From Bursaphelenchus xylophilus (taxonomy: Eukaryota > Nematoda > Chromadorea > Rhabditida > Aphelenchoididae): DNA of 64,000 nt. Below, in pieces: positions 1 to 64,000 of the stretch (position 1 is its first letter; each line of letters starts with the position of its first letter). The notes beneath the pieces are model-generated. The model had not been told where the DNA came from. It made no database searches and saw only the letters and a program-made list of their open reading frames with translations. Location: positions 9,858,001-9,922,000 of the forward strand of contig CAJFCV020000006.1 in the NCBI GenBank assembly GCA_904066235.2, in the 5' to 3' direction. A program made the translations under genes and the position numbers.

Positions 1-828
1 CAGCGTCTTTCTCTGTTACGGCATTTGATCGCTGTGCAACACCTACTCCGATGTGGCCACACGTTGGGCGTTCACAGCGACAATTTCCGAATTTGGAAGA
101 TAGTCGACGGCCAAAGTTTCATTTTATGCGAATGGCCAACAACCTTAATCAAAAACGAAGGCTATCTTCGGCTGACGAAACAGCTTATTCTTTCCAATCC
201 TTCGCCGGAAGTAATGAAAAGGATCAAAAAATGTATAAAAGGCAAGCACTTTGACAATTTTAAGTTTTTTATCATTGTTATTTTCAGACTGCAAAAAAAT
301 TGTCATAGGTTGTATGCAAAAATGGTTTGAAGATGCTGCAGATTTAGTAAAGAACAACAGTGGCACACTGCGGTATCTGTCGTGCCCTTTGGCGGTTCTG
401 GACCACATCGAGGCCGATTTTTTGGAACTAGAGGAGTTAATGGTGATTCCGCCGTTGAAGAAAATTTGTAAGTAAACTTCAATGAATGGCAACGGAGGTG
501 TCTGTCTTTGATACTCTAATACACGTTACAATTTTCAGCGTACGCCCCTGCTTTCGCGCAAGACACTCGGCGCCTCATATTCCACGGCTTTGGCTTCACT
601 TTCCACGCCTTGGCCTACAACTTCTTCGTTGATAACGAAAGATTTTTGGCAAGACTGGAAAAGGTTGTATTTACGGATTACTGCGAAAGTTGGTCCCTCC
701 GCGTTGTTAGAGCAGCCACAAATTCTTTACAACTAATGCCAAGCTTGCAAACCTTTAGAATTGGCCATCATTCTTTCGGCAGAGACAAGTTGGAGAACCC
801 TTGGATTGCTTGGGAAGAAGATTTTTGA
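1..828 (+). CDS. 3' part of an unrecognised protein-coding gene (5' end outside window)
   Basis: I do not recognise this protein. Three exons join in phase: 1-241, 288-467 and 539-828, ending in TGA. The first intron (242-287, only 46 bp) is of the GC-AG type, with donor GCAAGC and acceptor TTTTCAG; the second uses GTAAGT and TTTTCAG. The open frame continues to base 1, so the start is missing. The visible product is about 236 residues, mixed in character, with no transmembrane segment, repeat or cysteine pattern that I can assign. An AATAAA lies at 855-860, 26 bases past the stop. The gene converges on the thioesterase gene, and their stop codons are only 37 bp apart. The consistent phase across two introns is the main support that this is a real gene. 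Confidence 0.6.
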
Positions 829-865
829 GTTTTCGTCTAAATTATTTACATTTGAATAAAATATA

Positions 866-2396
866 TTATAATCGGGATTTCTGGGCATTGTACTCGGCTA
901 GGGCTTTTTCATCCGTCACGTAGTAATGGTTCTGCATAAAAGACAAAACAATATTGTGGTTTTCGTCAAAAATCTCGCCCCTCACTAGGCCAGTGCCGTC
1001 TTTTACCACATCCATGTCCAGCTGCATGAGGAAGAACCCATGGGGCTGTAAAAAGTAAGGTTACAAAGCGACTTATATACATATTTTTACTTGTGATGTT
1101 TTCCTTACATTGACATCATCTTGATGAAAAATTAGTTTATGCGTCATTGAAGCGCTGGTGGTCAGTTTGACTTGAAGTTGTCGGTGATAAATGTGAATGG
1201 GATGGCCAATAATCCAGTCGGACATTAGTATTGGAATTGCTAAAGGGTCCGCAATTGGAAGGTCTGAAAAATAGTTGTAAAATGATGGCTTTCAGTTCCC
1301 AGAATGCATAGACACTCTTGTCAAGATCGATACTTATTCTCTACCCTTACCTCTTACACTATCGGCAAGTCGAGCCCACACATAGGTCACCTCCCTTTCG
1401 CCACTGATCCCCAAATATTTCTGAATATTAATTGGTCTCCAATCGAATAAATAGACATCCTCCTTAGTCTCGAATCTTTCGTCTCGTCCCGATTGACGAC
1501 GCCATTCTTTTTGCGGTAGATTCGTTAAATAAGCGTTGACATTTTTGTAGTTAAACGGATCTTTTACATGAGCGGGAAAGGTCGCGTTATAAGGGGGATT
1601 TCGATCAGGATCTGGCCGAGGTTTCATCTAAAAAAAATATATTTGATTTCAAAGATTTTAGAGCCTAAAAATGCCAATTCATTGTGTAACGCAGCTGAGA
1701 GCAAGAAACGAAAATGTACCCTGATCGTAGCGTTTGCGATGACATTTCCGTTTTGCTCAACGTTGATCTGAATCAAGTCATGCGACAGCTCCCTGTGCCG
1801 GTAAAACAAATCTTTTGTCACACTTCCTGGAGCAATGAAATTTGTATCCAAAAGTTCTGGGCATTTGTCGGGGTAAATCTTTTTGGCAGCGGAGTAACAT
1901 TGAGCAACAGTTTGGCCACCAAACAGTCGAACTGACTGAAAGTTTCCACCAATGTGAACTGGGGCTTTCCTGAAAAGTGAAACGGTACAATTTCAAGGTA
2001 AACTGGACAGTCCATTTCCGGGAGAGAGACAGAGAGAGAGAGAGACAGAGTTTTTGCTTGCGCTGTGCAGTGAAGAAAGCAATTTTTTGATTAATCACAG
2101 TGCAAAAAACAAAGACTGACTTTTGCACGGTGTGGAAATATTATATTTGACAAACTAAAAATAACACAAAAATATAAGGCATATATTTTCTTGTTCAGTA
2201 AATTGAAAACAGCTGATTTTTGGACAATGCACAATGCGAAATTTCTTAAGATTGTAAAATACGAGAAACCAAAGGTTTGCATATAAGTTCATAAAAAAAC
2301 TCACTTCAACAAATCCCCTTGTACAACGTCAAAATCGAAGAAATTCTCAATAATCGGTCGAACCACTCGAATATCGAGCTCTTTTTCCTCACTCAT
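866..2396 (-). CDS. ACOT8: acyl-CoA thioesterase, ACOT8/TesB-like, peroxisomal
   Basis: This is predicted to hydrolyse acyl-CoA to free fatty acid and CoA in peroxisomes. Five exons read on the minus strand: 2396-2305, 1969-1720, 1627-1351, 1263-1109 and 1045-866. They join in phase to about 317 residues, close to the roughly 320 of ACOT8. The N-terminal half holds the TesB signature LFGGQTVAQCYSAA (residue about 50) and FIAPGSVTKDLFYR. The C-terminal half holds SDWIIGHPIHIYHRQ and MTHKLIFHQDD, as in the second hot-dog fold. The protein ends in -SRL, a variant of the PTS1 peroxisomal import signal. The start is the first ATG (MSEEKELDIR), just upstream of an intron. Intron 1 holds a short GA microsatellite (about 2022-2050). 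Assignment to the TesB family is firm; substrate preference is inferred. Confidence 0.88.
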
Positions 2397-3092
2397 CCTT
2401 AATTTCTGACTATAAACCGATAAATTCGAACGTGTCGACTACAAAAAGACTACAACACAACAGTTCTTCGCAAAATTGTTCGATTAAGTTTCCATTCAAT
2501 TGAACAAATTCGACTTATTTTCGAAGAAAAAGACCAAGGAGATAAACGGGGCTGGTTGTGGGTTGTGCTTTGAGACAAAACAATTTTTTGGAGTGGTCCG
2601 CTTTACATATGAGAGATCGCTAGAAGACTTGTAGTCTTGTTTTTGATCTCTGTGCCATCTTCAGAGGGTTATAATTTTATGGAAAGATTTTTGATGACAT
2701 AGTGCAATCGGAATTGTCCTATGGGTGGAATATTGGTCCTTCTCACAGGTTACATAACCGACACCTTTGTGAAAAAGCGTGAGACATTTCTACGTTGGAC
2801 AGTACGACGCTATTACATGCTAAAATACAGGCTGAATGGGAACAATTGACGACATTTGAAGAAATATTTGATTTTTTTTGTGCATAAAGTAATATTTTGA
2901 TACCACTTCGAGGCCATAACGAAAGGAACGAATGGAGAAATAAATAGAATCCAATGAGCGGTAATGGGGAAGTTCAAAAAAATAAAAAAAATCTAAAAAA
3001 TAAAAATTAGTAAAAAAAGTTTGAATATGTAAATTTAGAGCCTCCAGTCTTTTATTTTTCTCTATCAACCGCCCATTCGATGGTCATCCAAG
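2397..3092. other. intergenic region between divergent thioesterase and neprilysin-like genes
   Basis: The two genes are divergent here, so both promoters must lie in these roughly 700 bases. I see AT-rich sequence and no convincing TATA box, RNA gene or transposon end. Reading frames at 2820-3068 (-) are low-complexity Phe/Tyr-rich and look spurious. Confidence 0.5.
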
Positions 3093-6000
3093 ATGACCGG
3101 TCGGCTCTTTCTATGGGGAGTTCTCCTGCAAAGTGTTGCCGTCCAGGCCCTTCATTATCCTGACGCGGTACGAGCGAAGGTGTATCGCATGAAAAAATTT
3201 ATGAACACAACAGCGGATCCTTGCGATGATTTCTACACCTATGCTGCCGGATATTTTGGCAAGAAGCATATTCCTGATAAGAATAATGATGACTTCAAGA
3301 ACCGTGTAATGCTGAAATCAAACATTGGAGATGAGGTAAGATTTAGATCGAATACACAAAACGCTTTTTGATCTTGATTTACCTGTTTTTTAGTCTACAC
3401 CGTCATTTTTTCAATTTCAGATCCCGACCGTCAAGGATGTTAAACAGATGCTCGTAGCCTGCAGGAAGAATCCCGCCATTATGAAAGAACCGGAACGTAC
3501 AGCAATATACAATCGGATTGTGACCAGTTTCAAATCGAGAGGTTTTACTTTCCCAATGAAGAACGAAGTTGTCACCAATAACGACGACCTTTTTACCGAG
3601 CTGGTCTTGGAAATGTACACTCATCTGTTTTATACGGGAGCCCCGATTTTAAATGGGTGGGGTTTAGATGCTTCTGCGGGGCAATTATTTCTGCATATTC
3701 CACCAAAGGTCAACCAAAAAGAAGCTTGGTAAGTTATTTGTGCATCATATGTACATATCCGTATGTCGGGAAAATAATGCGGATTCATCGAGCCTTGAAG
3801 TCGCCCATCATCATCTCCTTGCAAGTTTCAATGTCGCGAAATTATCGGCACTTTTCTCGCCCGAAATAATTGTTTTTTTTTCGAAAAGGAAGAAGAAAGA
3901 TAAGATAATAGGTTTTACCGGATAGTGACATTTCGTTTTGAACGAATCACCAAAAAGGGGCGGAAATTTTTTCTCCTATTTTGGATTGACGTGCGAGGTT
4001 TTGCTGCGACAAACCCGACATTATTTTCCCGACAGACTGGTACAAGTATTAATAGATGGCAACTTATTAATACTGTGGGTCGGGTTGATTGAATACATAT
4101 GATCGTCTTCAGGCAGAAGTATTGCAATGTCATTGGAGGATGTGCTGATCTGGTCTACGACCGGAACTACAGGGCGCAAGGTTACGTACAGGCAAATCAT
4201 TTAAAAGGCCGCTTCTTCAATAAAACCATGGGGACAAGATTGGACGAAACTTTCCCGGATATTGTTTTCTATTTTCCGAACGTCAAAAATGTAAGTTTTT
4301 GGACATGAAAATGACAGGACTAGGACAACAAAACACGGAGATTTTAAACGATGACATTTTTCAGCCCAGCCAGTCTCATCATCGTTCCAACTTTCTGAAT
4401 CATCTAATGGAGTATTTAACCGATCACATTCACCGCCCGAAAAAGTTTTTCTACTGTATAAATTACATTCAACAGGCGTTTCCCCTTCAAGTTTCCAAAA
4501 TTGCCTACGAATTGGAGATGCAACAAAAGGAGAGATTTGATGAGCTGAAAGCAAAATTCTTCGAAGAAGGAAACGCTATTAAGAAAACCGCTGAAGGTAT
4601 GCTCCGAAACGCAACGTTCAAGCAGAATCAGACCCGACAGAACTATCTGGACAGATTGGCGAAGAATGAGTTCGAATTTCTGGATCATCCAATTCTTTTG
4701 GGAAATGAGCTGGCTGCAGTGGGTCCGTTGTCGTTGGATGCGCCGTATACGAGGAGATTTGTGAATGGACTGGCCAATCTTTTCAAATTCAACTCGGAGA
4801 AAAGGCTGAAAAATTTTTTCATCCCAGAGTACATGGTAAGTCCAATCGCACGTCAATCCAAAATAGCAGAAAAAAATTCCCGCCCCTTTTTTGGTGATTC
4901 GTTCAAAACGAAATGTCACTATCCGATAAAACGCATTTTCTTATCTTTCTTCTTCCTTTTCGAGAAAGAAAAATTATATTTCGGGCGAGAAAAAGTGCCG
5001 ATAATTTCGCGACATTTTGTCTCTCTTTTAAATCAGTGAAAACGATACGAAGTTTCGAAACGGTTCAGGAAATGCCCTGGATTGACGTGAATCGCTTAGT
5101 TTTGCAATTTTTTTTGGGAAGCATCAGTTGAAACCCGTTTTTTTCTGACTAAAATAGGATAGAAAAAATTGTAATTGTTTCTATTTTTTCATAAAGAAAA
5201 TTTTCATATTTTATCTTCAGAATGGTGCTTCCCACTCTCCGGTGAACCAGCACAATTACTTTCACTTTCGCACTGTTGAATTTTCCCACTACGATGTTGA
5301 CTTTCCCGCGTCTCTCGATTTCTCTGGAGCAGGGTTTTTGATGTCCCATGAATTAGCCCGTACTTTCGGTAAGTGATAAAATTGACCATACCGCTAAAAA
5401 ATAATTTTCTGTTAAAATTTTTTATCTTTCTTTTTTTATTTATTTTTTTTATTTAATTTTTTAGGACAGGATTTGCTGAAAAGCCATGAGGATCCGGACA
5501 AGGAGCATCGTGCTCGGTGGGACTGTGTTACAAAGCTCTATAGTCAAAAATGTTATCCACGAAGCCCGGACTTCTGTGTGGATCCCAACAAAATCGCCGA
5601 CCAAGCGTTTTCGGATCAAGTTGGTGAGTATTGGCCGCCTTATGTTTTCTTTTTGTATCCAGACTGCGTCGAGCTACACGTTCTGTTCGTCAGTCTAGCG
5701 CACAAGGTGCACCGATTTATTTTCCTCACAAGGGAAGTACTTTAGTTGCATGGCAACATCCGACTCAGGGCGGCCAAACTCCCCTGAGCCTGATGTTCCT
5801 GCTTCAGACATGTTTTGACTTGCCTTGGGCTGTTCCATTTGTCTTTGAGTGGGCCTGGCGCTTCCTCGGGTTATGACATTGATCATCAGGGCGCTGGAAG
5901 CGTGCGTGTGTCTTCTGAGTGCTGGAATGTATTCGGTGTTTGAGTCGGACTCACCTTTGTTGGCGGAGTCCACATCTGAGGAGCTTGAGAGAGATTGCAT

Positions 6001-9000
6001 CTCCTCGGAGATTAGACAGAAAAGACCATTAACAGAATTAGACGATTCATAAACCTGAGTACTCATCTCCGCAGAGAACTGCCTTGGACGGCATAAAATA
6101 CAATAAAACATATCATTCAAAAACCCTGTAAAATTATTCAAAAGCCCTGTAAGATTCCCATTGAACGTTCGCAAAATGTCCCGAGAGTAATTCCCAATAA
6201 ATGACCTCATAACCTGGCCTGGGGGCGCGCCCATAAAATTCCCGTGTACTTCCCGAGAAGGGTGGAGTGAACTCGTCTCCTCAGAGACCAAATACTCCCC
6301 CTTGAGTTTCATAAAACTAAACCTGAGCCTTCTGATTAAGGCAGAAATTATAACAGCGCTTTCCGATCGGAGAACGCTGGGTCGACCATGAAGGCACGTT
6401 CTTCTGTGCTTTTATACGGCCTATCGCCTACCCCTTCCGGCGTCTTATGGCCAGATCGGAGCCAGAGATAAGCGGTGGGGACGGCCTTAATCACCTTTTC
6501 CGTTGTGCAGTGGAATGTACAGTATGCGCTTTTCGCCTCCGCAGAGACATGGACTGGGGGTGCCGCCGGTCCACCATTGCACTCCTTTTCCCATTTGAAA
6601 AAAAAACAAGTGTTTGCATCGGGGTGCTGAGTGATCTAGAGGCAAAGCGCTCGAGCAATGGGGATTAGAGAATCACAAAAGTAAAAAAATGTAAGGAAAC
6701 AATCAGAGAAGAACAGTCAATGTCATATTGAGGACAATGAATGATATCGGAATGCTTTGATTAACGATTTGAGTTTTGATTTATCATCTTCGCAAAGATA
6801 TGGGTTTGGGAGATCGACAACGTACCTGGGATCATTAATCATGAGGATTGTATTGGAGGGAGAGCTCACTGTATCTGGGTGGCATTGGACTAGAGTAGTT
6901 GAGAATGGGTGTAAAGTGACAGCTGAAATGGCCTTTATTTTTACCGGGAGCATTGCCATTTCTTCTGGGGACATGAGCGGAAGAATGTTTCTACCAATGG
7001 CTACTGTTCGCGCCTTCATGTCGATCAGCATGGGGGGTAGTTCAGCCAAGGCTGTACAGCCAATGATGACGTCATAGCTGGCGTTGAGGAAGTTGGTGTT
7101 GTCGGAGAAGGTCATGTTAATGTTTTGGACGAGATTACCAATTTCCAACGTTACCACTTTGTCATCGAACAACCGAAGTGTATGGCCACTTGCTGAGGTT
7201 GCAAACCTTTGCGCATGCTGAGCAATGTTGAGACCTAAGGCTGGAGCCAGTGCAGCAGCCATAATTGACATGCTGGCTCCAGTATCAATGAGCCCGCAAA
7301 GAGGAACTCCATTGATCTTGAGAGGGATCTGAGCATATGGAATCCCGTTGTCACATGAGGCAACCAATGGCGGGGGCCAGACTGTCGGTTTTTCTTGGGG
7401 TACTACTACTTGCACAACCGGTTTTGGTGCTGGTGAGATCTTTTCCTTGAGGAATTTCGAGAAAGCCCAAACAATAAATATTAATTGAAGTGAGACAACA
7501 CAACAACAGCCGTAAATCCACGACTGGATTAACCATTGAGGGATAGTCAAGAGGGATAGAACCGTTTGCGGTCCTTCCGGCAACTCATGAGAGAGGTCTT
7601 GACTTCTGAATCGAGCTCCAGGGGGAGTAAATGAGAGTAAGGGAGTAGGGGCAGAAAAATTGGTGATTGATTCCACTCGAAAAATATTTATCGCTAGATT
7701 AGGTGGTGCGCTGTTATTATGTTCGCTTTGCGCATGAAGCAATGTAATATTTTGAGGAAACGGAAAAGTGGAATTTCTATATGGTTGTAAAAATTGGACC
7801 CAAGAGTTATTGCCCAGGGGGAAAGCGCCGCGCGCTCCTAGGCACGGGATAGTATGACTGTCATGTTTTATGATCATGTCAACAGTATCCAAAAAAGCTG
7901 ACACTACCTTTAGGTTGCTGTCAATGAAGTAAATAGGAGTAAGCTCATAGCAAAATTTTGACTCACGTATCTTGATGGTACTGAAGGGGACAGGTGTGCA
8001 CTGGAGGACTTCAAGGATGGATGGTGTGACTCTTCTGGCATGGACATAGGGAAAGTTGAGGATTGATCGTGCTAAGGAGGTGGCATCTTGTTCCATGATT
8101 GCTTGTTGAAGGGCCGTGATTTGTCGCTGCTGTCTACACCGTTCCATTTGAGCAAAATGTAACGAAGACTTGATCATTAGGACAGACTGGATGCTGAGTG
8201 CCGACGCAACGCTGGACAGCAGTTCGGCATCTACTAGCTTGGCTCGTTTTGGTCGAGTCTCGTGAGTAGTGACTGCGAATTCTTGGCTGGTCAGGTTGAG
8301 GAAGGTACCACAATTGTCAACCTGGTCGGGGGATATCTCCAGTGCCATATTGTTATTTGAAGCCATCCAGAGGCGAGAGCTCACTAAACCTTTTGTTGTG
8401 CTTACCTTTATGAAGGGGCAGTTGCTGGAGGCTTTGGGAGTCCATATCAATGTAATGTGATCAGGGGTTGTACAATATCCTTGAGAGTAAGGGCAGTTGT
8501 CAAACGTTCCGAGTGGGCTTTGAACAGTATTGTCACCAAAGGCGAATTGTAGTTGGAGTGGAAGCACTTCACAATTGTGCACATGTTCAGTTTTCCAAGA
8601 GAAACTACCGAGAACTGGCCAAGGATAGTCTCTTTTGAAGTTGTTGTTGGTGAGCCACAACGTGGATCGGTTCGTGAGACTGCCGAATGCACAGTTCTTG
8701 GTCTTCAGCATGTCCCAGCATTGACGTGGGTGAACCAGCATCGTTTCTGTTGTCACTGGAGTCTCCATAACAAGTCCAGTAAGTGAAGTGGAGTATTGGA
8801 TCGTGGCTTTCTGAATGCGACAGGACCAGGCTGCCTGCGAGCGAGCGTCGGTGTTGGGCTTGAATATCTCCAATGTCATTGGTACCGGGATTTCGAGCGG
8901 TGGTAGATCACAGTTTTCCATGGAAGGGATCTTGTAGAGAGTACGGGCATTGCTGTTCTGGCAGATCATGGGATTGATTTCAGTTCCTGAAATTAGTGTA

Positions 9001-12000
9001 ATTAAGTGAAGCGCAATAAAAAGAGCAACAGAAGGTGTTAATTTGGGAGATAAAAGGGGAGTATTGAGATTGTTAAGAGTTTGAGGCCTATTGTTTTCTT
9101 GCCAATTTGAAGATTTAGTCGTGTTATGATTATTTGCCCATTGTACTACAAGTAGATGGTGACCAACATGTCGGCACATTCGCTGATCTCGTTTCCTTTG
9201 TAGGAGCTGGAGTGCCGCGTCGCGAGCATCGGTTTGAACAATCTCAGTGGGTTGCTGAAGTGGGATGTCATCAGTGAAGAGAGGTGACTCCAATAACGGC
9301 TGGACGGCATTAGCGTGTGTGTGCCGGGGCGGAAGCGCTGAGGATGGAACAAACATTTGACGCTGTCCAGAGCGTTGATTGTTGTTCATCATTTGAGTGT
9401 ATTGCGCATTTCTAGGTTGTCCGTAGTTGTTGCGCTGCCATGGAGTGCCGCCATTCGGTCTGTTGGAGCTCTGTTGAGGACCCGAGTTTTGACGCGCAAT
9501 ATAAGCGGCAAATTTTCGGCATTCTCTCTTGACATGTCCAAGAGACTGGCAAAAGAAACAACGAATATTCTGATAAGGGCTTACCGGATAATTGTTGGTT
9601 TGTGATGGAAAAAGTTGTCCTCCAGAAGGTCGACTGGCTCCTTGGTTGGTGGGCCAGTTTTGGGCTAGGGCCGCATTCACTCCAGATCCTAGTTGCCTGA
9701 GGGCCATTTCGGTTCTTTGGACCTCTGATCTTCTGAGAGAGCTTTCAATAGTACGCGCTTTTTGTCGGGCCTCTTCTAGAGTAGTCGGTGCAAGCCATTG
9801 CAGCGGAGTGCTGATTGAATCTAACAGACGATAAGTAAATTCCTCCTTAAACCGAGTTTTTAACTCCTCAGGTGAGGCATCGGGCATTAATTTTGTCAAA
9901 ACCCGCCGAAGACGACAGAAGAAGTCATCGACGGTTTCTCCGTCACGCTGTCTAGTTGCGTGAAGTTCCGAAAGAACCCCAGAGTGCAGAGAGTCTTGCT
10001 TATAAGACGCCAGCAACTTTTGTTTTGCCTGCGCATAAGTAAGGCTATCGGAATCACCACAAGTAATTTGGAATTTTTCTCTGGCTTCCCCTGATAACAA
10101 AAGTCTTAACTTAGAAAGTTTGGTTTTATCATCCCAAGGAGTGGATTGCTGATTGGCAAAATCCTCAAATTTGAGGATAAATTCGGAAAAAGATTCATCT
10201 CCTTCCCCAGAATAAAATTTCATAAGGTTGCCAAAATCAATGACATTGACCTGAAGGTTGGAGGGGATGGGAGGTAAATTTAAAAGTGATTCTTCAGCCT
10301 CTCGAGGCATAGTTTCGTTACCTGATAGTGCCAAGAGGAATTGATTGTTCTGCGAATCCTGTTCGTGAACCAGCTGCTGACGGAAGTCTTGAAGTTGTTG
10401 ACCAAAATTCCTGAGTTCCTCGGAGTACTTGGCCTCAAGATTGAGCATTTGGGTTGAGAGATCGGCCACTTGCTGTTTCAGACCAGTGATTTGTAGATTA
10501 ATTTCACCAATGTAGGTCTTCGTTGAATCCTCGATGGCCTCAGTAGCCATCTTGACTTCTTTGTGTAGCTCTTCTCCTTGGATTTTGACTTCGGTCTGCA
10601 GATCTGTAAACAGTGAACTACTGAACTCACCTGTGGTTGTTTTCTTCAGGAGATCCAATTCTTTTTCGATGGCTGAGAAATGTTGGTGAATCAGCATCTT
10701 GTCCGGGCAGGGATGTTGCTGGGTTTGTCCTGTGGCCATCGAAGGAATCATTCCAGTTAATTTCCTGCAATCAGTAAACATTAGAGTGACTATTTGCTGT
10801 AATTCACTAAGATTGAGTTTACTTTCTAGATTTCTAACAGAAGAAAGTGGAAATAATTTTTGCAAAATTTCCGGCGAGGCGCTGGGATCGCTGACGGCTT
10901 GGCCAGCCGGGACCGTGCTCGCTGCTACCAGTTGCATGGCAACATCCGACTCAGGGCGGCCAAACTCCCCTGAGCCTGATGTTCCTGCTTCAGACATGTT
11001 TTGACTTGCCTTGGGCTGTTCCATTTGTCTTTGAGTGGGCCTGGCGCTTCCTCGGGTTATGACATTGATCATCAGGGCGCTGGAAGCGTGCGTGTGTCTT
11101 CTGAGTGCTGGAATGTATTCGGTGTTTGAGTCGGACTCACCTTTGTTGGCGGAGTCCACATCTGAGGAGCTTGAGAGAGATTGCATCTCCTCGGAGATTA
11201 GACAGAAAAGACCATTAACAGAATTAGACGATTCATAAACCTGAGTACTCATCTCCGCAGAGAACTGCCTTGGACGGCATAAAATACAATAAAACATATC
11301 ATTCAAAAACCCTGTAAAATTATTCAAAAGCCCTGTAAGATTCCCATTGAACGTTCGCAAAATGTCCCGAGAGTAATTCCCAATAAATGACCTCATAACC
11401 TGGCCTGGGGGCGCGCCCATAAAATTCCCGTGTACTTCCCGAGAAGGGTGGAGTGAACTCGTCTCCTCAGAGACCAAATACTCCCCCTTGAGTTTCATAA
11501 AACTAAACCTGAGCCTTCTGATTAAGGCAGAAATTATAACAGCGCTTTCCGATCGGAGAACGCTGGGTCGACCATGAAGGCACGTTCTTCTGTGCTTTTA
11601 TACGGCCTATCGCCTACCCCTTCCGGCGTCTTATGGCCAGATCGGAGCCAGAGATAAGCGGTGGGGACGGCCTTAATCACCTTTTCCGTTGTGCAGTGGA
11701 ATGTACAGTATGCGCTTTTCGCCTCCGCAGAGACATGGACTGGGGGTGCCGCCGGTCCACCATTGCACTCTTTTATGGGGGCTCCTACTTTTATGGTTAG
11801 ACGCACGTCAATCCAGCGCACTTCCTGAACCGTTTCTAAAATTCGTATCGTTTTCATTGATTTAAAAAAAGACGAAATGTCGCGAAATTATCGACACTTT
11901 TTCTCGTCCGAAATAATTGCTTTTTCTCGAAAAGGAAGAAGAAAGATAAGAAAATGCTTTTTATCGGATAGTGACATTTCGTTTTGAACGAATCACCAAA

Positions 12001-13414
12001 AAGGGGCGGGAAATTTTTTCTTCTATTTTGGATTGACGTCCGTCTTTCCTTTCCATTTTGATTCTGCAGCGGCGGAAAAAGGGAAATTTTTGTTTCGAGA
12101 GAGAAATCCTCAAAAAAAGTCGTCCACATGTTTTAGACTTACCTTAATGTATTTTTAGGTATTCGTCTGGCCTATTTTTCCCACTTCGTCCCTGGAAATA
12201 ATATTTCGGAGCCCCGATTAATTGAACAGTTCTCCAACAGACAGCTTTTTTTCATCAACGTTGCCCAGACGATTGCGGCGATGACGGGGCGTTTTTGGAA
12301 CGACTATGTAACGAGTCGCTATGTGCCAGCTCGAGTTCGTGTTTGGGGAGCTCTTGCCAATTTTAAAGGATTTGCCGAGGCTTTTCGTTGCCCTGCTGGT
12401 TCGAAATATCACCTTCCAGTGGACCAGGGATGCAATATCTTTGACTCTGACATCCGTAGCACAACCACGACGACGACGACAACTACGACCACAACTACAA
12501 CGAGGACTACATCAACGGCTACAACGACTACAGAAGTTACAACGACGGCTACAACGACTACAGAAACTACAACGTTGGCTACAACGACGACTACACCAAC
12601 TACCACTGCAACGACCACAGAAACTACAACAACCGCTGCGACGACTACAGAACCTACAACGTTGGCTACAACGACTACAGAAACTACAACGATGGCTGCA
12701 ACGACTACAGAAACTACAACGATGGCTGCAACGACCACAGAAACTACAACAACCGCTGCAACGACTACGGAACCTACAACGACCGCTGCAACGACTACAG
12801 AAACTACAACGATGGCTGCAAAGACTACAGAAACTTCAACGACGGCTGCAACGTCGACTACACCAACTACCACTGCAACGACCACAGAAACTACTGCAGA
12901 AGCTCCTACAACAATGACTACAGCAGAAGCTACAACTAGCACTGCAGCGCCAGTTGTAACTGACGGAACTCCTCATGCCAGTACGAACACTCCACCGGCC
13001 CCCGGACCAACCAAATCAACTCCAAACCCACATCCGTCTACTACGCACTCTACGCCAAGAACTACTCCCTCTAAGCCAATAACGACTCCCTCTGAGACAA
13101 GAACTACGTCCCCTAAGCCAAGAACTACCCTTTCTACGCCAAGAACCACTCCCACTGGCCCTAGAAGTACTCCCCCTAAGCCAAGAACTACTCCCTCTGA
13201 GCCAAGAACTGCCCCTTCTACGCCAAGAACCACTCCCACTGGGCCCAGAAGTACTCCCCCTAAGCCAAGAACTACTCCCTCTCCGCCTTCACCGGAACCA
13301 GACTATAACCACGAAGAGTATGGAGAAGTTGTCCCCAAGAAATCGATTCTATTATTACCACCGCCGTATCCATTATATCCCATATTGGCATTTGCATATA
13401 TTATGTTTCAATAA
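3093..13414 (+). CDS. neprilysin-like (M13) protein, predicted catalytically dead, with Thr/Pro-rich mucin tail
   Basis: Seven exons join in phase: 3093-3335, 3421-3728, 4113-4290, 4365-4835, 5221-5368, 5465-5623 and 12159-13414, giving about 920 residues. A signal peptide (MTGRLFLWGVLLQSVAVQA) is followed by the M13 start motif CDDFYTYAAGYF. The core follows the family to its end, LFFINVAQ...FAEAFRCPAGSKYH. Active M13 enzymes have HExxH and GENxAD; here these positions read HELAR and PNKIAD, so the second zinc His and the third-ligand Glu are missing. The last exon adds about 170 residues of Thr/Ala/Glu repeats and then TPRTTP-type Pro/Thr repeats, probable O-glycan stalks. It ends in a short hydrophobic segment (PLYPILAFAYIMF) that could be a GPI signal or membrane anchor. 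The stop codon lies inside the AATAAA at 13412-13417. Introns 2, 4 and 6 carry transposons. A secreted or surface binding role is inferred. Confidence 0.82.
3764..4035. repeat. TIR element with TGTCGGGAAAATAAT ends in intron 2, containing part of a second MITE
   Basis: The outer ends read TGTCGGGAAAATAATGC at 3764 and the reverse complement CATTATTTTCCCGACA at about 4017-4033. The interior from about 3830 to 3992 matches the ACGTCAATCCA MITE family found at 4850 and 11805, including the right end TGGATTGACGT (3982-3992). The left end of that inner copy is not visible. The same outer ends recur at 19251-19405 and, as a single end, at 39147-39165. Confidence 0.65.
4850..5088. mobile_element. 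MITE with ACGTCAATCCA inverted ends, copy in intron 4
   Basis: The element opens with ACGTCAATCCA and closes with TGGATTGACGT, about 239 bp. The interior shares long blocks with the copy at 11805-12039 in the opposite orientation, such as TTCGTTCAAAACGAAATGTC. It has no coding capacity. It lies between exons 4 and 5 of the neprilysin-like gene and leaves both splice sites intact. Confidence 0.75.
5744..6583 (-). repeat. 3' LTR of the retroelement (left copy)
   Basis: This is an 840-bp direct repeat of 10930-11769. On the minus strand it runs AGTGCAATGG to CCATGCAACT. It carries its own copy of the TATAAAA (about 6410-6416) and of the first 189 Gag codons, which here run on into flanking DNA and stop at 5695. 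Confidence 0.88.
6584..6592 (-). other. polypurine tract of the retroelement
   Basis: The minus strand reads GGGAAAAGG directly before the AGTGCAATGG start of the 3' LTR, the expected place and composition for plus-strand priming. Confidence 0.75.
6723..11498 (-). CDS. Gag-Env-protease polyprotein of the LTR retroelement (1591 aa, pol missing)
   Basis: This one uninterrupted frame encodes an unusual order of domains. Residues about 1-410 are a Ser/Thr/Gln-rich N-terminus and coiled coil. About 425-640 is a retrotransposon capsid region. Residues 647-660 are a CCHC zinc knuckle (CX2CX4HX4C). Next comes an envelope-like block: a hydrophobic signal segment (about 817-843), a Cys-rich, N-glycosylated ectodomain, a furin-type site RPKR (1082-1085), a hydrophobic/helical stretch, and a C-terminal membrane span (about 1327-1350) with cysteines. 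After it lies a retropepsin with DTGAS (about 1404) and a later IIG motif. The frame stops where reverse transcriptase would begin. The start codon lies inside the 5' LTR. The glycoprotein family is unassigned; I cannot tell whether it is phlebovirus-, chuvirus- or baculovirus-F-like. Gag and protease calls are firm; the Env call rests on topology. Confidence 0.8.
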   Translation of the reverse strand: MKLKGEYLVSEETSSLHPSREVHGNFMGAPPGQVMRSFIGNYSRDILRTFNGNLTGLLNNFTGFLNDMFYCILCRPRQFSAEMSTQVYESSNSVNGLFCLISEEMQSLSSSSDVDSANKGESDSNTEYIPALRRHTHASSALMINVITRGSARPTQRQMEQPKASQNMSEAGTSGSGEFGRPESDVAMQLVAASTVPAGQAVSDPSASPEILQKLFPLSSVRNLESKLNLSELQQIVTLMFTDCRKLTGMIPSMATGQTQQHPCPDKMLIHQHFSAIEKELDLLKKTTTGEFSSSLFTDLQTEVKIQGEELHKEVKMATEAIEDSTKTYIGEINLQITGLKQQVADLSTQMLNLEAKYSEELRNFGQQLQDFRQQLVHEQDSQNNQFLLALSGNETMPREAEESLLNLPPIPSNLQVNVIDFGNLMKFYSGEGDESFSEFILKFEDFANQQSTPWDDKTKLSKLRLLLSGEAREKFQITCGDSDSLTYAQAKQKLLASYKQDSLHSGVLSELHATRQRDGETVDDFFCRLRRVLTKLMPDASPEELKTRFKEEFTYRLLDSISTPLQWLAPTTLEEARQKARTIESSLRRSEVQRTEMALRQLGSGVNAALAQNWPTNQGASRPSGGQLFPSQTNNYPVSPYQNIRCFFCQSLGHVKRECRKFAAYIARQNSGPQQSSNRPNGGTPWQRNNYGQPRNAQYTQMMNNNQRSGQRQMFVPSSALPPRHTHANAVQPLLESPLFTDDIPLQQPTEIVQTDARDAALQLLQRKRDQRMCRHVGHHLLVVQWANNHNTTKSSNWQENNRPQTLNNLNTPLLSPKLTPSVALFIALHLITLISGTEINPMICQNSNARTLYKIPSMENCDLPPLEIPVPMTLEIFKPNTDARSQAAWSCRIQKATIQYSTSLTGLVMETPVTTETMLVHPRQCWDMLKTKNCAFGSLTNRSTLWLTNNNFKRDYPWPVLGSFSWKTEHVHNCEVLPLQLQFAFGDNTVQSPLGTFDNCPYSQGYCTTPDHITLIWTPKASSNCPFIKVSTTKGLVSSRLWMASNNNMALEISPDQVDNCGTFLNLTSQEFAVTTHETRPKRAKLVDAELLSSVASALSIQSVLMIKSSLHFAQMERCRQQRQITALQQAIMEQDATSLARSILNFPYVHARRVTPSILEVLQCTPVPFSTIKIRESKFCYELTPIYFIDSNLKVVSAFLDTVDMIIKHDSHTIPCLGARGAFPLGNNSWVQFLQPYRNSTFPFPQNITLLHAQSEHNNSAPPNLAINIFRVESITNFSAPTPLLSFTPPGARFRSQDLSHELPEGPQTVLSLLTIPQWLIQSWIYGCCCVVSLQLIFIVWAFSKFLKEKISPAPKPVVQVVVPQEKPTVWPPPLVASCDNGIPYAQIPLKINGVPLCGLIDTGASMSIMAAALAPALGLNIAQHAQRFATSASGHTLRLFDDKVVTLEIGNLVQNINMTFSDNTNFLNASYDVIIGCTALAELPPMLIDMKARTVAIGRNILPLMSPEEMAMLPVKIKAISAVTLHPFSTTLVQCHPDTVSSPSNTILMINDPRYVVDLPNPYLCEDDKSKLKSLIKAFRYHSLSSI
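10913..10930 (-). other. primer-binding site of the retroelement, within gag codons
   Basis: The minus strand reads TGGTAGCAGCGAGCACGG, starting at the last base of the 5' LTR. TGGTAGCAG fits the 3' end of an initiator-Met-type tRNA (…CTGCTACCA); the remaining bases diverge from the common form. Because Gag starts in the LTR, these bases are also read as the Gag codons L-V-A-A-S-T. Confidence 0.65.
10930..11769 (-). repeat. 5' LTR of the retroelement (right copy), includes the gag start
   Basis: This is the upstream LTR in the transcription sense. It contains a TATA box, a presumed transcription start, the Gag ATG at 11498 and 189 Gag codons, so U5 is coding. The flanking CTTT (11770-11773) is the target duplication. 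Confidence 0.88.
11596..11602 (-). promoter_or_regulatory. TATA box of the 5' LTR
   Basis: TATAAAA lies about 100 bases upstream of the Gag ATG. The same box is present in the 3' LTR at about 6410-6416, where it could promote minus-strand transcription antisense to the neprilysin-like gene. Confidence 0.6.
11805..12039. mobile_element. MITE with ACGTCAATCCA inverted ends, copy in intron 6
   Basis: The ends are ACGTCAATCCA (11805) and TGGATTGACGT (12039), about 235 bp. It is the best-preserved member of this family in the window and is inverted relative to the 4850 copy. It sits between the retroelement remnant and exon 7 (12159). Confidence 0.75.
12459..13300 (+). repeat. coding minisatellite: Thr/Ala/Glu and TPRTTP repeats of the mucin tail
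   Basis: From 12459 the coding strand is a degenerate ACNACN repeat that encodes poly-Thr and TTTETTTMAA-type units. From about 13040 a second repeat encodes TPRTTP/PKPRTTPS units, with one block (TPRTTPTGPRSTPPKPRTT) present twice (about 13138 and 13219). It is in frame throughout the last neprilysin-like exon. Confidence 0.85.
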
Positions 13415-13495
13415 ACAAAAATTTTGGTTTAGTTTGCACGGTTAAGGAAATTTAGGGCACCAAAAATTTATTAAAAATTGGAGGAATTTTTTTTC

Positions 13496-16400
13496 GCCCG
13501 CAAATGGACTTTTCGATGCCCGCAAATTTTCGCGGTTCGCGACCGCAAATTAAATCGAAATCTGCCCGCACTTTTTCTGCCCGCAAATTATAAAAATGTT
13601 ATAAAACGCCTGAAACATGGTTGATTAGTGAAATATTTGTATAAATCCGGTGGAATTAATAAATTTACATATGCAAAAGTGTATTTGACAAAAAATTTTT
13701 TGAGAAGTGTCTCAGACGCATGTTTTCTGAAATAAAATTCCAAATCACGGCATGATATCATGTTTTTGGACAAAGCTGATGAATATGGAGTCCAAACCAA
13801 GTTATTATGAAGGCTGAACAAAACTTTTTTTAGATTTAACGAACTTTTCGATGCCCGCAGATCGGAAAATCGGGTCCTCAGACGTTACGAATGTAAAAAT
13901 CTTCATTGTTATCATTTTTTTGTGTAATTTCAAGCTGCCACGAGACAACTGCTGCACATCTTCAGGTGGAAAATTTGAATTTTAGCTTTGCGGGCAAAAA
14001 AAGCTTGAAAACTTTTGGATGCCCGCAGATAAAAAAAATGCTCCAAAATGTTTCGTGAGTCACCGTAATGAAAAAATCTTGGTTGCTATGTCAAGATTAG
14101 ACGTTATGATCGTTCCGACGGCAATTGGGGCCGATTTGTTTGCAGGAAAACGGTTTCTTGGCAGAAAAAATATTTGCGGGGAAAAAAAGTTCCAAAAATT
14201 TTTGAATGCCCGCAAATCAAAAAAGGCTTCCAAATCAATTAAAAATTGTTGTCTTGGGTAAAATTGGGTTATGTAAGATTTTAAAGATAAAATGTGTACG
14301 CTGACTTAAGGCCATTATGAAAATTGCGCAAACTCATCTTCCGAAAAGAGACAAAAAACGATTACTAAAAGAAATTCGGAACGATATTTCTATGTTGCAA
14401 AGAGCAGAGACGGAAACAGAATTTTTGAAAGTTGGTCAGCTTGTCCTACAGAAGTACAACGATCTTGGCGCAAAAACATTTGCTTCTAAGGTGAAGCCGT
14501 GGGTGACGGCAGACGGCGCAGAAAAAAAGTAAGAATACAGTACATTATCTGTTACTTTTAGGCATCGTTTCTATGAGGGTGCTACACAGCACGGCTCCAC
14601 CAACAATGGAGCTGAAAGTTACCATGGAAAGTTTAAAGACTCAATAACTGAAAGGGAACGAGTAGATTTCAAACATATGGTGCCGTTGTTAAGAGACGAA
14701 CTAGTATCGAGATCTCTTGAGGTCGAGAGAAACCTTCCTGAAAAACCTGCAGTGGATCTGTCAGCTGCAAGAAAAGCATTCGTTATGCATGTGAATTCGC
14801 GAGCGGATCCCAATTTTTTGAAGTACCTGAAGTTTAAGTCAGGTAAGCAAGGCCACAAGACTAAAACCTAAAATATAGGACGGTATTACTTGATTCAGTC
14901 ATCAACTGCCGATGAAAGCGTTGATCTTCTGAAAAATTTCAACGATTTAAAACAAGCCAATTTTAATTCTCTTGAGTCCTACAAAGCCTTAAAAGGATCA
15001 TTTTACATGCTTCGAAAATGTGGTACGTATTATTCGTGTTCTTGCCCCGTTGGGCAAAAATCGGCGACTCAATGTAAGCACGCAGTCTTTATTGCAAAAA
15101 AAGAAGGACTCCATGACTTCACTGAACAAGAAAAGGATCGGACCATCAGGTTTACTGGAAACCCACCCGGAAGACCTCGGCGCGCTGCAGGAAGAGGCGC
15201 TTTATCCCAAAAATGAGAAAAAATTCATAATAACAAACCTCTAAGTGATAACTCAACTACTTCCAATGTAAAATAAAGATGCTATGACTCCATGGGAACA
15301 AGTTTTGATTGATTTGGAAGCCTTTTTTGATTTGCGGGCATTCGAAAATTTTTGGAACTTTTTTTGCCCGCAAATATTTTTTCTGCCAAAAATCCGTTTT
15401 CCTGCTAACAAATCGGCCTCAATTGCCGTCGAACGATCATAGCGCCTAATCTTGACATAGTAATCAAGGTTTTTTCATTACGGTGGCTCACGAAAGATTT
15501 TAGAGCATTTTTTTATTTGCGGTCATCCAAAAGTTTTCAAACTTTTTTTGCCCGCAAATTTAAATTTGAACTTTTCAACCAAAGAATCGGTGCCAATGGT
15601 CATAAAACTTGTCATAGTAGCATTATTAACCCAATTTTCCCCATGACAACAAGTTTCAATTGATTTGGAGGCTTTTTTAGATTTGCGGGCATTCAAAAAT
15701 TTTTGGAACTTTTTTTGCCCGCAAATTTAAATTTGAACTTTTCAACCAAAGAATCGGTGCCAATGGTCCTAAAACTTGTCATAGTAGCATTATTAACCCA
15801 ATTTTACCCAAGACAACAAGTTTTAATTGATTTGGAAGCCTTTTTTGATTTGCGGGCATTCAAAAATTTTTGGAACTTTTTTTGCCCGCAAATATTTTTT
15901 CTGCCAAGAAACCGTTTTCTTGCCCGCAAATTTTAATTTGGATTTTTCTACTGAAAAATCGGTGTCACTGGCCGTAAAAATTGTCATAATGTGACTTATG
16001 GAACTCGTTTTTTCATCACAACTACTTTCGATTGATTTAGAAGCTTTTTTCAGATTTGCGGGCATTCAAAAATTTTTAGAACTTTTTTTGCCCGCAAATA
16101 TTTTTTCTGTCAAAAATCCGTTTTCCTGCAAACAAATCGGCCTCAATTGCCACAAAATGATCATAGTGCCTAATCTTGTCGTAGTAATCAATTTTTTTTT
16201 CACTACGGTGGCTTACGAAAGGTTTTGGAGCATTTTTTGATTTGCGGGCATCCAAAAGTTTTCAAACTTTTTTTGCCCGCAAATTTAAATTTGAACTTTT
16301 CTACTGAAAAATAGGTGTCACTGGTCGTGAAAAGTGTCATAATGTGACTTATGGAAGATAAAAATGAAGATTTTTACATTGGTAATGTCTGAGGACCCGA

Positions 16401-16773
16401 ATTTCCGATCTGCGGGCATCGAAAAGTTCGTTTAGACAAAAAAAAGTTTTGTTCAGCCTTTATAACAACTTGATTTGGACTCCATATTCATCAGCTTTGT
16501 CCAAAAACATGATACCATTTCGTGATTTGAAATTTTATCCCAGAAAACACGGACAGAGACACTTCTCAAAAAATTTTTTGTCAAATACACTTTTGCATAT
16601 GTAAATTTATTAATTCCACCGGATTTATACAAATATTTCACTAATCAACCATGTTTCAGGCGTTTTATAACATTTTTATAATTTGCGGGCAGAAAAAGTG
16701 CGGGCAGATTTCGATTTAATTTGCGGTCGCGAACCGCGAAAATTTGCGGGCATCGAAAAGTCCATTTGCGGGC
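13496..16773 (+). mobile_element. Mutator-like element (MULE) with long inverted ends and partial transposase
   Basis: Inverted ends of about 415 bp (13496-13910 and about 16360-16773) begin GCCCGCAAATGG. Inside each end are further palindromic modules built on TTTGCGGGCAT...TTTGCCCGCAAAT; the right side holds several extra copies (15311-16300). The central gene encodes a SWIM-type zinc finger, typical of MULE transposases. I could not see a convincing 9-bp target duplication, so the exact outer borders may be a few bases off. Confidence 0.75.
14317..15216 (+). pseudogene. MULE transposase, C-terminal part with SWIM zinc finger
   Basis: Three exons join in phase: 14317-14528, 14562-14842 and 14879-15216, about 276 residues. 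The conserved TNNGAESYHGKF lies just after intron 1 and resembles the conserved TNN-x-x-E segment of MULE transposases. The C-terminus has a SWIM finger, CSCPVGQKSATQCKH (CxC...CxH). Full transposases of this type are several hundred residues longer and carry the DDE core upstream of this point. No such upstream exon is visible between the left end and 14317, so the gene appears N-terminally deleted and the element non-autonomous. Introns are 33 and 36 bp. A basic Pro/Arg tail follows the finger. Confidence 0.65.
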
Positions 16774-17504
16774 ACCGAAAAGCACGTCCTTAAAAATTTT
16801 TAGACTTCAATTTAAAAGCGTAGGCAACGAAGTGGCACGGCACGTCAAGAAAAGGTATAATAGAGCAAAAGCGCTCAAGCAACGAAAAAAATTCGCAACG
16901 CAAGGCACGGCAACGCAGGGAGTCTCCCTCCTCGTTTCGGTGCTTCACACACCCAGTATCGAACAAATTCACACGAAATGTCACAACAGAATTTTCGTGT
17001 GGTTTTTCGATGGAAAAATATTTTTCTCGAAATTATTTTATTGCTTTTGTCAGTTGTGACACTTCGTTTGGACGAAATTCAAAAGTGGGCGGGAGGCATT
17101 TTTGTAGGCATTTTTGTTCTATTTTGGTTTGCCGTGCAAGGAAACCAAAACCAAAATTGAGGGCCAAAAAACGCGAAAGTCGTCTTTGTTAAGCTGTAAC
17201 TTTTTACTGAGACATGATGATTCCACCAAATTTTTGTGGATTATAGAGAAGGTGTTGTAGAAGATCACCGGCTGTCGCTTGTATATCTCTAACGCCCGGT
17301 TTTCGCGGTGGGACTCTTCAAAAACTTGTCTCCGTTATTTTGGGTCATCCTGTAAAATGCGCCACGAGCAACAAAAAAAATTTTTGGAAAGAATCGTAAA
17401 CAATCGATTCAAAGTTTACTACCATTTTTTTACAAAAATACTGGACTAATAAATAAACAATAAATGAAATAAATATGTATATTACACATGACGGTTTTTC
17501 TCTC
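16774..17504. other. gene-free stretch with a diverged MITE
   Basis: At about 16970-17110 the sequence recalls the ACGTCAATCCA family (AAATGTCAC, TTCGTTTGGACGAAATTC, GTGGGCGGGA) but the ends are decayed. The rest is AT-rich with no supported gene. Confidence 0.4.
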
Positions 17505-20500
17505 TTATTCGATGGTCCGTTTGCTTTTGGAGTTGAGCGGGAGTTCGTTGATCGAATCCGTGGGAGTGTCCAGACTTTCCACTTTATTTTCTTTGGGTTC
17601 GTAAGCAGGGGGCGGAGTCAGAGGAGGGGGTGTTTGTTTCGGGACCGGCAACGTCTCCGGCTCAACGGAGGCGGTGCTGTTTCGGTAGACTACTAACTGA
17701 AAAAAATGAAGTGAAAAATATGGCCAGTATGCGCATTGGGAATGCATGGTCTAAGGCTCAAAGACCATTTTTGTAGAACAAAAAAAAATTTGCCTTTAGA
17801 GGTTTCCGCACGGTGCAGTTTTCAAAAAATTATGAAATCGTACAGTGCGAAAAAAGTTTTTGGGATTAGCATAGAATATCCTAAAAGACATATTTTTAGA
17901 CCAAAAACCAAAAAAATGCTCCGTATTTTACAATCTTTAATTCAGTTGATACGATTAAGCTATCGTCGCAGCAAAATGTCGCAAAATTGGTGCAGTTTCT
18001 GAACCATGACAAAGAGATGATGGGCAGTTACAAGGCGCAGGGTAGAGGTCGCGTATTTTACATTGTCAAGTCATAACACAAACGTTTTACGAATTTTTGG
18101 TCCCACCACGAAAATTGCTTTTTTTCTATTATTGCGCATTGACAGAACTTGACTGCAATCAATGTATTTTACCGCTAACTCTTATTGTCATACAAATACT
18201 GGGATTCTAGGACTCCTGTAAATCTTGGCGCAGTTCAAAGACATCTATTGCAATATTTTTTACTGCTCGATGTAACATAAGGTATCCATATTTTTATCCA
18301 CATGACAGTTTTAAACGTACTTTACATTGATTTTTCAAATCATACAACGATGATTTTTTTAGTTTTTGGTCCCACCACGAAAACTTGGTTAGACTTATTT
18401 TTGCCCAAACTTGGTGGAATTAATGCTCTATATGTATTGTCGTATTTTACCCCCAACTCACATCGTCATCGCTATCTCGAACCTCCCGCACCACAACGCC
18501 CGAGGGTTCTCCCTGAATCCGAGCGTTCTTGTTGAAAACATTCGTTCCGAGGTTCGAGAACGACCTTCCCACCAGTCCAACGCGCCCATCGGTCGCCTTT
18601 TCCTCTCGAACTAATCGCATCAATCGTCGAATCGCGACGAATTCCAACACCTTTTCCACCAAAATGAAGGTAGAGAACATCAGGATGGCCAGGAACGAGA
18701 GCCGCGTCTGCAGGTCCATGGATTGCGCGCACTCTAAGAAAGGACTCGGCATTCGCACATTGCCTAGAGCATGCAAAGACAAGTTGAAAAGCGAGTTCAT
18801 GGTTAAAATGGTGGTGAAATTTTAGTAAAAAGGCATGGCAAAAGAAAAGTGAAATTGGAGTTTGACTTACCATTCATGGCGAAGCAAATCCCCAATTGCG
18901 CTATTACAGCCATCATGACGAGCAATGTGCCGAAAACAAAGGGCACCTATAAAAGAAATAGTGGATAGAGAACAGTTTTTTTGAAGAAAATTTTGTAAAA
19001 TTCGGTCAAATTCACAGTAATCCAGGTGTGACGCTCACAAGGGAACGAAAAGCGATTTGCTTTCGGTGTCGATCGCTTTTTGAACCAGGGGTAGTGCAAA
19101 TTGATCGGGTAGGACTCAGTATCATTCCCAAGCGGTAAAATCTCTGCGCAGCCCCTAAGGGCAGAGATATGAGCCGCAAAGTTAGGTCAAAGAAAATCGC
19201 CGAAACGTCAGATCTTGATGAAAGTTGGCACAGATTTAGATTATCAATCTGTCGGGAAAATAATGAGCGCAATGTCGCTTTTCCAATCGCATTGCTAAAG
19301 TGAAAAGTAATTCTGATTTTGCCGCGACACAATTCTTTTTTCTCGGTTGCGAAAAACGAAATTTTTAATGCGACAGAGTTGTTCATTATTTTCCCGGCAG
19401 ACTTATACCCCAAGTGTGACCCTGAGATTATGATGAAATTTGGCGCAGATTTAGAATAAATTTTTTTGTAACAAATATGTGAGATTCCCAGCTTTCGTTT
19501 TGCAAAAACGTCCGAGATTTTTAGGCCAAAAGTTTTTAAAAAACATGATACCTTTTTGCGAATTTTGTCATCAAAAGTTTCATGGCTATTTCTACGGTAA
19601 AGGGTAATATTTCCTCAAAAAATCAATTTTTTCTATGCCAAACTGAGAAAGATATAGCCAAAAAGTGCTCTTCTCTATGACCACTTTCCGCGTTTAGTGC
19701 ACTCTCTCTGCCGCAAAGATCGTTGAATATCTCAGCTGTCCCGGTAAAGTTCAAGCCAAAATTTGCAGGAATTGGAATGTGGCCTATGTCTAATGAATGT
19801 ACAAAATTTGAAGAAATTCTGCGCGTTGCATTTGGAGTACTTCCCTGATTAACTCAACCCTGTCTTTTAACTTTTTGACTCACTTACCACAAAAACCAGC
19901 ACCGGATAAAACAGCCATTCTCGGTTGCCACACGCCGCATACATCGCGACAATCGTGCTGACCACATAAACCAGCCAGAAAGCACCGAAATTGCTGATAA
20001 TTTGGACGAATTGGGCGACAAATATACATAATGCTGCTCCGTAAACTACGTCGAATAAAAGGAAACCAAAAACAATGTACTGAAACGAGAAATTTGTTGG
20101 GTTTACAATATTTTTTGAAAAAAATTTTTTGTTAAAAAGAATATTTTTTTTATTTTGAAAAAGTTCCGAAAAATTTTTTTAAATTTTTTTTTGAAATGTT
20201 TACAGGGGAAGTACTCGAAGTGCGACGCTCAGATTTCCTTTAAATTTTGCACACACGTCGGGTATGGACTAAATATCAATTCCTGAAAGTTTTAGCTCGC
20301 GCTTTGCGGGCGCCGCCGAGATACTAGTCCTTCCGTAAAGTCGCTGGAATGTTTTCGGCGACATGCACTCCGCGAAAACGAAAGTTCACTTTGCACTGTG
20401 CAATTTTTGGCTTTTTGCACAGTGCAATAAGCTTTTTTGGGACGTCGCTCGCACCCTGAGTTTTCTTGCACAGTGCGCGTCGCCGAAATCATTCCAGCGA

Positions 20501-22556
20501 CTTTACGGAAGGACTACTAGGCGGGCCAAAAAGTCTTGACATGTTTTCGCACCGTGCGGGCGCATGAATCCAGTGTCGCGACGAGGTGTCGCGCGATAAA
20601 ACCTTTGGCGGGGTGCGAACGAAGAACGCACTGTGCGTTGTTTACCCTTTTCAAAACAACCTTTTTGCACTGTGCGGTGTCGCATTGCACCGTAAATTTT
20701 TCTTGTCGCCGCGCGATAAATTTCATGCACGACGGCGCACTGTGCAGACATGTCAAGACTTTTTGGCCCGCCTAGTACTAGTCGCGACATAAAGTCCGTA
20801 GAATTTTCTGCACTGTGCATTCACCCGAAAACACATTTTGCACTGTGCAATTTTGTTGATTTTGCCTTATTGTCGCGCGCGATTCCCATTTTTCTCAGCG
20901 ACAAATCGACATTTCGGGGTGCGACGGGATTTGGGGGCCGCGAAAAATTCTACGGACTTTACGTCGCGACTAGTACTAGTCGCGACATAAAGTCCTGACA
21001 CATTTTGCACCGTGCATTCTTCTTTCATTTCATCCGCACTGTGCATCTTTTCGCATTTGTCGCCGCGATTTCCCCTTTTTGCACTAGCGACGTGCAAAAC
21101 CCAACTTTCGCACCGTGCATTCTTCATTCATTTCGCATTTGTCGCCGCGATTTCCCGTTTTTGCGCTAGCGACGTGCACTTTCGCGCGCGACAAACCCGA
21201 ATTTGGGGGCGCGACGTCCAAATCCCGAACTTTCGCACGGTGCAAAATGTGTCAGGACTTTATGGCGCGACTAGTACTAATCGCGCTCAAAAGTCCTGAC
21301 AATTTTCGCACCGTGCATTCTTCTTTCATTTCATCCGCACAGTGCATCTTTTCGCAGCGACCTGGACTTTTGCGCGCGACAAACCCGAATTTGAGGGCGC
21401 GACGTCCAAAAACCGAACTTTCGCACTGTGCATTCTTCTTTCATTTCGCATTTGTCGCCGCAATTTCCCTTTTTTTCACTAGCGACATGCACTTTTGCGC
21501 GCGACGAACCCGAATTTGCAGGGGCGACGTCCAAAACCCAAAATTTCGCACGGTGCGAAAATTGTCAGGACTTTTGAGCGCGATTAGTACTATTACGCTT
21601 TTTCAAAAGTGCAGACACATTTTGTCGTGGGCCGCACCGTGCACAAAACTCCCTTTTGCGGGGTGCATTTCGACCTTTTGCACTGTGCAACCGGATATCG
21701 CTGCGACGCAAGCTTTTCTCAACGGAGCCGGCGCGAATTTTTTGAAATTGCACAGTGCAAAATGTTTCGAATCGGATCGCGTCGCGCGGGGAACACGAAA
21801 CTTGCACTGTGCGGTGCAAAAAAGGCCGGAAAATGTGTCTGCACTTTTGAAAAAGCGTAATAGTCGTTCCAGAAAGTGCGTGCACCTTTTTCCGCCTTTT
21901 TTTCGGACCGCACAGTGCAAGTTTCGTGTTCCCCGCGCGACGCGATCCTTTTCGAAACCTTTTGCACTGTGCAATTTCTAAAAATTCGCGCCGGCTCCGT
22001 TGAGAAAAGCCTACGTCGCTGCGACATTGCAATTGCACGGTGCAAAAGGTCAAATGCACCCCGCAAGAAGGCAATTTTGTGCACAGTGCGGCCCACGACA
22101 AAAAGTGCACGCACTTTCTGGAACGACTAGTAGTATCGAACGATTTTTGCCGCCGAGAGAGCACGCTAAACGTGGAGAGCGGTCAGAGAAAAAACAGCTT
22201 TTTGGCCATAACGTTGGCAGTTTCGTGCGGAAAAATTTAATTTTTTGTAGAAACATTATCCTTTACGGTAGACATAGGCATGAAACTTTTCGTGCCGAAA
22301 TTCGGCAAAAAGTCATAAGTTTTGGCCGACTTTCGATCTAAAAATCTCGGTTGTTTCTGCAAAGCGCGAGCTAGGATTCTCGCGTATATCTTAGAAAAAA
22401 TTATTCTAAATTTGTGCCAAGTTTCATCAAAATCTGAGCGTCGCACTTGGAGTACTTACCTTGTTAGATAAAAATCAAAAAAAATTTTTTTTCACTCACC
22501 CTAAGTTTTTTCAATTTCAATGGCGAATGTCCCAGCAGTCCCACCGGTACCGACAT
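17505..22556 (-). CDS. multipass (about 4-TM) membrane protein with cytosolic PPPAY tail
   Basis: Five minus-strand exons join in phase: 22556-22500, 20079-19888, 18946-18871, 18763-18462 and 17696-17505, about 272 residues. The start MSVPVGLLGHSPLKLKKLR is short and basic. Four hydrophobic spans follow: YIVFGFLLFDVVYGAA..., FWLVYVVSTIVAMYA, the span from VPFVFGTLLVMMAV..., and LSFLAILMFSTFILV. The C-terminal half is cytosolic, acidic and Pro-rich, with TPPPAYEP, a PY-type motif that WW-domain ubiquitin ligases bind. Layout and PY motif recall LAPTM-type lysosomal proteins, but the N-terminal Cys/CHVRTG motif is absent, so I leave the family open. Introns 1 (2.4 kb) and 2 (0.9 kb) are packed with transposable elements. 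Two similar stretches containing GGTCCCACCACGAAAA lie in intron 4 at about 18100 and 18370. Confidence 0.65.
19251..19405. mobile_element. short TIR element with TGTCGGGAAAATAATG ends
   Basis: Its 5' end TCTGTCGGGAAAATAATGA pairs with TCATTATTTTCCCGGCAGA at its 3' end, about 155 bp, non-coding. It lies in an intron of the 4-TM gene, inside a larger degraded repeat (about 19020-19856) that resembles the 25627 element. Confidence 0.65.
20327..22127. repeat. chain of seven adjacent TA-flanked palindromic elements
   Basis: Each unit begins and ends with its own inverted repeat and is flanked by TA. E1 is 20327-20514 (GTCCTTCCGTAAAG). E2 is 20520-20772 (GGCGGGCCAAAAAG after TA). E3 is 20781-20970 (GTCGCGACATAAAGTCCG). 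E4 is 20979-21271 (GTCGCGACATAAAGTCCTG). E5 is 21280-21584 (ATCGCGCTCAAAAG). E6 is 21593-21860 (TTACGCTTTTTCAAAAG). E7 is 21863-22127 (GTCGTTCCAGAAAG). Units are separated by TA, TAC or TAGTACTA only. All contain GCACNGTGC dyads, and none has a plausible gene. The TA flanks suggest Tc1/mariner-type mobilisation. Confidence 0.75.
21593..21860. mobile_element. 268-bp TA-target MITE (unit E6), second copy at 52236
   Basis: The ends are TTACGCTTTTTCAAAAGTGC and its reverse complement, flanked by TA on both sides. A nearly identical 268-bp copy occupies 52236-52503. Translations of the two copies differ at only one or two positions, so they moved recently. Confidence 0.8.
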
Positions 22557-23090
22557 CCTGCAGGCTACTGTCGAAAAAGCAAGTATTTTTTACTGTGCAG
22601 TAAAAAAGAATCGAACTAGTGGATCCACCGTAAAAAGGGGCTATTTGTCAGGGAAATTGGGATAAAAACCGAATAAATTTTCGATTTTCCCGGTTTTTAG
22701 GGCAAATAATTGATGTTACTGGGACAAATCTACTTCCTTTTTGATTGTTTTGGAATGCTGAAAGTATTTGAAAAATAAAAAAAACATCAAGAATGAAGGC
22801 AATTGCGAAAAATTTTCACTTTCAATCCCATTTTCCCTAAGGACATAAATGCAAATGAGTTGAAGAATCGTCTCATAAACCTTTTTTTGTTCGTTTCCTC
22901 ACCTCCACGCCTCCAGAAAACAGTGAATAAATTTGTGTTGATCAACAAGAACGAACAGGAAAAAATGATGACAAAAAAGTAAATTTTTTTTTTTAATTTA
23001 TAGACGTTTGTTAGATGCTGGGAGCATAAAAATCATTTTTTTTCTGAAATTGGCTAGCCAACAATTCTAAAAAGATCAAAAAATTTCATT
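22557..23090. other. upstream region of the 4-TM gene, no gene seen
   Basis: AT-rich sequence with no supported feature. The likely 5' splice acceptor just before the ATG (TTTTTCGACAG, about 22567-22577) suggests an upstream non-coding exon or a trans-splice site. Confidence 0.4.
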
Positions 23091-23162
23091 AGGTCCCACC
23101 GAGATTCGAACTCGGGTCGCAGGATTCAAAGTCCTGAGTGCTAACCGCTACACCATGGAACC
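23091..23162 (-). tRNA. tRNA-Gln(TTG): tRNA-Gln (anticodon TTG)
   Basis: A 72-base cloverleaf on the minus strand starts GGTTCCATGGTGTAGCGG and ends in TGGGACC plus the discriminator. The anticodon loop is CTTTGAA with anticodon TTG. The A box (TGGTGTAGCGGTTAGCAC) and the B box (GAGTTCGAATC) are intact, and it closely resembles animal tRNA-Gln. A 7-bp acceptor stem with one G-U pair is present. There is no intron. Confidence 0.93.
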
Positions 23163-23330
23163 GACGTCTCCGATCCCCCCGAACTGGTAGTAATGCAGGT
23201 GGGATGTCAATCGGACTTTACAACGGAAATCTTTTTTATTTCCCACTTTGAGATAAGCGAAATGCAAAAAGAATCTCCGTTTGAAACGTGTTTTGAAACT
23301 GATCCAAAAATGAAGACTCTTTCGGAGAGT

Positions 23331-23402
23331 GGGGGTATAGCTCAGGGGTAGAGCGCTCGCTTAGCATGCGAGAGGGCTGGGGTTCAATTCCCCATACCTC
23401 CA
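23331..23402 (+). tRNA. tRNA-Ala(AGC): tRNA-Ala (anticodon AGC)
   Basis: A 72-base cloverleaf starts GGGGGTATAGCTCAGGGG, has anticodon loop TTAGCAT with AGC, and ends in the GGTTCAATTCC T arm and TACCTCC. The acceptor stem pairs with one G-U. It lies 168 bp from tRNA-Gln on the other strand. Confidence 0.93.
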
Positions 23403-23918
23403 GGACAAACTTTTTTGAACTTTGAATAAAAAAATTAGCCAAAACAAAAATAAAAAATTTTTCCAAGGCATTGTAGGAACTTTCATCAGTTTATAAGTTG
23501 ATTTTGTATCAATTTTTTGTCTATGACGATTCCAAAAGATTTTTTGATATTTTTTTCAAAATTGAACCAGTCTACGATGACAAAAATCGGTGCTAAGCGT
23601 TAAAAAATCATCTCAAAGGAGTTTAAATACGGAGTGCTGAAGAAAACTGTTTTTTATCGTACGTACAGTGCAAAAAAATAAAAAAAATTTCTGCCATCCC
23701 TTCATTTCAAATGATCGTTTATAACTCTTTCAGTTTTTATCGAATATTCATAATTTTCACTGCCTGTATTCTACATACCCTGTGACTCTTCTATGCCGAA
23801 TTTTAGAAAAATCACCCAACATACCATTAAGATATTACCCTTTGAAGTTATATACATTTTTATTAAAATAGCACCAAAATTCAATCAAAGAATCGTAAAA
23901 TTCTCTATAAAAATCATT
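23403..23918. other. gap between tRNA-Ala and the next membrane-protein gene
   Basis: AT-rich, with no supported gene. The frame at 23793-24170 (+) is the antisense shadow of the minus-strand exon. Confidence 0.4.
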
Positions 23919-24759
23919 CTAATAATACTTCACCAGCCTCAAGAAGTTCATTCCATCCACCACCACGCCAATACAATAGTAGTAAAAGAGGGCAAAAACG
24001 AAAAAAACCCCGATTTCGCAATAAATCCGGATTTTTTTCGAATTTTGCTGAGAATCTTGAAGATTAACCAAGTCATTGATAATGCAGATGAAGATCAGAA
24101 TTACAGCGACAATTGTGGATATAATAAATGGAAGGTAGAGTTGCCATTTCTTGAGGAAATGGCCGATTAATAGCAATAAACTGCTCAGACAGGCGATTGT
24201 CATCGGAATTAGCTCGATTTTCGGCAAACATCCGATACGAAAGTCGCCCCAATGGCAGTTATCTGAAAATTCAGATGATTTTTTACACTTTTCGGGGCAA
24301 ATTTTTGATTCAATTTTTTCGCACCGTGCAAAAATTTTCTTTGTTTTTTTTGCACTGTGCAATTTTTTATTTTAAATTTTTTTGCACTGTGCGGTAAAAA
24401 TTTGATGTAAAAAAGTAATTTGCGATAATTTTTTAATAAAATCAAACACTTTCTGCATCTCAAAAATTTACGTTTTTTCTCCATAATTTTAGATGATGCA
24501 TAAAATTTAACGTTTTTTATCCATAATTTTTTCATTCTCAAAAGATAAGTTTTTAGCCATAAAAATACCTTTTTTCCCTCCTTCATGATACACTCCAGCA
24601 TATTGTTTTTGGGCCATATAAATCAAAAACGCAAATGACGTCATAAAAACAATAAGCCCGATGTTTCTGGTGGCTTGCTAAATTTTTAAATGTAAAATAA
24701 ATTTTAATCGACTTACATGAACATGACATTGATTGAAAAAACAGTAATGCCGCATAAAT
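23919..24759 (-). CDS. multipass membrane protein, LAPTM-like layout (5' end unresolved)
   Basis: Two exons are firm: 24677-24569 (frame NIGLIVFMTSFAFLIYMAQK) and 24262-23919, joined in phase through HEGGKK-DNCHWGDFRIG. The second contains three long hydrophobic spans (MTIACLSSLLLLIGHF, LPFIISTIVAVILIFICII, IGVFFVFALFYYYCIGVVV) and ends LRLVKYY. A 43-base exon at 24759-24717 is plausible, but two joining frames are possible. The true start may be an ATG near 24970 (MSLSLLENGSIQLM), for which I see no good donor. It lies between the 4-TM gene and the LAPTM-like gene on the same strand, so the three may be related. The intron at 24263-24568 carries three GCACNGTGC dyads. Confidence 0.55.
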
Positions 24760-25303
24760 CTGAAAAAAATAAAAAATATTTTTTGTCATTTTTTTGGAAA
24801 TTTCCATGGAAACTGAAAAAAAATCCCCTCAGGCAATATTTTCGAAGAGCTCTGAGGAACGTAAAAGTCCTGATTCTTCGCAAAAAACGTAAATTTTGTT
24901 CTAAGGAAGTGAAAAAAATCGGATTATTCATCAATTGTATTGAGCCGTTCTCAAGAAGCGATAGACTCATTTCTCAGCGTAAATTCGAGTCTTGGATCAA
25001 CTACTTTTTGTTGTGATTGTCGCTAAATAATATGTAATTGAAGATCCTCGGATTTTCATCTCGTAAGTTCGGCCATTCCTAGCTCTCGACTTGACTCTTC
25101 AATCGGTTGCACTTACAGGCGATGTACCCCCAAGTTCGACGCATAGACTTTGATGAAACTTGGCACAACTTTTGAATATTTTTTTCAACGATATATGCGA
25201 GATTCCTAGCTCGCGCTTCGCAGAAACAACCGAGATTTTTACATCAAAAGTCGGCAAAAAATTGGCGCTGTTTACCGAATTTTGGCACGAAAAGTTTCAT
25301 ACC

Positions 25304-25557
25304 TACAGTGACGGACTGATCCAGTGGCCAAAAATGTTCCATTTTGCATCCGAGAAGTATCAAAAAATGTGGAAAAATGCCTCTCTCTCCAACTGAAAAA
25401 CTCCGTTTTGACGGACGCGCCTCACAAAAAGAGTGGGCGCGCTTTTTAAATCGGAGTTTTTTCACTTGAAGAGGGAGGTATTTTGCTACATTTTTGGATA
25501 CTTCCTGGGTGCAAAATGGTACGTTTTTTGCCACTGGATCATGTCCCCCATTGTAAG
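25304..25557. mobile_element. palindromic MITE, CAGTGRCGGACTGATCCAGTGGC type
   Basis: The left arm reads ACTGATCCAGTGGCCAAAAA and the right arm TTTTTTGCCACTGGATCATG, with inner arms CATCCGAGAAGTATCAAAAA and GGATACTTCCTGGGTGC. A related copy lies at 39231-39455. It is non-coding. Confidence 0.65.
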
Positions 25558-25626
25558 TCTACTGCTGAGAGTAATATTTCCACAAAAAATAATTTTTTTC
25601 ATCCGCAATTGGCAAAATTATGGCTA

Positions 25627-26074
25627 ACAGGGTAAGTACCCCAAGTGCGACGCTCAGATTTTGATGAAACTTGGCACAAATTCAGAATAATTTTTACTAA
25701 GATATATGCGAGAATCGCAGCTTGCGCTTTGCAGAAACAACCGAGATTTTTTGATCAAAAGTCGGCGAAAATTCAGGAATTTTTGCCGAATTTCGGTACG
25801 AAAAGTTTCATGCCCATTTCAACCGTAAAGGATAATGTTGCTACAAAAAATCAAATTTTTCCGCACGAAACTGCCAAAGTTATGGCAAAAAAGCGTTTTT
25901 TTCTGACCGCTCTCCACGTTTAGCGTACTCTCTCAGCCGCCAAGCTCGTTGAATATCTCGGCTGTCCTTGCAAAGCGCGAGCTAAAATTTTTAGGAATTG
26001 ATATCTAGTCTACGGCCGATGTGTGCAAAATTTAAAGAAAGTCTGAGCTTCGCATTTTGGGTACTTCCCTTGTT
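25627..26074. mobile_element. TIR element, ACAGGGTAAGTACCCCAAGTGCGACG family, uninterrupted copy
   Basis: The left end ACAGGGTAAGTACCCCAAG pairs with the right end TTTTGGGTACTTCCCTTGT; the inner arms carry GCGACGCTCAG and CTGAGCTTCGC. This copy shows the empty site for the insert chain at 20327. A more diverged relative spans about 19415-19856. Confidence 0.65.
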
Positions 26075-26141
26075 AGCTATCCGATTTAGAGCGAAAAGAA
26101 TTTCAAATAAGTAGGTACAGACAACTAGTCTTCAAAAAATT

Positions 26142-28439
26142 TTATTCAAAATCAATGGATTCCGTGGTCCATAGCTTGAAAGTTTTGTCGGCACACCCCG
26201 ACGCGATCCATTTGTTGTTGGGAGACATCTGAACCGAGGTGACTGGTTCATGATGACCCTCCAAAACGCGGAGGGGTTGCCATCCACTGGTGGTCCAAAG
26301 CTTGAGAGTTCGGTCGTAGCTGGATGTGATCATCAGCTCGCCTTCCGAATCCATGGAAATCCCGGTGACATTCGAGAGATGGGCGGGGATATTGTAGAGC
26401 TGTCGTCTCATTCGAATGTCCCAGGTTCGGCACTGATTATCGCCGGCGCCAGTCACCATCACAAAGCCGTTGGGGTGCCATTGAACGGCGTAGATGTCTT
26501 TGAGATGTCCCTCGAGGAACATGATGCATCGGCCGGTGCGGAGGTCCCAAACGCGGCCGTAGGAATCGCAGGATCCGGAGAGGGCCAACGATCCATCCGG
26601 ATGGAAGGCGAGGTCGTAGACGGCGTCGCTGTGCCCTTCCTGGAAGAGGAGCTCCTTTTGGGTTTGCAGATCGTACAATCTCCAAGACTTGTCATGGCTG
26701 AAAAACCGAAAAATTTATATTACACTAGGCAAAAGACTCAAAAATTTTGAAAATTCCAGCAAATTATCGCACAAAACAAAGAAAAATACCTCTCAAATTT
26801 TTTATGACATCTATTTTGAGCTTTTCGCACATCAACACATCCATAAAATACGAATTTTTATCAAAAAATCGTCTAAAAATTTTTTAAAATTCTAACAAAT
26901 TACCCTACAAAACGAATAAAAATAGCTCTCAAATTCTTCATGACATCTATTCAGAGGTTTTCGCACCTCAAAACATCCATAAAACATCAATTTCTATCAA
27001 AAAATCACCTAAAGTAATATAACTTTAGTCATAATTTTTTCAAAACTTCTTTCAAAAAACCTCCAATATACCTAAAAACCCCATAAAAATCATCAAACTA
27101 CTTCTTCAAAACTTCTTTCACTCTATAACATCCGTAATTGCATAATCTGACCTTATACTAGACATCCACTCAGCACCCCAAAATTTCCCATTTAAACCTC
27201 AAAACTCTTACCAAGTTGTCCCCAAAAACTCTCCACTTGGATGGAAGGCCACTCTGGTCACTCTGTTTCCATGATTTTCCAATTGAGCCATCGCTTTTCC
27301 CTCATTCAAATTCCAAAGCATCACATTTCCGCTGAAATCCGAACTCGCTGCGTTCACTTCACTCGGTTGGATGTTCTGATAAGCGCCCGGACGAAATCGA
27401 GCGCAACTGGCCTTGTCGGGATGCCCTTGGAATGTTTGTTCGTTGAGGCAATTCGGGATGGACCAAATTTGTACTTGACCACCCCAATTTGATGTGATCG
27501 CATGATTCGAATCGGCCGCAAAGTCGACATATGACGTTCGGTTTGTCCCTGAAAGCATGGAGATTAATTATTAGAGCATTTGAAGCGATTCACACGGTGT
27601 AAAGATATCAAATCATCAAAAATTTATATTACACATGGTCTATTGGTCAAAAAACTGCCAAAAAGTGTCAATAAATAAAATGGCATCATATATACCCGTA
27701 TGAAAAACAAAGATAGGAGTATTTACTACAAAATAAAACCAAAAACTCACCAGTAACTTGAGATCCAAATAGTGAAATACTCTGAACTGTCTTATGAACT
27801 TCTTGTCGAGCCAGCGCCTTTTCCTGCGGTGTTCTTGTCGCTCTGACCCGAGCCTTGGCAAGCCTGTGCTTCGCTCTCTCCAAACTGAAGTCGGCAATCC
27901 TTACTCGGGCCTCTCTCAGTTCTGGCGGGCCATGATGGTACCAGGTCTCACCATCTTCCGTGGTCTCCTGTTTCTCGGTCTCGTCGTCCTGCAGCACCGC
28001 GAAAACTTGTTCATCAGTCAGTCTAGATAAGAAATTCCTTAAACGCTCACGTCGATCCAACACGTCTTCACCGAACAAACCTGGAAACCACATTTTATAT
28101 TATCCATGAGAGTTGATGTCTAAAAGTGGAAAAACAAACTGCAAAACAACTTACAAATAGGTTCACTGATTTTCCTCAGCAAGTACTTGACACGTTCATC
28201 GTCGGTGGGAACCATCAAGTTTCTTGCTTTCCTCCTTCGATCAAATTCGGCCAAAAGTTCCGTCTCCTCGGGGTTGTCCATTTTGGACAAGTCAAAGGTC
28301 TGTGCAGATCGAATGTCCTTCTCTGTGATGTCACTTCCACGTTCTCGCTAAAATACGACCTCAGATAAGCTGGCGAACACCTAAAACTTACAATTCTCTC
28401 GACGGTGGCGCGATCCGCCAAAGATCCTCGGGATGACAT
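26142..28439 (-). CDS. PRPF4: U4/U6 snRNP protein PRPF4 (Prp4), WD40 splicing factor
   Basis: This is a core protein of the U4/U6 and tri-snRNP particle in pre-mRNA splicing. Five minus-strand exons join in phase: 28439-28392, 28347-28155, 28080-27751, 27548-27212 and 26697-26142, 487 residues (about 520 in vertebrates). The N-terminal part has the PRP4 signature VPTDDERVKYLLRKISEPICLFGED (split here: VPTDDERVKYLL and EPICLFGED), followed by a basic helical linker (RVRIADFSLERAKHRL). The C-terminal half holds seven WD40 blades, such as GHSDAVYDLAFHPDGS, GRVWDLRTGRC and LKLWTTSGWQPLRVL, and ends KLWTTESIDFE. The stop codon TAA lies inside an AATAAA at 26141-26146. Some introns carry the TATATTAYMC motif 15-40 bases from the acceptor. 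Confidence 0.93.
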
Positions 28440-28712
28440 GGTGAATATCGGTTATAAGTCAAGCAAAACGACTTGTTTAACAACAGCAACAACTTTATAA
28501 CAAGAAAAAATAAGTTAGCTAGTTAGGAGATCCTCAAAAACTTCTCGAAATATTTATTTTCAACGATTTCCTTCAGTTAAAACAGAATGCCAAAAAATTT
28601 TGGCATTCCAATTCTTCGTTGTGGGAATTAATTTTGAAATTACAGAATAGCTTGAAACTACAGTAAGAAAAACTAGACTTGATCAGAATCTCCTCAAGAT
28701 CACATAAAATTT

Positions 28713-29079
28713 TTATTTAGCTCTGTTAACACAACAATTTGCACAGCAAGTTGATATCCATCCGAAGAGAAAGACGATGGCTAAACCACATCCAGCGAAG
28801 AGTCCAAGCAAAACGCCCGTTGGAACTCGATAACAGCATACCGAAGGCTCATATGAACAGCAAAACGGTTCACGATGTGTGGAATAGAAGTCATCTAAAA
28901 CAATTTTTCAATTTGATGACATGGATAATATAAAACCATTCAAAAATCATTAAAATGACTGACTTACAGTGTGTACAGACGTTGTAGACATTGTTCGGAT
29001 TGCAGACGGTCGATAGTTGTTCGGCGAATGCATCAGCACTCATGAGGAATGGCAGAAATAAAGCTACAATCTTCTCCAT
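28713..29079 (-). CDS. small Cys-rich single-pass membrane protein (97 aa)
   Basis: Two exons, 29079-28968 and 28894-28713, join in phase to 97 residues. A signal peptide (MEKIVALFLPFLMSADAFA) precedes a short ectodomain with CNPNNVYNVCTH and PFCCSYEPSVCCYR. One membrane span follows (VLLGLFAGCGLAIVFLFGWI), then a cysteine-dense end (STCCANCCVNRAK). The layout resembles Shisa/CYYR1-like small membrane proteins, but no family is proven. The stop TAA is inside an AATAAA (28712-28717). I chose the ATG at 29079 because nothing upstream in frame offers an ATG. Confidence 0.7.
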
Positions 29080-29599
29080 CCTCCAATTCAAGTGACCCGG
29101 AAAGCTTGATGGATAGATGTATAATATAATCGGGCTCCCGGCCTACCCACCCGATTTTTTGTTTGTCCAACTGTTCAGGTTGAAGCGGGATTGAGAAACA
29201 TGGACATTAATTTTGAATATCTCTCAAAAATCGATGATTAAATTTTGAAGCTTAGATGGCTAGTATAATATAAAGATTGGTCAAAATTGCAGTGGTCACT
29301 AGCGATACATCACATCTAATGTCTTTGTAGGGGCAAATAAGGTATGAAGAAGGGAATTTCGTAGCAGATTAGGTTACGTTTTGCAGACTGGAGGGGTTTT
29401 TGGCACGTGACATTATTTTTGATGACCAAAAAGAAAGTGGTGTTTTGAAGGTCGCAATAGCTAATATTACCATACTTTTTAGCACAGAATCATAGCAAAT
29501 TGTTCAAATTCAAATAATTTATTGAAAAACCGCATCAAAAATTACAGTAACCCATCGAAAAATGTAAAAACATTATTTACATAAAATTTAATATCAGGA
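29080..29599. other. intergenic region, no gene seen
   Basis: This contains the promoter side of the small Cys-rich gene and the 3' side of the LAPTM-like gene. Two copies of the TATATTAYMC-type motif occur (about 29114 and 29263). I see nothing else that I can support. Confidence 0.4.
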
Positions 29600-31005
29600 T
29601 CATCCAAATTTCCTATTCAAATACTTGTAATCTCGGTAAATCACATCCAACAAGTATATTAGGACAACTTGGCCAATAATCAGGCCAATCAGCCATGCTA
29701 GGTCAAAGTAATGTGCGTTATTTTCCTTGTTTTTGCTGACCAAAAGTATTACAAACCAAATAACTCCATACATAAAGATGATCTGACTAAAGAACTAAAA
29801 ATATTTTGCTCTAAATTAAATTACAAATGTTATTACTTACAGATACCACCAAATGCGGGATATAAAAGGCCTTTTTCTGCGATAAACTTCCGATCAACGC
29901 CAAAATTGAACTGAAAATCAGCAAAACAAAGGCGCCAAGTAACGGATAGTGCTCGTAAATGGCGGATACTGCAATAATATGGCGTTTGAGAGTCCAATTT
30001 CGGAGAAAATTGACTTACAATTAGTCAGTTTATCAAGTTGATGTCGCTGGAAGATGATGAATATTATCCCAGCCACCGAGATGGCAAAAGTAATCACACA
30101 AGCCCATACTGAACCAGTCTGAAAGTAAAAAAATAGCAAAATTACTTCTAATAGTTTTGACTGCACTGTGCGGTCACAAAGCAATAAATTGGCACGGTGC
30201 AAGAAATTTCCGGTCTTTTGCACTGTGCAAAAATCAGAATTTGTCGCTGTCGCGCAGTGAAAAAACAAAAGAAAACAATTGCACTGTGGGAAGAAATCAG
30301 ATTTGATTGCACAGTGCAATGAGGAAACGGATTTGCGACAACAAATTTTGTTGCACAGAACAAAGTCAAGAAGCGACAACTCTGCATTGTGCAGTCGCGC
30401 AGTCTAGTTTTTGACTGCACCGTGCAAAATGGAATCTTAACAATGCACAGTGCGATCAGGTTTGGGCTGCACTGTGCAGTTGGAGAAACAGATTTTTTTG
30501 CACAGTGCAGTCAGAATAAATTTTGTGTGCGCACAGTGCAGTAAGAACAAATTTTGTTTTTGCACTGTGCAGTTCGAATAAAGTTTTGTTTTTGCACAGT
30601 GCAGTTCGAATAAAATTTTGTTTTTGCACAGTGCAGTCACAAAAAAAATTTCATTTTTGCACAGTGCAGTGAGAACAAATTTTATTTTTGCACGGTGCAG
30701 CTAGAAAAACTTTTGTTTTTGCACAGTGCAGTTCGAATAAAAATTTTTTTTGCACAGTGCAGTTAGAACAAATTTTATTTTTGCACAGTGCAGTTTCCAA
30801 AAAACGAAAAATCTGCACAGTGCAAGTATAATTCGACCTAAAAAAAGTGATTTTCAAAATTTTTAAACTAAAACCGGTCTGCACAGTGCAAACATTTTGT
30901 AATCAATCAACTTACCCTAATATGGCACAAATTGCAAAAGCACTTCTCCTTCGGAGCGTACCAAAAGTCACGTGGCACCCCAAACTGAACCGCTCTTTCT
31001 GTCAT
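29600..31005 (-). CDS. LAPTM4/5-like lysosomal membrane protein
   Basis: Four minus-strand exons join in phase: 31005-30916, 30118-30019, 29968-29841 and 29782-29600, 166 residues. The N-terminus CFCNLCHIRTGSVW matches the CCxxCHVRTGT start of LAPTM proteins. Four hydrophobic spans follow: VWACVITFAISVAGIIFIIF, YPLLGAFVLLIFSSILALIG, VVSIIFMYGVIWFVILLV and LIGLIIGQVVLIYLL. The end, YRDYKYLNRKFG, resembles the NCYKYINNR motif of the family, but the Pro-rich PY tail is absent, so the protein is shorter than vertebrate LAPTM4 (about 230). LAPTM proteins act in late endosomes and lysosomes. The first intron (30119-30915) is almost wholly a GCACNGTGC array. Confidence 0.7.
30160..30890. repeat. intronic GCACNGTGC dyad array (LAPTM-like gene, intron 1)
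   Basis: About 20 copies of GCAC-N-GTGC or close variants are spaced about 25-40 bases apart. They are joined by T/A-rich linkers such as AGAACAAATTTTGTTTT. The array fills the intron to within some 40 bases of both splice sites. Confidence 0.85.
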
Positions 31006-31613
31006 CCCAAAAAACTTCACAGATTCTCCATCGATCTGAATTGGAGAAAAAGGGTCGAGTTCAGCGGGTTGTAATGCAATTACAGCCGCGATTTTAATCA
31101 ATTTTCACGCCGAAGTGATTAAAACAGGGCAATATTCGAACGATGTTGACTCAGTTGGCTCGGAAATGAGTGGAACGGCCGTTTCCACGACATTTCACGT
31201 TATTTTAGGGACTAAATCATCGCTTTCGGGAGAAAGATAGCAAGATTTTTAATCATGGAGAATATAACTTTTTCTTCAAAATCGCCAAAAATCCCTTCCA
31301 AATTACAAAACATGCCCCCAAATATGTATTACAACTCATAATCCTCTTATTTCTACAAAACATTGGCCGCAAAATGCATTTCCGCCCCGATTTCTCTATG
31401 AAAAAACGCTGCGGACTCATTTCTTATGCGAATATCAATTAGCTATTCGATCTAAATATTATACTATTGAATAAACGATCAAAATATCACTTTATCAACA
31501 AGGAACAAGGGGAAATCAACAAAAAAATTATATTGTAGTAGGTGAATTGAACGGAAAAATTCAGCTTCCCAGTGGAAGGAAGAATTTGTTCCAAGAGAGT
31601 GCCGATGAGCCGA
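31006..31613. other. gap between LAPTM-like and CCDC86-like genes
   Basis: No coding region is supported. The minus frame from 31101 to 31006 lacks an ATG and is probably 5' UTR of the LAPTM-like gene. Confidence 0.4.
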
Positions 31614-32299
31614 TTACTCCTAAACGCAAATAAATCGGAAAAAATAAAACTTACCGTAACTGTACGCTGAGCAATTTCAGTGGTATCCATCTTCTTGATA
31701 GTTTTCAATTGTTTCTTCTTCAATCTCTTCAGCTTCTCTGTGTTCTTGATAACTTGGACAATCTCGGACTTGGCAATATTCGCTTTTCTTCTTTCTTCAT
31801 TCTCCTTTCTCTTGGCTATCTTTTCGGCTCGCTCTTGTGCCAAGTTATCTCTAATTTGTTGCTGCAACTTCTTCGCATTCTCCAACTCAGCCTTCTTCTT
31901 CATTTTTACAGCCCATTTTGTGTGTAGAGGACGGTCCTTCACGATATGAGACGAGCTAAATGAGAAAAAGCATAAAACGTATATTATCCATGGCAAGGCC
32001 TAGGAAAACGGGCAATAAAAGCTTTTCGAACGAAAAACCCGTAGGTCTCAACATTCATCAATCTGACTTGACCAAGATCGAGCTATTAACCACATGTTCC
32101 ATTTTGCTTTTGACCAAAATGTTGGAGAAAACACCAAATTATATTCGTAACGTCTAAAGTTCAAAAAAACAATAAAAAATTCTCACCGTTCCTTCTGAAC
32201 ATTCTTCCACCATCGATTAGACTTGTTTGTGGGCACTAATTTTTCCGTTTTGATCTCCTTTTGCTCGTTTGATTCGACTTCCATCTGAGTTTCAGTCAT
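31614..32299 (-). CDS. CCDC86: CCDC86/Cgr1-family coiled-coil protein, ribosome biogenesis
   Basis: Three exons (32299-32187, 31955-31655 and 31619-31614) give 139 residues. After a charged N-terminus (MTETQMEVESNEQK...SNRWWKNVQKER) comes the family core: KDRPLHTKWAVKMKKKAEL, a long basic coiled coil, and the signature VQVIKNTEKLKRLKKKQLK-TIKKMD. Yeast Cgr1 and human CCDC86 (cyclon) are nucleolar proteins linked to 60S rRNA processing. The protein is much shorter than human CCDC86 because it lacks the long N-terminal extension, as yeast Cgr1 does. The last exon contributes only a Glu codon and the stop; without that splice the frame runs on to 31487. Confidence 0.85.
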
Positions 32300-34362
32300 T
32301 TTTAGGCCAAATTTGAAAATCTGAAAATTTAATATCAAAAATAATATAAAAGCGGATAATATTGAATAAGGCGCACGTAAAAATACACAAATAAGGAAGC
32401 TGAACGTATTTTATTTTCAAGAGTTCTCGATAATCGCGATAAAAATCCCAAAAATAAAAAAAAATAAAATTCCAATAATTCCCGGACACTTCGTCCAACG
32501 AAATGTCACAATCGATTTCCTCGAGCCAGGCATTTTTTCAGCTTGGAATTCCATGAATTCGTTAGTTTCCCGCCGAAGAAGGCTTGTTTTTTCGTAAAAC
32601 TTGTGTTCGTGTATTAGTTTACAGGATTTTGCGGGGTGTCTGGCACCAAATGCCCTCCGGATGACCCGGTGTTTCTATGGAAATCACAGATTTTGTCTCA
32701 ACTTTTTGTTTCTATGAATATTATTATTGTTTTTGGCGTTCTTTGACCGCTTCCGGGTTTCAAACGCATGTCAAGTGATTTCTTAAGAAGGGTTTAATGT
32801 TTTCGAGGTCTGAGCGGCCTTTGGGTGTTCCGAATTTCCACCTGTATATTACACTAGATGTCACGTATAAAACTTGGGGTTGCAGCATAATAATAGGCTT
32901 TAAATTTGAAATTTGATAGTTGAATTTGATCCCGTATGTCTCTTTGATAGTTTTCACGTCATTAAGTGCTGGACAAAGTATGATGTTATAGTACTTTTAG
33001 CCGTTATATTGTGCATGGTCTAAAGGAGAAAAAAAACAAAAAAATATAAGAAGCTATGATCGCAGCCTGAATAAATCTTTCAATACTGGTTTTATTAGAC
33101 CATAATCGGCCTTGTGATAGAGTACGGACCTAATGTATCCTCATCACAAGATTTATATTATTATACTATCAGATCTGGATGTTTTGCAAAAAAGATGCAT
33201 TACTTGATTAGAAAATCTAACTAGATCCTACTTAGCAAACAGTCTTCCAAATTGAGTTACTATGCGAAGCTCTGCACTCCAAATTTCCGTTCGTTTTATT
33301 TCGAAAAAAAGGAGTTGGGAGGTATCAAATAACTGGTTATCGTCGATTTATTTGTTTTTATAGAGCGAACTTTCGAAGTGTATCTGCCAAATCAAGGTTC
33401 TACCTGCTATTTAAAAGTCAAAGCTCATTTTTCGCTATTGAGTTTTGGCTATAATGTAGTTTATGACACCGAGTTGAAGCCGTTTTCGAGGATTAATTTG
33501 ATTTATTTATGGGTTGGGGAAATAGACTTTTTTGTGAATGCCTAACCGCGGTTTCGCAGGTATTTGGGAAGATGGAGAGGGCGGAATTTGAAATATAATA
33601 CCAGATTATATTATAGTAGACGATCTGGCCGGACGTTTTTTTTTGTGGGGTTTAAATTAATTCTAGGTACGTCAAAGTTGTTGTAAATAATATTTTATGC
33701 TCTTGAACGTTTAAAAAATATCAAATTATTGCAAAAAATTGAGTAAAAATAAAAATTATAATTTTGAGAAATGGCTTGCGACTTTATTTCTTGCGATTTT
33801 TTCGCCCGCTAAGTTGCCAATACCCCATAATTATACTGCCCAACTCATGCGGAGCGAAATTACAGCGACCGCGCAATTGGATTAGGCCGAGAATTCGGCG
33901 CTGACCCCCCGAAAACTGGAATGGGGTACTTCGAGATAAAGGGAAATGGAAACATGGAATGGATAATATATTTAATGGGTGATGGCTCCAAATATAGCCC
34001 ATGTTTACACTCGAGTTCCTTTCTTTTGCAGAAGGAGTAAAGTCACAGGGGTTTTGAGATCATTTGGTTGAAAATGAGTTTTTTTCGAAAGGTTTTAAGA
34101 TTAATGGTGTTTTAAAAGGATAATAATGGGGTTTTTGATGTCATGTTGTACTATCAGCTGTTGAAATGAAGGTGTGACGACAGGGGGTTTTTAAAAGAGG
34201 TTGAAAATGAAAATTGGAGGAGGTTTTATCCCTCAAATACTCTTTTTTTTTCTCTGAAAGTATCGGAAATAAGGTGATTTGAGGGCAACTTTCTAATCGG
34301 CTGACTTCTACCCTAATTGGTTTTGTACTGGCGCGTAGAGCAAAACAATACCATGTTTTTTA

Positions 34363-34625
34363 CAAGGAAAGTACTTCAATGGAGTCTGGAGTTGTAGGTC
34401 CAGACATATATCAAAAAAAAAAGCTGCAAAAATGCTGATTAGGAATATGTAAAAATTAGCTGCGTTTGCGTGGTGTTGTGAGAAAAGTTGTGACGCTTTT
34501 TTCCCCTATGCAAACTAAAATTGAGCAGCTAATTTTTACATATTCTTGTTCATCATAATTTTGCGTATTTTTTGATATATGTCTCGTCCTATTACCCCAG
34601 ACTGTGTAGAAGTACTTTGCTTGTC
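34363..34625. mobile_element. TIR element, ACAAGGAAAGTACTT family, about 260 bp
   Basis: The left end ACAAGGAAAGTACTTCAATGG pairs with the right end AGAAGTACTTTGCTTGT; the inner arms AGACATATATCAAAAAA and TTTTTTGATATATGTCTC and GGAATATGTAAAAATTAGC and GCTAATTTTTACATATTC also pair. It shares ends with the element at 50631-51224. Confidence 0.65.
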
Positions 34626-35882
34626 AAAAAAATGTGTGAAGTAGAATCATTAATGGAGATTTTCTATTATTTTTTCGACTTCCAACATGCATATTTTTTG
34701 ACTCTGGCGCAATATTGTCAGTTTTGTCGCTTGAGAGATTAGGAAATTCCCTCAAAGTCGGAGAATCCCCCAAAGAAATTGTTCGTGCCCAGATTACGGC
34801 TGTAATTTCTTGCAGACTTTTACATAAGGATAACCTAAATGCCCTCGCTAACAGAATCCACATGTTACATACTTCCTCTGGAAGCTAATGAACAAGGGGG
34901 ATTAGTGCGTTTTGAATGATTAATTCTTTCGCAGAGCTCAGACGGTTCTCATTTTCCTCTGCCGCATCGACTACTCCCATCTGATATGTATGTTCCGTTG
35001 AAGGGGAAATCTTGAAGGAAAAAGTCAGCCACTGTTGCCCTCCCATTTCGAGGAGGAACTCCCATTTCGAGGTCCCCCGAAAAAAGTGAAAAATTCCGGT
35101 CGCCTGAGGGTGTATTTTTTTACACAGACGGCTAAAGAGTGTGAAAGGTTATAGGTCAAAAATGGTTGATGTTTCAAGATGGTCTCTGATGGATTTGGAT
35201 TTGAAAATGATGTTTTTTGCGTTGTGGTGCTCCTGTCGTAGTTTGTTATCGGTGTTCCGGGCTATTCTTCCCTTCGTTTGTCAGGATGTCGAAGACGGAA
35301 TCCGTCAAAGTTGGTCTGTGAAGTCTTTGAATATTGCCCATTCTACCCTTTTAGACATCTTCGAACTCTCGAATTGGCGATCTATGGCGTTTCCTCGTAT
35401 ATTCCTTCCCGATATTGTTTTCTCCTAGAAATGCCAGTTTTTCGGAGAATAATGTTGTTTATTGTCAGTAATAGCGGCTTTTACTCGAGTATTCCTCTTT
35501 ATTTATTGGCTAACACTGTGGCTCCATTCCCATTCCTTATCGCCATCAATCTTCGGGTCTAAATTCATTATTCGCACCATTCACTTGACGACTCTTGGCC
35601 TTGAAGGAAGAGGGTATTGTTGCGTCGCGAATATGAGCCAAACGGACCTACGCGCCCTCGATAGGATTGATGTGCAAGTGCACTTGTCCTGTCGAGTGAA
35701 CTTTGGCATCGGTTTCGCATGGAATTGGATGGGAAACGCAAAAGGTTATTTGGAGATTTTTGCATTTTTCATCTGAAGAAAAACGCCGCCATCCTTGCCC
35801 TATGGGTTTTCGGACTCGCAAAAGGGCGCGTATGTTTCATGGCCAAGAAAAGAAGGTCCTATCTCTCCCCCTCCTCCCTAAA

Positions 35883-36463
35883 TTAACCATAATCGCGGCG
35901 GTGTTCTTCTCTTGCCTGACTTTTCGTCCATCCTTTTTCGTCCTTGTTTGCGGTTTGGAAATTTAATCGTCCCGAGGTTTGATAGTCTCTAGATCTATGC
36001 CAATTTGACTATCAGCTTCTTTCCAAGGCGGGTTTTTTTCTTTTTTCTGGATTGTAATATAGCTGAAAGCTTGTATAATTGAAAATGGAATCTTCCTGCT
36101 TTGAAAAATCTGGGAAGTCTACTTGGTCATCCAATTTTCATAAAAGTCCATTCCATCCGCGAAGTCTCTGGTGTAGTTTCGACGACTTTGCGGACGGACT
36201 AGTATGAAAATTGGATGATCAAGTAGGTTCCCCAGATTTTTCAAAGCAGGAAGATTCCCATTTTAATCCTACAAGCTTTCAGCTATATTACAATCCAGAA
36301 AAAAGAAAAAAACTCACGCCTTGGAAAGAAGCTGGTACTCAAATTGGCATAGATCTAGAGACTATCAAACCTCGGGCGATTAAATTTCCAAACCGCAAAC
36401 AAGGACAAAAAAAGATGGACGAAAAGTCAGGCAAGGGAAGAACACCGCCGCGATTATGGTTAA
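35883..36463. repeat. long palindrome, arms about 258 bp
   Basis: The left arm (35883-36141, from TTAACCATAATCGCGGCGG to CATCCAATTTTCAT) is repeated in inverted order at 36205-36463. The spacer is about 63 bp. Pairing is nearly perfect with a few mismatches. It is probably a foldback element. Confidence 0.8.
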
Positions 36464-37291
36464 TTGGCATAGATCTGACTGGTACTTACTTGGTCAGGCA
36501 AAGCAGAAGTTCCTTTATCAAAAGGTGTAAACCGAAATTTTTCGCAATTATTTGTTTGAAGATGCCCCCGCCAGTCGATTATTGTCTAATTTTTGCATGG
36601 GGAGCTCAGCTCCTATCCAGATTTAATGAAACCCCCTCTTCCCCCCTGGTTAATCCTCTTTTTCGGATTTTGAAACATCGCTCTCATTCGAATATCAGTT
36701 TTTATTACGCTCATTCTGTCACGAAGCATGCGTTTTTTGGATATTTTGTGGCCGACAAATTGGCCCATAGAGGATTGCGGATCGTTCTTTTTTGAGATAT
36801 TCTCTTGATCTTTGCCGAAGTGGTCAATCTCAAACGCCCCTTTGGTTTGGAGAGCAGAGTGTTGGAAGTAGTGATGTTTCTGCTGTTTTGATGAGAAAAA
36901 TTTTGTAATGAATCACGTGTGCTGTCTGAAAATTCTTTTTAGGGTAGTGTAAAAATAACTGCCGGAAGCGCTGGCTGACCAATTTTCAATAAAAAATTGG
37001 AAAAGCAAGCAAGTTTATTGATCTACGCCAGATAGATCAATAAATAATATATTATACCTATCTGGTTTTTAATATACAAATACTAAACCTACAACCGAAT
37101 TAAAAAAGATATTGACAAAAACAAGTCTTCTACAACCGATTGAACTTTAGGGATATTCGGGCGTATTTTGAAAGTGCTTTTGCGAAAAATCATTATGGAT
37201 AATGCACTCTCGAGATAAGTTTGATCCGGATTTGATTTTCTGAGGTCCTTTTATTCGCTGTGATTGCCAGGTTTTGTGGATTTCGATCACC

Positions 37292-37883
37292 ATGGGCTCT
37301 GTTAGGCTGTGTTCTGTTTTATTGCTCTTTAATTTTTCTTGTTTGGAAAATGTAAGGGGTCAAGGTGCAGTGAATTGCTACAGTTTGCCATGCATTACGA
37401 ATGACGAATGCGCAAAGTCGTAAGTAGTGTTACTAACATGTGTTGAAAAATTGGACAAGGTAACAGCCTCGGGTTTTCAGAGGGTGCGGATGCCGTCAAG
37501 GCGATTCCCTTGTTTGCGCACCGTTTCGGTACTGCACTTGCATGGCAAATTTAAACCTGCTCCCACCGCCACCACAACAGGCGCCACCTGCGTCTACAGC
37601 TGCTCCAGTCCCGACGGGAGCAGCGGTTGCGCAACCGCAACCCTCAGCGGGACCGGCTCCATCTGGAGCGCCAGCGTCAGGGGCGCCACCCTCGTCTGGT
37701 ACGTCTGCTAATCCATTAGCGAATAGCAATGTGCCGAAGCCGTCCGGTGCGCCTGCCTCGTCCGCCGCTCCCTCGCCTGTCTCCGGTGTACCACAAGCTT
37801 CAGTCGGATCAGTTTCGACTGGTGCATCGACGACTGGACCCTCTTTATCGGGCTCCAATCAAACACAACCCCCAGTGGGTTAA
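37292..37883 (+). CDS. small secreted Cys-rich protein with Pro/Ala/Ser-rich tail (176 aa)
   Basis: Two exons, 37292-37419 and 37481-37883, join in phase. A signal peptide (MGSVRLCSVLLLFNFSCLE) is followed by a compact Cys domain: CYSLPCITNDECAKSGCGCRQGD, then CAPFRYCTCM (nine cysteines or so). The remaining 110 residues are a disordered PPPPQQAPP/SGAPASGAP repeat. An AATAAA lies at 38029-38034. The domain resembles secreted nematode knottin-like peptides with a stalk; the function is unknown. Confidence 0.65.
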
Positions 37884-38236
37884 TTAGATTATTTGCAACC
37901 GGATGCATCATCGGCAACAGAGATTTCTGTTACACCATAATTTAGCATTGTTTTCATGGTTTATTTCATCTGGTTTGTGTCGCCAACTTTTTTGTGGTAC
38001 AATATATTTGTAAAACGCTCATTTTTTGAATAAAGACTTGGATAGCTGATTAAATAACTCCTATATTCGGTAGGGATCTTGGGTTGCTCGTAATTCCGGA
38101 TTGATGGAGTCTCCCAGGTTAATCCTCTTTAAGATTTTAAAGATATCCTTCCCATTCCTGTATCAGACTCGATTCTTCTAGAAGCACGTGCCCTTGAACG
38201 TGTTGTCGTTGACTGAGCTGATGATAAAGTTTAATA

Positions 38237-38320
38237 GTCCGTTTGCAAAGTCGTGGAGTGATTTTGGCGACATGCACTATTCGTGGCGCAAAAATCACTC
38301 CAGCGCCTTTGCGAACGGAC
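38237..38320. mobile_element. 84-bp TA-flanked palindrome (GTCCGTTTGCAAAG ends)
   Basis: GTCCGTTTGCAAAGTCG...GGAGTGATTTTGGCG pairs with CGCAAAAATCACTCCAGCGCCTTTGC-GAACGGAC. Its left flank is TA. Its ends resemble those of unit E1 at 20327 (GTCCTTCCGTAAAGTCGCTGG). Confidence 0.65.
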
Positions 38321-38498
38321 AGTACAAGGCGATTGATAAAATGCGTGTTCTTTTTTAAGGCACAGTGCATTTCACATCCTCCTAACGGTGTTAATACATT
38401 GTACGCCCACAAGTAAAAATACACGCACTCTATGAACCACTGGTAATAGCCTGTGTGATTGTAAAGACAAGCCTGAGCCACTTAATCTCGCTGAGCTG

Positions 38499-38552
38499 GA
38501 TTGGTTCAAGGAAAACAATACCGAAATTGATATTGTTTTCCTTGAACCAATC
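38499..38552. repeat. perfect 22-bp hairpin with 10-base loop
   Basis: GATTGGTTCAAGGAAAACAATA (38499-38520, 22 bases; core GGTTCAAGGAAAACAATA) is followed by CCGAAATTGA and then the exact reverse complement (38531-38552). It may be a small foldback or a source of small RNA; there is no direct evidence for transcription. Confidence 0.6.
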
Positions 38553-38861
38553 TCTGGGACAACATTCGGAGGGCAAGAAGTTGTTTAACCTCCGGCATTT
38601 CCGTCCCCAAACACGGTCCGCTTAATATAGGCTGGCCTTAATGAATTCTCCTCCAATATTTGACCAAGCCGAATGTTTGCACGGTCAAGCAGACTTGTTT
38701 TTCCAAACAGAAGGTCAAGTTTTTTTGGACATTCCCAAAAAAGATTTTTCATCGATTAGTTTATTACACATTTGGCGTCACCTTTATTGCGCTTGGTTTT
38801 TCCGATGCCGCTGACGGTTTCGCTAATTTCTCCAGTATTTTCTCCACTGGAGAGCGTTTTA

Positions 38862-38966
38862 GTATTTTCATAAAGTGCATGGACATTAGTCGCGCACCCT
38901 ACACAAAAACCCCCACAATGCACTGTGCGAAAGTGGGAAAAACGTCCATGCACTTTATGAAAATGC
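38862..38966. mobile_element. 105-bp TA-flanked palindrome with one GCACTGTGC
   Basis: GTATTTTCATAAAGTGCATGGAC at the left pairs with GTCCATGCACTTTATGAAAATGC at the right, with TA on both sides. The centre holds GCACTGTGC, as in the chain at 20.3-22.1 kb. Confidence 0.65.
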
Positions 38967-39230
38967 TAATAGCCGGAGGCTCTTAGACCATGTGTTCATT
39001 CAATGCGTCATCCGCATTTCCGGCTCATTGGCACAGTCGGTTATCGAGAGGACATCAGACGAAAATAACGCTCGCCCTTCTTGCTATCTCGCCAAATTTG
39101 CACTTGTTTTGTCGCCAATTCTTTTGGCATCCCTCCATCTCATTTCTGTCTGTCTGTCGGGAAAATAATGAGCACCAGTTGTTGCGCTGATCACGTTGGT
39201 GAAGTGAAAAGGCTAAAAGGTGTCAAGTAT

Positions 39231-39455
39231 ACAGTGAGGGACCTGATCCATTGGCAAAAAAAAGTACCATTTTGAATCCGGGAAGTATCAAAAATGTGGC
39301 AAAATGCTTCCCTCTCCAAGTGAAAAAACTTCGTTTTTAAGGGCGCGCTTTTGAAATCGGTTTTTCACTTGGAGAGGGAGGCATTTTGCCACATTTTTGA
39401 TACCTCCCGGATGCAAAATGATACGTTTTTGCCACTGGATCAGGTCTCTCACTGT
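39231..39455. mobile_element. palindromic MITE, second copy of the 25304 family
   Basis: The left arm CAGTGAGGGACCTGATCCAT is inverted as ATGGATC-type sequence at the right (CACTGGATCAGGTCTCTCACTG). Inner arms share CACTTGGAGAGGGA and GCAAAATG. It is non-coding. Confidence 0.65.
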
Positions 39456-40705
39456 AACTTTGTCCTTCTGTGGTTCAAAGATGTGGCTAGAAATCGGGCT
39501 TTCTGTGCCCGTCTCTCCTCGCTTTCCATAGTCTCTCTTCCGAAAAGTTTGTTGAATTTCTTAGCCCTCCCTGAAAAGCGAGAGCTACAATTTTTAAGGA
39601 GTGTGGCTTAGTAGCTTAGCTTTGAGGAAGAGTGCATTCCAAGTTTGAGAAGACAATCCGAGATTCGCCTCACAACGATTTCCATGTTGTAGTAGGCATC
39701 AATCTTGATCCCAAAATTTAAATTTCACCTCTTGTATTTGAAACCTTTGTATTCCATGGTGATTTGTCTATCAAGAAATAGACCTTTGACATAATCTTCG
39801 GTTTAATTTATCATGTCATGATGACGGATTTTTTAGAGCTTCTCTTAAAAACAAAATTTTTTGGTTTTTTGCGAAATTTCCGATCTTTCCTTTGTCGTGA
39901 CTTTCCGAAAAGCATCCAGAACCCTGTTATCAGTCCCATAGAACGTCGTCACGACCGTTCCCACCCGATTCATCGCGCCGATTTGGGATGTTTTCACCCC
40001 ACAAAATTCCCCCACACGTGACCGAGAGTGTTTGCATTCTCAGCCGCTCTCTTCACATTATATTTGCCTTTGTTTCATAATTTTAGAATCACACTGAGAT
40101 GAGAGGGCGTTTGTGGTTAAACGATTCTATTTGAAAAGTTGAAGAATAATCAATGTAATTATAGGCGAAAATTGAGAAAATAGGTAATAACGGCTTATCT
40201 GCATGTTTAATTAATTCTTCCAGGGTGTTTACGTCTCTCCCTTTTCTTTACATAGCGTGTTATTAGCGGTTTTTCCTTTTGTTTGGCGAAAATTTGTGAT
40301 TAGGCTCGGGGTTTGCCTAGTGTAATGTAATGAAAGGTTTGGAAATGGAGACAAACGTGGTTTTTTGGCAAGAAATATGTATTACGTTACATATTTCTGC
40401 AAAATACTGCACTTTGCACTGTAATTTTGCCATTACCGTGTAATTTTTTACGTAGTGCAACACTTGACCCGTCACGGGTCATCTGTTCTTTTGATGGAGA
40501 AAAAATGGGAACTTTAGTTTTCGTCCCGAATCCAGGCGTTTTTAGTCGAAACCCCACCATTTCGTTGCTATTCGCGGCTTTTGTTACAATATCCGCTCCT
40601 TTGATCCGAGTTTTATTCGATTTATTTCCAGGCAATTGCCCTGCAGTTCGAATGCATTTCAATCGGAGAAGGCCTCGTTGCTAGACACTTCAAGACGGAC
40701 CCATC

Positions 40706-43308
40706 ATGGAAGACGACAAAAAATCAGGCACACGGTAAGTTTTTCGCTTGTGGAGTTTGATTTTAGGCACTAGCTTAGAGGAGATAATGGATATTACACT
40801 TGGTCTAGGAAATCTGATTTATCGTGAACTGGGGGTGTTAGTGTGATTCATAACAGCAAGACAGATTCGTAAACAGGTTTTACAGCGGGTTTTCCGAGAC
40901 CTTGAAGCCGTTTTTTCTTTGATTTAGCTGGATCAAATGCTTGATGTCAACATTGATAAAAATTTATTTTTCTTTCAGGGTATTTAAGAAAACGAGTCCA
41001 AATGGCAAGATCACAACCTATCTCGGTAAACGCGACTTTTTGGATCGCGGGACGTCAGTTGATCTCATTGGTATGTTTGTTTTTCCCCCATTTTCTTCAA
41101 ATTTTAGGCTAATATCCCCATTCCGGAAATATTGAAATATTTTTAGACGGAATGGTCCTCATCGACGAAGAGTATCTAAAACAGAACAAAAAGGTCACAG
41201 TGCAGTTACTCGCAGCGTTCCGGTATGGTCGCGAAGATCTGGACGTGCTAGGACTAACTTTTCGAAAAGACCTCATCAGCCAATTCTTTCAAGTATACCC
41301 ACCGACGGAAGCGCCTAGACCATGTACACGGCTGCAGGAACGACTGCAGAAGAAGTTGGGATCAAACGCTTTTCCGTTTTGGTTTGAAATTCCACCAAAT
41401 TCCGCGTCATCAGTCACTTTGCAGGTATGAATAATGTAATATTTTCTTTGGATGGGTGTTTTTATATGAGGAATGATAGTGTATGGACTTTAAAGAGTTG
41501 GAAATGTCAATTAAAACCCAATGTGTGTAAAAATTTTGTCATTTCAGCCTGCCCCTGGGGATACGGGAAAGCCTTGTGGCGTGGATTACGAATTAAAGAC
41601 CATCGTTGGAAATGATTCCATGGAAAAGCCGAAGAAACAGTAAGTTTTGACATCATATTATCACATGAAAATTATAAAATGGAAATGGGTAAAGGATTTG
41701 GAGATTTGGGATGTTATCCATGCTAGATTAGCATTTTGAAATCTCAAAAAAATGCCCTTAAAATAATATTTTCAGTAACTCTGTACGACTCGCCATCCGT
41801 AAACTCACATACGCACCCATGATCAAACGCCCTCAACCGATGATCGATGTAAACAAAGAGTTCATAATTTCACCTGGGGTCCTTCATCTTGAAGCGTCAT
41901 TGGACCGAGAAGTAAGTGGTTTATTTTTGAGTTTCTGTATTTAGATTGAAGAGGAGTCTATGAGAGAGATTTTGGAAGGGGTTCGGATATAGCCCAGCTT
42001 GTCGTGGTCGTGAAATTGACCGTTGTTTGAAATAAAAAGTGATTTTTTGACAAGAAATAGACAAAAATTTGAAATTTTGGCATAGTTAGTGGGTGAAGTG
42101 TATACGAAGCGTTGTTATTATCATTTTGGGAGGATTTACGACTCAAATAATTAATTCGATTTTAGATGTACTACCACGGCGAGTCGATATCCGTCAACGT
42201 TCACGTCCAAAACAACAGCAGCCGCACCGTGAAGAAGATCAAAGTGTCGGTGGTCCAAGTCGCGGACATTTGCATTTTCACCACCGCCTCCTACACTTGC
42301 GATGTGGACAAAGTGGAGTCCACGGAGGGCTTCCCGATCGGCCCCGGGTCCACTTTGTCCAAGGTCTACACCCTATGCCCATTGCTCTCCAAAAACAAGG
42401 ATAAACGCGGATTGGCGCTGGATGGACAACTGAAACACGAAGATACGAATCTAGCATCGTCTACCATGAATCCATCCCTCTCACAGCCGGGCAGAGAAAA
42501 TCTTGGGATAGTGGTCATGTACAAGGTAAAAATCAGGCTGATGATCGCCGGCCCTTTGGGCGGCGAACTCAGCGCTGAACTGCCCTTCACTTTGAGCCAT
42601 GCCAAACCGGCAGACGAAATTCAGGAGCCAAAAACACCGAAACCGATGAGTGAGAGAAGTATTAATGAGAACGACCCCATTTTTGACGTGGATTTGATCG
42701 AATTTGGCGAGTAAGTTGAAAATTAATGGAGGATTTGGTGGGAAATTAGTGTTGAGAGGAGCAGTAGATACTGTAGAATCGATAGGAATGAAATTTCAAG
42801 AAAAAATTTAGGGCCATAAAAAGAGATGAGCTGATTTTTATATTGATTTAGACATTTAGTGGGTCGATTTTTTAATTTGATCTACAGTGGAAGATTGAAG
42901 CGAAATTTGGTGGGAAATGGGTTTAAGGTTTTGTAATATAGCCTGTAGAAGAAGATATAGTGGATTTCGGAATATTATTTTTTGGTAGAAAGATAATATG
43001 GACAATTTTTTACCTTGTTATAGGGGATTTTGAAGTAAATTTTAAAATTTTTGGTGTTTTTCAGAAGTGATGATGAAGCCGATGATGACGATATCGTTTT
43101 TGAAGATTTTGCCAGACTCCGAGTGCGAGGAACCGACTCTGAAAATCGTAAGTCACCTTTTATTTATCGAAATTTGAGATTTTTTGAGTGGTTTTTTAAA
43201 AAAAGAGCTGTAAATAGGACTTTTTTTTATTTGAATACTAATTTTTTTGGCTGAAATTGTAAATCAGGGTGTATTTTAGGCAATGACACTCCCACAAAGC
43301 CGGTCTAG
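40706..43308 (+). CDS. arr-1: beta-arrestin
   Basis: This adaptor binds phosphorylated G-protein-coupled receptors, stops G-protein coupling and directs clathrin-mediated endocytosis. Eight exons join in phase: 40706-40734, 40979-41070, 41147-41424, 41548-41639, 41776-41911, 42166-42710, 43065-43147 and 43280-43308, 427 residues (human beta-arrestins 409-418). The start reads [22 protein letters not shown]. The N-domain has [12 protein letters not shown] and [21 protein letters not shown]. The C-domain has [20 protein letters not shown]. The tail carries the clathrin box DLIEFGE and the AP2-binding [16 protein letters not shown]. All key regions are intact, including the phosphate-sensing basic residues at the start. 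The introns hold a few TATATTAYMC motifs. Confidence 0.95.
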
Positions 43309-44126
43309 CCTCCGCATCGGCAGCCAGAACACAAATTCTTTCAGCTGATACGTGTCCAGCATGGAGAAAGTGCACGAATTTTGGGTATTTTTTCAAGTTC
43401 TTCGAGGCAAGCTAAGCAGAAACTGGTCGCCCAGCTCTTAAACAGTCTTGCGGGTACTCCTGGGATGGTCTTTTTGCGGTTTCGGGCCCCTTTTTCGCCG
43501 ACATCCAGAAGAGTCACTGTGTCATATTCTGTCCATCTTTTGCGCTCTTTACCGTTTACGCAGCGATTTTAGTAACCTCTATTTTTTATCAAATTTTTTG
43601 AATTTTTCGATTTTTTATCCAAAATTACTGAATTTTATTGGGTTGTCAAGTGGAATATGCTTTTTTAGAGTGTTTGTGAAGGTTTTGGATATGAATTTCT
43701 GAAAAAAGAAGAAAAATTTATATTATACTTGACATACTTGATGACCCATAACCCCCCGAATTGTCACATATGTCCAATGTTCACTAATCTCATCGTTTGT
43801 CTTCTAATATTGTACATATCTACTTCCAATGAGTATGGTCGACAGCCCACAACATTATTTACATTCCCAATTTTTAAACTTTTTCTCATCATATTTTTTC
43901 TTTTCAAAAGTTGAATAAATTGTTATATTATTGAGCAACTGGAAAGATGATGAGTGTATGAGTGATGTAGAAGTGTGTTTTTTCGTATTTTACCGGCTTT
44001 ACGTTCAGTTTTATACGATGAAAAAATCCAATAAAATTTGTGACATTTCGTCAAAAATTTTTAAATTGTGGTGTTTTGCCCGGAAAGCGGGAAATATTGG
44101 GTCAAATATGTTGAAGACAACTAAGA

Positions 44127-44448
44127 GATTATTCGGGGCTAAGGTAGTACAGCCCCCCAGTCCAGTTTAGCCCCCCATGACCCAGTACAACCCCCCTCGT
44201 CCATTCTGAACCCCAAAATTTATTTCAAAGAATTAGTCCAAGTTGTATGGTCCAGCACAAGCCCCCTACGTTTTAGATCAAGCCCCCTCCGTTTTAGAAA
44301 AAGCCCCTTACGTTTTAGGTCAAACCCCCACTTACATTTTTTGTGTATTATTCTAATTTGTTCATTATGTGGGGTGTGAAACGGGCAAAACAGTGGGGGT
44401 TTGAACTACCTTTCGTGGGAGGCTCAACTACCGAAGCCCCGATTATTC
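44127..44448. mobile_element. hAT-type MITE with 8-bp target duplication
   Basis: The element (44135-44440) starts GGGGCTAAGGTAGTACAG and ends CAACTACCGAAGCCCC. It is flanked by the 8-bp direct repeat GATTATTC at 44127-44134 and 44441-44448. Tandem AGCCCCC(T/C)ACGTTTTAG motifs lie inside. It is non-coding. Confidence 0.85.
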
Positions 44449-45175
44449 ATTTAACTAAGCAATCATTCATTTATCATAAAATCGACCATTATATTATCCA
44501 TGATCATCATGTGTAATATCACGTCAAAGATTTATATAGAGACGGTTGCCAAATGCTGATTAAGCCTTTTTCCGATCCATTGTCTCTCTTCTTTCGATTC
44601 GTTACAAAGAAAGCAAAAACCGAGCATCTTTTGTTTTTTAATTTTTTTGTGAACTGGCCAAATAGGCCACATAGTCGAGAGAAGCAGCCAAATCCTGCTG
44701 CTGATCGAATAATCGATTGATTTCGTCTACCTACCACACTATTAAAATAAATTTAGCTAGAAATTTTCGAGAAATTTGCCCTTTTCTTATATTATACTAG
44801 ATGAAACTGAAGAGAATTATGGAAAAGGTAGGCCTAATATGAAAAATGTTAACCTCATCAAATGGCAAAAATTCTCGGCCTATTTTACCTTTCTTACACG
44901 GTTTGCAAATCGCGACTTGAAGGATTTGTCACCGTATTTTATCCTTCTTTTTGGCATTCTGTTTTATCGCGGACAAGTAAAAATTTAAATTTTTGAACTT
45001 TAAAATTTCCAATTCTTATTTTTGCATTTAATAGTGTTGGCGCTCGGCTAAATGTTACTAGGAAGAGGTCGGCCCGGCCCCGGCCCCCTTCAAATTTTCT
45101 CGGCCCGCCGGGCCGGGGGCCGATAGGGGGCCGAACTGTAAATATAAATACTGCGTTCATTGCGAGATATAACAC

Positions 45176-45492
45176 ATTTTTTTGGGTCTTTGGTAGTTCA
45201 GCTCCCCGCGAAAGGTAGTTCAAACCCCCACTGTTTTGCCCATTTCACACCCACCGTAATTAAAAAATTACAATTATACAAAAAATGCAAATTAGAGTAA
45301 AATGACCCCAGGCGTTTTAGTTCAAAGCCCCAGTTACCGTCCAAATTCGTTTTTGTGGTTCAGGCAACGATGATCGTTGCCGAGAGAACCCAATCCCGAG
45401 TAGGCGCTTCAGATTGGATGAGGGGGTTTATACTGGGTCCAGAGGGGCTGAACTGGGCTGGCGAGTTGTACTACCTTAGTCCCCATTTTTTT
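45176..45492. mobile_element. hAT-type MITE, inverted relative of 44135, with 8-bp duplication
   Basis: The element (45184-45484) starts GGGTCTTTGGTAGTTCAG and ends TGTACTACCTTAGTCCCC. The 8-bp ATTTTTTT flanks both sides (45176-45183 and 45485-45492). The interior shares GTTCAAACCCCCACTGTTTT with the first copy in the opposite sense. Confidence 0.8.
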
Positions 45493-45644
45493 GTTATAAC
45501 AACAATAACAATAAATTTTTGAAACAAAAAATTACCAACCATTGCCTAAAGTACTTCAAAAAACCCAATCGGTTCTTGGCTCTGCGTTTTATTTTTATTG
45601 GCAACCCTAATTTTCGCTTTGAGACTGAGAATTTTAGTCATTGG

Positions 45645-45775
45645 GGGCCGATTGGGGGCCTGGCGGGGGCCCCCGGTCGGCCCGGCCCGGGGGCCGGAAG
45701 AGCTCGGCCCGGCCCCGGGGCCTTTAAAACTCGTTCGGCCGGCCCAGGGGCTGGGCCGGGCCGGCCCGGCCCACT
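45645..45775. repeat. GGCCCGGCC-rich GC island
   Basis: About 130 bases are almost pure G and C, built from GGCCCGGCC and GGGGGCC units, in an AT-rich setting. A second block of the same kind at about 45058-45135 is in the inverted order. The pair may be the ends of another element. Confidence 0.6.
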
Positions 45776-46030
45776 AGCCATGTCTATCTTACACTTGATC
45801 AGCAAAATTTTGATAGAAAATTTTTTATGTCCAAAACGTTTTGCGCATTTTCGGCGAAATAGAGGGTTTGCGCTTCATTTTGCCTCAAGCTATTCTAAAA
45901 ACCTCAAAAATTTGCATAAATCCACGTGAATTTGCACAAAGAAAGAGTTGACCCGAAATCGCGTGTCAACTCTTTCTTTCCGTCGATTCTGTGGTCGAAA
46001 ATACGAAATTCTCCATCCACTTTCCAGCCA

Positions 46031-49000
46031 ATGGACCCGATTGTGTGCCAGTGGTCCGAGTGTGGGATTGTGGTCGCCGGCTCCGCAGATCTCGACTTCC
46101 ATTGGCTTCAGCATCTCATCGAAGACCCGGTTTCTTGCCTCTGGGCCAACTGTTTCCACGTTTTCCCCGCGCGCCAATCAATCGAAGGCAAAATGTTCCA
46201 CCTTCGACAAGCCCACACCTCCCATCGACCTTTCGAGTGCGATAAATGCGAAAGGAAGTACGTAGCGGAGTCGTTTTTGGAGCTACATAAATTTCGGATT
46301 CATGACCAAAAGAAGGCAAGTGTAATATCCGATTTATGAGCTGTTTTTAGAACCTTTGTCTCTGCCCCTTCTTGGATTGCAATTTCAACAGCGAGGAGCT
46401 GCTGGATTTGTCAGGACATTGCATCGCAGTGCATGGAGCGGAAGGCTTGAAAAGCTTGGTCAAAATCTTGGATGGGGTAAGATAATTTCGTTATTTCTTT
46501 TATATTTTAGGCGAAATATGAAGTTTTAGCTGAAAATGGATTAGTTGAGATTTTCATCAACTAGAAGGCGCTAATTTCACTGTTTACACGTCAATTTTTG
46601 CATTTTTTTTGACCATCTGATGTCTAGTGCAATGTCGGCTGTATTTGCGTAATCTTGCATGTAATTTTGCGAGATTTTGTTTTCATTATCTGCGATGCTA
46701 TAGAAACTTGCAATTCGAATCGAAAATCTCCAGGTTTTTCTACATCTACCCTACGAAAAATCAATTCCCGTATGACCATCTACTACAATATAAAACCGGC
46801 TTTAAAATGCTTGTTTTTGTTAAGGTTCTGTTAGATGTCTGCTTCTTATACTGTGAATTGCATAGGCGTTCATTTAGGAAACGTTTTTGCTTTATTTGGC
46901 TGTTTTCTTTGATAGTTTAATTCAGCTGACCTACTACAATATAATTTGTTGCTTTTTCCAGAACCCAGCCGATCTCCTTTTCCCCAATGACATTGATAGA
47001 TCGATGCAATCACGTGTTCCACACCTAAAACAAATATTATTGAAGTCTCTTCTAAAGAAAACCGCCGAATTTACCCCTTCTCGTCCTATCAAGTCGGATC
47101 TAACGGATTTGCCGAATAATCTTCTTTCTGAACCCTCTACTTCAAATTCCACTAACCAGAGATACTCACCAAACCTCCATGTAGCTGATACAATCGAAAT
47201 TTCGCCATTTGAATCTCGAGAATTTAGTTTTCCAACGTCAGCTTCTGTAAGTATCATGTGTAATATAATTTTTCCCCAAATTTAGAGATTTTGGATAATA
47301 ATATCTTTGTTGTGACGCAGTATTCCCAGGGAAGTAATGTAGTTGTTATTTTCAGCCTATGTTGCCAGGAATGACCACTCCTTCATCAAGTGTAACACCA
47401 ACATTTATTCAGCCGGCAATGGCTCCGTTACCCTCGGAAGGCGTCCCTCAGAGTGTACCATTGCATAATATGGGATATTACATGCATTTCGTATGGTTTT
47501 ATCTATTATTTTTTCAATTTTTAGAGTCCCATGTTATCCATGACCTGAAATTGAAATTTCAGCTTTCAAACCCGATACTGCACCATCAGCCGGCAATGGA
47601 GGCGTCGGCTAGTTTGTCAGTACCTCAACAGTTATATCCCCCACCAATTCAACATCCTGATCCTCATTTCCAACCAGTTCTGAGCGTCCCAAACTATGGT
47701 CCTCCGATGGCCCAAACCGAAAGCACCCCATCGTTGACTCCTTCCGTCATATCGATCCCCGTGGAAAAGAATGGGCCTTACAATGTGTGTAAGGTCGATC
47801 TAAGCCATAGCCATCGAGTTATTCACAAGGTAAGGCATCAAAATGTCTAGTATAATATAGGTAAAAAAGATTGGAAAATGAAGTGTTTGTGGGGAAAATA
47901 ATGTTGGAAATAATTTAAAAAGACATGTGGGTGCTTTTCAGACCGTTCAAATCCCGTGTTCACGGATAAGTAACGCAGCAGACCCCAGAATTCAATACTC
48001 GTTCTACTGGAAATGCGAACAATTGAAGGAAAAGCAAGAGACCAGTAGAAATGTAAGTAGAAATGCTGTTATTCCTCTAATCGAATAAGTTGTGAACTTT
48101 TCTCATCATTTTGAAATTGATTTTCGGCTATTTTTGAAAAAGGTTAGGGCGCAGCTCGCGGTTTCGGAAATTGTATCGAAAATGGGAAATTTTGACGATT
48201 TAGATAGTGAAATAAACGAAATGAGTGGTGATAGTAGATTAAAGTAAGTTTAATTCTAATAATTTACAATTTGTATGGTTTTATTAAGCTCGGGCGCAGG
48301 CTGCCAGGTAAGAAATTTGTTCAAAATGAGGTGCCGATTCAAAACATCGTATTTTACTTTTTTATTAGACCGTTTAGAGATGTTAGTAATGCATACTTCA
48401 TGGTCTGGTCTGCAGAGGCAGAACACTGAAATTTTTTATATTGAACTAGACATTTGATGGTAAAAAATCGGAGATTTGGGATCATAAAAGAATTATATGA
48501 GTTTTTAAAATTTTTATTGGATATAGTAATTGGTTTCAAGTAGGTTGCGTTGTTCGTTACTGTAATTAAAAAATTTTAAAAGTTTGGCGAGCTGCGCCCA
48601 CAACTAAAACTCAAACTTGCTCTAAATTTTTGATTTTTCCAATAAATGTCATCATTTCAGTTGGACCCACGGCTGAAGCGAGACCGCCCCGATTCATCGC
48701 CCTCCGGCGATCAGAAACGGCAAAGAATTTATTTCGATGCCCCTAAGGCAAGTTATCAGCCAACACACCCCTATAGGGGAAAAAGAGGCCGTCCCCGCTC
48801 TCCTCAAGGCTACAATCGAAGCGGATATCAGGGGAAACACCGAAGCTTCAGCCCGTTGGAGATTTCACCAGAGCGGCCGAAAATTTTCGAAAAGCGGCCG
48901 AAAGGCCACAAGTCCGGATTTGATGAGGAAAGTGAAGGAAATCGAGGTGACAATAGAGAACGAGCACCTAGAAGTCAGAGCAGGTCACCCAGGGATCAAA

Positions 49001-49230
49001 AATATGAGGGGAAATCGTACTATCGAGGCCAAAAAAACATCCGAAGAAGCAGTCGAGGACGGTCCGCCAGTCGCGATAGAGGTGGATACAGAGGCTACAG
49101 TAATCGCAAATTTGAGGAAACCCCCAAATTCGTCAGTAAGTACGCAAGATCCTCGGGCAAATCGGCAAATTCAAGTCCGGCCAAGAGATCTCATGGTGAA
49201 GATGGAAATTCACCAGAAAGCAATGGATAG
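46031..49230 (+). CDS. C2H2 zinc-finger protein with Arg/Ser-rich tail
   Basis: Nine exons join in phase: 46031-46315, 46351-46476, 46962-47246, 47356-47490, 47563-47829, 47942-48052, 48143-48243, 48289-48307 and 48661-49230, 632 residues. Four C2H2 units occupy the first 140 residues: CQWSEC...HWLQH, CLWANC...HLRQAH, CDKCERKYVAESFLELH..H and CLCPFLDC...HCIAVH. The first two have the long C-X4-C spacing seen in HINFP-like and GLI/ZIC-type fingers. The middle is Pro/Ser/Gln-rich. The last 190 residues are rich in Arg, Ser and Gly (RSPQGYNRSGYQGKHRSFSP), suggesting RNA or nuclear-speckle binding. Intron 1 is GC-AG (donor GCAAGT). Exon 8 is only 19 bases and is needed to keep the frame. A nuclear regulatory role is inferred. 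Confidence 0.8.
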
Positions 49231-49927
49231 CTAGGGATTTTGTGGCCGAAAATGGTATCAGAAACTAATATTTGTATCAATGAATCATATTTTGTACAGA
49301 TTTTTTATTTTGGACTTTTTTTTTTTTTTTGAAAAATTTGGAATTTTATGTTTTTTTCGAAAAATTCAAAAATTTTTATGGTGAATTTGAATGTTTTTTA
49401 ACTCGAAATTGAATTTACGGGTGGCCTATGACCTGAAGAGCTGGATTTTAGAAAGTTTCAACGATTTTTTGAAGGAAAATTTTTGAAAATTTGGACTTTT
49501 ATCAGATTTTTTGCTCTCTTATGTAATTACAATGTACTTCATTTAATTTTCATCCATCTCTGACGTTGTTTTCTATATTTTTTTGGGGAATTTTGAATTT
49601 TTTGTTGCTAATTGTTACACTAAGTTAATATTATTAATATTACACTCATTTATTAATAAATCGACGTTCGTTATGAGGGGTTTCGAGTGGGAGTTAGCAC
49701 GAATAACAATATGAATAACTAAAATTTCGGAAAAAAGTACTGTAATTTCTGATATAATTAGGGGGTTTTCGCTATAAACAAACTACCAAAAACATCACAC
49801 AAACAACCTTGAGATTCGCAATGGCCAAAAAATCGCATTTTTGAAAACAATTTACAATTATTGCATAGCAATTTTGCCAAAAATTAAAAAAATTTTTTTT
49901 TGGCAAATTTGCTTTTCAATTAAGATA
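49231..49927. other. convergent 3' region between zinc-finger and dystrophin-type genes
   Basis: AT-rich 3' UTR sequence for both genes. An AATAAA occurs near 49654. I see no other feature. Confidence 0.4.
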
Positions 49928-52900
49928 TTAGATCCGAGAGTGTTCCGTGGCCAAATTGAGCATACAAGCGACGGCCTGCGACAAGTCTTCGGTTTGGCCC
50001 AGCCTTTGAGTGGGCGTGGTCAGGATCTGGGAGCGGGTCGGCTGTCGGCGGACCCGGTCGTACGCCGATTTTAACATCCTGCAAAAAAAAGTGAAACATG
50101 CGCGATCGTATTTTACAATGAGAACGCAAATTTCATCCAAGAATTTTTATTTTTTCTCAAAAAAAAAATCGAAAAATCATATTCTTTGAGGAAAATTTAT
50201 ATTACACTTGACATATGGTCCTCGTATTTTACCCAAAAATGGCTTCCAAAATTCATTTCAGCTCTTTTTCTAGTCATTCAACCAAGAAAACATCCAAAAT
50301 TCCCTATTTTTTATCAAAAATTATATTACACTTGACTATAGTTCTCGTATTTTACCCAAAAATGGCTTCCAAAATTCATTTCAGCTCTTTTTCTAGTCAT
50401 TCAACCAAGAAAACATCCAAAATTCCCTATTTTTTATCAAAAATTATATTACACTTGACTATAGTTCTCGTATTTTACCCAAAAATGGCTTCCAAGATTC
50501 ATTTCAGCTCTTTCGTTAGTCATTTAACCCATAAAGCCTCCAAAATTCCCAACTTTTTATCAAAAATTATATTACACTTGACCTATAGTCCTCTTATTTT
50601 ACCCGAAAAAGGCTTCCAAGATTCATTTCACAAGGAAAGTACTTTTATGGGGGCTCCTACTTTTTGACGGGACATATCTCAAAAAATCAGAAAAAATGTG
50701 CTGATCAAGGATATATAAATCTTAGCTTCCCATTTTAGGTTTTTAGGGGTGAAAACTCAGTCGGAAGATGACTTAAAGTCCTATATAAACCCCTTTTCGC
50801 TCAATTTTTCACAGGTTTACAATTTTTATTTTGGCTTAGAATGATGTTTATTGAGTTTCTAAGACGTAATAAATCAGGTTTGGCACAAAAATTTATTTTT
50901 CAGACCTTCAACTTTTTTTAAAAAGTTACTTCGGCCCAAAAGGGAAATCGAACCCGTGCGGCGTCCTCCCTCTTGATTCCAAAGCTACGGCACTAACCAC
51001 TCGGCCACACCGCTCTCTTCCGAAGGAGGAGACCGACTGCGCTTTTTATCGTTTCGAATGCCTGCGCCTTTTGTAGAGAAATTAAGCCAGTTTTTGGGCA
51101 TTTTCACCCCTAAAAACCTAAAATGGGCAGCTAAGATTTATATATCCTTGATCAGCACATTTTTTCTGATTTTTTGAGATATGTCCCGTCAAAAAGTAGG
51201 AGCCCCATAAAAGTACTTTCCTTGTCAGACTTTTTTCTATTCATTTAACCCATAAAACCTCCAAAATTCCCAACTTTTTATCAAAAATTATATTACACTT
51301 GACCTATATATAGGTCAAGTGCTATAGTCCTCTTATTTTACCCGAAAAAGGCTTCCAAAATTCATTTCACAGCTTTTTCTCCCTATCAAACCTAATTTTT
51401 TCGTCAAAAATCCCCACAAAAATTCCAAAAAAACCTCATTTTTCCCCCAAAACTTACTCATTTTCTGTCTGAAGAACCCTGATCAGATTTCCCAAATCAT
51501 CCGGAGTGGCTTCTCTGCACAGTGAATCGCTGTCTCGTTTCCTAAATTCCGGTGTCAGATGGATTTGAAGGGGGGTTTGGCGCTGTGGGATTGGTGGTGG
51601 AGTGACCTTATCATAGACAAACACCTCGTCAATGGTCTCGTTTTTGTGGTCCGGCTCGTCGGTAAAGGTGGCCGGGCTCACCGTAACATAGCCCACGCGA
51701 CCGGTCGACCGTCGGCGCATCTTATTGTGGACGAATTGCGTGAAATCACGGACATTATCCAGTGCGTTCGTCTGGAATACGATAAAATTAGATCAAAAGA
51801 GAAGATTGCACAGTGCAAAAACAAAAAACTTTTCCTGCACAGTGCACTCAATCCAAAACTTTACTCCGCACAGTGCAAAAAATAAAAATCCAAAAAAATA
51901 ATTGCACAGCGCGAGAAATCTTCAAAACTTTATTCGCACCGTGCAAACACGACAAATTTTCATTTTGCACTGTGCAAAACAAAAACTTTTGTCTGCACAG
52001 TGCATTCAACCCGAAACTTTATTTTGCACAGTGCAAATACAGGGTGTTTCAAGAAATTTGGCAGAAACTAGTTGCGAATATTTTTGAGCTCTTGCTAGTT
52101 ATCGCAGAAATTCTTTTTGTTTCTGAAACTTGACAGCGGGCGGTTTTGTACTGAACAAAAAAAAATTTTTTTCGTCGGCGGAGAGGCCAGTTCTCGGCGG
52201 AGGCATTTGGGGCCTTTTTTAAAAATCACACCTTATTACGCTTTTTCAAAAGTGCAGACACATTTTGTCGTGGGCCGCACCGTGCACAAAACTCCCTTTT
52301 GCGGGGTGCATTTTGACCTTTTGCACTGTGCAACCGGATATCGCTGCGACGCAAGCTTTTCTCAACGGAGCCGGCGCGAATTTTTTGAAATTGCACAGTG
52401 CAAAATGTTTCGAATCGGATCGCGTCGCGCGGGGAACGCGAAACTTGCACTGTGCGGTGCAAAAAAAGCCGGAAAATGTGTCTGCACTTTTGAAAAAGCG
52501 TAATATTACATCGTGGAAACTCTGTTACAGTGGCCAAAATCATGTTTACGTTAAACCTCCGTGGATTTTGCGGTATGCTTTTTTTGCGTTTTCGATTTTA
52601 CGCAACATCCGCGGAGGCGCGACGGAGACCGCAGATTTCGGCGGACTTTGTTTTGGGCCCTCGGTTTTTGCAAATCCATGTTGAAAAAAAGGTTGGGGCG
52701 ATTTTTTGTTGTCATCCGATGCACAGAGGGCAAAAATTTTGTACTTTTTTCCCCTGGCGGAGGATTCGGCGGAGGCTTTCTCAAAGGGTCAAAACAAAAT
52801 TTTGACTCTTTTGATAAAGCCTCCGCCGAAACCTCCGCCGATGTGTCCGCCGGATCAAAAAATAAGAAAAATGGTGTTGCTGTGATGGATTCTTGTAGCT

Positions 52901-55900
52901 GAGTTTTTTCCCGGACTCCTAAGACTGTTCTGACCCTTTGGTAAAGCCTCCGCCGAATCCTCCGCCGGGGGAAAAAACTGCGAAATTTTTGCATCTGTGC
53001 ATCGGGTGACAACAAAAAATCACCCCACACTTTTTTCCAACCTGAATTGAATGATCCAAAGGCTCAAAACGACGTCCGCCGAAACCTGAGGTCTCCGCCG
53101 TGCCTCCGCGGATGAGCGAAAATCGAAAACAAAAAAAGCATACCGCAAAATCCACGGAGGTTTAACGTAAACATGATTTTGGCCACTGTAACAGAGTTTC
53201 CACGATGTAATAAGGTGTGATTTTTAAAAAAGGCCCCAAATGCCTCCGCCGAGAACTGGCCTCTCCGCCGACGAAAAAAATTTTTTTTGTTCAGTACAAA
53301 ACCGCCCGCTGTCAAGTTTCAGAAACAAAAAGAATTTCTGCGATAACTAGCAAGAGCTCAAAAATATTCGCAACTAGTTTCTGCCAAATTTCTTGAAACA
53401 CCCTGTAATAAAAACCCCAAAAAAATTACTGCACAGTGCGGGAAATTGTTCAAAACTTTATTCGCACCGTGCAATCCCCAACGTTTCGTTTCCGCACCGT
53501 GCAAAATCAAAAAAAAGAAGGTTTTTTCGCACAGTGCAAAGCAAAAAGTCTGTCGCACGGTGCAAGACGAAAAATCCTCAAAATTGTTCTTTGCACAGTG
53601 CAAATTCTCAACTTTCTTTTCCGCACCGTGCAAAGAAAAAAGTCTGTCGCACGGTGCAAACAAAAATTCTCAAAACTATTCTTCGCACAGTGCAAATTCT
53701 CAACTTTCCTTTTTGGCACAGTGCAAAAAATTCCTCATTCTTCCTTTCGCACAGTGCAAATAAAAAAATTTGTCGCGCGGTGCAACCAAAAACCCCCAAA
53801 AATTTTCTTCGCACAGTGCAAATTCTCTACTTTCATTTTCGCACTGTGCAAAAAAATCCTTCTTCCATTCGCACCGTGCAAACTATCAAACACCTTTCTC
53901 CGCACTGTGCGAACCCCAAACCCAACAGAAATTCTCGCCGCACCGTGCAATCACCTACCTTTTCGTAATATTCCTGTAATTCATGCTCGGGTTTGTGGCC
54001 TTTGATGGTTTTGCGCGCAAAGAAGCAGTTCTGGCACATGTCCACATTGAAGCAATGGAGGCATTTGAATCGGAGGCCCACAATCGGGTACATTTTGCAT
54101 CCCGCGCACTTGGCGTTTTTGTGTTTCGAGAACTCGGATCTGATCAAATGATGAAGAGAGCGGGCCCAGGTCAGCGTTTCCGGGTTCAGATGGGTCCATT
54201 CGAGGAACTGGTCGACTGTGACATGCTCTACTTTGAGTTGACCATTCGAATCCGCGACATGTTTGAAGAGGGAGGCCGTGGAACAAGGGGCAGATTTTAG
54301 GCCAAATCGAGAAGAATCTTCACCGACCAGTCGAGGGAACTGAAATAAAAGTTAGTTGAGAAGAAGAACAGTAAAAAATTATTTCACGGAGCAAAAAAAC
54401 TTGGATATCGTACTGTGCGCGCAGTTCATTGCACTGTGCAAACTTTGCGACAAAATTTTCTTCGTTTGCACAGTGCAAACCACAAAAAACTTTTGTCGCA
54501 GACTTTGCACAGTGCAAAACTCATTTTTCTTCTTTTCCGCACAGTGCAAACAACAAAAAATTTTGTTGCAGACTTTGCACAGTGCGAAATTCCTTTTCCT
54601 CCAGTTTGCACCGTGCAAAATACAAATCTTTTTTGCCGCAGACTTTGCACAGTGCAAATGTCGTTGTTCCTTTTTTGCACGGTGCAAAACCCTTTTTTTC
54701 TGCACAGTGCAAACAACAAAAAATTTTTGTCGCAGACCTTGCACAGTGCAAACGCCATTGTTCGGTGCAAAACGCCTTTTTCTTCTTCTTTGCACCGTGC
54801 AAATTGAAAAACTTTTTGTCGCAGACTTTGCACAGTGCGAGAATTATTTTTCTTTCTTCCGCACAGTGCAAAACTCTTTTTTCTTCTTTTCTGCACCGTG
54901 CAAATCACTCAACTTTTTGTCGCGGACTTTGCACAGTGCAAACCTTATTTTTCCTTTCTTGCACAGTGCAAAATCCCTTTCCTCCATTTTGCACAGTGCA
55001 AACTACAAAAAAACCTTGTCGCGGACCATGCACAGTGCAAATTGTCATTTTTCTTTCTTCCGCACAGTGCAAACCTCATTTTCATTCTTTTCGCACCGTG
55101 CAAACAACAAAAAAAGTTTGTCGCAGATTATGCACAGTGCGAATTTTATTTTTTATTTTTCGCACAGTGCAAAATCCCCTTCCTCCATTTTGCACAGTGC
55201 AAACAACAAAAAAACCTTGTCGCGGACCATGCACAGTGCAAATTGTAATTTTTCTTTCTTCCGCACAGTGCAAACCTCATTTTCCTTCTTTTCGCACAGT
55301 GCAAACCCCATTTTCATTCTTTTCGCACCGTGCAAAACCAATTCTTCCCCATTGCACCGTGCAAATCCCCCAATTCTCTCCAAAAACCTTCAAAATGCCT
55401 CAATTTTCCCCGTTTTTTCTGGAATTTCTTACTTTCGCGAGGTCCGTGAACATTTCCACCATTTTTTCCTTGGTTCCCTCTCCATTTTCGGTGTAAATTC
55501 CAAAGATATACCGGTATTTTTGGTCCAAATTTCCGTTCACCAGGAAGGAAAGGGCCATTTTGATGGTTCTGGCTTCGTTGGACATGGCGAGGCTCTTGAA
55601 CAGTTCGGTTGCCTTCAAGATCGCGTCTCTGACGTCCTTTATTGAGGTGGGAAAGTCGGCGTGGGCCTTTTCGAAGAGCGGTTTCAGGATTTGGAACTGC
55701 TCATCGATGCTCAGATCCCCGTGGTTCTTCAACAAAAGCTGGCGGAACAGCAAATCCACGTGGGCGAGGTCGATCAAATCAAAATTGAGGCGTTTCTGGA
55801 CCGCCCAGACCTTCATCGCGGTGCGGTAATTCGAGAATTTGATGCGATTGTAATTCCGGAGGCAATCCAGTAAATCCCTGAGGCATTCGGGCTCGAATTG

Positions 55901-58900
55901 GACGCGGACAAACGCGCCGTTCACCGAGGACGTCTCGCTTTGAGGGCTGGAGCTGAAAAAAGGCGAAATTTTGGGAAATTTTATATTACACTAGGTAAAA
56001 AATCAAAATTTTTATGAAGAAACTAATATTTTTTAAAAAGATTTCGCTCAATTTACCTTTATCAAGTTCAAAGATCATCCGAAAAGCAAAATTTAGACAA
56101 TAAAAGTCCACTTTTCTTATGGATAATAACAAAAATTTTACAAAAACATTAAACAATATCTAAATTCAGGGGATTTCTTTAAAAAATAATTCTTAAAATT
56201 TAAATTTAATCCGTATTTTACCCAAATTCACTCAAAAATAACCCATTTTTTGGCTAAAATCACATAATCCGGACTTACACCATGCAAAAAAATCTTCCAA
56301 CACGTCTCAAAACCCTTCAAAATTTCAAGAAAAAGCCCGGCACATCGTATTTTACCCACATTTCCCAAAAATCCATCAAATTCGTCATTTTTCGTCCAAA
56401 ACAAAACAACTCAACCTTATACTAGGCAAAATTAGTCCAAAAACTCCCAAAAACCCCTCCAAACTCCGCAAAACACCTTACCAAATCGTTGTAGATCTCG
56501 TTGACATTGTTTGTGAGGTCGTTGGAGATGCCGAGCACTTCGCACTTGGGCTGGATTGAGGACTTTTGAGGCGTAATTCACGGACCAGATGGCTGATTCT
56601 GTCGAACTGGATCTCCAAAGTCTCGAGGCTCTTCCTTCCCGAGTCCGAGGCCATGATTCCATCGCCATTTTGGCGGAAAGTTGCGATTAAACGGGCGGAT
56701 TTCTGAAAAATTTGGAAATTAGTCCATTGCACAGTGCAGTCGGAAAAACAAAACAAACAACACATTGCACAGTGCAGTCGTAAAATAAAATCGAAAAACA
56801 CATTGCACAGTGCAGTCGCAAAAAAAATAAAACAAAAAATATATTGCACAGTGCAGTGACAAAAATAAAACAAAAAAGGGTTCGCACCGTGCAGTCAAAA
56901 AAAAAAAAAACGATTCCCAACTCCACGCACTGTGCACGCGACGACACGCGACAAAACCCCGCACGGTGCAAAAAAAATTTCGTCGCTAAATTCTTCGCAC
57001 CGTGCAAATTAGAAAAGGTTTTTCGCAAAACCCGATGCACTGTGCAATGAAAAAACTTGTCGCCAAAACCGGCGCACGGTGCAATGTAATCAATGAACCA
57101 AAACTCGCACAGTGCACTTCAAATTCAGCTGCATAGTGCAAAAAACAACAAGACAAAAAAGCACAGTGCAAAACAAAACTTCGCGGCTAAATTCTTCGCA
57201 CAGTGCACATCAAAAAAGTTTGTCGCAAAACCCGATGCACTGTGCAATGAAAAAAACTTGCCGCAAAATCGGCGCACGGTGCAACAGTGCACTTGATGAA
57301 CCAAACATGCACAGTGCAAAGGACAACGCGACAAAAACGCGCAGTGCAAAGCAGAACTCGACCTTTGCACTGTGCAATTTTCCCCAAAAATTTTCGCACC
57401 GTGCAAAAAAAAACAACGCCAAAAGTCGACTGCACAGTGCAAACAAAAACCAAAGACAAAAAACGCACTGTGCAAACGACAACTCTAGATTCTGCACCGT
57501 GCAATTTCTACCGAAATTTTTCGCACCGTGCAAAAAACACAAGACCAAAAATCCACTGCACAGTGCAGTTACTAATTATAAAAAAAATCCCATTTTTACC
57601 TCCAAGATATCATCAATTCGCTTCTGTTCGGCTACTGTGAATCCATTTTGGTTCCAGAATTCCAATTTTGTGAGCTGGCGTTTGAACCAGGTCTCGCATT
57701 GGCACAGGGCTTGCTTTGTTTTGATATCCGGCGATTGCATTTTGCGGGTTCGGATGATGCTAAAAGTAAAAAGTGGGGAAAATTTTAAAACTTTTTTATA
57801 AACAATATTCCCCGGGCTATAATGGACTACTTTTCGACACTTTATAAACAAAAAATGAATCAAAAGTCGAAAAATTTTTCGGGAACTTATATTTTTATAT
57901 TATACATGATAAAGCTTGATTTTTTTAACCCGAAACTCAACTCCCATCTGATCCAAACAAATTCTAATCATCCGAAAGGCCATTTCAACCTCCAAACTCG
58001 TAAAATTTCAACATAAATCAAATTTTTTTATATTATCCATGAAATTTTTGCCTGTTTTTGAGTCAAAATCGCCCTAAAATTTATGCCAAATTCCCTCAAA
58101 CACCATAAAATTCATTATTCTTCCAATAAAAACCAAGAAGTATCAAAATTTCGCAAAAAATAAAAAATTTTTATATTATCCATGACATTTTTTGTCTATT
58201 TTTATGTTAAAATAGACCTCCTAAGTAAAAAAATCCCCCTAAAACAAATAAAATTCAATTTTCAACTATTTCCATGCAAACCCAATAAAAAATTTGCAAA
58301 AAAAACAAAAATTTTTATATTATCCATGACGATTTCTCATCAAAAACCCCCAAAAAAAGCTCTTACATCTCGGTTAATCCATTCCACTGCTCGGTAATCT
58401 CATTCCATTGACTTTTTAGGTTCTTCAGATCATCGAATTGGAATTCCTTGAACAAATTTTCGGTGACTTTTTTCAGGTTCATGTAGTCATCATAGTGTCT
58501 GTTATATTCGGCGGTCAGTTGGTCTAAAGCCGACGAATCCTTGGAGATCTCGACCATCTCGGCCGTGGGTTGAATTTTCTGCAGCCATTCCTTCATCGGG
58601 GCTCGATGATTTTCGAATGCCCTGAGGGCATCCAGCAGATTCTGGAGTTCGTTGCGACGGCATTGGAGGGAGATCAGCTTCTCGTCGAGTTCGCGACGAC
58701 AGTTCTGGGCGCGCTTTTCGAAGACCGAGTGGTTCTGGGCTGCTCTTTCCGCATTCAGGAGCATTTTCTTGCCTTCCTGGAGGTCTTCACATCTGTTCTG
58801 AAAAAACGAAAAAATTGAATATCAAATTTGTAAAATACGATATGCCAACTTGAGGCTGGTTCATGGACACAATTTTTATTTTGAATTTGTATTGAAAAAA

Positions 58901-61900
58901 GTGGATTTTTGAGCGAAAATAGCTGGTGTCATGAATAATATCGGAGAAGCGGGAATTTGACGCTTCTTGGTCTCGATAGCGAAATTTTATGAATGTTTAT
59001 GGATTATTATGCGGTTTAGAGGGTGTTTATAGAAAATGAAGACTGTTTTGAAAAAAAATTGTCAAATTTTACCATTGGCGATACCAAAATGGCCAAAAAA
59101 TGTGGGATTTGTATAACAATTCGGGCCAAATATAATTTTAAAGGACCTGTTGGCTTTTGATATGGTAAAATAAAACGTATCCAGCCGTTTTTCCCATTGG
59201 AACATTCGATTATTTATTAAATTTTGTTATTGATAATATAAATTATTAGTAAAAGTTGATACTTCTGACTGGCAATTGACGTGAAATTGATTTCTTTCAG
59301 TTTCACTTGCAATTCTAGGTCCGTTATCTTTTTTGCTGCGTATTTTACTTATTTTTGGGTTTACTTTGCCATGGATAATATAAAAAAATTCGGGTTAGAA
59401 TACAGTGAAATTGATTTTCAATGGAAGTTTTGAGGCCTTTACGAGTTTTGGTATCATGTTTTAGCATTCTTTCATTTCAAAATTTTCGGTTTTGACTTAA
59501 GTTTGCCACGGATAATATAAAAAGTTGGTTAAATTGGCTATTTATGCGGGAAATTAGCCGTTAAAGGTGGTCTAAATGCTGTAGTTGAGAAATTATGGGT
59601 GACACAGGGTCGGGTGGTGCAAGTTCGGGTGAGCCCTTTGGGGTGATCGCATTTTCGGGTGTTCAAATTCGGGTGATGGATTTTTGGGGTGGGTTAATTC
59701 CCGGGTGATAAATAAAATATTGTACTAATGGCTACTAAATATGACATAAGATAGTTAAATGTTTTTGGGGGTTTCGATCATCAGGAATCCAAAAATTAAA
59801 AAGAAAATTACGACTATGGATTACTGATGTTCTGGGCCATGCCGCCGAGGAAGAAAATGAGATTTCCATCTTCGCATTCCTGATGGTCGAAACAGTCATA
59901 TTTAGTAGCCATCATTACAATATTTTCTTCATCACGCGAGAATTCACCCACCCCAAAAATCCATCACCCGAATGTGCGCCACCCGAAATTGCATCACCTG
60001 AAAATGCGATCACCCCAAAGGGCTCACCCGCACTTGCACCAACCGACCTGTGTGACCCACGATTTCTCAACTGCAACATTTAGACCACCTTTAACGGCTT
60101 ATTTCCCGCATAAACAGCTTAACCAACATTTTATATTATCCATGGCAAGATTAAGTCAAAACCAAAAATTTTGAAATAAACGAAAGATAAAACATGATAT
60201 CAAAAATCGCAAAGGCCTCAAAACTTCCATTGAAAATCAATTTCACTGTATCGATTTTTTATATTATCCATGGAAAAGTAAACCAAAAAATATGTAAATA
60301 CGTAACAACGGAAAGGTAACAGACCTAGAATTGCAAGTAAAATTGAAGGAAATCAATTTCACGTAATTGCCAGTCAGAAATATCAACTTTTATCTATAAT
60401 TTATATTATCCATAACAAAATTTAAAAAAAAATCTAAAGTTCCAATGGGAAAAACGACTGGATACGTTTTATTTTACCATATCAAAGACCAGCAGGCTCT
60501 TTACAATTATATTTATATTCTATTTTCGCTCAAAAATCCACTTTTTTTCAAAACAAATTCAAAATAAAAATCGTTTTCATGAATCAGCCGTCTCAAATAC
60601 ACATATTATTATTCAATCCGACAAATTTTTAAATAATTTTTATATTGTACTAGGTATTTTTCCCCGAAAAAACGCATTTTTTGGCCTGAAACCGATTCAA
60701 ACCGACAGGAAATGAATTAATATTCACAGATAAAGGTCCGAGACATCTTTTTACATCAAAGAAGCCGCAAAAAAACCATTGGAATTCCTCATTTTTTCCA
60801 TTTTAATTAAAATTCGAAAAGCCAAAACGACTCTAAAACTCAACAAAAAAATGGGTGCGGACTCGAAACACTCACACTAATCCGCTTATACAACACGAAA
60901 ACGGCGTGCGAATCGGCGAGATCGGCTCGAATTTCCAGGTCCCGTTCGGCGTTTCGGAGCTGTGCTCCGAGCTGTGCGACGTGGTCCAAGTCCGGGTTCA
61001 GGGCTTGAAAATTGGCCGCGTTCAAGGATCGTCGATGGATGTTCAAGGATTTGCGACGTTCGGCATCGTAGGCTGGAAAAAGCGGGATTTTTTGGGAAAT
61101 TTTATATTGTTTTAGGTAAAATTTGATGAAAAGTGATGAAAAAAATGTGGAAATGAGGTACAGCATAGCTAAAATTAATTTATAAGACTTGGAATATCAC
61201 TTTCAAAGGCTTGAAAGAAATTTCCACCAAAGATTTTGTTAAAATTTGACGAATTATATTACACTTGACATCTGGTCTCAAAATTCGAAATTTCAATAAA
61301 ATAATAGTAAAATACGAGGTGTGGCTTGATTTGAAACCTTTATCAGTCCCATATCTATGTAACAAAGCAGTTTTAATAAGCTTTCCGTCAAAGTTTACCC
61401 AAAGATCGACATTATTTTAGACTAGACCTTCTCCTTCAAAAAAACGTATAGTTCAAGTGGATAAACACCCAAAAACCGGGATAAAATTACTTCATAAAGC
61501 TCAAGGCATTTTCATGTAAGTATTAAAATCAAAATTTCGTCAAAAGTCGCAAAAAATTATATTACACTTGACGTCAGATATCAAAAACTTCAATTTGAGA
61601 GTAAAATACCGAAAAAAAACTGCCGTCTCAGGCTAAATATGGCACATAGACGACAAGAAGCGCCTCTAATACAAAATTCAGCCTAATTCCAGCAAAAAAT
61701 TATATTACACTTGACATCAAATATGAACTTACTGCTCCGAAGACCTCCCCGCTGGAAATTGGATTGCTCAAAGCCGCCGGCCGACGAGGCGGATTGGGAG
61801 AAGCGCACGCACTGATCGGTAATCTGATCGAACTGCTTGACAAGCGCTTGGACCTTCTGCAAGTTGGACATTCCCAAAAATTGGATCAAAAATGGATAGA

Positions 61901-62320
61901 TAGATAAATATTCAAATAATTTAGAGGTATTTTGGGGTCTACTACACTGTTTGGAACATACTACAGCTAGTTTTATCGCTGCGATCCGGATTTGCGAGAT
62001 TCCGGAGATCTGTTGCAGAATGCCAAAAATCAAATTTTCGTGCCAGGAAATGGAAATGTAACCTAATACGGTGAAAATTTACAGTAATTCCGACTACAAA
62101 TACCTTTTTGAGGTAAAATACGGCGCCCACTATCACCATCACCTTTTTAAATTCAAAAAAATTAAATTATATCACACTTGGTAGCAAAATTTCAAAAAAT
62201 TCCTTCCGGGTGCAAAAGTTACTTTGCAAAAATCAGTGGAATGTAAAAGAAGGTTGAAACTCAGACCTGCGCCACATTCTCTTTGTTTTCGCCAAAGTTG
62301 GCCTCGCCCATGAAGCTCAT
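49928..62320 (-). CDS. dys-1: dystrophin-type protein (spectrin-like coils, EF-hand region, ZZ finger), no WW seen
   Basis: This links the cytoskeleton to the dystroglycan/syntrophin complex at the membrane. Ten minus-strand exons join in phase: 62320-62267, 61856-61733, 61072-60876, 58797-58367, 57759-57600, 56702-56482, 55952-55433, 54339-53959, 51771-51458 and 50078-49928, about 850 residues. Spectrin-like helices fill the first half (MKEWLQKIQPTAEMV; WNEITEQWNGLTE). Then come the EF-hand region (KFSNYRTAMKVWAVQKRLNF), a second EF-like part (DQKYRYIFGIYTENG), the ZZ finger (CAGCKMYPIVGLRFKCLHC...CQNC), RDFTQFVHNKMRRRS, and a C-terminal coil (RVLQTENEMLKSAYDRV). Length fits a short Dp116/Dp140-like form; the actin-binding end is absent or outside. 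A TTTCAG just upstream of the ATG (62366) may be a trans-splice site. The reading of exon 56702-56482 is the least sure. Confidence 0.82.
50631..51224. mobile_element. 594-bp TIR element with CAAGGAAAGTACTTTTATGG ends and an internal tRNA-like sequence
   Basis: Arms of about 100 bp pair from the ends inward (CAAGGAAAGTACTTTTATGG, GACGGGACATATCTCAAAAA, GTGCTGATCAAGGATATA). The flanking TCA is repeated on both sides (50628-50630 and 51225-51227), so the target duplication is 3 bp. It splits one unit of the 124-bp tandem array. The central part carries a tRNA-like block. Related ends occur at 34363 and around the LTR element in the neprilysin-like gene. Confidence 0.75.
50939..51013 (-). pseudogene. 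tRNA-like sequence (Ser/Leu type, long variable arm) inside the TIR element
   Basis: The minus strand reads GCGGTGTGGCCGAGTGGTTA (a strong A box), then a variable-arm-like GAGGGAGGACGCCGC and a B box GGGTTCGATTTCCC. No 7-bp acceptor stem closes at the usual place, and the anticodon loop is not clear, so it is probably not a working tRNA. A longer stem (CTTCGG...CCGAAG) encloses it. It could act as a pol III promoter for the element. Confidence 0.6.
51806..52036. repeat. intronic GCACNGTGC dyad array, dystrophin-type gene
   Basis: Seven or so dyads are spaced about 27-38 bases apart in the same intron as the foldback at 52040. The array resumes on the other side of the foldback at 53430, so the foldback inserted into it. 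Confidence 0.8.
52040..53405. mobile_element. 1.37-kb TA-flanked foldback element (CAGGGTGTTTCAAG ends)
   Basis: The arms begin CAGGGTGTTTCAAGAAATTT and are flanked by TA. They extend inward through CGGCGGAGAGGCCAGTTCTC, ACTCTGTTACAGTGGCCAAAATC and CCTCCGCCGAA blocks for roughly 500 bp each. The left arm is interrupted by the 268-bp MITE at 52236-52503. The ends are of the mariner type. No transposase frame is present. Confidence 0.8.
52236..52503. mobile_element. 268-bp TA-target MITE, copy of unit E6, nested in the foldback
   Basis: The same TTACGCTTTTTCAAAAGTGC ends and interior as 21593-21860. The insertion duplicated TA: the opposite arm of the host foldback (53203-53214) still shows the uninterrupted sequence. 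Confidence 0.88.
53430..53950. repeat. intronic GCACNGTGC dyad array, dystrophin-type gene
   Basis: About 17 dyads in 520 bases, mean spacing about 31. The array comes within ten bases of the donor at 53958. Centre bases A, C, T and G all occur; C and G centres are commoner here than in other arrays. Confidence 0.88.
54425..55362. repeat. intronic GCACNGTGC dyad array, the densest in the window
   Basis: About 30 dyads in 940 bases, in the intron between the EF-hand and ZZ exons. Linkers include a recurring TTTTGTCGCAGACTT or GTCGCGGAC, which makes a higher-order unit of about 65-170 bases. Frames across it (such as 54356-55645) are repeat artefacts. Confidence 0.88.
56726..57566. repeat. intronic GCACNGTGC dyad array, dystrophin-type gene
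   Basis: About 25 dyads in 840 bases, spanning almost the entire intron 56703-57599. Linkers are A-rich (CAAAAAAAATAAAAC type). Mean spacing is about 32-34 bases. Confidence 0.88.
58850..60596. repeat. 1.7-kb imperfect palindrome in a dystrophin intron
   Basis: The left arm (about 58850-59755) is matched in inverted order by the right arm (about 59880-60596). Matching blocks include CAATTTTTATTTTGAATTTG, GACTGGCAATTGACGTGAAA, ATTTTCAATGGAAGTTTTGA and CTTTGGGGTGATCGCATTTT. The arms have diverged by perhaps 10-20 percent by eye. The centre (59756-59880) is unpaired. Short GGGTGA repeats lie next to the centre on both arms. Confidence 0.8.
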
Positions 62321-62365
62321 TGTGTGGTTTTTTTCGGCCGCGGAGGCGGTCACTGGTCACTTTCT

Positions 62366-64000
62366 CTGAAACGACATGACATTCCGGGTAAATATAATAA
62401 AATATCGGAAATTGAGGCTTTGCGCGACTTGACGGAGGAATTTCTTAATCCGAGCGGGAGTTTTTTGTGATTTAAAGAGGGGTTTTTTCATCATGAATAA
62501 TATCGGGAATTGAAAAAAATGAAAAAAAATTATGGGTTATGGATGTAAAATACCTCGCCGTGTAATACATGGTATCTTAAAATATTTTTACAATGTTATT
62601 TCTTTCAAATTCGGGCGTTTTACAGCAAAAAAAAATAACTTTTTTAGTCATTATGGAGAATATCAAAAAATGACCTAAAATACGATAAAGCTGTCCGATT
62701 TTTGACAAAAAAAGCTTTCTAAGATGATGGCAATGCCCCGTAGACAATTTATCAGTCTAATGCACAAAGTAATTGTGAAATTTTACCCCAGAAAAATCAA
62801 AAATTTTAGTCATCCTGGAGAATATCAAAAAATGACTTAAAACACGATAAAGATGTCCGATTTCTGACAAAAAAAGCTTTCCAGGATAATGACAATGCTT
62901 TGTAGACAATATATCGGCCAATTTTACATATTAATTTTGCCATCTTGCAAGAGAAAAATCAAAAATTTAGTCATCACGGGTAATATCGGAAGACCCCATC
63001 TACCCTGAAAATACAGTAAGATCTGACTGGAAAATCGTGTTTTTCAGGATAAATAGGACAGACAGAACATATATGCAAGTTTTTACAGAGCTTTGTGGAG
63101 AGTAATTTCAAGAAAAATCTAAAAAATGTTCTAGTCATCATGGATAATATCGAAAGTCCTGTTACCCAAAAATTGGTGTCAAAAATAACGTCAAATAGCC
63201 AAATTATCATTCCCAGCCGCATCTTCGGCATTCTAAAGATCTTGGCGATCATCGGTGCCTCGTATTTTACCCAGAATCATCAAAAAATTCCCAAAAAACC
63301 ATTATTTTGATGACTAAAGTCAAAAAAAATCGTATACCTTGCGAGAAAACCCGTTTCTCCACGTGAAATACTCCCCCAGATATCTTGAAAGGCCCGAAGA
63401 TCCATTTGGAAATTTGAGCCGCCTTAAGCCCGGAGGGTTTTGTTTGGTTTCCGCGCATTTTCTAATCCCCAATACATCCAAATTCATGTCGCATGGTAAC
63501 ATGGGCCATTTATCAAGGGCAAAAGTCTCTGCTAAAGCCTCCGAAATTGCTCGTTCTACCATTTTTATCAAGATGTCGAGCTATTTTTAGCCAAATATTA
63601 CGATTTATGGCCAAAAAATGAGAAAAGTCATCAAAAATTGGGGAAATTTGAGAAAAATAGGGTAAAATTGAGGGGAATTAGGAGAGGTTCGAGTAAATAT
63701 AGAAAGATACGACGATTTGAAGGCTCGGCAATAAAGGATAATCCCATTAAATTCCCATTACCCATCCAACATCTCCACTTTTCGGGGAAAGGGCGGTAAA
63801 TTTTCGCGCCAGATGGCCATAAACATATGGAATGGTGTCAATTGGATTTCAAATACCATCAGAAATAATCGTAGATGACATTTTATAATGCCCTAGGGCA
63901 TACAATTCTCTATAATCATAAAAAAGTTAATTTTTTGGGGAAAATTTTTAAAAAATCTAAAAAATCTCGATTTTCAGGGCTGAAAAGCTTTCAAAATATC
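62366..64000. other. region upstream of the dystrophin-type ATG, mostly non-coding
   Basis: It contains repeated stretches of AGTCATCNTGGANAATATC (about 62490, 62650, 62815, 62970 and 63135), each followed by similar AT-rich text, so it is a loose tandem array of about 150 bases. One possible exon lies at 63338-63562. The remainder to 64000 shows nothing that I can support. Confidence 0.4.
63338..63562 (-). CDS. possible first exon of an unrecognised gene
   Basis: An ATG at 63562 opens a 75-codon frame (MVERAISEALAETFALDKWP...YLGEYFTWRNGFSRK) that ends at a possible donor GTATAC. The composition is balanced and unlike the surrounding AT-rich repeats. I find no in-phase partner exon downstream, and it need not belong to the dystrophin-type gene. 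Confidence 0.3.

Follow-up and report, generated by a model that had tools for sequence, protein, structure and literature searches.

Why should the introns of a nematode gene be filled with a short inverted-repeat word whose surroundings drift? The question arises in a 64,000-nt stretch of the Bursaphelenchus xylophilus genome (the window, meaning this whole stretch), where an initial annotation had described arrays of such a dyad. We counted 128 exact copies of GCACNGTGC in the window, compared to a mean of 0.32 and a largest value of 2 in 100 dinucleotide shuffles, and 41,616 in the 78.25-Mb genome, compared to 178 for the reversed control. The dyad is thus confirmed, on a larger scale than described. 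The conserved unit is an 11-bp palindrome, Y-GCAC-N-GTGC-R, in which eight bases and the flanking Y and R are kept; the earlier view that nine bases are kept around a variable centre was therefore correct for the centre, but not for the nine. Base preference reaches symmetrically beyond this core, being T-rich on the 5' side and A-rich on the 3' side.

Distribution of the dyad

The five arrays named in the initial annotation were all recovered, with 19, 7, 16, 28 and 23 exact copies (93 altogether). The remaining 35 dyads comprised 25 in a mobile-element cluster, three at 24321-24392 that are likely intronic, four in a MITE at 52234-52505 and three singles. The features of the window are as follows (strand is given where assigned):

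17808, 38360 and 38920: single dyads
20393..22097: mobile-element repeat cluster, 25 dyads
about 20520-20778: MITE2 copy within the cluster
21591-21862: MITE1 copy within the cluster
21873-22117: diverged MITE1 relative within the cluster
24321..24392: three dyads, spaced 31 and 32 bp
30163..30889: array of 19 exact copies in an intron at about 30119-30914, part of it a 31-bp tandem repeat
about 51772-53958: intron A of a dystrophin-like gene (splice sites by eye)
51808..52034: array of 7 exact copies, acceptor side of intron A
52039..53410: element whose two ends are long inverted repeats (read directly), which splits the intron A array in two and contains a nested MITE1
52234..52505: the nested MITE1 copy, 4 dyads in 268 bp enclosed by TA on both sides
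53431..53948: array of 16 exact copies on the donor side of intron A, coming within 10 bp of the donor
53961..54339, minus strand: exon of the dystrophin-like gene, EF-hand_3 and ZZ domains (ends by eye)
54431..55362: array in intron B (about 54340-55432), 28 exact copies and higher-order units of 101 and 201 bp
55434..55952, minus strand: exon of the dystrophin-like gene, EF-hand_2 domain (ends by eye)
55953..56483, minus strand: intron C of the dystrophin-like gene, without dyads, with strong ~10.5-bp A/T-run periodicity
56729..57566: array in intron D (about 56703-57599) of the dystrophin-like gene, 23 exact copies

The arrays occupied their introns nearly end to end. In the four introns, with splice sites placed by eye, the acceptor/donor gaps were 36/10, 91/70, 26/33 and 44/25 bp, a range of 10-91 bp that agrees with the earlier remark that arrays stop within tens of bases of splice sites. 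No dyad was found in nine exon stretches (3,790 bp), nor at 24392-30163 (PRPF4) or 38928-51808 (arrestin), two genes correctly said to lack arrays. The description of the arrays as intronic holds for the four window introns but is too narrow, since dyads also occur in MITEs and an array at another locus (L026) apparently lies between genes.

MITE1 and MITE2 are TA-flanked, non-coding families with terminal inverted repeats that differ between the two and with many near-identical copies, and each carries four dyads. The dyads are spaced 46, 70 and 54 bp inside MITE1 and 79, 39 and 70 bp inside MITE2, the outer ones lying 32-48 bp from the element ends. Terminal inverted repeats were not seen by eye in the arrays of introns B and D. 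On a sampled map of the genome, the middle thirds of the chromosomes held 6 of 93 dyad clusters (P 8e-10), and on the same map the two MITE families showed a weaker arm bias, with 12 of 72 in that central part. Most dyads sit on the arms, within tandem arrays or small transposons.

Divergence and spacing

We compared array paralogues of 80-99% identity, in segment alignments where some of the matched dyads may not be truly homologous. The core showed 0.000-0.018 differences, compared to 0.109 in far linkers and 31% at the centre, and the two bases flanking the centre were as constant as the remaining core. In segments of 80-90% identity, the values were 0.010 for the core and 0.144 for linkers; when the comparison was repeated in 20 loci added later, they were 0.000-0.029 and 0.152. 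The MITEs told the same story. MITE1 was sampled at 37 loci, to which two copies from the window were added (left out were C8:5745, C6:9879873 and C5:10669447), and 36 of 39 rows were kept in the alignment, L051, L052 and L065 being dropped for their differing 3' ends; MITE2 was sampled at 36 of 39 places besides the window's own. Shared variants fell in 1/64 core columns versus 51/313 linker columns and private variants in 6/2,330 core cells versus 98/11,300 linker cells, a depletion in the core relative to random windows (P 0.0005 and 0.0037). Together, these results support the claim that only the dyad is kept while the linkers drift. A plain minisatellite was rejected: tandem units of 31, 69, 101, 106, 197 and 201 bp do occur, yet the unit is not conserved as a whole and the core changes far more slowly than the linkers.

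Whether the centre evolves faster than the linkers is not secure. The centre/linker rate ratio was 2.87 (2.19-3.58) in the first paralogue set and 2.06 (0.95-2.61) in the 20 later loci. Hand-cut tandem units gave 12/70 centre versus 241/1,823 linker differences; because exact dyads defined the cuts, the core rates of these units are biased, and the units served for centre versus linker alone. Swaps of A with T or of C with G, as inversion of the centre would produce, accounted for 17/55 centre differences, compared to 0.27 of linker differences, with no clear excess.

We then analyzed 594 spacings between neighbouring dyads, drawn from the window and from twenty stretches each of 10 kb and 1.5 kb. 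The minimum was 20 bp, and the 411 spacings of 45 bp or less had a median of 31, a mean of 31.6 and an sd of 5.0, so the earlier estimate of a mean near 32 was accurate. Its equation with about three helical turns was not upheld: with an sd of 5 bp the spacing is too loose, and exact helical phasing was rejected. Genome-wide, where a preference had been anticipated, only 107 dyad pairs were spaced 10-19 bp, compared to 10,820 at 20-29 bp and 11,633 at 30-39 bp; pairs at 40-49 bp numbered 4,106, non-neighbouring dyads included. With this genome-wide preference and drifting linkers, the arrays thus show neither the chance spacing nor the evenly conserved units that the initial annotation had set against its own proposal.

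A putative DNA-binding protein and its alternatives

In our best explanation, to which we give a probability of roughly 0.6, the dyads, which tandem duplication and MITEs would have multiplied, would be sites of a sequence-specific, probably dimeric, putative DNA-binding protein, with occupancy marking or keeping open arm DNA. Taken by itself, protein binding at the dyads is probable. Since the site is palindromic, we infer a dimer, and the dyad fits a dimeric-protein site. Together, the copy number, the kept core and the sharp spacing floor are a strong cue of a protein reading arm non-coding DNA. One protein would dock at each dyad, with a footprint of perhaps about 20 bp, and the core would be kept by selection, by shielding of contacted bases from mutation, or by both; PMC11186772 provides a precedent for such shielding, with mutation raised elsewhere in bound sites. 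Slippage or unequal exchange may have enlarged the arrays, whose observed tandem units measure 31-201 bp, and MITEs would have spread further sites. Occupancy could mark introns and intergenic DNA on the arms, or hold both open. The arm bias of the dyad clusters is in favour of this explanation; set against it are the common arm enrichment of nematode repeats and the weaker arm bias shared by the two MITE families. The site is known precisely enough to be used directly as bait in a pull-down, for example as TTTGCACAGTGCAAA.

The least certain step is the outcome: occupancy would license expression in arm chromatin, much as PATC introns do in Caenorhabditis elegans, an analogy that we advance only tentatively. 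Similarly speculative is an operator lattice, in which one lineage-specific protein, perhaps a tamed transposase, would coat some 40,000 arm sites, and an intron-grown, MITE-seeded code would mark arm genes and set chromatin as a word-based counterpart of PATCs.

Among the alternatives, the one that survives best, though unlikely, holds that the dyads are transposon cis signals, internal or subterminal sites bound by a transposase of TA-target elements, and that the arrays are expanded relics without a host role. It would account for the four dyads present in each MITE family although the terminal repeats differ, for the position of the outer dyads near the element ends, for a core conserved between MITE subfamilies and for the largely MITE-type dyads of C8 (60 in 10 kb). 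However, the array spacing of about 31 bp differs from that inside MITEs, and of the 128 dyads in the window, 99 fall in neither the MITE cluster nor the nested MITE. Private core variants are depleted too, which is unexpected for a signal serving transposition only, and among the 75 exact MITE1 terminal repeats none was seen to enclose an element longer than 1.5 kb.

Alternatively, a protein that serves another purpose might coat the dyads without function, its contacts shielding the core while the arrays drift as neutral minisatellites. Part of PMC11186772 reports such a pattern in bound motifs, with contact bases of high information protected and mutation raised at some other positions of the site, and core and centre here resemble that pattern; nor would selection on every one of the genomic sites be needed. 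We nevertheless regard this as improbable, since by itself it explains neither why the dyad rather than other sites was multiplied nor why spacings below 20 bp are nearly absent. The dyad lattice is also a natural experiment for asking what preserves bound sites, selection or a shielding of their bases against mutation.

Still less probable is a centromeric box satellite. In the sections on satellites of PMC3694981 and PMC9673304, Meloidogyne repeats that otherwise resemble one another little have a kept 17-bp box in common and give signals along the chromosomes, and the dyad is likewise a kept short box. Yet its letters differ by eye from the CENP-B box printed in PMC9673304, YTTCGTTGGAARCGGGA, its clusters mostly avoid the middle third and so are not spread along the whole holocentric chromosome, and arrays lie inside introns. 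Finally, a hairpin or cruciform kept by RNA pairing or by palindrome-repairing template switching was rejected as barely credible, and with it the earlier suggestion of a small selected hairpin. The site does read as a perfect inverted repeat, but compensated GCGCNGCGC, the sole variant counted, is not enriched (406 versus 504 for the control genome-wide), the arrays show 1/36 symmetric double mismatches (about 1 expected) against 20 single ones, and the centre-flanking bases, which a loop would free, are as constant as the rest of the core.

Relation to known repeats and motifs

Literature searches for the dyad or repeats of such kind gave no paper on it among those listed, and none of six terms sought was present in PMC3634726. 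This agrees with the earlier statement that no described family of this sort was known, although related kinds exist: PATCs, the CENP-B-box-like satellites of Meloidogyne and the HIM-17 sites that MITEs carry in C. elegans. Arrays were sought in other species via mispredicted proteins, and none of 1,426 candidates reached E <= 0.001. Scans of prokaryote and virus collections (at least 120 stretches each) gave no lattice among the 80 matches listed, which held one dyad pair each except for two in L144, L148, L168 and L296. Rfam at gathering scores returned two tRNAs and nothing else.

The dyad lattice resembles box-carrying satellites and MITE-borne sites, yet it lacks a defining property of several known kinds. 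As the satellite sections of PMC3694981 and PMC9673304 describe them, Meloidogyne satellites also keep a short word in diverging nematode repeats, with a proposed protein-binding role, and PMC9673304 relates a 19-bp box in CenH3-associated repeats, likewise a kept short word. They differ in their letters, in monomers of about 170 bp and in holocentric distribution, whereas the lattice repeats a palindrome of 9-11 bp at intervals of ~31 bp, favours the arms and lies inside introns. The CERP2/CELE2 MITEs of C. elegans similarly spread sites of a host protein, HIM-17, a THAP-domain protein related to a transposase, and about a third of germline-specific promoters derive from them; the parts of PMC9757741 on these elements describe thousands of paired m1/m2 motifs in promoters and no dense intron lattice. 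C. elegans interstitial telomere tracts are, in part of PMC9071541, another short arm-abundant word of unexplained cause, but these 1,229 tracts are of TTAGGC type and not palindromic.

PATCs, a nematode non-coding pattern that acts from introns and promotes germline expression (part of PMC9071541), are the C. elegans answer so far to expression in repeat-rich arms, and the dyad lattice makes a rival answer open to testing. Both occur in introns, in our case the four of the window. However, PATCs are a ~10-bp A/T periodicity, and dyad arrays carry a fixed word instead: the AAA lag-10 ratio was 0.66 in 27 dyad arrays versus 1.83 outside. The comparison is weak, because A/T periodicity showed no clear relation to dyad count (1.03-2.56 across 18 chromosome samples) and because one array, 54431-55362, scored a combined contrast of 1.91. 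The corresponding contrast in the dyad-free intron C was 3.53 over 55965-56480.

Abundance, spacing and carriers of the dyad

The exact word GCACNGTGC occurred 128 times in the window, against an expectation of 0.32, in keeping with the abundance claimed by the initial annotation. Across the genome counted (78,253,340 bases, comprising six chromosomes of 12–15 Mb and two scraps), 41,616 dyads were present, compared to 178 for the control pattern read backwards, while GCACNGTGCAAA was found 22,867 times (11,341 + 11,526) versus 19. The predicted spacing preference also held genome-wide: 107 pairs of dyads lay 10–19 bp apart, compared to 10,820 at 20–29 bp, 11,633 at 30–39 bp and 4,106 at 40–49 bp, the last including non-neighbouring dyads. 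In a local sample, neighbour spacings of ≤45 bp had a median of 31. The hundred-fold fall at spacings under 20 bp would, we infer, follow if each dyad were occupied by a body about two helical turns long.

Tandem units of 31, 69, 101, 106, 197 and 201 bp were seen within arrays. Two small element families also carry the word: MITE1 (268 bp) and MITE2 (259 bp) have TA flanks, differing terminal repeats and four dyads apiece. The 75 exact terminal repeats of MITE1 included no pair separated by over ~1.5 kb. That the dyads are transposon signals would account well for those inside MITEs, but this leaves the separate 31-bp lattice unexplained. Elsewhere, loci L001–L005 (C1:97764-109469) showed a tandem unit of ~2.36 kb with dyad positions identical between repeats, and the first 10 kb of an unplaced 14.5-kb contig (L028, C8:1-10000) held 60 dyads, with much of this stretch resembling the window's MITE cluster at 20–22 kb.

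A kept core with a variable centre

The site consensus was Y-GCAC-N-GTGC-R, T-rich upstream and A-rich downstream (390 flanks). As first proposed, the dyad is kept while its linkers drift: among array paralogues of 80–99% identity, differences amounted to 0.000–0.018 in the core, 0.314 at the centre, 0.11–0.15 in the flanks and 0.109 in the far linker. In twenty later-fetched loci, the corresponding values were 0.000–0.029 (core), 0.312 (centre) and 0.152 (far linker), rising at 70–80% identity to 0.017–0.063, 0.404 and 0.227. The centre/linker rate ratio was 2.87 (2.19–3.58) in array paralogues and 2.06 (0.95–2.61) in the twenty later loci; in hand-cut tandem units, the centre differed in 12/70 and the linker in 241/1,823. 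The 31 arrays with at least four dyads contained 332 exact dyads, with 20 one-mismatch dyads (1.1 expected) and 36 two-mismatch dyads (~15 expected).

The MITE1 and MITE2 alignments, in which homology of columns is not in doubt, gave shared variants in 1/64 core columns versus 51/313 linker columns, and private variants in 6/2,330 core cells versus 98/11,300 linker cells; core depletion against random windows had P values of 0.0005 and 0.0037. Centre columns were variable in 7/8 cases versus 123/313 for the linker (P 0.009), but shared variants alone were not significantly commoner at the MITE centre than in the linker (P 0.14).

Since the compensated palindrome, counted in a single form, was not enriched genome-wide and symmetric changes were rare in arrays, the dyad is a palindrome of fixed letters, beyond mere palindromy, and the small hairpin under selection suggested initially was not upheld. 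Retention of the same letters in two otherwise unlike kinds of DNA, arrays and MITEs, points to putative recognition in trans by a protein. The core letters would then be kept either via selection or via protection of contacted bases. In a 2024 study (PMC11186772), bases of high information content within binding motifs are reported to mutate exceptionally rarely, and some of the bases in CTCF sites to mutate at a raised rate; the dyad resembles this pattern in its core and centre, respectively.

Full-text searches, with most subscription papers outside their reach, found no publication on the dyad, in agreement with the earlier claim of no described family. Diverging repeats that retain a short word, probably bound by a protein, are already known as a kind; for the scale, place and form of this lattice, no counterpart was found in the literature searched.

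Arrays in introns and on chromosome arms

Four introns in the window hold arrays, three in one minus-strand gene and one near 30 kb. With splice sites read by eye, arrays ended 26–91 bp from the acceptor and 10–70 bp from the donor, confirming their reported closeness to splice sites. We call the minus-strand gene dystrophin-like from its predicted EF-hand_2, EF-hand_3 and ZZ domains, and infer that it includes the outer exons. Its intron A spans 2,187 bp, its two array parts being separated by an inverted-repeat element of 1.4 kb, inside which a MITE is nested; the remaining array introns measure 796–1,093 bp. The species median is 69 bp, according to a table in PMC3164644 whose column was recognised by exon size. 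Another intron of this gene (55953-56483) lacks the dyad and has strong ~10.5-bp A/T periodicity. By eye, two fetched arrays are intronic, one within an acetyltransferase-like gene (L009) and one within a membrane-protein-like gene (L024), but a third (L026) is apparently intergenic between two genes; the original placement in introns is too restrictive, given this array and the dyads in MITEs. A second word, TGTCGC/GCGACA, was commoner in arrays (4.76 versus 0.63 per kb outside; reversed control 0.27 versus 0.31) and present in 17/27 arrays from the window and fetched loci.

Eighteen 10-kb chromosome samples contained 0 to 72 dyads each (203 in total). Two thinned patterns, which fix flanking bases and so sample the dyads rather than map them fully, gave 116 places forming 93 clusters at 5 kb, of which 6 fell in the middle third of chromosomes (binomial P 8e-10). 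MITE1 and MITE2 were also arm-biased, more weakly (12/72 in the middle third; arrays versus MITEs, P 0.045). Arm enrichment by itself is common among nematode repeats. Centromeric box satellites have precedent in nematodes, but such a role for the arrays fits poorly with dyads that avoid chromosome centres.

We prefer to regard the arrays as a candidate mark of chromatin or of expression, akin to PATCs, because they lie on arms and in long introns and because a nearby intron of the same gene is A/T-periodic. PATCs, the periodic An/Tn clusters of C. elegans, promote germline expression from introns according to a review (PMC9071541). This comparison leans on place more than pattern, since A/T periodicity showed no clear relation to dyad number in 18 samples and one array scored 1.91 on the same contrast. 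In 256,794 bases outside arrays, taken from the window and fetched loci, AAA/TTT runs recurred strongly about every 10.5 bp (lag ratios for AAA of 1.83, 1.54, 1.59 and 1.40 at 10, 21, 32 and 42 bp), which is PATC-like DNA in B. xylophilus.

Other features of the window

Once joined, the exons of PRPF4 gave a 99% match to the B. xylophilus protein. Further features were as follows.
5695-6411, minus strand: ORF sharing starting residues with the 1,624-aa ORF, ~5 kb apart
6723-11597, minus strand: retroelement-like ORF of 1,624 aa (kind by eye)
12137-13414, plus strand: threonine-rich ORF with 30- and 21/84-bp tandem repeats
14872-15216, plus strand: SWIM zinc-finger ORF (E 0.00019)
23091-23162, minus strand: tRNA gene
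23331-23402, plus strand: tRNA gene

By eye, the first two ORFs are arranged as in a repeat-flanked element. The SWIM ORF may be the end of a MULE-type transposase.
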